Positions 1 through 37,632 of a stretch of DNA of 37,632 nt are shown one piece after another. The stretch spans positions 1-37,632 of the forward strand of contig CAMCYR010000002.1 of the NCBI GenBank assembly GCA_945885475.1. The letters are read 5' to 3'. The notes beneath the pieces were generated by a model, which ran no database searches, was not told where the DNA came from, and saw nothing but the letters and a program-made list of their open reading frames with translations. The stretch comes from Chitinophaga pinensis. GTDB taxonomy: Bacteria; Bacteroidota; Bacteroidia; 2-12-FULL-35-15. Made by a program: the position numbers and the translations under genes. Each line of letters opens with the position of its first letter. Position 1 is the stretch's first letter.

Positions 1-194
1 TTTTGAGTTGAAGCACTTGTTAGATATTGAGGTGCTGTATATACTGTTCCACCATTGTCCTTGCGGATATTGAGGTTTCCACCACTGAAAGTAACGCTTA
101 CGAGGTCAATATTTGAATAGGAAAAATCTTGCGCAACAGTATCCTGAGAACAGAATAGCAGAGCGACAATTAAGCAACGTAACATCTTTTGCAT
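1..194 (-). CDS. Secreted protein of unknown function, N-terminal part only
   Basis: An open frame runs from an ATG at 194 on the minus strand off the left edge, giving 64 complete codons. The protein begins MQKMLRCLIVALLFCSQ and has a typical short signal peptide with likely cleavage after a V-A-Q motif near residue 22, so it is exported to the periplasm or beyond. The remaining visible part is Ser/Thr/Asn/Gly-rich and beta-prone, with no recognisable family signature. In Bacteroidota such N-termini often belong to type IX secretion cargo, but the C-terminus that would decide this lies outside the window. The next gene on the same strand ends 168 bases upstream, so it may have its own promoter. 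The function is unknown; the reading frame itself is fairly secure because of the signal peptide. Confidence 0.7.
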   Translation of the reverse strand, partial: MQKMLRCLIVALLFCSQDTVAQDFSYSNIDLVSVTFSGGNLNIRKDNGGTVYTAPQYLTSASTQ

Positions 195-317
195 AGGAAG
201 AGTTTTTCGCTAATTTAAAACAAATTTTATGGTATCACAATAAATGTTTTTTAGCGCAGGATTGTACTATAATTAAATAAGAAGAAACGAGTGCCGGGAT
301 TTGTTTTTGGAGGGCAG

Positions 318-340
318 GTGTTTTTAGCTAAAAAAGACAC
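318..340. repeat. AT-rich palindrome between two minus-strand genes
   Basis: A perfect 14-base palindrome (TTTTTAGCTAAAAA, 321-334) is flanked by GTG and CAC, giving a near-perfect inverted repeat over 318-340. It lies between the stop of the CHAP-like gene and the start of the truncated secreted-protein gene. It could be a weak terminator hairpin for the first gene or an operator for the second; the sequence does not decide between them. Confidence 0.3.
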
Positions 341-362
341 TTATACGGCTTTACTGTTTAAA

Positions 363-824
363 CTAGTTGGGTCTGTAGGCGGTATATTTTCCTCTTGTAA
401 TATGGGAAAGATCAATTTCAGAAAAGATCACAAACCTTTTACCATTGGCGTTTTGTTCTGCGATTATGAATTTATTTTTTTCAATCACCTTATAGACGAT
501 CGCGGTGTGGTGCGGAAGTTCTTTCCATGAACCATCAGGGGATTCAATTTTTACTTTTTCAAACTGAAGAATATCACCGGCAATAAGCACCTCTTTTTTA
601 GTAAGTACTGTCCCGAATTCATAAGGAGGTGTCCAAACGGCTTCTGCTTGATTAAGCGCTTCTTTAGCCAAATCCCAGCATTCTCCTTTACCAACTTTTT
701 TTCCCTCATTCGTTTCACAGAAAGCAAGAATTTTTTTTGCAATAGGTCTTGATTCTTGCGCGCTTATCGACAAAAAGGTCAAAAGGTTTATCGAAACTAA
801 GATGGATAGAAAAGCGATTTTCAT
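363..824 (-). CDS. Secreted CHAP/NlpC-P60-like cysteine hydrolase candidate
   Basis: A 153-residue protein starts at the ATG at 824, chosen because it gives a clean signal peptide (MKIAFLSILVSINLLTFLSISAQ region). An in-frame upstream ATG at 893 would add 23 basic residues. The mature part is short, about 130 residues. It carries a Cys in a G-E-C-W-D-L-A motif (Cys49 at a helix start), a His-His pair near 105-106 followed by a hydrophobic strand, and an E-Q-N motif near 123-125. That order Cys, His, polar residue, and the size, match papain-like CHAP or NlpC/P60 amidases acting on peptidoglycan or other amide bonds. The assignment is by motif order, not by a full family match. It lies 76 bases downstream of the lytic transglycosylase gene on the same strand, which fits a wall-related role. 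An inactive or non-wall hydrolase is an alternative. Confidence 0.6.
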   Translation of the reverse strand: MKIAFLSILVSINLLTFLSISAQESRPIAKKILAFCETNEGKKVGKGECWDLAKEALNQAEAVWTPPYEFGTVLTKKEVLIAGDILQFEKVKIESPDGSWKELPHHTAIVYKVIEKNKFIIAEQNANGKRFVIFSEIDLSHITRGKYTAYRPN

Positions 825-892
825 GGGGTATAATTTTCTTTTTTTAGTTTTTGATAAATAGAAAGAAAACGTGATGTGTTTTAAAAAAGCCA

Positions 893-900
893 CAAACGTA
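893..900 (-). promoter_or_regulatory. Bacteroidota -7 box TACGTTTG before the CHAP-like gene
   Basis: The minus strand reads TACGTTTG here, a full match to the Bacteroidota consensus TAnnTTTG, directly after the mltD stop and about 69 bases upstream of the CHAP-like gene start. No TTG -33 element is found at the usual 17-23 base spacing, so the promoter call is moderate. Confidence 0.35.
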
Positions 901-2418
901 TCAGATCTCCGCCACTTTGAGTTTCTTTCCGGGTAATAACGAATATTTTTCGCCCATATTATTCAGTCGCTTTAATTCTGCAACAGTTGTTTTGTGCTTT
1001 TGTGCAATTTTATATAGCGAGTCGCCCTTTTGCACAGTATAGTACTTAAACTTTCCGTTCGCGTTTGTCGGCGTTTTGTTTTCGGTTGCAGGTATTCCTT
1101 TGTTTTCAGTAATTGCAACCGTCTTGTTTTCTGGCATTTTTTTGCCATAGACATAGATCGTTAACTTTTTGCCCGGCTTAACGGTTGATGAGGTAATGCC
1201 GTTCCACGATTTTAATTCAGCAAGAGTACAGCCATATCGCTTTGCAATAGTGCTTAGGTGTTCACCTTTTTTAACGGTGTGAATTTTAATTGTTTCCTGT
1301 GTTGCAAGAACATCCTCGCTGTGCAATGTGTCTTTTCCTGCATTGTATATTTTTTCTTCATTCGCAATAAAAATGCCCATTTTGGCCGTAGGAAGAGCCA
1401 GTGTATTTGTTTCCTCTGGAAGAAAAGGAATTACGTTCTTTTTATAACTCGGATTTAAATACTGTAATTCATCTTGCGGGATATCTAAAATGCCCGATAT
1501 TTGAGAAAAGCTAAGTTGTTTTTTTACGGCAATAGTATCAACCTGTAAAAATGTTTTTTTAGGGATTGCAGAATACAAGTTGTGTTCAGAAGTATAGTTC
1601 ATTACATAGTTTACTGCGATAAAAGCAGGCACATACCCTTGTGTTTCTTTTGGTAAATAAGGGCGGATCTCCCAATATGTTTTTTTTCCGCCACTTCTTC
1701 GAATCGCTTTGTTTACGTTACCCGGACCGCAATTATAAGCAGCCAAAACCATCTGCCAGTCGCCCAGAAGACGATATAAATATTCGAAATACTCACAAGC
1801 CGCAACCGTTGATTTATGGGGGTCGCAGCGCTCATCAACATATGACGATACTTTTAATCCAAACATTTTACCGGTAGGATACATAAACTGCCAAAGACCC
1901 ATTGCCCCCGAACGACTCTTTGCTAAGGGGTTTAGTGCAGATTCGCATATGGCGAGATATTTTAATTCTAATGGCAGGTTATATTTGTCGAGTTGCTCTT
2001 CAAACATTGGGAAATAAAACTGTGATAAGGCCATCATTCGTGAAACAAGTTCTCTTCTCCGCAATGTATACATGTCGATATATCCTCTTACAACGGGGTT
2101 GTACTGGAGGTCAAACGGAGAGGCGGCATCCAATTTTGCTAAACGCGACTCATAGACCATTTCATCGTAACGGGGAACAGAATCGTGTGGGAAATTAAAT
2201 TTTGGATTTTTTGGATAAGCGATTTTTCCATAACCCTTTTCGAAAAGGTTTAGTTTATACAGACTATCAAGCGCTGCCGCGATAGGGTCATCAATCATTG
2301 TTTCTGGTGCATAACCGACCATTGTTTGTGAACGCAAAGGAATTGCTGTTCCAAACAAAAAAAGGAGTAAGCCAACGAAACAAATCGTTTTTTTGTATGA
2401 AGAATTAAATTTTACCAC
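901..2418 (-). CDS. mltD: Membrane-bound lytic murein transglycosylase D-type, with LysM domains
   Basis: The 505-residue protein cleaves the glycan strand of peptidoglycan in the periplasm, forming 1,6-anhydro-muramic ends. It has a signal sequence (residues 1-31). The SLT lysozyme-like domain (about 130-270) has the catalytic Glu159 in the I-C-E-S motif, the downstream G-A-M-G-L-W-Q-F motif and the A-A-Y-N-C-G-P-G-N motif, all hallmarks of family 1 transglycosylases. A degenerate LysM-like stretch lies near 297-343, and two clear LysM domains at about 378-424 and 458-503 bind peptidoglycan. The start is a GTG at 2418, taken because it is just upstream of the signal peptide and no ATG precedes the hydrophobic core. 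No lipobox Cys is evident, unlike E. coli MltD, so it is probably soluble in the periplasm. The CHAP-like gene follows on the same strand. Confidence 0.92.
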   Translation of the reverse strand: MVKFNSSYKKTICFVGLLLFLFGTAIPLRSQTMVGYAPETMIDDPIAAALDSLYKLNLFEKGYGKIAYPKNPKFNFPHDSVPRYDEMVYESRLAKLDAASPFDLQYNPVVRGYIDMYTLRRRELVSRMMALSQFYFPMFEEQLDKYNLPLELKYLAICESALNPLAKSRSGAMGLWQFMYPTGKMFGLKVSSYVDERCDPHKSTVAACEYFEYLYRLLGDWQMVLAAYNCGPGNVNKAIRRSGGKKTYWEIRPYLPKETQGYVPAFIAVNYVMNYTSEHNLYSAIPKKTFLQVDTIAVKKQLSFSQISGILDIPQDELQYLNPSYKKNVIPFLPEETNTLALPTAKMGIFIANEEKIYNAGKDTLHSEDVLATQETIKIHTVKKGEHLSTIAKRYGCTLAELKSWNGITSSTVKPGKKLTIYVYGKKMPENKTVAITENKGIPATENKTPTNANGKFKYYTVQKGDSLYKIAQKHKTTVAELKRLNNMGEKYSLLPGKKLKVAEI

Positions 2419-2534
2419 CTTTACAAATATCGCAATGATTGTTTAGAATAGCAAGAAAGATTAAAAGAGTAAAGCGTTTTTATGAACTAAAAATTGCCTG
2501 AAAAGAAAAATTGTTTTAGATCACGGCGTTAAAA

Positions 2535-3962
2535 TCAGCAGGTACGCATCAAATAGTCTGAAAAAGCGAAAACGTCAGAGTCGGCAAAGTTTTTACCAAT
2601 CACCTGAACACCAAAAGGCAAACCATTAGAGTGTTTACCCATTGGAAGCGAAATAGCTGGAAGTCCGGTTATATTAGCTTGTACTGTGAATATATCTTCC
2701 AGATACATCGCAATTGGATCAGCACTTTTTTGTCCGAATTCAAACGCCGTTCCCGGAGTTGTTGGGAGTAATATAAAATCGTAGTTTTCTAATATTTCCG
2801 TGGTTTTGTTTTTCAGAAGCCTTCTGACCTTTTGGCCTTTCGAGTAATAAGCATCGTAATATCCGGAACTTAAAACAAATGTTCCGAGCATAATTCTACG
2901 TTTTACCTCTTCTCCGAATCCTTCGCTTCTTGATTTCTTGTATGTAGATTCTAAGTCGGTTGCGTTTTCGCTTCTGAAACCGAAGTTAATTCCGTCGAAA
3001 CGGGCGAGGTTGGAAGATGCCTCTGCAGTTGTTAAAACGTAATATGTAGGAACTAAATAATCGAGATAAGGAAAATCAACCGGTTCAACTGTATGTCCGG
3101 CAGCCTTAAGTTTACCGATGACCTCGTTGATGCGCGTTTTAATTTCCGGATTTAAGCCTTCGTTTTCTAAACAATCTTTTATATAGGCAATCCGAAGTTT
3201 TGCCGGTGTATTTCCTAGTTCTTTTGTAAACGGCGGAACGGGGCGCGATGAAGCGGTGCTGTCATATTCGTCTTTTCCCGATATCACTTCCATGATCAAT
3301 GCGGCATCCTCTACTGTTTTTGTGATCGGACCAATCTGATCGAATGAAGATGCGTATGCTATGGCTCCGTAACGTGAAACGCGACCGTATGAAGGCTTAT
3401 AGCCAACTACACCACAAAAAGAGGCAGGTTGACGGATAGAGCCCCCGGTATCGGTTCCTAGTGCAGCGATACACATGTTGCCCGCAACCGCTGCTGCAGA
3501 TCCTCCGGAAGAGCCCCCGGGAACTCGTTTTGTATCTAAAGGGTTCAAAACATTACCAAAAGCTGAATTTTCATTTGAGCTGCCCATTGCAAATTCATCA
3601 CAGTTGCACCGGCCAATGATTATAGCGTCTTCAGCAACTAGCCGATCAACAACGGTTGCCGAGTATAGTGATTCAAATCCTTCTAAAATTTTTGATGATG
3701 CAGAAACGGTGTGACCTTTATAGCACAAATTATCTTTAAGTGCGATAACCATACCGGCCAATCTTCCACCTGTTTTCGTTTTGATTTTTTCATCCACTCT
3801 TTTTGCTTGTTCCATGGCAGAGGTTTCAAACACTTCTAAAAAAACATTTAATTCTTTTTTAGAGTTGATCTCTTGTATGTAGTCATTGATAAGATCGGTG
3901 CAGGTTGTTGCGCCACCTTCTAAATCAGATCTTACTTCAGCAAACGAATGGTATATCTTCAC
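2535..3962 (-). CDS. gatA: Asp-tRNA(Asn)/Glu-tRNA(Gln) amidotransferase subunit A
   Basis: This is the amidase subunit of the GatCAB complex, which converts Glu-tRNA(Gln) and Asp-tRNA(Asn) to the correctly amidated tRNAs in the cytoplasm by releasing ammonia from glutamine. The 475 residues are close to the usual GatA length. The amidase signature runs from about 148 to 190. The Ser-cisSer-Lys triad is visible as Lys76 (A-L-K-D-N), Ser151 (G-G-S-S-G-G-S) and Ser175 (D-T-G-G-S-I-R-Q-P). The start is a GTG at 3962, the only plausible start before the conserved N-terminal helix. gatB and gatC are not in the window, which is common in Bacteroidota where the subunits are scattered. It lies downstream of tatA, separated by a terminator-like hairpin. 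Confidence 0.95.
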   Translation of the reverse strand: MKIYHSFAEVRSDLEGGATTCTDLINDYIQEINSKKELNVFLEVFETSAMEQAKRVDEKIKTKTGGRLAGMVIALKDNLCYKGHTVSASSKILEGFESLYSATVVDRLVAEDAIIIGRCNCDEFAMGSSNENSAFGNVLNPLDTKRVPGGSSGGSAAAVAGNMCIAALGTDTGGSIRQPASFCGVVGYKPSYGRVSRYGAIAYASSFDQIGPITKTVEDAALIMEVISGKDEYDSTASSRPVPPFTKELGNTPAKLRIAYIKDCLENEGLNPEIKTRINEVIGKLKAAGHTVEPVDFPYLDYLVPTYYVLTTAEASSNLARFDGINFGFRSENATDLESTYKKSRSEGFGEEVKRRIMLGTFVLSSGYYDAYYSKGQKVRRLLKNKTTEILENYDFILLPTTPGTAFEFGQKSADPIAMYLEDIFTVQANITGLPAISLPMGKHSNGLPFGVQVIGKNFADSDVFAFSDYLMRTC

Positions 3963-3980
3963 AATTCGGGGAATATTATT

Positions 3981-4012
3981 AAATAGAAAATCCTCTTCTG
4001 TTAGGAAGAGGA
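3981..4012 (-). terminator. Hairpin after tatA
   Basis: An 8-base-pair inverted repeat (3991-3998 with 4005-4012) with a 6-base loop is followed on the minus strand by a T-rich stretch (TTTTCTATTT). It sits between the tatA stop and the gatA GTG, so it would end or attenuate tatA transcription before gatA. Confidence 0.6.
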
Positions 4013-4035
4013 GTTTGGGATATTAGAATAAAAAA

Positions 4036-4227
4036 CTAGTCTTTTTTATCTGAAGGCGCGCCATTTGCGTCTTCGCCTTTAGAAGCGTCTTTAAATTCTT
4101 TCACGCCTCTTCCAAGGCCTTTCATTAATTCAGGAATTTTTTTACCACCAAAAAGTAAAACAACAATTATTAATACAACAATCATCTCTGGGCCACCAAA
4201 ACTAAAAAGCAATACACTATTTAACAT
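4036..4227 (-). CDS. tatA: Twin-arginine translocase subunit TatA
   Basis: The 63-residue protein is the pore-forming TatA/TatE component that exports folded proteins with twin-arginine signals across the inner membrane. It shows a short N-terminal periplasmic segment, one transmembrane helix (about 11-27), the conserved F-G-G-K-K-I-P-E-L hinge, an amphipathic helix with G-L-G-R-G-V-K-E-F, and an acidic/basic hydrophilic tail. tatC is not nearby. The ATG at 4227 lies behind a good Bacteroidota promoter (4253-4280), so the gene probably has its own transcript. The neighbouring 144-residue membrane protein has a superficially similar N-terminus. Confidence 0.95.
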
Positions 4228-4252
4228 GTTGTTAGGGTTTTAAAATACGCGA

Positions 4253-4280
4253 CAAATATAAGAATTATTAGACGAAACAA
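4253..4280 (-). promoter_or_regulatory. Bacteroidota promoter for tatA (TTG-N17-TATATTTG)
   Basis: On the minus strand a TTG (4280-4278) is followed 17 bases later by TATATTTG (4260-4253). Both elements and the spacing fit the Bacteroidota primary sigma consensus TTG-N17-23-TAnnTTTG. Transcription would start near 4247, about 20 bases before the tatA ATG. This is the best promoter match noticed in the window. Confidence 0.6.
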
Positions 4281-4309
4281 GCAAAAATAAAAAGGCAAAA
4301 ATAATTTGT

Positions 4310-4744
4310 TTAGTTAAGTTTTGTTCCGTAAGAAGAGACTTTGACCCAAAAAATAATCCAACAAATAAGCCAGCCAATTGAGGCGACAATGCCTAAAACA
4401 GGGATAATCGTGCAACAATTAAGTATACAATAAGCCAAACCAACACCATAGGCGGGTCTTTCTGCCTCAAATGTAATGCCTCTTTTGGTGAATTCTGCTT
4501 TTAGAGAATCAGAAACCCTGCTAACAACAACAAAGTGCCAGCCAATGTTAAACAAAGGAATAAAAAGCAACCAAACATTCGCTGGAGGCATTTTTTGGTT
4601 TTCTGGACTTACCTTTTTCAAAATATTTTGAAGGGTAATCAAATAAAAAACAAACGGAATTAGTGCTAGTGGAATTATTATAAGAAGAATAATTAATTCA
4701 GCACTACCAAGCCCAAAAACACCTAAAATGACACGATTAATCAT
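4310..4744 (-). CDS. Small multi-pass membrane protein of unknown function
   Basis: The 144-residue protein has about four hydrophobic segments (near 10-40, 56-75, 100-120 and 120-140), predicting an inner-membrane location. After the first helix comes a conserved-looking loop (K-K-V-S-P-E-N-Q-K-M-P-P-A-N-V-W-L) and then F-I-P-L-F-N-I-G-W, a pattern seen in uncharacterised Bacteroidota membrane proteins. The N-terminus, V-F-G-L-G-S-A-E-L-I-I-L-L-I-I-I, resembles the TatA N-terminal motif of the next gene. However, the TatA hinge and amphipathic helix are absent. It lies 82 bases upstream of tatA and 66 bases downstream of the EnvC-like gene. No function can be assigned. Confidence 0.75.
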   Translation of the reverse strand: MINRVILGVFGLGSAELIILLIIIPLALIPFVFYLITLQNILKKVSPENQKMPPANVWLLFIPLFNIGWHFVVVSRVSDSLKAEFTKRGITFEAERPAYGVGLAYCILNCCTIIPVLGIVASIGWLICWIIFWVKVSSYGTKLN

Positions 4745-4777
4745 AAGAAATAAGGTTTAAAATATGAAGCAAGATAC

Positions 4778-4813
4778 AAAAAAACCGGAATCTGTTTAAA
4801 AGAACTTCGGCTA
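4778..4813 (-). terminator. Weak terminator after the EnvC-like gene
   Basis: Just after the stop codon the minus strand can form a short stem (CCGAA with TTCCGG, one bulge, about 15-base loop) followed by seven T residues. The T run is convincing but the stem is poor. It would end the six-gene envelope operon. Confidence 0.35.
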
Positions 4814-6067
4814 ATTGTTTTTGTAAAGCCAATCTTCCGGATTAAGCTTTATCTGTCCCCTCCAAACCTCAAAATGCATTACCGTTTTTGAATCGTCATC
4901 ATCCAACAAAACAGATCCGATGTTTTGTTTAGTAATGACTTTTTCGCCAACTTTTACATACACATCTTTTAAGTTGGAATAAATGGTCAGAAAATCTCCG
5001 TGTCTCAACAAAATAAACTGTCCTGATCCGGGCATGTTTACAACCGCCTTTACTTCTCCCTCAAAAACCGCTCTTGCAAGTGATCCGCTATTTGTTGTGA
5101 TGTCGATTCCGTTGTTGTTGATATCGATGTTTTTCATCAGCGGGTGGGGGTGAACCCCAAAGCGTTCGCTGATCACCCCTTTTGCTACCGGCCAGGGAAG
5201 CTTGCTTTTGTTGCTGGAAAATGAATTGGACAATTGTTGTGATTCAGGGGTGAGAATTAGTTTTTGAGGTCTGGGCTTGTTTTCTTTTACCGCCTGTGCC
5301 TGTGCTTTTTCTAATTCTTTTTCTATTACGCGCTGAATAGCCTGTTGTAACTTCTGTGCATCTTTTTTCTTTTTCTCAAGGTCTTTTTTGAGTTTACTTT
5401 CTTGTTGTTGTAGCTCCGAGAACACTTGTTCTTTCTCTGTTTTTTCAGAAGTGAGACTTTGTTTTTCTGTTTCTTCGCTTCCCAACAAAACGCGTTGATC
5501 CGATTTTTTTACTTCCAAATCTTGTACTTTTTCATTTAACGTTTTCTTTGTTTGAATTATTCGTTCGGCCTGCTTGTGTCTGTAATTACTGTATTGTTGA
5601 AGATACTTTAGCCGCATATAAGCTTGTTCAAAATCGCCAGAGGCAAAAACAAACATTAACCGGCTGTATGAGTCCTGATTTTTGTATGCATAATAGATCA
5701 TTTTTGCATACTCAGCCTTTAGCTTCGTTAGATCTTTTTGTAGTCCGTTAATAGATTCGTTGTTCTCTTTTATTTGTTTATTTAAAACACCTATTTCGTT
5801 ATTTATTGTTGTAATAAGTTCTTCGCGGGCGCTTATTTTTTTGTTTAAGATCACCAACTGATTCAAAGAGAGTTTTTTGTGCTTCTTTGTTTCTGCCAAA
5901 AGCTGGTTCGTGTTTTCAATCTCCTTTTGGAGTTGTTGCTTTTTCTTTTCTAAGTCTTTTTTTGTTTGTTTTTGTGCAAAGGCAGATCCCGCGTTTAACA
6001 AAACGAAACACAAAAGAAAAATAAATGAAAGCGTACTATTTCTTTTCTTTAATTGTAATTGCCTCAT
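4811..6067 (-). CDS. EnvC-like murein hydrolase activator with degenerate M23 domain
   Basis: The 418-residue periplasmic protein has a signal peptide (1-31, ending A-F-A-Q), a long coiled coil (about 33-260) and a C-terminal LytM/M23 domain (about 290-415). The M23 metal and catalytic residues are mostly lost. The HxxxD motif reads N-N-G-I-D (Asn318 in place of His, Asp322 kept). The second His is Asn365 (Y-S-N-L). In the HxH motif the first His is Val396, with His398 kept. By analogy to E. coli EnvC, whose LytM domain is inactive and activates amidases, it probably activates cell-wall amidases at division rather than cutting peptidoglycan itself. The ATG at 6067 overlaps the end of the DUF4292 gene by 32 bases. 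It is the last gene of the envelope operon. Confidence 0.88.
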   Translation of the reverse strand: MRQLQLKKRNSTLSFIFLLCFVLLNAGSAFAQKQTKKDLEKKKQQLQKEIENTNQLLAETKKHKKLSLNQLVILNKKISAREELITTINNEIGVLNKQIKENNESINGLQKDLTKLKAEYAKMIYYAYKNQDSYSRLMFVFASGDFEQAYMRLKYLQQYSNYRHKQAERIIQTKKTLNEKVQDLEVKKSDQRVLLGSEETEKQSLTSEKTEKEQVFSELQQQESKLKKDLEKKKKDAQKLQQAIQRVIEKELEKAQAQAVKENKPRPQKLILTPESQQLSNSFSSNKSKLPWPVAKGVISERFGVHPHPLMKNIDINNNGIDITTNSGSLARAVFEGEVKAVVNMPGSGQFILLRHGDFLTIYSNLKDVYVKVGEKVITKQNIGSVLLDDDDSKTVMHFEVWRGQIKLNPEDWLYKNN

Positions 6068-6926
6068 AGTTTTCGGGTATTTTAAATGGGAACGCTTGTT
6101 CTTCGTTTAAAACTACTTTATTGTATGCCAAGTCGATCTTAACATTTTTTTGCGCCTTAATAATATAATTCATTTTCATTGGAAAGAGCTGTGTCGAGTC
6201 CGTTGCTGCGTAATCGCTGTATTGCGCCTCAAAGCTTCTGTCGGGAGCAAATTCATAAAAAAGGATCCGCGCTATTTTAAATGTTTCCGGAATCAAATAG
6301 ATACTTTGTGCCGGCTCTTTCAATTCTTTTCCCTTTTCCATAACCTTTCTTAGTTTCTTTTTTCTGATTGTGCCTAACGTGTATTGGCAATTATCAATTC
6401 CCGGTTTAATTTTTTCGTCTTCATCATAAAACTCAACGCTATTTCCAACCAAAAGGGATTGCAGTAGCTCAAAATCCAGGTCTGTATTCAGCATTTTACT
6501 GATGTAGGCATAGTCTCCGATAAAAAATTTCCCATTATCACTTCCAAGCGGACGCTTAATAAATTTAACTGAATCTTTTGTTATCAATACCCTTGCGCCT
6601 TCTATACCGAGTTTAGATAGGGACATCCAGATGATGCTGTCTTTTTTCATTCGTAGCGTTACAGAAAAGGAAGCAGAAGCGCTGTCTATTTCAGCATCAG
6701 CGCTTAATTTAGCGCTTAGCCTTTCAAACAGGAATTCGTTGGTTTTTAGGTTCGAAGTAAGTGTACGCGCATTTTTAAAATCTAACAAACACTTTCCATT
6801 GTTCAATGTAATCTTTTTATGGGTTTTGCATGAAAACCAAGATGTTGAAGCAAGGATCAAAATCGGCGCAAACAGGAATAGTGGCCTGTTAGAAAAAATG
6901 GAAAAAAGATAAAAAAACCTATTCAT
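6036..6926 (-). CDS. DUF4292 family lipoprotein (LolA/LolB-like fold suspected)
   Basis: The 296-residue protein belongs by its pattern to DUF4292, a Bacteroidota family of outer-membrane-directed lipoproteins. Supporting stretches are K-D-S-I-I-W-M-S-L-S-K-L-G-I-E-G-A-R, G-D-Y-A-Y-I-S-K-M-L-N-T-D-L-D-F and L-Q-S-L-L-V-G-N-S. The N-terminus has a long hydrophobic signal ending in a relaxed lipobox, W-F-S-C. The start is the ATG at 6926, which overlaps the upstream stop codon as ATGAATAG. A longer frame opening at 7121 would place unlike sequence before the signal and is rejected. A lipoprotein-carrier role similar to LolB is inference from the proposed fold and operon context. The gene lies between the TPR lipoprotein and EnvC-like genes and is probably translationally coupled to the first. 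Confidence 0.85.
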   Translation of the reverse strand: MNRFFYLFSIFSNRPLFLFAPILILASTSWFSCKTHKKITLNNGKCLLDFKNARTLTSNLKTNEFLFERLSAKLSADAEIDSASASFSVTLRMKKDSIIWMSLSKLGIEGARVLITKDSVKFIKRPLGSDNGKFFIGDYAYISKMLNTDLDFELLQSLLVGNSVEFYDEDEKIKPGIDNCQYTLGTIRKKKLRKVMEKGKELKEPAQSIYLIPETFKIARILFYEFAPDRSFEAQYSDYAATDSTQLFPMKMNYIIKAQKNVKIDLAYNKVVLNEEQAFPFKIPENYEAITIKEKK

Positions 6927-8685
6927 ATAATTTTTTCTCAGCAATTTTTTTATCCAGAAGAGTGGAACTGCCGCCCCATTTTTTCGCGTCTGTCCAAAAT
7001 TTAAAAGCACTATCAATATCGCCCAGTTGATACAAAATATCGCCATAGTGCTCCAAAAGGGTGCTATTTGTCCCCCCCCCGTTTTCAAGCGCTTTCGCGA
7101 GCCAAACCTTCGCATCATCATACTTCTTCATCTGATACAAGATCCAAGCATAGGTGTCTTGATACGAGCCGCTATTCGGTTGGAGATCATTACATTTCTT
7201 CGACATGCTTTCCGCTTTAATAAGATCCGCGTTTCTCAAGGATAAAAAATATGCATAATTGTTCAACACAGTAACATTGCTTGGGTCATATTCCAAAGCT
7301 TTTTCATAAGCAGCATCGGAAGCCGGATGGTTTGTTAATTGGTTTTGAGCATCGCCAATGCTTGCATAAAATTGTGCCAGCAACAGGTTGTTTTCAAAAA
7401 CAAACTCCTTGCCCTCCGATAAAACGGACACGACAGCAGCATAGTTTTTTAATTGATACTCAGCAATTCCGTTGAAGAAATAGGGGAGTGGTTGGTTTGG
7501 AAACAATTCCATCGCCTCCTTGCTTTCTTTTTCCATCGATGAAAAGTCGTTTAATTCGGATTCTATAACCAGTAGTTGATTCCATAATGCATATTTTTCT
7601 TTATCAAGTGAAATCGCTTTGCGGTATTGGGTACGTGCTAAGTCATATTTTTTATCACGGAATAAAAAATCGCCATAAATAGCAAAGGATTTTGCTTCAT
7701 CCGGATGAACCGCAATAATAATTTTACACAACTCATCGGCATCTGTTTTTAGTTCCGGATAATTTTCTGTAATATCATAATACGACAAAAGGATCTTAAC
7801 CTTTGTGTCAATGTCCAACTCTTTGCTTTGAAAGGCAATTTTTATTTCTTGAAACGCTTTTTCGTTTTGTTTTAAAGTCCGATAGTAATCAGCCAAAGAC
7901 AAGTGAACATAAGCGTTTGTTGAATCGATTTTTATTAATTCATTATATGCTTCTAGCGCCTTTTCGTTTTGCCCCTTTTCCTGATAAAGTTCACCAAGTA
8001 TTCCATAGAACTTTGCTTCTTTCGGGTACGCTTTTATTAATTTTTTTGCTTCTTCTACCGCCTTTTCAAAATTGTTGTTGTTCTTGTATACTTTTAGTTT
8101 TTGCATTGCCGCCTCTTCGGTAACCCCAATCGCCTCCTCAATTCTATTGTATACCTTTACAGCATCATTTGTTTTGTTGAGAAATAAATAAACATTTGCG
8201 AGCTCGTAATAAAAGTCAAAATTTTGAGGATAGTCTTTTATCAATCGTTCATAAACAGACGCAACCTCCGGAAACAGCTTGTTTTCTTTTAAACAGGAGA
8301 CATATAAAAGTTGATACCAGATGTTTTTGGAATCAATCAATGCGGCTTTCTTGCTGAAGAAAAGAGCTTGATTTTTATTATTTTGAAAGGAATAGATATT
8401 TGCTAGCTCATACATTGTTGCTGCACTTTTTGGATCTATTTTCAATGCCTGAGAAAAGAGCGTTTCTGCCAGATCATAGTTTCCAAGAATTCGTTCTTTA
8501 TTGGCGTTAAAAAAAACGAACTTGAATTGTACAACATCTTTTTCGGATAAGCCCTTATCCTGGCTCTTTTTCGATCCGTCTCCGGCGTTTGTCTGAGCGG
8601 TTTTACAAGAAAAGAAAAGGCACAACAGCAGCATGACGCTGTTTCTGCGAATGTCAAAAAGAAATGAAAGGACCGTGTTAGTCAA
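6919..8685 (-). CDS. TPR-repeat lipoprotein of the envelope operon
   Basis: The 588-residue protein has a signal with R-R followed by a hydrophobic core and a lipobox-like L-F-F-S-C near residue 27. About a dozen tetratricopeptide repeats then fill residues 50-580, visible as repeated A-x-x-x-Y/F-x-K-A-I/L and D-P-x-x-x-x-x-x-x-x-L-A patterns. It is likely a periplasm-facing lipid-anchored scaffold for protein complexes. The start is taken as the TTG at 8685, 7 bases after the nucleotidyltransferase stop. The only nearby ATG (MLLLCLFFSC) would leave no charged n-region. Residues 536-538 are three GGG codons forming a run of nine G (7072-7080 on the plus strand as C), unusual in this AT-rich genome and a possible slippage site. 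Its stop overlaps the DUF4292 start by 8 bases. Confidence 0.85.
   Translation of the reverse strand: MTNTVLSFLFDIRRNSVMLLLCLFFSCKTAQTNAGDGSKKSQDKGLSEKDVVQFKFVFFNANKERILGNYDLAETLFSQALKIDPKSAATMYELANIYSFQNNKNQALFFSKKAALIDSKNIWYQLLYVSCLKENKLFPEVASVYERLIKDYPQNFDFYYELANVYLFLNKTNDAVKVYNRIEEAIGVTEEAAMQKLKVYKNNNNFEKAVEEAKKLIKAYPKEAKFYGILGELYQEKGQNEKALEAYNELIKIDSTNAYVHLSLADYYRTLKQNEKAFQEIKIAFQSKELDIDTKVKILLSYYDITENYPELKTDADELCKIIIAVHPDEAKSFAIYGDFLFRDKKYDLARTQYRKAISLDKEKYALWNQLLVIESELNDFSSMEKESKEAMELFPNQPLPYFFNGIAEYQLKNYAAVVSVLSEGKEFVFENNLLLAQFYASIGDAQNQLTNHPASDAAYEKALEYDPSNVTVLNNYAYFLSLRNADLIKAESMSKKCNDLQPNSGSYQDTYAWILYQMKKYDDAKVWLAKALENGGGTNSTLLEHYGDILYQLGDIDSAFKFWTDAKKWGGSSTLLDKKIAEKKLYE
7072..7080 (-). 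repeat. G9 homopolymer inside the TPR lipoprotein gene
   Basis: Nine consecutive G on the coding strand encode Gly-Gly-Gly at residues 536-538. Loss of one G would join the TPR protein in frame to the DUF4292 reading frame, which is open through this point. Gain of one G would meet a TAG two codons past the tract. The frame is intact with nine G as given. Confidence 0.8.
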
Positions 8686-8692
8686 TGAGTTT

Positions 8693-9694
8693 TTATTTAA
8701 TTGTGCTATAGTCTCCTAAGCTGAGATCGCTTGATTTTCCTGTGAACTCCGAAAAATTTCCAACCATTGAATTGCTTAGTTCCGCATTTTTGATTTTACT
8801 ATTTGTTTGAATGATACTGTTTTTTATAACAGAGTTTTCGATGGTAGAATCCCTTCCGATCGATACGTGAGGACCAACAACCGAATCGATAAGTTGAACG
8901 TTTTCACCAATGAAACAAGGTTCAATTATTTTTGAGTTTACATTTTTGTGCGTGCTTGAAACAATTCCGGTATCTTTAATAAACTCTAAAATACGCTGAT
9001 TGGTATAAACAGTAGCATCCTTATTTCCGCAATCAAGCCATTCAGTTACCTTCCCCGGACTGAACTTCGTTCCTTTTGCCTTCATGTTTTCCAACGCATT
9101 TGTGAGTTGGTATTCACCTTTTTCTTTGATATCGTTTTCCAGTAGATATTTTAATTCATTTCTTAAATAATCACCATCTTTAAAATAGTAGATACCAATG
9201 ATAGCAAGGTCTGAAACAAACTCCTGCGGTTTTTCAACAAAATCAGTGATTATATTATTTGCGTCTAGTTTTACAACGCCAAAAGGTTTCGGGTCTTCTA
9301 CTTTTTGCACCCAGATAATTCCTTCCTTTGATGAATCCATTTTAAAATCAGCTTTAAAAAGTGTGTCTGCAAAAGCAATAACAACTTTTCCGGTAACGCA
9401 CGTTTCTGCACACATGATCGCGTGCGCTGTTCCGAGTGGTGTATCCTGATAAAAAATACTGCCTTTGGCGCCCAGGCTTTCTGCTACCTTTACAAGATTG
9501 TCTTCGGCCTCTTTTCCAAAACGACCAACAACAAATGCGATTTCGTCAACTTTTTCGTCACAAACTTTTATAATGTCCTCAACAATGCGTTGAACCATCG
9601 GTTTGCCGGCAATCGGAATAAGCGGCTTCGGCGTTGTAAGTGTGTGTGGGCGCATTCTTTTGCCCATTCCTGCCATTGGGATAATTATCTTCAT
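8693..9694 (-). CDS. Sugar-phosphate nucleotidyltransferase (NDP-sugar synthase family)
   Basis: The 333-residue cytoplasmic enzyme transfers an NMP moiety to a sugar 1-phosphate to make an activated sugar for surface glycans. The nucleotide-binding N-terminus shows G-M-G-K-R-M-R-P (9-16) and P-K-P-L-I-P-I-A-G-K-P-M (22-33). Also visible are the product-site motifs G-T-A-H-A-I (about 107-112), the F-V-E-K-P motif and E-W-L-D-C-G. The last 80 residues have hexapeptide-like I-E/I-x-N-S-V-I patterns of a left-handed beta-helix, as in long RmlA/GlmU-type proteins. The exact sugar (glucose, mannose or other) cannot be told from sequence. It lies 14 bases downstream of dut and 7 bases upstream of the TPR gene. 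The neighbouring flippase supports a polysaccharide or LPS role. Confidence 0.9.
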   Translation of the reverse strand: MKIIIPMAGMGKRMRPHTLTTPKPLIPIAGKPMVQRIVEDIIKVCDEKVDEIAFVVGRFGKEAEDNLVKVAESLGAKGSIFYQDTPLGTAHAIMCAETCVTGKVVIAFADTLFKADFKMDSSKEGIIWVQKVEDPKPFGVVKLDANNIITDFVEKPQEFVSDLAIIGIYYFKDGDYLRNELKYLLENDIKEKGEYQLTNALENMKAKGTKFSPGKVTEWLDCGNKDATVYTNQRILEFIKDTGIVSSTHKNVNSKIIEPCFIGENVQLIDSVVGPHVSIGRDSTIENSVIKNSIIQTNSKIKNAELSNSMVGNFSEFTGKSSDLSLGDYSTIK

Positions 9695-9708
9695 AAAACA
9701 TTTTTTTG

Positions 9709-10143
9709 TTATTTTTTTCCTGTGCTACCGAATCCTCCTTCGCCCCTTGCGGTTTCATCTAATTGAGCTACTTGCATCCAGTCCGCTTGTTCGTGCCTGG
9801 CTATCACCATTTGTGCAACGCGTTCACCATCATTAATGATAAAGTCTTCTTTTGAAAGATTAACAAGAATTACTTTTATTTCTCCTCTATAGTCTGCATC
9901 GATTGTGCCTGGTGAGTTTAAAACCGTTAATCCGTTTTTAAAAGCCAATCCGCTGCGCGGACGAATTTGTGCTTCAAAACCAATTGGCAATTCAATAAAC
10001 AATCCCGTTGCAACTAATGTGCGCTCTAGCGATTTTAATACGAACGATTCCGAAAGGTTTGCGCGCAGATCCATTCCTGCAGCAGCAACCGAAGCATAGC
10101 TTGGCAGTTCGTGTTTCGATTTATTTATTATTTTAATCTTCAT
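9709..10143 (-). CDS. dut: dUTP diphosphatase
   Basis: The 144-residue homotrimeric enzyme hydrolyses dUTP to dUMP and pyrophosphate, keeping uracil out of DNA and supplying dTMP synthesis. All five dUTPase motifs are present in order: [39 protein letters not shown]; and the P-loop-like [10 protein letters not shown] near the C-terminus. Its ATG overlaps the flippase stop by 4 bases (ATGA), a sign of translational coupling. It is a housekeeping enzyme embedded in an envelope operon, an arrangement I recall as common in Bacteroidota. Confidence 0.97.
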
Positions 10144-11612
10144 GTCAGTTTTTTAAAATTATTCTTTTCCATTTTCCAAACAAAACCAACAAACGCTACC
10201 AACAACAAGTTGTTTAGTAAAAGGTTTATCGTGACCGTCTCTGTTTTGATGAGACGGCTGATAAAATACAAAGTTAAGGATAAACCTAAGTATCCAAGTA
10301 TCCGTTTTAGGTCATAATTAACAGGGTAATGTTTATTACCCAGAAAATAGGAAACAATCATCATGCTGCCATAGCAGATGAGAGTCGCCCAGGCTGAGCC
10401 CATGTAGCCTATTCGGGGAATCCAGTAAAGGTTTAGTGAGATGGTGATAATGGCGCCAAAAATTGTCAAAATTGCGCCATATCCTGTTTGTCCGGTTAAT
10501 TTATACCAGATAGACTGGTTGATGAAAATTCCTAGAAAAAGGTTTGCAAGTAGTAAAATAGGCACTACATCCATTCCCTTTCTGAAGTCTGCTCCGACAA
10601 AGTATTGTATCCAATCCAGATTCATTGTTGTTCCCAAAAAGATTGTAGAACAAATGATTACAAAATACTTCATGATCACCGCATTGGTTTCTTTTGAATC
10701 TTTTTCTTTTGATTGGCTGAAAAAGAAGGGCTCTGCGGCAAAACGGAACGCCTGAATAAAGATCGTCATAAGAATGGCAACTTTGTAACACGCACCGTAA
10801 ATTCCATTTTGACTCTTTCCAATCTCTTCGGGGAGTAAATAGGGGATCAGTGTTCTGTCCAGTGTTTCGTTGGTCATCCCCGCTAATCCCGCAATAAGCA
10901 GTGGAATACCATATTTCATCATTCGTTTCCAGATATCAATATCCATTTTCCATTTAACAGAAATGATTTCGGGAGTCAACAGCAAAAGTGTAATAACACT
11001 TGCCAAAAGATTGGATATAAAAATATATCCAATTCCAATCTCCGGATTATAAATGCAGTCAACAAAAGCCTTGAAAGAAGAGTCGCTAGATTCGTGAACC
11101 CCTTTGCAAAACCAGATAAAAAATAAATTTAACCCGATGTTGATCAAAATATTCAATGAGCGTATGATTGCAAAACGCTTTGCTTTTCCTTGTTCTCTGA
11201 GACGGGCAAACGGTATTGCAGAAAACGCATCGCAGCCTAAAATGATCGCAAACCAGATAATGTATTCCGGGTGCCCAGAAAACTTCAGCGTTTCAGAGAT
11301 TGGAATTGCAAATAAACCGGCAATCAACACAAACGAAACAGACGAGACTAACAAAGAAATCAACGCTGAAGCATAAACCTTTTCTTTTTCAATTTCGGTT
11401 TGTGAAAAGCGGAAAAGGGAGGTTTCCATGCCATACGTTAAAAAAACAAGAAGAAAAGAAACATAAGCATATGCGGATGTTACGTCTCCGAATTCAGATG
11501 TTGTATACATGTATGTATACAAAGGGGTAAGAAAATAATTTAAAAGTCGCCCGACAATAGTAGGTAAGCCATAGATGGCTGTTTGAGAGGCAAGTTTTTT
11601 TAAAGGATTCAA
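10140..11612 (-). CDS. Polysaccharide/lipid-linked oligosaccharide flippase (Wzx/MATE-like)
   Basis: The 490-residue integral membrane protein has roughly 12-14 hydrophobic helices and the N-terminal pattern of polysaccharide biosynthesis flippases: an amphipathic start, then [19 protein letters not shown] and later [11 protein letters not shown]. Proteins of this MOP superfamily move lipid-linked sugar units across the inner membrane for O-antigen, capsule or teichuronic-type polymers. The start is taken as the TTG at 11612 because there is no ATG before the first helix. It heads the six-gene operon flippase, dut, nucleotidyltransferase, TPR, DUF4292, EnvC-like. About 100 bases separate it from the enoyl-CoA hydratase gene, so a promoter may lie there, though no clear consensus was found. 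Confidence 0.9.
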
Positions 11613-11713
11613 CCGAAGTTTAAAGTTAAAAAATTAAATTTACAACGTTGTACTCGAATGTTGTGAAGCTATTCAGGTGTTTAAAAACTTTATTCGATTA
11701 GCATTCAACCAGA

Positions 11714-12496
11714 TTATTTCCCAGAAAAATTTGCTTTACGTTTTTCTAAAAATGCGGTAGTGCCCTCTTTAAAATCTTCTGTACCAAAACACTTTCCAAA
11801 CTCTTCAATTTCAACATCAAATCCGTTTACACCATCGAGGTAATTTGCATTTACCGCTCGGATAGCAGAAGCGATCGCCACAGATGATTTGCTGGAAATT
11901 TTACCAGCAATTTCATTACATTTAGCAAGCAACAGATCGGGTGTTGTAACGTGATTTACCAAACCCCAACTTAAGGCGTCGGTTGCTGAAATTAGATCTG
12001 CTGTCATGATCATTTCCAACGCTTTTCCTTTTCCAACTAATTGTGCTAATCGCTGCGTTCCGCCGTATCCAGGGATTACTCCAAGTGAAACTTCCGGCAG
12101 TCCCATCTTCGCATTATCAGATGCAACACGTATGTGGCAACTCATCGCTAGCTCTAGTCCTCCACCCAGAGAAAACCCGTTTATAGCAGCAATAACAGGT
12201 GTTGTAAGATTCTGTATCAAATTAAAAAGTTTACTGTGCCCTTCAGCGCTTAATGCCTTACCCAGCTCAATACTAAAGTTTGCAAATTCAGAAATATCAG
12301 CTCCTGCAACAAATGCTTTTTGTCCAGAACCGGTAATTACAATGACCTTCACCGTTTTGTCCTCATCGCCAGAAATAACCGCTAGGCCAAGTTCGTCAAT
12401 CGTCTTTTTGTTTAGAGCGTTAAGTTTGTCTGGACGGTTAATGGTAATTGTTAAAATGTTATTTTCTATAGATGTTAGTAGGTTTTCGAATGTCAT
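11714..12496 (-). CDS. Enoyl-CoA hydratase/isomerase family protein
   Basis: The 260-residue crotonase-fold enzyme probably hydrates 2-enoyl-CoA to 3-hydroxyacyl-CoA in fatty acid or branched-chain amino acid breakdown. Both hydratase glutamates are kept: Glu115 in G-G-G-L-E-L-A and Glu135 in G-L-P-E-V-S-L-G, 20 residues apart as in rat mitochondrial hydratase. The A-G-A-D-I oxyanion-hole motif and I-P-G-Y-G-G-T-Q-R-L follow the family pattern. The ATG at 12496 is chosen, 10 bases after the preceding stop. Longer frames starting up to 12595 would run into the coding region of the cobalamin-binding gene. Co-transcription with that gene suggests a linked acyl-CoA pathway. The exact substrate is not determined. 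Confidence 0.92.
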   Translation of the reverse strand: MTFENLLTSIENNILTITINRPDKLNALNKKTIDELGLAVISGDEDKTVKVIVITGSGQKAFVAGADISEFANFSIELGKALSAEGHSKLFNLIQNLTTPVIAAINGFSLGGGLELAMSCHIRVASDNAKMGLPEVSLGVIPGYGGTQRLAQLVGKGKALEMIMTADLISATDALSWGLVNHVTTPDLLLAKCNEIAGKISSKSSVAIASAIRAVNANYLDGVNGFDVEIEEFGKCFGTEDFKEGTTAFLEKRKANFSGK

Positions 12497-12506
12497 AACG
12501 GAAGGA

Positions 12507-12914
12507 TTAAAAGTTTCGGTGTTCTTTAACATAATTTGTGATGTATTCAACAATCTCTTTTGTGTCTGTTCCTGGAGGAAAAAGTTTGCCAACACCTATT
12601 TCATTCAGTTTTTGAATGTCTTTGTCTGGGATGATACCACCACCGGTTAATAACACATCGTTGAGCCCTTTTTCTTTCATCAAGGTCATTATTTTTGGAA
12701 AAACGGTGTTGTGGGCTCCGGAAAGAATACTGACTCCAATGGCGTCTACATCTTCTTGAAGGGCTGCATTTACAACCATTTCCGGTGTTTGGCGAAGACC
12801 GGTATATATTACTTCCATTCCTGCATCGCGAAGGAAAGAAGCAATTACTTTTGCTCCACGGTCATGTCCGTCTAAGCCAACTTTGGCTACTAAAACGCGT
12901 ATTGGTCTGTTCAT
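12507..12914 (-). CDS. Stand-alone cobalamin-binding subunit (methylmalonyl-CoA mutase C-terminal type)
   Basis: The 135-residue protein equals the B12-binding domain of acyl-CoA mutases. It contains the D-x-H-x-x-G motif ([10 protein letters not shown]), in which His is the lower cobalt ligand. It also has the S-I-L-S-G-A-H and L-L-T-G-G-G-I-I-P motifs of the base-off/His-on fold and the V-G-K-L-F-P-P-G-T terminus typical of methylmalonyl-CoA mutase. There is no catalytic TIM barrel, so it must pair with a separate large subunit encoded elsewhere, as in two-subunit mutases such as isobutyryl-CoA or archaeal methylmalonyl-CoA mutase. The enoyl-CoA hydratase gene follows 10 bases downstream. 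The partner and substrate cannot be seen in this window. Confidence 0.9.
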
Positions 12915-13029
12915 AATTCAACAAATTATAGGATACGAATATACGAAATGTATTGCTTGAAAAACGTCTTTTTTTGATGTGGAAATCTGACTCGGAATTC
13001 AGGATCTGTTAGTCATTTTGCTTTGATGC

Positions 13030-16000
13030 TTATTCTTCTATATAGCAAGGAAGTGAAACAAAAAAGGTGGTACCGAATCCTGCTTTTGTTTCAAACCAAA
13101 TTCTGCCATTAGCGGTTTCAACAATGTTTTTTACCATTGCTAAACCAAGCCCCATTCCACCTGTTTTTGTGGTAAAATTCGGAACAAATATTTTGTCTAA
13201 TACTTCATCATCAATTCCATTGCCGTTATCTGAAACAGAAATCAAAAACAGCATCTTTTCTTTTTTTAATGCAACCATAATTTTTCCTTTTCTATCTTCA
13301 GGAATAGCTTGATTAGCATTTTTAATGAGGTTGTTGAATACCCGCAAGATTTGTTCTTTATCAGCAAAAACAAACGCTTCAGAATCAACAGATGATTCGA
13401 ATGTAATTTCCAGATTTTCAGAATCATGAAACAACGCGATCGTATTTACAATAAGTTCTTTTATGTTTATCTTTTCTAAATTCGCTTTTGGCATCTTAGC
13501 AAAATTGGAAAATTCAGTTGCAATATTTGAGAGGGTATCTATTTGTTCGATGATGGTTTTTGTAAGTCGCTCCATCTTCAAATCCATATCGGGTGCATGA
13601 TCTTTCCATGTACGTTGCAAATGCTGAACACTTAACTTCATTGGGGTTAAGGGGTTTTTTATTTCGTGGGCAACCTGTTTGGCCATTTCCCTCCACGCGC
13701 TTTCTCTTTCAGATTTTGCAAGCAGATCCGCACTTTTTGAGAGTTCTGCGATCATCCGGTTGTACTCACTAACCAAGCTTCCGATCTCATCATTTTCTTT
13801 CCACTCAATTGGCTCATTGGTTCTTCCGAGTTTGATCTTACTCAGTTTGTCCTGAATTAATTTAAGCGGCTTAGTAACATAGTTTGAAATAAAAATGGCA
13901 GTTACAATCGACAAGGCAAAGAGTAAAACATAAATATTTATGAGAGCAACCAAAAAGCCAGAAATTTCTTTTTCTAATTCACTTTGCTTGGCGAAGTATG
14001 GTAAATTAAGGTAAGCAAGCAGTTTGCCTTCTTTGTTTTTAAATGGAATATAGGCAGATAAGTATTCTAATTTCCCGATTCGTTCATCGTGAATGAACTC
14101 TGTCTTTCCTAAAATAGCAATCTGCAAAAAGGCTTCCGGATTCATTTTTTTTGATGTCAGCCCTTCGTCAAAAACCTTTGAACGGGAGGAAGAATAAAGG
14201 TTTCCATCAACATCATAAAAATTAATATCTGTAAAAAAAACCGAAGAAGATTTTTTCAAAATGAATGTTACATATTCTGCTAGTCCTTTATTTAAAATGG
14301 TTTCGGTCGAAAGTTTACTTTCTACATCTATCAGGACCGAGTGAATTTTCTCACTAATGTTTTCTTTGTTCTTCACCTCAAACTGTTGTTTGATATAATA
14401 GATGGTTCCGCCTCCAAAAAGAGCAAGGGAAACAAGAACGATCAATACAAGCAGTACTTGTATCCTGTATTTAAAGCTGAAATTATCAAGCAATCTGCCG
14501 AGGGAAATCTGTCGGAAGAACAAGATGGACAACAAAAGCAAACTGAAAAAGGCAAATAAATAGGAGAAAGTGGTTACATTTCCAATCAAGCCGTCGTTAC
14601 GTTTGCTCAACACAACAAGGGTTTGCGGGTCGAGCCTGTACAGCAAGTGGTTAAACCCGTCTTTGTTTTGAAAAGTGAACTCTGAAACGGATAATTTAAA
14701 CTCGGATGCGGTTAAACTGTAGGAATATTTTCCATATTGATTTAAAAGCTGGTTGTGTTTATATTTTGCATATGAATAGTTGCTTAACTCTTGTGATAGA
14801 CCAATGTTTCTGTCAAGCAACAACTCGGGAAATCCGATCTCGTCTGAAATAAACTTTGCATCGAGTTCAATATAAACAGTGCCAAGCTTAGCCGTTATTT
14901 CGGGAGATTTATATAGAGGCAGTTTGGCCAGATAGCTTATTTTGCCCGAGGAGTTATTGATAAAATAGAACCCCGTACAAGTTGTCGGCTGTCCGCGCTT
15001 TTCAATTAGCTCGTCAAAATAAAAATTATTGTCAAACAGTGGGTTTTGTGAGCGGATGATTGGCGCACAAGTGTTGTCAAAAAGAGCTACGTGAACATCG
15101 TACTTCTCCCAGAAACCGCTGAAATATTGTTGCTTGATCCTTTTTTCAAATTCTTCCGGTTTTTTCTCTGCTCCACTCACCAAAGATAAAAGAATTGTAT
15201 CCGCCTGAAGTTTGTTCTCAATGTCTTGAAACAAAAGTTCGGCCACGGGATCCTGCTCAGCAGCAAGTTTTTCAACATAAATTTTCTTGCTTTCTGTTTC
15301 CTTCAATGAAGAGTGTTTTATAAAAATATGAACCGCATAAAGGGAGAAAAGAAAAACCAAAAAGATAATACTCGAAAAAGGATAAACAATTTGTTTTTGT
15401 TTTATCAAAGCAATAGAAAGAACCAATAAAAACGGCCAAAAAATTACAATAAGATCAAGTGTGCCAAGTAAGTGGGAGATAAATGTATGGACCACTGCAG
15501 AAACTATAAAAACAAGCACATATTGTTTTGTATTCAGCTTCAGCTGTTTTAAAACAGAAACCATTTTATCTGCAAAGAGGAAGTAAATAAAGAGCAACAG
15601 ACCAATAATAATAATACCGATATAACTGTATTCGTTGAGCGTAAATAAGTTGTTAATGCTGAATGGAATGTTCGAGTTTTTAATTAATCCGATAAACAAT
15701 CCATTGATCACCCAAGAAAACCAAAAGAAAGCAAGAAAAAAACCGAAAGACAAAACCTGTTTATTTATTTTCTTTAAGCGGTAAACCAGCGAATTGAATT
15801 CGCATTCGTTAAAAAAGACATAGGTTAAAAAAAACAATAAAAGTACATTCAGAAGCAAATCTCCTAAAGAGGTTAACCAGATTGAGTTTGCGTTAGCAAA
15901 TACTTGTGGTTGGAAAAGATCAAAAGAATAAAAGCTTTCCGGAAAAGAAAGCTTGATGGAAACGTAGCGAAAAGCTATCACAATAATTATAAAGGCAATT

Positions 16001-16737
16001 GTCGAGTAATTTTTTCCCCAGCGGGTGAATGTTTCAGAAAGAAACACCTTTAGAAAAACAATTAAAAAAATAAAGCCGATGAGACTTAATATAACGGAAA
16101 CGAAAGAACTAAGAGATACGGAGTTGTTTGCAGGGTTAAACTCTAGTGAAAATAAATAATCGCCAGCGTAGTTTTTAACACCATTGCTTGCATTCGGATT
16201 GTCTGTGATTAATTTTGTTTCTGCAGGAACAGCAAAATCTTTTTGGAACTCATTGGTCAGGTATTTGTTTTGGTAGGGGTATTCGTTTTTTACAAGCAAC
16301 AGCCCGACGATCGCTTTTGTAGTTGACGAGTTGGTGTGCGGTCGCACAACCTCAAACCAGCCGTTGTGAAGTTTTGCCATTTTTGAATCAAGGCAAACTT
16401 CTTTTACCCAGTTTTCAACCGCAATTGAATTGTCACTCCAAAATTTTAAGGTGTCGTTTTCGTATATGAGCAAAGCGATACCTTCTTCTGTGCGGAGTGA
16501 ATTGTAGTAGGAGGGTTTTTTTGTGAAAAGTTCCGTGTAGCTTTCTGTTTTCGCACGCTTTGCCAAAGCAAGCATTTCTTCATTCAGCCGTTTTTCTTTT
16601 GTATGCAAAACCCGTTCAAAACTACTGATTGTCGGTTCTGCGCTTCCGGAAAAGGTATAAAACAGAATGCTTCCCGCTACCAGGAAGACAAGCGCAAAAA
16701 CAAAAAGAAAATATTTATTTTTAAAAATCTTTTTCAA
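13030..16737 (-). CDS. Large multi-pass membrane sensor histidine kinase (NtrY-like)
   Basis: The 1235-residue protein has an N-terminal helix (about 10-29) and an extracytoplasmic domain (30-208). A block of about eight transmembrane helices (208-475), a second large extracytoplasmic domain (475-722), two helices (722-783), a third sensor domain (787-925), a helix (926-953) and HAMP (about 954-1003) follow. The kinase core has His1024 in V-A-H-E-I-K-N-P-L, an N-box at N-N-L-I-K-N-A-N-Q-A-I, and D-N-G-N-G-I, F-V-P-N-F-T-T-K and G-M-G-L-G-L-A boxes. The H-E-I-K-N-P-L-T-P-M-K-L-S form is NtrY-like. The start is a TTG at 16737; no ATG lies before the first helix. No response regulator is adjacent, so it is an orphan here. 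The ligand is unknown; the architecture suggests envelope sensing. Confidence 0.9.
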   Translation of the reverse strand: MKKIFKNKYFLFVFALVFLVAGSILFYTFSGSAEPTISSFERVLHTKEKRLNEEMLALAKRAKTESYTELFTKKPSYYNSLRTEEGIALLIYENDTLKFWSDNSIAVENWVKEVCLDSKMAKLHNGWFEVVRPHTNSSTTKAIVGLLLVKNEYPYQNKYLTNEFQKDFAVPAETKLITDNPNASNGVKNYAGDYLFSLEFNPANNSVSLSSFVSVILSLIGFIFLIVFLKVFLSETFTRWGKNYSTIAFIIIVIAFRYVSIKLSFPESFYSFDLFQPQVFANANSIWLTSLGDLLLNVLLLFFLTYVFFNECEFNSLVYRLKKINKQVLSFGFFLAFFWFSWVINGLFIGLIKNSNIPFSINNLFTLNEYSYIGIIIIGLLLFIYFLFADKMVSVLKQLKLNTKQYVLVFIVSAVVHTFISHLLGTLDLIVIFWPFLLVLSIALIKQKQIVYPFSSIIFLVFLFSLYAVHIFIKHSSLKETESKKIYVEKLAAEQDPVAELLFQDIENKLQADTILLSLVSGAEKKPEEFEKRIKQQYFSGFWEKYDVHVALFDNTCAPIIRSQNPLFDNNFYFDELIEKRGQPTTCTGFYFINNSSGKISYLAKLPLYKSPEITAKLGTVYIELDAKFISDEIGFPELLLDRNIGLSQELSNYSYAKYKHNQLLNQYGKYSYSLTASEFKLSVSEFTFQNKDGFNHLLYRLDPQTLVVLSKRNDGLIGNVTTFSYLFAFFSLLLLSILFFRQISLGRLLDNFSFKYRIQVLLVLIVLVSLALFGGGTIYYIKQQFEVKNKENISEKIHSVLIDVESKLSTETILNKGLAEYVTFILKKSSSVFFTDINFYDVDGNLYSSSRSKVFDEGLTSKKMNPEAFLQIAILGKTEFIHDERIGKLEYLSAYIPFKNKEGKLLAYLNLPYFAKQSELEKEISGFLVALINIYVLLFALSIVTAIFISNYVTKPLKLIQDKLSKIKLGRTNEPIEWKENDEIGSLVSEYNRMIAELSKSADLLAKSERESAWREMAKQVAHEIKNPLTPMKLSVQHLQRTWKDHAPDMDLKMERLTKTIIEQIDTLSNIATEFSNFAKMPKANLEKINIKELIVNTIALFHDSENLEITFESSVDSEAFVFADKEQILRVFNNLIKNANQAIPEDRKGKIMVALKKEKMLFLISVSDNGNGIDDEVLDKIFVPNFTTKTGGMGLGLAMVKNIVETANGRIWFETKAGFGTTFFVSLPCYIEE

Positions 16738-16773
16738 TAAAAATGATAATTAATTATATTTACTGCTGCAGAG

Positions 16774-16781
16774 TAGGTTTG
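16774..16781 (+). promoter_or_regulatory. Bacteroidota -7 box TAGGTTTG before the GT-C/TPR gene
   Basis: TAGGTTTG matches TAnnTTTG and lies 46 bases before the ATG at 16828, in the divergent region between this gene and the large kinase gene. No TTG is found at the expected -33 distance, so support is partial. Confidence 0.35.
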
Positions 16782-16827
16782 AACTAGCAAAGCAAAGGTG
16801 CAAATAAAATAAAGAAATACACCACAC

Positions 16828-18744
16828 ATGGCATCAGAAATTGTACCAAATAATACAGCTCGTAAGAAAGATAAAAGAGAAAAACATTCCGTGCCGGTAT
16901 CAAAACCGCTTAGTCGTGATTTTAAAGATTTTAGAATACAAGCCATCGTTCTTGTGTTCATTGGTTTTGTTTTTTATGCAAACTCTTTTTTCAATGAATA
17001 TGCTTTGGATGACGGAATCGTTATTCAGAAGAACGACTATGTTCAACAAGGTTTGAGAGGCATTCCAAAAATTTTGAGTACCGATGCGTATGAAAGTTTC
17101 TACAGACAAATGGGGGCGAAGCAACAGCTGTCCGGTGGACGATTTCGTCCTCTTTCGGTTGTTACATTTGCTGTTGAGCAACAATTCTTTGGAAGCAATG
17201 CAGAGGTGCGACCGGCAGATGACGTTGCCTTTGTTCGTCATTTTATGAATGTTGTTTATTATCTTCTTTCAATCGTTTTGTTGCTTTATTTTTTAAAGAA
17301 CTTCATCTTTAAAGAGAATCAACTTACTGCTTTTATCGTTTGTTTGATCTTTTTAATCCATCCGATGCATACAGAGGTCGTTGCCAACGTGAAGAGCCGT
17401 GACGAGATCTTGTCTTTCTTGTTCATGATTCTCACTTTCGTTGCCGTATTTCGGTTTCGTGAAAGTAAAAATATAAAACAGCTGCTGTGGTCTGGATTGT
17501 TTTACTTTCTCGCTCTTCTGTCAAAAGAATATGCAATCACTTTATTGATATTAATACCGATGTTGTTGTTCATCGTTTTGAAAGAATCATTTCGGAACGC
17601 TGTTGTTGCAACAATTCCTTTTGCTGTTGTCGCTTGTTTCTATTTGTTAATCCGTTATTCCATTGTTGGTGCCGGAGCGAAGTTTGAAAACCCCGATGTG
17701 CTGAACAATCCTTATTTGTACGCTACCGGCCCCGAAAAATTAGCAACAAAAATTGAAGTTTTGTTGCGCTATTTAAAATTACTTTTTTACCCTGCACCGC
17801 TTTCAAGTGATTATTCATATAGTACAATTCCTTTTGTGAACTTTAGTAGTGCCGGTGTTTGGGCGTCAATCGTTATCCATGTTTCCTTATTTATTTCTGC
17901 TGCGGTGCTGTTTTTTAAACGCAATATTTTATCCTTTGCTATTGCCTTTTATTTGCTGCACTTGTTTATGATCTCCAATTTAATCTTTAACGTAGGTGCA
18001 ACAATGGGCGAACGGATGGTTTACCACTCTTCCTTTGGTTTTGCAATTGCAATTGCAGTTTTTATTAATTGGCTCTTGCATAAAATTCCATCTGCCGATG
18101 CAAAAAAATGGATCGCATTATCTTTTGCATGCCTTCTTGTTTTTTGCTGCGGAGCAAAAACAATAAAACGAAATGCGGAATGGAAAAACGACCAAACACT
18201 ATTTATCACTGATGCACAAACGGTTCCCAATAGCGCCCTAGTTAATGGTAATGCAGGAAAAGCATTTATAGATCTTTCAGAAAAGCCCGAAAACAAATCA
18301 CAGGAAATAGAGTTGATTAAAAAGGGGATCTACCACTTGGAGCGTTCTGTGAACATTCACAAAAAATATGTGAACGGATATTTAAATTTGGGTGTTGCTT
18401 ATTTTAAGTTGAATGACTATAAACGAGCAGAACAATATTGGTCGAAAGCCAAAGAAATTTATCCGAATAATCCGCTTGTTAAGCACAACTTCGACTTGCT
18501 AGCCGCAACCTATTTTAATCAGGGAATGTCAATCGGAGCAAAAAATGTTGAGGAGGCGATTAAGTTGATGGAAAAAGCGGTGAGCCTTGATCCCAGAAAT
18601 GTTGAATGTTGGTATAATATTGGTGGAGCAAGTTTTACGATAAAAGATTATAATAAAGCAAGGAACGCTTGGTCGCAGACATTAAAGTTAAAACCGGATC
18701 ACGTTCTTGCGCAACAGGGAATGACGGCTCTGCCACCCCAATAG
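16828..18744 (+). CDS. Membrane GT-C glycosyltransferase-like protein with C-terminal TPRs (TMTC-like)
   Basis: The 638-residue protein has a basic N-terminus, about ten to twelve transmembrane helices (about 37-450) and three or four tetratricopeptide repeats (about 465-630). The first extracytoplasmic loop carries an Asp-Asp pair (E-Y-A-L-D-D-G-I-V, Asp61-Asp62), the usual acidic motif of GT-C glycosyltransferases that use polyprenyl-phosphate sugars, such as PMT and ArnT families. The R-F-R-P-L-S motif follows near 110. The whole plan matches the TMTC type, known in eukaryotes as O-mannosyltransferases. In Bacteroidota such proteins are uncharacterised but may glycosylate exported proteins. 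Protein O-glycosylation is therefore inference. Transcription diverges from the kinase gene. Confidence 0.8.
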   Translation: MASEIVPNNTARKKDKREKHSVPVSKPLSRDFKDFRIQAIVLVFIGFVFYANSFFNEYALDDGIVIQKNDYVQQGLRGIPKILSTDAYESFYRQMGAKQQLSGGRFRPLSVVTFAVEQQFFGSNAEVRPADDVAFVRHFMNVVYYLLSIVLLLYFLKNFIFKENQLTAFIVCLIFLIHPMHTEVVANVKSRDEILSFLFMILTFVAVFRFRESKNIKQLLWSGLFYFLALLSKEYAITLLILIPMLLFIVLKESFRNAVVATIPFAVVACFYLLIRYSIVGAGAKFENPDVLNNPYLYATGPEKLATKIEVLLRYLKLLFYPAPLSSDYSYSTIPFVNFSSAGVWASIVIHVSLFISAAVLFFKRNILSFAIAFYLLHLFMISNLIFNVGATMGERMVYHSSFGFAIAIAVFINWLLHKIPSADAKKWIALSFACLLVFCCGAKTIKRNAEWKNDQTLFITDAQTVPNSALVNGNAGKAFIDLSEKPENKSQEIELIKKGIYHLERSVNIHKKYVNGYLNLGVAYFKLNDYKRAEQYWSKAKEIYPNNPLVKHNFDLLAATYFNQGMSIGAKNVEEAIKLMEKAVSLDPRNVECWYNIGGASFTIKDYNKARNAWSQTLKLKPDHVLAQQGMTALPPQ

Positions 18745-18766
18745 CAAAAAAGCGGAATTTTTTTCT

Positions 18767-18774
18767 TATTTTTG
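18767..18774 (+). promoter_or_regulatory. Bacteroidota -7 box TATTTTTG before the type IX cargo gene
   Basis: TATTTTTG matches TAnnTTTG, 44 bases upstream of the cargo ATG and in the 73-base gap after the preceding gene. The -33 TTG is not visible. The match is low in information because the region is T-rich. Confidence 0.3.
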
Positions 18775-18817
18775 ATAAACGCATTTCAGTTAAAATATAA
18801 ACTACTCGTTTTTAACA

Positions 18818-21800
18818 ATGACCGTTACAACTAAAAAAAATATTCTTTTCGTTTTTCTATGTCTTTTTTTTTTCAGCGTGTCCGCTCAGGATCGTAAAAT
18901 CAACGATTCCCAAAGTGCAATAAAATTTACTGAAAATAAAAATCAGTGGGATAAGAAGGTATTGTATCGCGCACAGCTTGATGGTGGTGTTTTGTTTCTG
19001 GAGAAAAACGCGTTTACGTATAATTTTTACGATAAGGAAACGCTCCGAAATAATCATACCGGCAGAAACAAAGTAAAGTCCGCTGAACCGATCCGCTCGC
19101 ATGCCTTCAGAATGACTTTTTTGAATGCCCAGAAAACAGTTGACGCAAGCTCCACTCAGATCACGCATGATTACAGCAACTATTTTATTGGGAAAGACAA
19201 AAACAAATGGGTTGGCGATGCTAAAAGCTTCCGTGAAGTAAATTATAAAAACCTATATGCTGGTATCGACCTTCAGGTATTGGGTTTGCAGAATAGCTTG
19301 AAGTATAATTTAATTGTTGCACCACTTGCAAATCCGAAAGAAATTGCCCTTTATTATGAAGGCCTTGATAAAATTAAATTGGAGAGAGGATGCCTTCTTC
19401 TAAAAACTAGCGTAAATGAAATGCTTGAACAAAAACCATATGCCTACCAATACATCGATGGATATGAAGTTGAAGTTCCATGTGAATTTGTTTTAAATAA
19501 TAGTACGGTATCCTTTCGCTTTCCAATGGGTTACGACAAAGAAGTGGAGTTGATCATCGATCCGATTCTCGTTTTCGCTTGTTCATCCGGCTCTACTGCC
19601 GATAATTTCGGCATGACCGCGACATACGATGCGTATGGTAATTTATATTCTGGCGGAACCTGTTTCGATATTGGTTTTCCAACAACACTTGGTGCTTACG
19701 ATGTAACATTTAACGGTGCAACGTCTTATGGCAGAACGGATGTTGTAATTACGAAATACGACTCTTCCGGAACGTTCCTGCAGTACTCAACCTATATTGG
19801 AGGAGCAACAAGTACTGAAATTGTTACCAGCCTTGTTGTTAATAGTTCAGATGAATTGCTTTTGTATGGCGCAACCGGTTCATCCGACTTTCCTGTGACA
19901 CCTGCTGCATACGACACAACATTTAATGGTGGTATTTTACTCCGTTTCGTTTATAACGGGAGCTATTTTGATAATGGCACCGATATATATGTTGCAAAAT
20001 TTAACTCCGCAGGAACAAGCCTTTTGGCATCTACTTTTATTGGTGGTAGTTTGAATGATGGTGTAAATGTCAATAACGACAGTGTTCTTTTTTCAGCTGG
20101 TCCACCTGCTGTTTATGAGTTTCCTGCCGATTCTTTGCAATACAATTACGGTGATCAGTTCCGTGGGGAGATCAATGTTGATCCTTTGGGAAATGCATAT
20201 GTTGCGAGCTCTTCAAGATCGGGTAACTTCCCTATTGTTAATGGTTTTGATAACACCCTTGGTGGTGAACAGGATGCTGTTGCATTTAAATTCAACAGTG
20301 ATTTTTCTGTATTGCTCTGGAGCACATTTTTGGGTGGAACAGATAATGATGCCGGTTATGCTCTCGCGCTTGACGATTCATCAAATGTTTATATTACCGG
20401 AGGTACACGAAGCAACAATTTTCCTGCAACACCGGGTGTCCTTCGTACAACATACCAAGGCGGAAAAGCAGATGGATATATTTCTAAAATAAGCAACAAC
20501 GGCGCAGCGCTTCTTGCCTCAACTTATTGGGGAACAGCAGCATATGATCAGTGTTATTTTATACAACTGGACAGAGATAGCAACGTATATGTGGTTGGTC
20601 AAACAGAGGGCCTAATGCCTATTACACCTGGGGTTTACAACAATCCCAATAGCGGGCAGTTTATCTCCAGAATGAATTATAACTTTACAACACTTGGCTT
20701 TTCAACGGTATTTGGAAACGGTAGCGGTACTCCCAACATTTCTCCATCCGCCTTTTTGGTCGACGATTGTAAAAATATTTATGTTTCAGGATGGGGTGGA
20801 AAAATTGTTCCTCCTGTTACCAGCACAACCGGGATGCCCCTTACGGCAGACGCAATCCAGCCAACAACCGATGGACATAATTTTTATTTGATCGTTCTTT
20901 CCGCAGATGCATCTGCGCTCATCTATGCAACATATTTTGGAGGAGCGAATAGTTGGGAACATGTTGATGGTGGAACAAGTCGATTTGATAAAAAGGGAAT
21001 TATTTACCAATCTGTTTGTGCCGGTTGCGGCGGAAATGATGATTTTCCGGTTACACCAGGATCGTGGCCATATACGAGTCCGATCTACTCTCCTCTCACT
21101 CCAGGTGTTCCTTCTACCGGAATCAATATGAACTCAAATTGCAACAACGGAACATTTAAATTTGACTTTCAGGTTCCTCCTGTAGACGCCGACTTTTCTA
21201 TTGATACAGCTGCAGGATGCGCTCCCTTCTCTGTTGTATTCAGTAATCAAAGTTCAGCCTTCGGGACGTATCTGTGGAATTTTGGTGGCGGTGATACAAC
21301 TTCTGTTATTTATAATCCTACACATGTTTTTCCAACTCCCGGAACTTATATGGTATCCTTGATCCTCTTCAACAATGCGTGTAACATCTCTGATACTGCT
21401 TTTACCTTCATTACCGTTTATCCCGGTGTGACTGCTGATTTCGGATTGGCAAGTGCGCCCTGTTCAAATACAATTACCTTAACAGACTCCTCTTTTGCAT
21501 CGCCTGCAAGCTGGCAATGGGATTTTGGTGACGGTTCCTCTTCTGTGTTACAAAATCCTTTATACACTTATCCTGTAGCGGGAAACTATATAGTTACATT
21601 GATTACAAGTACCATAAACGGATGTTCTGATACCACCGATCTTACTTTTGACAATTCGGGAGGGACTTCAATAAGTTCGAATGTTACAGTTTGTGAAGGT
21701 GGCACAGCTTCTCTTACCGCAACGGGAGGTTTTGCTTATAACTGGGCACCTTCTTCCGGGTTGAATAATTCCACTATCGCCAACCCGACAGCCAGTCCCA

Positions 21801-22426
21801 CTTCTACGACCACTTATTCTGTATCTATATCAACTGTCAACCCAATGGGTGATACCTGCTTCGTTACACTTTCAACTACCGTTACTGTAATTGATCCTGC
21901 TTTGTTTCCAATCGCTGCGACAGCTGACAATGACAGTGTTTTTTCAGGAAGCTCTACTGTTATTCACGCAATTACAGACACAACATTAACTATCTTATGG
22001 AGTCCGGCAACAGGTCTTAGTAATCCCAATTCCTTTAATCCGACTGCATCGCCAACAACAACAACAACATACACGTTGACGGTGATCGATTCTTCCGGCT
22101 GTCCGAAAACTGCAACCGTAACAATATACGTTTTATCAATGCAGTGTGATCCGGCTGATGTTTTTGTACCCAATACATTTACGCCAAACAGTGATGGTCA
22201 AAACGATGTTTTATATGTCAGAGGAAACATGATCTCGGAATTATATTTTGCAGTATATAACCGCTGGGGAGAAATGGTGTTTGAAACAACAGATCAAAAT
22301 GTTGGATGGGATGGAATTTATAAAGGGATGAAAGCTGATCCTGCTGTATTTGCTTGGTACTTAAGGGCAAAGTGTTATAATGGTAGTGAGCTGAAAAAAC
22401 AAGGTAATACAACCCTGATACGATAA
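18818..22426 (+). CDS. Type IX secreted surface protein: DUF7948, SBBP propeller, PKD, Ig-like, type B sorting domain
   Basis: The 1202-residue protein has a signal peptide (1-24, ending V-S-A-Q) and a DUF7948-like N-terminal domain with T-E-N-K-N-Q-W. Beta-propeller SBBP repeats (about 250-780) have recurring Y-S-T-Y-I-G-G / G-S-S-D-F-P-V-T motifs. Two PKD domains follow (about 788-865 and 873-945, with W-x-F-G-G/D-G and P-x-H-V/Y-x-x-P-G-T/N-Y), then two Ig-like modules with W-A-P/W-S-P and T-T-T-Y cores (about 945-1110). The C-terminal 90 residues have F-T-P-N-S-D-G-Q-N-D, Y-N-R-W-G and W-D-G, the gliding motility-associated type B domain. It should be exported through the outer membrane by type IX secretion and act as an adhesin or surface-layer protein. 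PorP/SprF and OmpA-type genes follow immediately. Confidence 0.93.
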   Translation: MTVTTKKNILFVFLCLFFFSVSAQDRKINDSQSAIKFTENKNQWDKKVLYRAQLDGGVLFLEKNAFTYNFYDKETLRNNHTGRNKVKSAEPIRSHAFRMTFLNAQKTVDASSTQITHDYSNYFIGKDKNKWVGDAKSFREVNYKNLYAGIDLQVLGLQNSLKYNLIVAPLANPKEIALYYEGLDKIKLERGCLLLKTSVNEMLEQKPYAYQYIDGYEVEVPCEFVLNNSTVSFRFPMGYDKEVELIIDPILVFACSSGSTADNFGMTATYDAYGNLYSGGTCFDIGFPTTLGAYDVTFNGATSYGRTDVVITKYDSSGTFLQYSTYIGGATSTEIVTSLVVNSSDELLLYGATGSSDFPVTPAAYDTTFNGGILLRFVYNGSYFDNGTDIYVAKFNSAGTSLLASTFIGGSLNDGVNVNNDSVLFSAGPPAVYEFPADSLQYNYGDQFRGEINVDPLGNAYVASSSRSGNFPIVNGFDNTLGGEQDAVAFKFNSDFSVLLWSTFLGGTDNDAGYALALDDSSNVYITGGTRSNNFPATPGVLRTTYQGGKADGYISKISNNGAALLASTYWGTAAYDQCYFIQLDRDSNVYVVGQTEGLMPITPGVYNNPNSGQFISRMNYNFTTLGFSTVFGNGSGTPNISPSAFLVDDCKNIYVSGWGGKIVPPVTSTTGMPLTADAIQPTTDGHNFYLIVLSADASALIYATYFGGANSWEHVDGGTSRFDKKGIIYQSVCAGCGGNDDFPVTPGSWPYTSPIYSPLTPGVPSTGINMNSNCNNGTFKFDFQVPPVDADFSIDTAAGCAPFSVVFSNQSSAFGTYLWNFGGGDTTSVIYNPTHVFPTPGTYMVSLILFNNACNISDTAFTFITVYPGVTADFGLASAPCSNTITLTDSSFASPASWQWDFGDGSSSVLQNPLYTYPVAGNYIVTLITSTINGCSDTTDLTFDNSGGTSISSNVTVCEGGTASLTATGGFAYNWAPSSGLNNSTIANPTASPTSTTTYSVSISTVNPMGDTCFVTLSTTVTVIDPALFPIAATADNDSVFSGSSTVIHAITDTTLTILWSPATGLSNPNSFNPTASPTTTTTYTLTVIDSSGCPKTATVTIYVLSMQCDPADVFVPNTFTPNSDGQNDVLYVRGNMISELYFAVYNRWGEMVFETTDQNVGWDGIYKGMKADPAVFAWYLRAKCYNGSELKKQGNTTLIR

Positions 22427-22433
22427 TTGAAGG

Positions 22434-23450
22434 ATGAAAAAAAATAAGTTCATATTGTTTTTACTATTCTGTTGTGTGAATTTTATTCATGCACAGGATA
22501 TTCATTATTCGCAATTCAACGCATCACCACAAAACTTAAATCCTGCTCAGACAGGTTTGTTTAAAGGTGACTGGCGCTTTGTTGGAAACTTCAGAAGTCA
22601 GTGGTCTGCAATTCCTGTTCCCTATCGGACATTTTCTATTGCAACAGATACCCGCTTAAAAACAAAATTGGAAAAAGATGTTCCAGCAGCTGGCATACTT
22701 ATCAATACGGATAAATCGGGAGATTCTAAGTTTACAACAACACAAATATTTCTTTCCGGTGCTTACATTAAAAAATTAAACAAAGACTCAACTCATTTTT
22801 TATCTGTTGGGATTCAACCAGGAGTGACAACAAAAAGTTTTGATGTTTCGGCTCTTTCGTTCGACAATCAGTACGATGGCGACAGTTACGATGCTTCCAT
22901 CAGCAGCGGTGAAAACTTTTCGAAAACACGTATTACCTATTTTGATATTGGTGGCGGACTAGCATATTTATGGAAGAAAAACAGCCGTACACTAGTAAAC
23001 GTTGGCGTTTCCGCACTTCATTTGAACAGACCGAAACAATCGTTCTTCAATAATGATGAAATTCGTTTAGATGTAAAAACTAGTGCTAGTGCTATTGCGG
23101 AATTTCCTGTTGCAGCTCAGTTGGATATTTTACCAACAATTCTTTACCAGCGACAAGGAAAGTTTCAGGAAACGGTTGTCGGTTTATTTGGTAAGTATCA
23201 TTTGAAACCAATTGATGGAATGACAACGGCTGTTTCTCTTGGCGGGTTTTACCGGATGAAAGACGCCTTTATTCTGGTGGCGAACATGGACTATAAAAAT
23301 TTCAATGTCGGATTTAGTTACGATATCAATACTTCAAAGCTTACTGAAGCGACAAACCACAGAGGTGGATTTGAAATTTCTGTGATTTATATCTTCAAAA
23401 AGGTTACTCCTTTTGTTGCTAAAAAACGAGTTTGTCCTATTTATATGTAG
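22434..23450 (+). CDS. PorP/SprF family type IX secretion outer-membrane protein
   Basis: The 338-residue protein has a signal peptide (1-20) and then the family's opening motif D-I-H-Y-S-Q-F-N-A-S-P-Q-N-L-N-P-A-Q-T-G. Later come F-R-S-Q-W-S-A-I and a series of amphipathic beta-strands consistent with an outer-membrane barrel of about 14 strands. SprF-type proteins are needed for secretion or attachment of the type B cargo encoded next to them, as sprF is for SprB in Flavobacterium johnsoniae. The gene starts 7 bases after the cargo stop and is followed 2 bases later by the OmpA-type gene. That makes it the partner of the preceding cargo. Several paralogues are usual per genome, so I give no gene symbol. 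Confidence 0.93.
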   Translation: MKKNKFILFLLFCCVNFIHAQDIHYSQFNASPQNLNPAQTGLFKGDWRFVGNFRSQWSAIPVPYRTFSIATDTRLKTKLEKDVPAAGILINTDKSGDSKFTTTQIFLSGAYIKKLNKDSTHFLSVGIQPGVTTKSFDVSALSFDNQYDGDSYDASISSGENFSKTRITYFDIGGGLAYLWKKNSRTLVNVGVSALHLNRPKQSFFNNDEIRLDVKTSASAIAEFPVAAQLDILPTILYQRQGKFQETVVGLFGKYHLKPIDGMTTAVSLGGFYRMKDAFILVANMDYKNFNVGFSYDINTSKLTEATNHRGGFEISVIYIFKKVTPFVAKKRVCPIYM

Positions 23451-23452
23451 TT

Positions 23453-25453
23453 ATGATTTTTGAGAAGCAATCTAAATTAATTCGTTTGCGGATGCTGAGA
23501 ACAGCTTTTGTTTTTGGTGTCTCCCTCTTCTTTTCGTTTTCGCTGTTCGGACAAAAAACAAAAGCACTTCTTGCAGATGGCGATAAAGCCTTTGCTGAAA
23601 ACGATTTTTTTTCTGCAGCAGCCTATTATAACAGAGCAATTTTACAAGACTCCAGCGACATTGTTGTTCAATATAAATATGCCGATGCAAGTCGCCTGAA
23701 CTTTGATTATGCAATAGCAGAACACTGGTATGCAAAGGTGTTAAAAAAAGATGCTCAGGGAAAACTCTACCCAGAATGCTCTTTTTGGTTGGCAATGATC
23801 AAAAAAAATCAGGGAAACTACAAGGATGCCAAAAAGATGTTTGACAAGTATGCGAAGAAAAATAAAAAGAAAAAAGACAGTTACTTCGTTAAAAAAGCAA
23901 ATCAGGAAGTGTTGGCCTGCGATTATGCGCAACTGCTTATGGCTAGTCCCGATAAAAGCGTTTCGATCTTTCATTTAGATAGTTCAGTAAACAGTAAAGT
24001 TTCAGAATACGCACCAATTCAGGTTGATAGCCTTCTTTATTTTTCTTCCTTACGCGATGGAAAAGACAGAGATAGAAAAAACAGTGTCAATTTTAATAAA
24101 ATATATACAGCCATTCAAGATTCAGTAAAATGGCAAAAAGCAGTTGAGCTGGATACACTGTTTAATCGTAAAGGAATTCACAGCGCAAATACGGCCTTCA
24201 ATGCAGACTATACAAAAGTATTTATTACCAGATGTGTTCCTAAAAATGCGATGGAGTTTAATTGCGATATATATTCTTCAGAATATAAAAATGGACATTG
24301 GGGGCCGCTTCAAAAACTTCCATCGGAAATTAATGCGAAAGGGTTTACCAATACGCAGCCTTCAATAGGATTTCTGGAAGAAGAAGAGGTGTTGTTTTTT
24401 GCCTCCAACCGGAGCGGCGGTGAGGGGAAAATGGATATTTGGTATAGTAAAATCGGCAAGAACGGAAACTATGGAAAACCAATAAATGCAGGCAAGCAAG
24501 TCAATTCGATTGATGATGAAATTACACCGTTTTATTGCAAGCCTTGTCAGGAATTGTTTTTTAGTTCCAATTGGCATAAGGGTTTTGGGGGCTTTGATAT
24601 TTTTAAAAGTGAATATAAAAATAGTGCGTTGGGTGTCCCCAAAAATTTAGGATTGCCTTTTAACAGTAATTTTAATGATATTTATTTTTCTATCAATTCA
24701 AGAAGAACGGAAGCGTTTCTCTCTTCAAATAGAATTGGTTCTTACTTCGAAGAAAAAGAAAGTTGCTGTAACGATATTTATATGGTGAAACTACCAAAGG
24801 TCGATGAGCCACCAAAAAAAGTTGATAGCACTCAGGTTTTTGTAACACAAATGAAGCTTCTTGTTCCGCTTACGTTGTATTTTCACAACGATGAGCCCGA
24901 TAAAAAAACAGTAGCGGTAACAACACTCAAAAACTACAAAAAAACCTATGAAGATTATTCCGTATTGCGCGAATTGTATAAAAAGGAATATTCAAAAGGA
25001 GCTAAAGACGCCGATCTCGATAGGGCGATTGGGGACATTGACAACCTGTTCGAAGACTCCGTGGAAGCGGGAATGCAGGATCTCGAAAAGTTTGCTCAAC
25101 TTTTGATTAAGGTTTTGAATGACAAAGAAAAGGTTACCATCACCATGAAAGGATTTTGTAGTCCGCTGGCGTCAACGGACTATAATGTGAATCTCGCAAA
25201 ACGAAGAATATCAAGCCTGAGAAATTATTTCACAGAATATCAAAATGGTATATTGGTAAAATACATTAATACTAAAAATCCGGATGAGGGAAGCATTACT
25301 TTTCTGGATGAAGATATCGGTGAACTAAAAGCGCGCCCGAATGTCAGTGATGATTATTATGACACCAAAAACTCGATCTACAACCCTGTAGCGGCTCTTG
25401 AGCGAAAAATTCAGATTATAGCCATTTCCACTTTCTCATCCAACAAGGAATAA
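23453..25453 (+). CDS. TPR-PD40-OmpA protein of the type IX module (PorE-like)
   Basis: The 666-residue protein has a signal peptide (core at 17-32, ending L-F-G-Q), TPRs (about 38-150) and a PD40/WD40-like propeller (about 170-440). The propeller repeats include L-L-Y-F-S-S-L-R-D-G, V-L-F-F-A-S-N-R-S-G-G and E-L-F-F-S-S-N. The C-terminal OmpA-like domain (about 465-660) has the peptidoglycan-binding segment S-T-D-Y-N-V-N-L-A-K-R-R-I. An insert of about 60 residues follows the first OmpA strand (L-T-L-Y-F-H-N-D-E-P-D). This layout resembles PorE, which links type IX components to peptidoglycan, but without its extra regulatory domain. The ATG at 23453 is chosen; an ATG at 23492 (MLRTAF) is also credible. 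It completes the cargo, PorP, OmpA trio. Confidence 0.88.
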   Translation: MIFEKQSKLIRLRMLRTAFVFGVSLFFSFSLFGQKTKALLADGDKAFAENDFFSAAAYYNRAILQDSSDIVVQYKYADASRLNFDYAIAEHWYAKVLKKDAQGKLYPECSFWLAMIKKNQGNYKDAKKMFDKYAKKNKKKKDSYFVKKANQEVLACDYAQLLMASPDKSVSIFHLDSSVNSKVSEYAPIQVDSLLYFSSLRDGKDRDRKNSVNFNKIYTAIQDSVKWQKAVELDTLFNRKGIHSANTAFNADYTKVFITRCVPKNAMEFNCDIYSSEYKNGHWGPLQKLPSEINAKGFTNTQPSIGFLEEEEVLFFASNRSGGEGKMDIWYSKIGKNGNYGKPINAGKQVNSIDDEITPFYCKPCQELFFSSNWHKGFGGFDIFKSEYKNSALGVPKNLGLPFNSNFNDIYFSINSRRTEAFLSSNRIGSYFEEKESCCNDIYMVKLPKVDEPPKKVDSTQVFVTQMKLLVPLTLYFHNDEPDKKTVAVTTLKNYKKTYEDYSVLRELYKKEYSKGAKDADLDRAIGDIDNLFEDSVEAGMQDLEKFAQLLIKVLNDKEKVTITMKGFCSPLASTDYNVNLAKRRISSLRNYFTEYQNGILVKYINTKNPDEGSITFLDEDIGELKARPNVSDDYYDTKNSIYNPVAALERKIQIIAISTFSSNKE

Positions 25454-25537
25454 AATAATTTAATTTTTTTCCGTTTTTTTTAAAATTATCATGAAAGCGA
25501 ATTGATTTTTTTCCTTTCAAGACTATTCTAAATTGTT

Positions 25538-25545
25538 TAACTTTG
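25538..25545 (+). promoter_or_regulatory. Bacteroidota -7 box TAACTTTG before the MORN/HK/RR operon
   Basis: TAACTTTG is an exact TAnnTTTG match 20 bases before the ATG at 25565. Transcription would begin near 25552, giving a very short leader. The -33 TTG is absent at the standard distance. The 110-base gap and change of function before this gene support a new transcription unit. Confidence 0.45.
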
Positions 25546-25564
25546 TAAGAGACCCATTATTTCT

Positions 25565-27142
25565 ATGCGTAGTATTTTAAGAATTATTTTTATTTTATTT
25601 CCAATTGTATTGTTTGCACAAAAACAGCAAACAATAAATCCCAACGGATACAATAAGTTTTACCATGATAATGGAAAGGTTTCTAGCGAAGGGCCTATGC
25701 GTGATGGGAAACCGGACGGATACTGGAAAACATATTCTCAAAATGGAATTTTAAAATCGGAGGGAAATCGAAAAAATTTTCAATTGGATAGTGTGTGGAA
25801 ATTCTTCAGTGAACAAGGCAAATTGGCCTTTGAATTTAATTACAAAGAAGGGAAAAAGACCGGCGTAAAGAAAACGTTTGACACAAAAGACGCTACACTT
25901 GTTTTGTCTGAAAATTTTGAAAACGATGCCAAACAAGGGAATACGATCATTTATTATAAACCGGAAAAATTGAAAGATTCAACATGTGGTCCGGTCAAAG
26001 TAAAACAGATCATTCCATTTGTTGCCGGAAAAGAAGAAGGGCAGGGGTATGAGTTATCCCCCGACAGCACGATCATTACGCTCACCCTATATAAAATGGG
26101 CTTTATACAAAAAGAGGAAAAGGTTAACCGTAAAGATGCCGATGGAGTAAAACAGGGTATGTGGAAATCGTTTTATCCCAGGGGAATGGTTCAGAATGAA
26201 ATAAACTATTCTGATGGTAAGATGAATGGTTATTTCAAGGAATATGCGCCTAATGGAAGTTTAGTAAATACCACAAAATATATCAATGGTGTTCTTCAAA
26301 CGAATGCTCCGGAACTCGCAAAATTAGATGTAAAAACAGCCTATTTTGAAACGGGAACAGTAAAGTTTACTGGTACATACAGAGATGGTGTTGCAGAAGG
26401 AATTCATCGTGAGTTTTCTCCTGAAGGAAAAGTGATTGCAGCAAAGGTTTATGTTGATGGTTACTTAACAGGTGAGGGTATTCTCGATACAGCCGGCCGT
26501 CAACAAGGTCCTTGGAAAGAGTATCACTCGAATGGGGAACTAAGATCTCAGGGAGGGTATTTGAATGGAAAAAGAATTGGCGATTGGGTGTTTTATCATC
26601 CCAACAAAAAGATTGAACAAAAAGGAAAATATGATAAAAAGGCGAGAGCTCAAGGGGCTTGGAAGTGGTATTACGAAACGGGTAACTTGTTGCGCGAAGA
26701 AAATTACCGCAACGATTTGCAAGATGGAACGATGATCGAATACAGTGATTCGGGCAGCGTGATTACCAAAGGGGACTATATTGACGGACTTAAGGAAGGC
26801 CCATGGATTTTGGAACTTCAGGAATATAAAGAAGAAGGTAATTTTAAAGCAGACCAAAGAGATGGTGAGTGGAAACACTATTATACAGAAAATGGAAAGC
26901 TACGCTTTATTGGAAAATTCGTTGATGGTGCTCCTGACGGGATGCATTTTTATTACTATCTCAGCGGCAAGGAACGACAGGCGGGAAAGTATTTAGGTGG
27001 ATTAAAAGAGGGCGAATGGAAGTTTTATGACGAAGCCGGCTTTTTGTTCTTAACGATTCTCTATAAAAATGATGTTGAAATCAGATTTGATGGAATAAAA
27101 GTATTGCCTGAAACATCAACATCAGAGCCAAGTATTAAATAA
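25565..27142 (+). CDS. Secreted MORN/YwqK-repeat protein
   Basis: The 525-residue protein has a signal peptide (1-19, ending L-F-A-Q) and then about 15-20 copies of a short MORN_2-type repeat. Each reads roughly Y-x-x-G-x-L-x-x-x-G-x-Y-x-x-G-x-x-D/E-G-x-W-x-x-Y (for example G-K-P-D-G-Y-W-K-T-Y and G-E-W-K-F-Y). These beta-hairpin repeats form elongated surfaces, and proteins of this type are often annotated as YwqK-like 'antitoxin' proteins without functional proof. There is no toxin-like neighbour. Export to the periplasm or surface is likely. It lies 16 bases upstream of a histidine kinase and response regulator pair on the same strand. It may therefore be an accessory sensor, a role that is inference only. 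Confidence 0.85.
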   Translation: MRSILRIIFILFPIVLFAQKQQTINPNGYNKFYHDNGKVSSEGPMRDGKPDGYWKTYSQNGILKSEGNRKNFQLDSVWKFFSEQGKLAFEFNYKEGKKTGVKKTFDTKDATLVLSENFENDAKQGNTIIYYKPEKLKDSTCGPVKVKQIIPFVAGKEEGQGYELSPDSTIITLTLYKMGFIQKEEKVNRKDADGVKQGMWKSFYPRGMVQNEINYSDGKMNGYFKEYAPNGSLVNTTKYINGVLQTNAPELAKLDVKTAYFETGTVKFTGTYRDGVAEGIHREFSPEGKVIAAKVYVDGYLTGEGILDTAGRQQGPWKEYHSNGELRSQGGYLNGKRIGDWVFYHPNKKIEQKGKYDKKARAQGAWKWYYETGNLLREENYRNDLQDGTMIEYSDSGSVITKGDYIDGLKEGPWILELQEYKEEGNFKADQRDGEWKHYYTENGKLRFIGKFVDGAPDGMHFYYYLSGKERQAGKYLGGLKEGEWKFYDEAGFLFLTILYKNDVEIRFDGIKVLPETSTSEPSIK

Positions 27143-27158
27143 ATTACGATTTTATTGA

Positions 27159-29519
27159 ATGACGCTCGCTAAGAAATCAAAAGTAGAATTGATTGCTGAA
27201 CTCAAAAAGCTTCAGCGAAAAATTCGTTCCTATGAAAAAAGTCAAACAGCAGAAAACACAAACCCATATTCGCTCTTGAGCAATGTAAAGTGGCAGTCTT
27301 TTTTTAGAAAGTCCCAAAACATTACTGTTGTTGTTGATCGAAAAGGAATTATCCTCGATATGAATTCCGAAACAAAACAGGTCAAAAAGAAAGACCTAAT
27401 AGGGAAAAGTGCTTTTTCGATTGTTTCTGGCGCAGACTTGAAAAGAATGAAGTTGGCGATTGAAAAAGTATTTAAAACAAAAAAAGCACAAGAGCGCAAC
27501 ATCAGCCGACCGGATAATAATCTTGGAGCAAGACATTATAAAATGAAAGCAACTGCAGCTATAAAGGACAAAAAGGTTGTAGCTGTTGTTTTAGACTTTA
27601 CCGAAACAACAAAAGAGGTTAAATCGGCCCTTCTTTTAAAAGGAAGCGAGGTTGAATTAGAACTGAAACGGAGTCTAGAAAACTATAAAAGTCTTGTTGA
27701 CTGTTCTCCCGATGGTGTTATTGTTCAAGTAAATGGGGTTATAAAGTTTGCAAACCCAAGTGGCTTGAAAATACTGGGGGTTAATAATTTTGAAGCACTC
27801 CAAAACATTTCCGCACTTGATTTCATCCTTCCCGAATACCACAAAAAAAAAATCGAAAGAATTTCAAAAGCAAAAGCTGGTGAAGAGCTTGATTTTGTTG
27901 AAATAAAAATTAAAAATAAGAAGGGTGAAATTTATATTCTGGAAACGAAACCCACCGCTATTAAATTTAATGGAATAGATGCAATTCAGGTTGTTCTCCG
28001 CGATACATCTGAAAAAAAGTTGCTGCAGAAAGAACAAGCCCGTGCAAAAATTGCTGAGGAAACAAACGAATTACTCGAACAAGAAATTACAAAACGGAAG
28101 ATTATTCAATTGAAATTACAAGAGTCGCAAAAGTATACTCGACTTATCATTAATGGTTCGCTTGACATGATCTGTGCTTCTGATAGACAAGGGTTTATCA
28201 CGGAATTTAATCAGGCTGCTCAACAAACATTTGGATATTCACAAGAGGAGGTAATCGGAAAGAGTGTTAGCATATTATACGTGGACCCAAAAGAACGAAA
28301 AAAAATAACTGAGGAGGAGCTCTATAAAAAAGGAGCTTACGCAGGTGAGGTTACAAACAGAAGAAAGAACGGTGAAAAATTTATCGCGTTTTTGTCTGCT
28401 TCGGTTCTTAAAAATGATGACGGAGAAGTTCTTGGTGCAATGGGTGTTTCTAGAGATATCTCTGAATTGAAGCAAGCAGAGGGGAAATTAAGAGCGCAAT
28501 CTGCAAAATTTAATGCGATCATTGAAACAAGTTCCCACCTTATTTGGACGGTCGATAAAAATATTTGTTTGACGACCTTTAATCAAAACCTAAATAAAGA
28601 ACTAAAAACCCGTTATGGTCGGGAGGCAAAAATTGGTTTATCTATGATTCGGCAAACAGCTGAATTACCAAAGGAGTATAATTTGTTTTTGTTAAAGAAA
28701 TATGAAAAGGCATTTGCTGGTGAAGCTCAATATTTCGACATCTATTTTATTGATAAAAACGGATTAGAAAACTGGCGAGAAATTTATCTTAATCCTATTT
28801 GGGCTGAAGGTGGATCTGTTTTAGAGGTTTCTGGTATCAGCCATGATATAACGGAGAAAAAAATATCTGAGGCAAGGATTCGCTTATCACTTCAGGAAAA
28901 AGAGGTCTTGTTAAAAGAGGTCCACCATCGTGTAAAAAATAATCTTCAGGTAATTTCAAGTATATTAAATCTTCAATCGTCCTATGTAAAAGATGAAGGA
29001 ACATTACAGATTTTAAAAGAAAGCCAGAATCGTATTAAATCGATGGCGTTTATTCATGAAAGTTTATATCAGACCAAAGACTTTTCAAATATTAATTTTA
29101 CTGAATATGTGCTAAATCTATCACAAAACTTAATGCACTCGTATTCAAATTTCGACCACGAAATAAAATTAAATCTTGATATTCAAAATGTTTTTCTTAA
29201 TTTAGACCTAGCGATTCCTTGCGGCTTAATCATCAACGAAATTATGTCCAACGCTTTAAAATACGCATTTGTCGATAACAGTCTTGGTGGTGAGATTGCG
29301 ATTGTTATGAAGGTCTCTGGCGAGAATTTGATATTAAATATCGGTGACAACGGAAAGGGGCTGCCCCCAGAAATAGATTACAGAAATACTGAGTCGCTCG
29401 GATTGCAATTAGTTGTAACTTTGACGGATCAATTGAGTGGGACAATAGCCCTGGATTTAAAAAAGGGAACAAACTACTCCATTATATTTAAACGAAAACA
29501 AGAAAAAATCCGTATATAA
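27159..29519 (+). CDS. Cytoplasmic multi-PAS histidine kinase (HisKA_2 type)
   Basis: The 786-residue kinase has no transmembrane segment. After a short coiled N-terminus come four PAS-like domains (about 45-150, 172-290, 325-440 and 445-570), with PAC-like ends such as G-V-S-R-D-I-S-E and G-I-S-H-D-I-T-E-K. The HisKA_2 dimerisation domain contains E-V-H-H-R-V-K-N-N-L-Q, with His590 the likely phosphoacceptor. The HATPase domain has N-E-I-M-S-N-A-L-K-Y-A-F (Asn693), G-D-N-G-K-G-L-P and S-L-G-L-Q-L-V. PAS domains suggest sensing of a small molecule, redox state or energy, but no cofactor residue is clear. It lies one base upstream of the LytTR response regulator gene, its presumed partner. Confidence 0.92.
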   Translation: MTLAKKSKVELIAELKKLQRKIRSYEKSQTAENTNPYSLLSNVKWQSFFRKSQNITVVVDRKGIILDMNSETKQVKKKDLIGKSAFSIVSGADLKRMKLAIEKVFKTKKAQERNISRPDNNLGARHYKMKATAAIKDKKVVAVVLDFTETTKEVKSALLLKGSEVELELKRSLENYKSLVDCSPDGVIVQVNGVIKFANPSGLKILGVNNFEALQNISALDFILPEYHKKKIERISKAKAGEELDFVEIKIKNKKGEIYILETKPTAIKFNGIDAIQVVLRDTSEKKLLQKEQARAKIAEETNELLEQEITKRKIIQLKLQESQKYTRLIINGSLDMICASDRQGFITEFNQAAQQTFGYSQEEVIGKSVSILYVDPKERKKITEEELYKKGAYAGEVTNRRKNGEKFIAFLSASVLKNDDGEVLGAMGVSRDISELKQAEGKLRAQSAKFNAIIETSSHLIWTVDKNICLTTFNQNLNKELKTRYGREAKIGLSMIRQTAELPKEYNLFLLKKYEKAFAGEAQYFDIYFIDKNGLENWREIYLNPIWAEGGSVLEVSGISHDITEKKISEARIRLSLQEKEVLLKEVHHRVKNNLQVISSILNLQSSYVKDEGTLQILKESQNRIKSMAFIHESLYQTKDFSNINFTEYVLNLSQNLMHSYSNFDHEIKLNLDIQNVFLNLDLAIPCGLIINEIMSNALKYAFVDNSLGGEIAIVMKVSGENLILNIGDNGKGLPPEIDYRNTESLGLQLVVTLTDQLSGTIALDLKKGTNYSIIFKRKQEKIRI

Positions 29520-29520
29520 A

Positions 29521-30273
29521 ATGTCAAAAACAAACATTCTAATTGTTGAAGATGAAAGTATCGTAGCGAAAGATATTCAACATAGCTTAAAAAAGCTTGG
29601 ATACACCGTTGTTGGAATGTGTTCTACAGGTGAAGATGCCATTAAAATTGCCGAAGAAGTGAAACCGGATCTTGTTTTGATGGATATCATGCTGAAAGGC
29701 GAAATGAGCGGAATTGAGGCTGCCGGTCAGATTCGTGAAAAATTTAATATCCCCATCATTTATCTTACCGCTTACGCTGACGAAAGCACACTCAGCAAAG
29801 CAAAGGTTTCAGAACCTTACGGGTATATTATTAAACCCTTCAAAGAAATTGATTTGCACACGTCTATCGAAATGGCGATCTATAAACATGAGAAGGAAAC
29901 AGATGTGAAAAAGGAAAGAGATTTTTTATATTCGATCGTTGAAAATAAAGAATCAAAAGACATCATTTTTGTTAAGTCAAATTCACGCTTGGTAAAAGTA
30001 AAAACCAGTGATATTTATTTTGTAGAAGCATTGAAGGATTATGTTGTTATCAATACAAATGCCGCTCGCTATACAATTCACAGCACAATGAAGGACATCG
30101 AGAAAAAATTGCCTGCAAGTGATTTTATTCGTGTTCACCGCTCTTTTATAGTACGCATCGATAAAATTGTTGCGATAGAGCAGCCGAATTTGATTCTCGA
30201 AGAAGATAAAAAATTAATTCCTATCGGTGGTTCTTATAAGGATGATCTGGCGAAGAGATTGAATATGATCTAA
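29521..30273 (+). CDS. LytTR-family response regulator
   Basis: The 250-residue protein has a receiver domain (about 4-120) with the acidic pocket V-E-D-E, phosphoacceptor Asp in L-V-L-M-D-I-M-L (near 55), Thr in Y-L-T-A-Y-A and Lys in I-I-K-P-F. A LytTR DNA-binding domain follows (about 148-248), with V-K-T-S-D-I-Y-F-V-E-A-L-K-D-Y and F-I-R-V-H-R-S-F-I-V. Phosphorylated by the preceding kinase, it would bind direct-repeat sites and switch genes on or off. The insertion M-L-K-G-E-M-S-G-I-E after the phosphorylation site is common in receivers paired with HisKA_2 kinases. The operon ends at the strong hairpin at 30334. Target genes are not evident in the window. Confidence 0.95.
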   Translation: MSKTNILIVEDESIVAKDIQHSLKKLGYTVVGMCSTGEDAIKIAEEVKPDLVLMDIMLKGEMSGIEAAGQIREKFNIPIIYLTAYADESTLSKAKVSEPYGYIIKPFKEIDLHTSIEMAIYKHEKETDVKKERDFLYSIVENKESKDIIFVKSNSRLVKVKTSDIYFVEALKDYVVINTNAARYTIHSTMKDIEKKLPASDFIRVHRSFIVRIDKIVAIEQPNLILEEDKKLIPIGGSYKDDLAKRLNMI

Positions 30274-30333
30274 CTATTTAACCATTGATTATATACGTTT
30301 ACACAGGTGATTTTTAGCTATTTCTGTTAAAGC

Positions 30334-30362
30334 AAAACGCCACCGATGAGGTGGCGTTTTTA
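30334..30362 (+). terminator. Strong intrinsic terminator between convergent genes
   Basis: An 11-base-pair perfect stem (30334-30344 with 30350-30360) with a GC-rich core and a 5-base loop runs into TTTTTATT. It ends the MORN/kinase/regulator operon. On the minus strand the same stem ends in TTTTGC, so it may also stop transcription from rnr, whose stop is at 30413. Confidence 0.88.
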
Positions 30363-30412
30363 TTATTAAAATAATCAGCGGAAGCTTGTTTATTTTGAAC
30401 TGAACTACTTTA

Positions 30413-32797
30413 TCACACTTCAAACCCCCACTCATCTATAAATGGATTACCCGAAGAAGGCTTTGGGGGTTTAGGTTCAGAGGGGCCGTCCTTTGAATCG
30501 GGAACGTACTTGTTTTGTTTATTCCGATCTGTTGCTGCCTTCATCTCTTCTTTAAAGCTTTTGCTTTTCGCCTTGTGCTCTTGTCGTTTTGATGGTTTTT
30601 CAGTTGGTTTTTTTCTTTCTTCGAGAACTTCTACCAATGCAAAATCCAGTTGTTTTTTAACTAAATCTGCGCGTTTGATTTCAATTCTAACCGTGTCGCC
30701 AAGAGTCAAAACCTTTCCTGATTTCCTGCCTCGTAAACAATAATTATCTTCATCAAAGTAATAACTGTCATCTCGAAGGTCACGCAGGCGGATCATTCCT
30801 TCACAATGGTTCTCTATAATTTCGACAAATATTCCCCATTCTGTTACCCCCGAAATTGTTCCGTCAAACTCTTGTCCGACCTTATCCGTTAGATATTGTA
30901 CTTGTTTGTATTTGATAGATGCTCTTTCAGCATCCGCTGCAAGTTTTTCCATGTCGGAAGAATGTTTGCACTGTTCTTCTAACTTATCGATGTCAGGGTT
31001 TTTTCCTCCATCCAAATAATGCTGCAACAAGCGATGTACCATTACATCCGGATATCGGCGGATCGGTGATGTAAAATGGGTATAATAATCAAACCCTAAA
31101 CCGTAGTGACCAATATTTTTAGTGGTATAAACGGCCTTTGCCATGGTGCGAATGGCAAGGAGCTCAATCATTCCCGATTCTTTTTTCTCGCTTACCTCTT
31201 TCAATAAATTATTCATCGAATCGGCAACAGTATTTATATTTTTCACATTTAATTTATATCCGAATTTTGCCACAAATTCCGAAAAGTTTTCAAGTTTATC
31301 GGGATTTGGTTTATCATGTATCCGATATACAAATGGGCGTTGCGATTCTTTGCTGCCCGCTTTTTGATCTGAAGCTGTGCCTTTTTCGGACTTCTTTTTG
31401 CCAACAAATTCTGCTACTTTTCTGTTTGCCAGAAGCATAAAATCTTCGATCAGCCGATTGGAGTCTTTTGCAACTTTAAAGAACACACCGGTTGGATTTC
31501 CTACTTCATCGAGGTGAAATTTTACTTCCATTTTTTCAAAAGCTATACTTCCTTTTTTAAACCGGGTTGCACGTAATATTTTAGAAAGGCGGTTCATTGT
31601 CAGAATCTCATCGCAATAATCACCTTCTTCTGTTTCAATGACCAATTGTGCTTCTTCATATGTAAAACGTCTGTCGGAGTTAATGATCGTTCTTCCAAAC
31701 CACTCAGCTACAACCTCTGCTTCATCCGTCATTTCAAAAACAGAAGAGAAGCAAAGTTTTTCTTCATTGGGACGAAGTGAACACACGTTGTTTGAAAGCA
31801 CCTCCGGGAGCATTGGAACAACACGATCGACAAGATAAACAGAGGTAGCCCTTGAAACGGCTTCTTTGTCAATCATGGATTCGGGTTTTACATAATGACT
31901 CACATCTGCAATGTGAACACCAATTTCCCAGTTACCATTCTTTAGTTTTTGGATAGAAAGGGCATCATCAAAATCTTTTGCGTCCACCGGGTCGATAGTA
32001 AAAGTGGTAATTTCTCTGAAATCTCTTCTTTTAGCAATTTCTTCTTCGGTGATTTTTATGGCAATAAGATCTGCTGCACGTTCTACATCTTTCGGGAATT
32101 CATATGGTAAACCAAACTCTGCTAAAATAGCGTGCATTTCTGTGTTATTTTCACCGACATCACCCAAAACATTTTTGATTTCACCAATTGGATTCACTCC
32201 GTTTTTTGGCCACTCTACAATTTTTGCGATCGCTTTTTGCCCGTCTTTTGCTCCATTTAACTTTTCTAAAGGAATATAAATGTCGACATGTATTTTGTTG
32301 TTGCTTGGTACTAAAAATGCAAAACGTGGGGATACCTGGATTGTCCCGACAAATTCGGTTTTGGCGCGTTCAATTATTTCTGTGATTTCACCTTCCTGCT
32401 TGCCTTTGCCTTTTGGAAATACGCGAACCTTAACGATATCGCCATGCATAGCGTTAAGCGTTTTTTTGGCTGGGATAACCACATCTTCTTCTATTTCATC
32501 AGAAACGATATATGCAGTTCCTGTGGAAGTCATATCCACCTTCCCGGAAATAAGTATCTGCGCGCTTTTTATTTGAAATTTTCCACGCTCGGGCTCTGTT
32601 ATAGAACCGCTATTTTTTAATTCTTCTAAAATAACATTGATCAACTGCCTCTGAGCAAAGTCTGTGACCTGCAACCCGGCTGCTATCTGCTTATAATTGA
32701 GCGATTTATTTCTGTTTGAAGACAATACCTTTAATATCTCTTCAAAAAAGAAACGCTTGTTCTTCCCCTGCGATTTGCTGTTAAATTTCTTTGCCAT
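30413..32797 (-). CDS. rnr: Ribonuclease R
   Basis: The 794-residue 3'-to-5' exoribonuclease degrades structured RNA in the cytoplasm. It begins with a basic helix-turn-helix-like region (about 15-75) and OB/cold-shock domains (about 80-235). The RNB catalytic domain (about 250-590) has the metal-binding Asp cluster T-I-D-P-V-D-A-K-D-F-D-D (269-278). A C-terminal S1 domain (about 637-720; F-D-G-T-I-S-G-V-T-E-W-G-I-F-V-E) and a Lys/Pro-rich tail of about 70 residues complete it. The length and order match RNase R rather than RNase II. A low-complexity insert rich in Lys, Ser and Glu near 460-490 interrupts the RNB domain. It is transcribed alone, convergent with the response regulator operon and divergent from the sigma factor gene. 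Confidence 0.96.
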   Translation of the reverse strand: MAKKFNSKSQGKNKRFFFEEILKVLSSNRNKSLNYKQIAAGLQVTDFAQRQLINVILEELKNSGSITEPERGKFQIKSAQILISGKVDMTSTGTAYIVSDEIEEDVVIPAKKTLNAMHGDIVKVRVFPKGKGKQEGEITEIIERAKTEFVGTIQVSPRFAFLVPSNNKIHVDIYIPLEKLNGAKDGQKAIAKIVEWPKNGVNPIGEIKNVLGDVGENNTEMHAILAEFGLPYEFPKDVERAADLIAIKITEEEIAKRRDFREITTFTIDPVDAKDFDDALSIQKLKNGNWEIGVHIADVSHYVKPESMIDKEAVSRATSVYLVDRVVPMLPEVLSNNVCSLRPNEEKLCFSSVFEMTDEAEVVAEWFGRTIINSDRRFTYEEAQLVIETEEGDYCDEILTMNRLSKILRATRFKKGSIAFEKMEVKFHLDEVGNPTGVFFKVAKDSNRLIEDFMLLANRKVAEFVGKKKSEKGTASDQKAGSKESQRPFVYRIHDKPNPDKLENFSEFVAKFGYKLNVKNINTVADSMNNLLKEVSEKKESGMIELLAIRTMAKAVYTTKNIGHYGLGFDYYTHFTSPIRRYPDVMVHRLLQHYLDGGKNPDIDKLEEQCKHSSDMEKLAADAERASIKYKQVQYLTDKVGQEFDGTISGVTEWGIFVEIIENHCEGMIRLRDLRDDSYYFDEDNYCLRGRKSGKVLTLGDTVRIEIKRADLVKKQLDFALVEVLEERKKPTEKPSKRQEHKAKSKSFKEEMKAATDRNKQNKYVPDSKDGPSEPKPPKPSSGNPFIDEWGFEV

Positions 32798-32866
32798 ACC
32801 TCAAATGTGCTATTGATTTATGGATAAAGAAAGGGTTGTTGATAAAAACTAAAAAATTTTTCTTTC

Positions 32867-32893
32867 ATGCAACCAAATAATGCAACTTTGCAT
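32867..32893. promoter_or_regulatory. Repeated ATGCAA half-sites and palindrome upstream of the sigma factor
   Basis: ATGCAAC occurs at 32867 and again at 32880, 13 bases apart. The second copy forms a perfect inverted repeat with TTGCAT (ATGCAA-CT-TTGCAT, 32880-32893). A near-consensus -7 box (CAACTTTG, 32883-32890) overlaps it, 24 bases before the sigma factor ATG. This could be an operator or an autoregulatory site for the sigma gene. Confidence 0.35.
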
Positions 32894-32913
32894 CTTTACA
32901 ATAGAAATCAAAT

Positions 32914-33444
32914 ATGACTGATGAGCAAATAGTAAAAGGGTGCATTGAAAAGAATGCAATTGCTCAAAAAAATCTGTACGAAAAATTTGTACGAAAAATG
33001 ATGGGTGTTTGTCTGCGTTATTGCGACTGTTCAGAGGAGGCAGAAGATGTTGTACAAAATGGATTCATCAGCATTTTTGAAAATATTGAATCGTTTAAAG
33101 GAACCGGTTCTTTAGAAGGGTGGATAAGAAAAATAATGGTTAATACCGCGCTTACCCATATCCGTAAAAATAAAAAATTAAAACAAAATATTGAGTTGGA
33201 TAGCGTTGAGTTTATGCTCCCTTCTAATATGGATTCTGGGGATAGTTTCGCTGTTAAGGATCTTTTGAAGATCATACAAACCTTGCCTTTGGGATTTAAA
33301 ACGGTTTTTAACCTTTATGCCATTGAGGGTTATTCACATAGAGAAATAGCTGAGATGCTGAATATTTCAGAGAGTACATCTAAATCACAATATTCAAGGG
33401 CGAAAGTGCATTTACAGAAGTTGATACCGATTGATCGGGAATAA
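32914..33444 (+). CDS. ECF-type RNA polymerase sigma factor
   Basis: The 176-residue protein directs RNA polymerase to a specific regulon. Region 2 (about 12-85) has the Y-E-K-F-V/M-G-V-C-L-R-Y core, A-E-D-V-V-Q-N-G-F-I-S-I-F and G-S-L-E-G-W-I-R-K-I-M-V-N. Region 4 (about 118-170) has L-P-L-G-F-K-T-V-F-N-L-Y-A-I-E-G-Y-S-H-R-E-I-A-E-M-L and the recognition helix S-E-S-T-S-K-S-Q-Y-S-R-A. This is the Bacteroidota ECF type. The next gene starts 2 bases after the stop and has an anti-sigma-like N-terminus, so the two form a regulatory pair. A repeated ATGCAA motif sits upstream. In Porphyromonas gingivalis an ECF sigma (SigP) controls type IX genes; whether this one does is inference. Confidence 0.95.
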   Translation: MTDEQIVKGCIEKNAIAQKNLYEKFVRKMMGVCLRYCDCSEEAEDVVQNGFISIFENIESFKGTGSLEGWIRKIMVNTALTHIRKNKKLKQNIELDSVEFMLPSNMDSGDSFAVKDLLKIIQTLPLGFKTVFNLYAIEGYSHREIAEMLNISESTSKSQYSRAKVHLQKLIPIDRE

Positions 33445-33446
33445 AA

Positions 33447-34409
33447 ATGAAGAAAAAAAACATAGAAGATTTATTTAAAGACTCTTTTGAAAATTTCGAA
33501 GCGGAAGTTAGCCCTTCTGTTTGGAAAAATGTTCAAGCGGCATTGAAAGGTGCAGGTTTGGGTCTGTTAGGCAAAATGCTCATTAATAAGATGGGTGCAA
33601 ATGCAATTGTAGGCATTGTTTCCTCTGCAGCAGCAGTTGTTGCTACTGTTTTTGTAATGAACGGAACAGAAAACAAAACAAATACGCCCAAAGCTGTAGT
33701 AGCGCCAAAAGTGGTTGTCGAAACGAAGAAACCAAGTGTCGCTGAAATAAAAGAGTTTTTGTCTGTAGAAAAAGAAGAAACGAAAGAAGATCCTGCGGTA
33801 GTAAAAGCGGTTGAGCCGGTTTTACCAGCTAAAAAGAAGATTGTTAACAAAGATAAAAAACAAATTCAGTCTTTGCTCTCTGACGAACGTATCGCATCTA
33901 TTTCCGCCAGTTGTGTTGCCGGTGCTGTACCCTTGATCATCAACCTTTCCAATATTGGGAGCGGAAAAATTAATAAATGGTCATTCAATGATGGATCAAA
34001 GCCAATGTTAGGTGTAAATCCAATTAAATATTTTGATGAGCCGGGTATCTATACTATTACACTTTCATCAACTGGTGTCGATGGCAAAATTGCTGTCGAT
34101 AGCATAAAAGTCGAAGCATTTAATAATTCTTCAATTGCCGTATCCAACCAAAGAGAGTTCTCTCCCAATGGTGATGGACTGAATGATCTTTTTTTCTTTA
34201 ATGGAGAAAACATTTTAGTCATGGAAGTAACCATCTTTGATAAAGACGCAAAAGTGATCTATGAATTTAAAGGCAATGGCTTTAAATGGGATGGCAAAAA
34301 TAAGAAAGGTGAAAATGTAAGAGAGGGAAATTATTTATATATCATTTCTGCCGATGGTGCTGATGGAAAGAAATACGAACAAAAAGGAAAGATTAAACTA
34401 ACGAGATAA
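33447..34409 (+). CDS. Putative membrane anti-sigma factor with PKD-like and type IX sorting-type C-terminal domains
   Basis: The 320-residue protein begins with a short cytoplasmic segment (1-45; N-I-E-D-L-F-K-D-S-F and V-S-P-S-V-W-K-N-V), a pattern common in Bacteroidota proteins encoded directly after ECF sigma factors and presumed to bind them. One transmembrane helix (about 51-71) follows. Then come a Lys/Glu/Pro/Val-rich linker (72-148), a degenerate PKD domain (about 150-222; K-W-S-F-N-D-G, F-D-E-P-G-I-Y-T-I-T-L) and a C-terminal domain (236-320) with F-S-P-N-G-D-G-L-N-D, F-D-K-D-A-K-V, W-D-G-K and G-N-Y-L-Y, ending K-L-T-R. That last domain is the gliding motility-associated type B module usually found on type IX cargo. 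No signal peptidase site is seen, so the helix probably anchors it with the C-terminal domains in the periplasm. Confidence 0.85.
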   Translation: MKKKNIEDLFKDSFENFEAEVSPSVWKNVQAALKGAGLGLLGKMLINKMGANAIVGIVSSAAAVVATVFVMNGTENKTNTPKAVVAPKVVVETKKPSVAEIKEFLSVEKEETKEDPAVVKAVEPVLPAKKKIVNKDKKQIQSLLSDERIASISASCVAGAVPLIINLSNIGSGKINKWSFNDGSKPMLGVNPIKYFDEPGIYTITLSSTGVDGKIAVDSIKVEAFNNSSIAVSNQREFSPNGDGLNDLFFFNGENILVMEVTIFDKDAKVIYEFKGNGFKWDGKNKKGENVREGNYLYIISADGADGKKYEQKGKIKLTR

Positions 34410-34719
34410 CATATTAAAATTGGGGCATCGGGAAGAATTTACTTTGTTTGGTCCAACGTCAGACAAAAAATTCAAAAATATTAATCCTGTTTTTAGCTGT
34501 ACCACCTCTACATGCAAGGTTTTTGTTACCGGTGTCGCCAATTTTTAATAAATATTTTGAAACCTGTTGCTACTCCAGTAGGTCTTAAAAACAAAGTGGT
34601 ATCTAAACCTTTAAGGTTTTGATACCGTTTTTGTTTTTATTATTATTGTTGAAGCGTTTTCAGGTTTTCAAAAAAAAGAATCAAAAAAAATTACGTTCAT
34701 CTAAGAGTACCTACGAATT
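34410..34719. other. 310-base intergenic region before the giant adhesin
   Basis: No convincing coding frame is seen. The region contains a strong terminator (34598-34637) but leaves almost 190 bases between the previous stop and that hairpin, and about 80 bases of T/A-rich sequence between the hairpin and the adhesin ATG. No full TAnnTTTG promoter box was found. A small RNA or long 3' untranslated region ending at the hairpin is possible but not shown. Confidence 0.6.
34598..34637 (+). terminator. Intrinsic terminator downstream of the sigma/anti-sigma pair
   Basis: The sequence GGTATC-T-AAACC-TTTAA-GGTTT-T-GATACC forms an 11-base-pair stem with one T-T mismatch (34598-34626), followed by GTTTTTGTTTTT. 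It separates the sigma/anti-sigma operon from the adhesin gene. Confidence 0.8.
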
Positions 34720-37632
34720 ATGAAAAAAATTAAATTTATTTCTTTTGGATTATTTTTAAATATATGCTCCATCCAATCTCAAACAATTGATGCCTCTCCT
34801 GAAACACAAACAATTTGTTCAGGAGGAACAGCAACACTTACGGCGGTGATTTCTCCTGGTGGCGGTGGCGGAAGCGCTGCAACCACAAGTTACGCCATAA
34901 GCTCGGTGCCTTATGCTCCAGATCCTTTTGGGGCGGGGACTGTCGTTGGTGGCATGGGAGATGACACACAATCAGGAGCTCTTCCTATTGGATTTAATTT
35001 TTGTTTTTTTGGAACAACATATTCTAATTTTTATGTTGGGTCAAATGGCTGGGTGGCCTTTTCTCCTCAACCAACAACGTATACATCAGCAACAATTCCA
35101 TCTTTGGCAGGAACGGTACCTAAAAATTGTATCATGGGGCCCTGGCAAGATTGGTATCCTGGATTATCAGCAGGTTGTGTAAAATATCAAATGTATGGAA
35201 TAGCACCTTTTAGAAGATTGGTGGTATCCTGGAATAATTGCCCCATGTTTTCTTGTACTTCCACCTTAGGAACCTTTCAAATTACTATATACGAAACAAC
35301 AAATAGGATTGAAAATTATATCCAAGTTAAGCCAGCCTGCCTTTCATGGGCCGGCGGAACAGCAGTGCAAGGGCTTCACAATGCTGCAGGTACAGTAGCG
35401 TTTTCTGTTCCAGGAAGAAACAGTACAGCCTGGACTGCAGTAAACGAAGGTTGGAGATACACTCCAAACGGAACATCATCTTATCAAATCAATTGGTATA
35501 TTTTACCAGCAAATGTATTAATCGGAACGGGTTCACCAATAGTAGTTACACCACCTACTTCACCACAATATTATTATGCTGAGGTGGTAGACTTAAATGC
35601 ATGTCCTGTTGGTGCAGTAACCAATAAAGATACTGTGGAAGTTATTACAACCACTGTTAGTGTTGACGCAGGAGCATACACACAAATTTGTCCGGGACAA
35701 TCAACGTCACTAAACGCAACATCTGGATCAGCAATTAATTATACTTGGAGCCCTGCTGGAAGTTTAAGTAACCCAGCAATCTCCAATCCAATTGCAACAC
35801 CAGGAGCGAGTACAACATATACCGTTTCGGTAACAGACGCTTTGGGATGCGCGGGAACGGATACGGTTTCGGTTGTTTTCGCAAGTCTTATTGCTAATGC
35901 AGGAAGCGGAGTTTCCATTTGTTTGGGTTCGTCCACAGCTTTAAATGCAACAGGTGGAGCAAGTTATTCTTGGAGTCCTGCAACAGGATTAAGTAGTGCA
36001 GCAATAGCAAACCCAATAGCAAGCCCAACAGGAACTACAACCTATACCGTTACAGCAACACAAGGAACTTGTACATCTACTGCAGCGGTAACGGTAACAG
36101 TAAATCCTTTGCCACCAACTGATGCAGGACCTCCAGCTGCATTGTGTTTAGGTAACACAATAATACTAAGCGGCACAGGAGCAACAGGATATGTTTGGTC
36201 GCCAGCGGCAACACTAAGCAGCTCTACCGTTTCAAATCCAACATCCAGTGCAGCTTCAACAACAACCTATACCTTGGTTGGAACAGATGGGAATGGTTGT
36301 GTCTCTTCAGATAGCGTAACGTTAACAGTAAACCCATTGCCAATAATAGATGCAGGGCTTGGCGTAACAATTTGTCCCGGCTCAAGTACAACATTAAATG
36401 CAACAGGAGGAACTAGTTATGTGTGGTCCCCAGCAACATCATTAAGCAGTTCAACTATTGCAAACCCTGTTGCTACTCCATCTTCAACAACGGTATACAT
36501 AGTAACTGGAACAGACGCAAATAGTTGTTCATCTGTTGATCTTGTCGCGGTTAATGTTTCGCCAATCGTTGTTACTGCAAGCAGTGCTAGTTCTACCATA
36601 TGTGTCGGAAACAATTCAACTATTTCTGCAGTAGGCGGAGCAACGTATGTTTGGTCACCTGCCGCTTCACTGAGCAGTTCAACTATTGCAAATCCCGTTG
36701 CAACACCAACAGCAACTACAACTTATACTGTTATAGGAACGGGTGGATTAGGGTGTATTGATTCAGCTTTTGTAACAGTTACAGTAAATCCTTTGCCAGC
36801 TGTAGATGCAGGATCACCAATAGCTTTTTGTATTGGTGGAACAACGGTGTTAAACGGAAGTGGTGCTTCAACTTATGTTTGGTCTCCTGGTGCTACCCTC
36901 AGTAGCACAAGTATTTCGAATCCAATCTCGAGCCCAACAACAACGACTACCTATACCGTTATTGGGACAGATGGAAACGGTTGTTCGGCAAGCGATAGTA
37001 TAACGGTTGGTGTAAACCCTTTGCCAACGATTGATGCGGGAGCAAGTATAAGCATTTGCCCGGGAGCAAGTACTAGTTTAAACGCAACAGGAGGAACATC
37101 TTATTTGTGGACACCATCCGGATCACTGGATAACCCAGTTATTTCAAATCCAATAGCTTCTCCAACTTCATTAACAACATATACAGTTGTTGGAACAGAT
37201 GCAAATGGTTGTTCTTCATCTGATGTTGTTTCGATTAGTTTAAGTGGTATTGTTGTTACTGCAAGCACTTCCATTGCAACTATTTGTGCTGGATCATCTG
37301 CTTCACTTAGTGCTTTAGGCGCAGCAAGTTATTCTTGGTCTCCTTCAGGAACATTAAGTAGTTCTTCTATTGCCAATCCAATAGCCTCACCTGCCTCTAC
37401 AACAACTTACACTGTTGTAGGAGCTGCATCCTCTGGTTGCCTTGATACTGCATTTGTCACAGTAAATGTAAATTCTTTACCCCTAATTACGGTTGGCCCT
37501 TCTGCTTCAATTTGTGTTGGATCAACATCTTCTTTGAGTGCTTCTGGTGCTGTTGGATATGCTTGGTCTCCTGCTGGTTCTTTATCTGGTGCAACAACAG
37601 CAAGCCCTGTTTCATCTGCCGCTGGAACAACA
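34720..37632 (+). CDS. Giant secreted adhesin with tandem Ig-like repeats, C-terminus outside the window
   Basis: An uninterrupted frame of 971 codons runs from the ATG at 34720 to the right edge. A signal peptide (about 1-23; M-K-K-I-K-F-I-S-F-G-L-F-L, ending I-Q-S-Q) comes first. Next is an Ig-like half (T-I-C-S-G-G-T-A-T-L-T-A), a Cys- and Trp-rich domain (about 50-250; P-I-G-F-N-F-C-F-F-G, S-N-G-W-V-A-F-S) and the second Ig-like half. From residue 315 there are nine Ig-like repeats, each with I-C-x-G, L-N-A-T-G-G, W-S-P, I-A-N-P, T-T-T-Y-T-V and a Gly-Cys near the end. Such proteins in Bacteroidota usually end in a type IX sorting domain, here unseen. A role in adhesion or gliding is inferred. 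It follows the sigma/anti-sigma pair, after a terminator. Confidence 0.9.
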   Translation, partial: MKKIKFISFGLFLNICSIQSQTIDASPETQTICSGGTATLTAVISPGGGGGSAATTSYAISSVPYAPDPFGAGTVVGGMGDDTQSGALPIGFNFCFFGTTYSNFYVGSNGWVAFSPQPTTYTSATIPSLAGTVPKNCIMGPWQDWYPGLSAGCVKYQMYGIAPFRRLVVSWNNCPMFSCTSTLGTFQITIYETTNRIENYIQVKPACLSWAGGTAVQGLHNAAGTVAFSVPGRNSTAWTAVNEGWRYTPNGTSSYQINWYILPANVLIGTGSPIVVTPPTSPQYYYAEVVDLNACPVGAVTNKDTVEVITTTVSVDAGAYTQICPGQSTSLNATSGSAINYTWSPAGSLSNPAISNPIATPGASTTYTVSVTDALGCAGTDTVSVVFASLIANAGSGVSICLGSSTALNATGGASYSWSPATGLSSAAIANPIASPTGTTTYTVTATQGTCTSTAAVTVTVNPLPPTDAGPPAALCLGNTIILSGTGATGYVWSPAATLSSSTVSNPTSSAASTTTYTLVGTDGNGCVSSDSVTLTVNPLPIIDAGLGVTICPGSSTTLNATGGTSYVWSPATSLSSSTIANPVATPSSTTVYIVTGTDANSCSSVDLVAVNVSPIVVTASSASSTICVGNNSTISAVGGATYVWSPAASLSSSTIANPVATPTATTTYTVIGTGGLGCIDSAFVTVTVNPLPAVDAGSPIAFCIGGTTVLNGSGASTYVWSPGATLSSTSISNPISSPTTTTTYTVIGTDGNGCSASDSITVGVNPLPTIDAGASISICPGASTSLNATGGTSYLWTPSGSLDNPVISNPIASPTSLTTYTVVGTDANGCSSSDVVSISLSGIVVTASTSIATICAGSSASLSALGAASYSWSPSGTLSSSSIANPIASPASTTTYTVVGAASSGCLDTAFVTVNVNSLPLITVGPSASICVGSTSSLSASGAVGYAWSPAGSLSGATTASPVSSAAGTT
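35662..37632 (+). repeat. Nine tandem 225-228-base Ig-like repeats
   Basis: The Trp codon of each W-S-P (W-T-P in the seventh) core lies at 35746, 35971, 36196, 36424, 36652, 36880, 37108, 37336 and 37564. The spacing is 225, 225 and then 228 bases six times. The ninth copy is cut by the window edge. Similar single modules occur in the type IX cargo gene at 18818 (near residues 945-1110). Confidence 0.95.
36112..37479 (+). repeat. 684-base super-repeat: three Ig-like modules duplicated as a unit
   Basis: Modules 3-4-5 (36112-36795) and 6-7-8 (36796-37479) correspond one to one. Modules 3 and 6 share G-T-D-G-N-G-C and end in N-P-L-P. Modules 4 and 7 share I-C-P-G, L-N-A-T-G-G-T-S-Y and end in I-V-V-T-A-S. 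Modules 5 and 8 share T-I-C-x-G, G-C-I/L-D-(S/T)-A-F-V-T-V. A third unit begins at 37480. Confidence 0.85.

Follow-up and report, generated by a model that had tools for sequence, protein, structure and literature searches.

An ECF sigma factor paired with an anti-sigma factor that carries a type IX secretion type B sorting domain: a widespread candidate for trans-envelope control of cargo genes

The stretch of DNA analysed here (the window, 37,632 nucleotides) encodes an ECF sigma factor followed by a membrane anti-sigma factor ending in the type B C-terminal sorting domain (CTD) of the type IX secretion system (T9SS). By its predicted features the pair is an ECF sigma/membrane anti-sigma system, in which the anti-sigma factor presumably binds the sigma factor. 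On balance, the two proteins probably form an autoregulated system dedicated to type IX secretion, in which a trans-envelope anti-sigma factor governs cargo genes from a docking site on the type B machinery. The basis of this trans-envelope reading is in silico and comprises protein architecture, conservation, gene order, promoter, predicted regulon and an altered CTD motif; the link to the T9SS is supported by the enrichment of CTDs among the promoter targets, by downstream cargo or porP/sprF genes and by the distinct CTD. For the matching of cargo output to export capacity in T9SS bacteria, the known route, PorA-PorXY-SigP, is indirect. The sigma/CTD anti-sigma pair is a widespread and testable candidate contained in one operon; its promoter and a regulon of cargo genes are predicted, and its CTD has a changed signature. 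A search of open-licence papers for an anti-sigma factor with a T9SS CTD found no description of one.

The original prediction described an ECF sigma gene followed 2 bases later by an anti-sigma gene whose product has a membrane helix, a linker, a PKD domain and a type B CTD, and this is confirmed by coordinates, profile matches and AlphaFold2. The coordinates of both genes are exact (Table 1), with a 2-base gap between the sigma stop codon and the anti-sigma start. The sigma factor has regions 2 and 4 only, with gathering scores exceeded for both Sigma70_r2 (PF04542, 61.7 bits, E 5.8e-17) and Sigma70_r4_2 (PF08281, 52.9 bits, E 2.8e-14); TIGR02937 matches with 92.9 bits, and at 176 residues the protein lies below the ECF limit of about 200. 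Its partner shows the features of a membrane anti-sigma factor: tandem arrangement with a sigma gene, one transmembrane helix and a short cytoplasmic N-terminus. An AlphaFold2 model of the sigma factor and the anti-sigma segment as one in-frame reading (stop codon taken as a residue, 8 sequences) is of low confidence, with a pLDDT of 49.

Table 1. Features of the sigma/anti-sigma locus (window coordinates)
Feature	Position	Strand	Basis and remarks
ECF-type promoter TGCAACC-N16-CATCT of the sigma gene, probable autoregulation site	32868..32895	+	Motif in 33 genus genomes
ECF sigma factor gene	32914..33444	+	176 aa; Sigma70_r2 and Sigma70_r4_2 above cut-off; orthologues in genus 64-90% identical
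Anti-sigma factor gene with type B sorting domain	33447..34409	+	320 aa; ATG at 33447
Anti-sigma residues 1-45, cytoplasmic, putative sigma-binding segment	33447..33581	+	Two model helices, invariant residues, pN/pS
Anti-sigma residues 51-68, transmembrane helix	33597..33650	+	AlphaFold2; hydropathy in 87/87 members
Anti-sigma residues 69-147, flexible K/E/P-rich linker	33651..33887	+	Mostly pLDDT < 50, weak constraint, composition
Anti-sigma residues 148-232, PKD domain	33888..34142	+	PKD_4 match; PKD folds among Foldseek matches
Anti-sigma residues 233-320, type B CTD without the [ND]RWG tryptophan	34143..34406	+	PF13585 and TIGR04131 above cut-off; motif comparison
Co-oriented secreted protein gene with signal peptide	34720..37632	+	Runs past the window, ends at contig position 38919; type B CTD with NRWG

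The AlphaFold2 model of the anti-sigma factor consists of two N-terminal helices (residues 6-15 and 23-35), a hydrophobic membrane helix (51-68), a low-confidence linker reaching to about residue 135 and strands in two beta domains, PKD and CTD (152-318), mostly with pLDDT of about 90. The PKD_4 match is close to its cut-off (27.6 bits against 27), and the C-terminus scores 52.5 bits with CHU_C (PF13585; cut-off 27) and 40.4 bits with TIGR04131 (cut-off 35). A Foldseek search with this model returned generic Ig/PKD matches and PorU, and nothing specific. Six N-terminal residues (F10, K11, F14, E18, W26 and N28) are invariant across the genus. In ten codon-compared pairs, residues 1-45 have a pN/pS of 0.02-0.15 and the helix one of 0-0.18, against 0.29-0.88 in the linker and 0.05-0.52 across PKD and CTD, which places the cytoplasmic segment and the helix under strong purifying selection and leaves the linker loose. 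Given this constraint the cytoplasmic start is really translated, and the internal Met codons from which the helix could become a signal peptide, M44 and M49, are unconserved in the genus; together these results argue against a signal peptide and uphold the predicted cytoplasmic N-terminus. The Sec signal peptide of type B substrates is accordingly not what is found here, the helix beginning at residue 51 behind a constrained cytoplasmic segment. Between helix and CTD, family members have 130-283 residues. The close relatives G003 and G035 (L019 1501-2463 (+) and L020 823-1782 (-)) have nearly identical anti-sigma N-termini and divergent PKD and CTD (pN 0.04 for the N-terminus against 0.31-0.34 for PKD/CTD), as if the outer half had been swapped.

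The homologue search suggested with the original prediction bears out a conserved pairing of the sigma factor with a CTD-ended partner, in 34 of 36 genomes of the genus and in 16 other families. Within the genus, where residues 1-92 served as the query, gene order is kept, the spacing to the sigma gene ranges from -4 to +15 bases and the copies retain helix, PKD and CTD; of the remaining two genomes, G007 carries its sigma gene at the edge of a contig and the other is 64% complete. More widely, a profile of the N-terminal 82 residues matches 98 of 395 genomes of the class, and an ECF sigma gene lies directly upstream in all 74 loci read outside the genus. The partner ends in a CTD in 53 of these loci and lacks one in 21. 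Tests of seven CTD-less partners all gave matches to outer-membrane barrel families, in three cases under the curated cut-off. The 16 families with CTD-type anti-sigma factors, besides the host family, are counted from the family labels of profile matches, and a sigma-profile scan of named genomes finds CTD-ended partners in Crocinitomix catalasitica, Fluviicola chungangensis, Acidiluteibacter ferrifornacis and many MAGs. Mapped on a tree of the sigma factors, the CTD-ended kind groups strongly: it takes 14 changes of label, where shuffled labels average 54. At least two changes on well-supported branches are required, so that the outer end of the anti-sigma factor has probably been swapped more than once. 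Presence of SprA was considered as a test of T9SS dependence and rejected, since SprA occurs in 385 of the 395 genomes of the class and co-occurrence is uninformative. In locus L084, the CTD pair is soon followed by another ECF sigma gene and its partner of 545 residues (6640-8824 (+)); the end of this partner looks like an outer-membrane barrel, with no Pfam match, which would place both designs side by side in one genome.

Upstream of the sigma gene, all 33 genus genomes compared carry TGCAACC-N16-[CT][AG]TCT, in which TGCAACC is invariant and the second box (YRTCT) conserved, and in the genomes measured the motif ends 16-20 bases before the start codon. It occurs at 345 sites in 36 genomes, against 36 sites for the same boxes with a 12-base spacer (sums of the counts listed). 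A first estimate of the regulon from two genomes was weak, CTD genes being common (at least 150 type A matches in G034), and the sample was therefore enlarged to 81 distinct sites in eight genomes, with neighbour genes in the same regions as control. Of the 81 sites, 58 have an open reading frame starting no more than 250 bases downstream. Among the 49 complete target genes of at least 100 amino acids, 16 match the type A CTD model and 14 type B, compared with 14 and 7 among 120 neighbouring genes; the totals, about 30 of 49 and at most 21 of 120, each add up two counts and possibly include a few overlaps. Fisher tests of targets against neighbours give 5e-8 for any CTD, 1e-4 for type B and 0.002 for type A, with targets in different species non-independent; orthologous targets recur across several species. 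A paralogous sigma factor has a similar promoter of its own, GGCAACC-N16-CGTC, so some targets may belong elsewhere, and the motif sites are assigned to the sigma factor at 32914-33444 only provisionally, by motif likeness. By kind of sigma gene, the TGCAACC-type motif is present at 37 of 74 of the CTD kind, 6 of 40 of the barrel kind and 10 of 23 of the short kind.

The surroundings of the pair also point to the T9SS. A large co-oriented gene of the type B cargo kind lies downstream in 7 of the 13 other genus loci read, and in other families a co-oriented downstream gene with a type B CTD is present in 11 of 20 loci, mostly as the very next gene; type B genes are about 1% of all genes (34 to 41 matches per genome). 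In the Bacteroidales branch, the order sigma gene, CTD anti-sigma gene, PorP/SprF gene is found in 9 of the 9 loci that reach far enough, the identity of PorP/SprF being confirmed by TIGR03519 (E about 1e-64) in the two tested. No PorP/SprF gene adjoins the anti-sigma gene in the window, where the nearest begins at 22434, or in the genus. Type B CTD proteins bind PorP-like or PorP/SprF proteins at the surface (PMC9143113), and in F. johnsoniae the shuttle gene commonly follows the type B substrate gene (PMC12618676). Elsewhere in the window (18818-25453 (+)), a cargo gene with a type B CTD (18818-22426) precedes a gene resembling PorP/SprF in sequence (22434-23450) and a PorE-like gene with an OmpA-like end (23432-25453); this is likely a static type B unit, and its gene order is the one reported for F. 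johnsoniae.

The CTD of the anti-sigma factor is a sub-type of its own. The [ND]RWG motif is missing from all 87 anti-sigma CTDs compared, which come from 17 families, and also from those of the Bacteroidales branch, whose CTD falls under the TIGR04131 cut-off in the two loci tested. By contrast, type B CTDs of cargo carry it; the genome under study has 33 other TIGR04131 matches in other proteins, and RW is found in 29 of its 33 cargo CTDs. Anti-sigma CTDs largely retain the TPNGDG-like loop, WxG, the strand that follows and the C-terminal strand. Anti-sigma CTDs are 42-86% alike among themselves and 23-42% like cargo CTDs, adjacent or not. The idea that the CTD was copied from, or co-evolves with, the adjacent cargo was dropped, the anti-sigma CTD being no nearer to the adjacent cargo CTD than to others. 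The SprB CTD has five motifs (A-E), each required for secretion, with B, D and E on strands and A and C in loops (PMC12618676). From motif order and strand or loop assignment, [ND]RWG would correspond to motif B; if so, the anti-sigma CTD may be recognised and yet not exported normally, which would fit a tethered bait. In locus L087 (6594-7001 (-)), a 135-residue secreted-looking protein directly follows the anti-sigma factor and has a CTD 61% identical to that of the latter; it is perhaps a free copy of the bait.

These features suggest how the system could operate. The sigma factor would be held by the 45-residue cytoplasmic segment of the anti-sigma factor, which would span the inner membrane once and reach toward the outer membrane through its flexible linker and PKD domain. 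There the type B CTD, as a tethered mimic of cargo, would dock on a PorP/SprF-type shuttle or on the translocon. A change in docking, for example through competition by cargo or through an idle or blocked machine, might free the sigma factor, which would then drive transcription of its own gene along with a group of T9SS cargo genes. The original prediction regarded the CTD as bait and the protein as a sensor of type IX secretion. The T9SS link in this proposal stands, through gene order and the predicted regulon, and the separate CTD sub-type, which lacks the tryptophan of cargo, is a specific hint in favour of the bait idea; physical contact and a transmitted signal are presumed. The parallel with SigP and PorXY of P. 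gingivalis, mentioned in the original prediction, gained no support from the analysis. In its full form, as a sensor of secretion status in which a tethered, export-deficient tag competes with cargo for the type B shuttle or translocon and relays occupancy across the inner membrane to a sigma factor that sets cargo expression, the proposal is tentative, with the odds somewhat against it. If true, it would constitute a feedback loop between T9SS load and cargo supply.

The main rival to the bait reading is that of a surface tether, in which the exported CTD is fastened to a PorP/SprF protein of the outer membrane, so that the anti-sigma factor permanently spans both membranes as Dma1 does. It would then sense the outer membrane or the surface (adhesion, ligand binding by the PKD domain, envelope spacing), with the T9SS as the route and not the signal. 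Barrel-ended, Dma-like relatives with the same N-terminus and gene order fit such a tether, as do the ample helix-to-CTD distance for crossing the periplasm and the surface binding of type B CTDs by PorP/SprF (PMC9143113). The PorP/SprF gene adjoining the CTD form in Bacteroidales fits bait and tether alike. However, the tryptophan lost from all 87 CTDs probably belongs to a motif on which secretion depends, provided that the motif has been matched correctly (PMC12618676), and its loss favours the bait; the many T9SS cargo genes in the predicted regulon likewise indicate the secretion system itself. The surface tether is thus rather unlikely, though a serious competitor.

Two further explanations dispense with T9SS contact or with regulation. 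The PKD and CTD-like domains could be periplasmic Ig-like sensors only, their likeness to cargo reflecting descent without function. The CTD sub-type unlike that of cargo, and the part of the family under the TIGR04131 cut-off, are in keeping with this, but cargo or PorP/SprF genes are adjacent in many families, the predicted regulon consists of T9SS cargo and the other CTD motifs are strongly constrained, making the explanation improbable. If the protein were an ordinary T9SS cargo that loses its helix as a signal peptide and adjoins the sigma gene by mere neighbourhood, its PKD and CTD tail, common in cargo, would be accounted for, and a start at M44 or M49 would resemble a signal peptide. 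This candidate was rejected on the constrained residues 1-45 and the unconserved internal Met codons, and the tandem with an ECF sigma gene in every locus read, across 17 families, leaves it hardly credible.

Among known systems, the Dma factors share with the trans-envelope anti-sigma factor proposed here a neighbouring ECF sigma gene, a cytoplasmic N-terminal segment, a membrane helix, a long periplasmic linker and an outer end directed toward the outer membrane (PMC12045153, PMC13088901). A further mark of the Dma family is a sigma partner of group ECF21. The profile of residues 1-82 also finds barrel-ended proteins beside ECF sigma genes (E < 0.001), the likeness to Dma1 being one of description. 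The anti-sigma factor differs in ending with PKD and a T9SS type B CTD and in having no C-terminal outer-membrane beta-barrel, and so falls outside the Dma definition; its predicted regulon is T9SS cargo, whereas that of Dma factors comprises vesiculation or glycan genes. For Dma2, a permanent double-membrane tether with surface sensing is proposed (PMC13088901). The best reading by analogy is that the anti-sigma factor would function as Dma factors do, but with the outer-membrane barrel supplied by another protein and not fused. The trans-envelope design, first described in Bacteroides (Dma), is thereby suggested to be one of several in Bacteroidota, with an outer end that is either a barrel of its own or a secretion tag, which may rely on the barrel of another protein (PorP/SprF).

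With T9SS type B substrates the anti-sigma factor shares the C-terminal type B CTD, in substrates often behind PKD, and in the Bacteroidales branch the PorP/SprF gene directly next to it (TIGR04131; PMC12618676, PMC9143113). It differs in its inner-membrane anchor in place of a cleaved signal peptide, the missing [ND]RWG tryptophan and the partner sigma gene. The nearest functional precedent for CTD-linked sigma control, likened by description, is PorA-PorXY-SigP of Porphyromonas gingivalis, where a CTD-bearing protein feeds an ECF sigma factor that controls type IX genes and SigP is autoregulated (PMC7712824). By contrast, PorA has a signal peptide, a surface location and a two-component route to component genes (PMC7712824), whereas the anti-sigma factor would join CTD and sigma-binding end in one protein, with cargo genes as predicted targets.

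Related arrangements occur nearby and in relatives. A second system, conserved in the genus and with its own promoter GGCAACC-N16-CGTC, comprises genes for an ECF sigma factor and PorP/SprF (PF11751 E 3e-63) and, between them, one for a membrane anti-sigma-like protein of 239 residues that has no CTD (G000:C20:33893-36250, L077 1894-4251, and L078-L082). Just 3' of its PorP/SprF gene, at about 2388-2477 (-) in L081 and similarly in L078, L079 and L080, a frame of about 35 codons resembles only cytoplasmic residues 1-34 of the anti-sigma factor and has no membrane helix; it may be a stand-alone sigma-binding peptide or a gene remnant. In one other family (L441-L445), sigma 1, CTD anti-sigma, sigma 2 and a short anti-sigma-like gene are contiguous in 5 of 5 loci. 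Finally, a PAS histidine kinase and LytTR response regulator pair (window 27159-30273 (+)) adjoins a divergent RNase R gene in several genomes of the genus.
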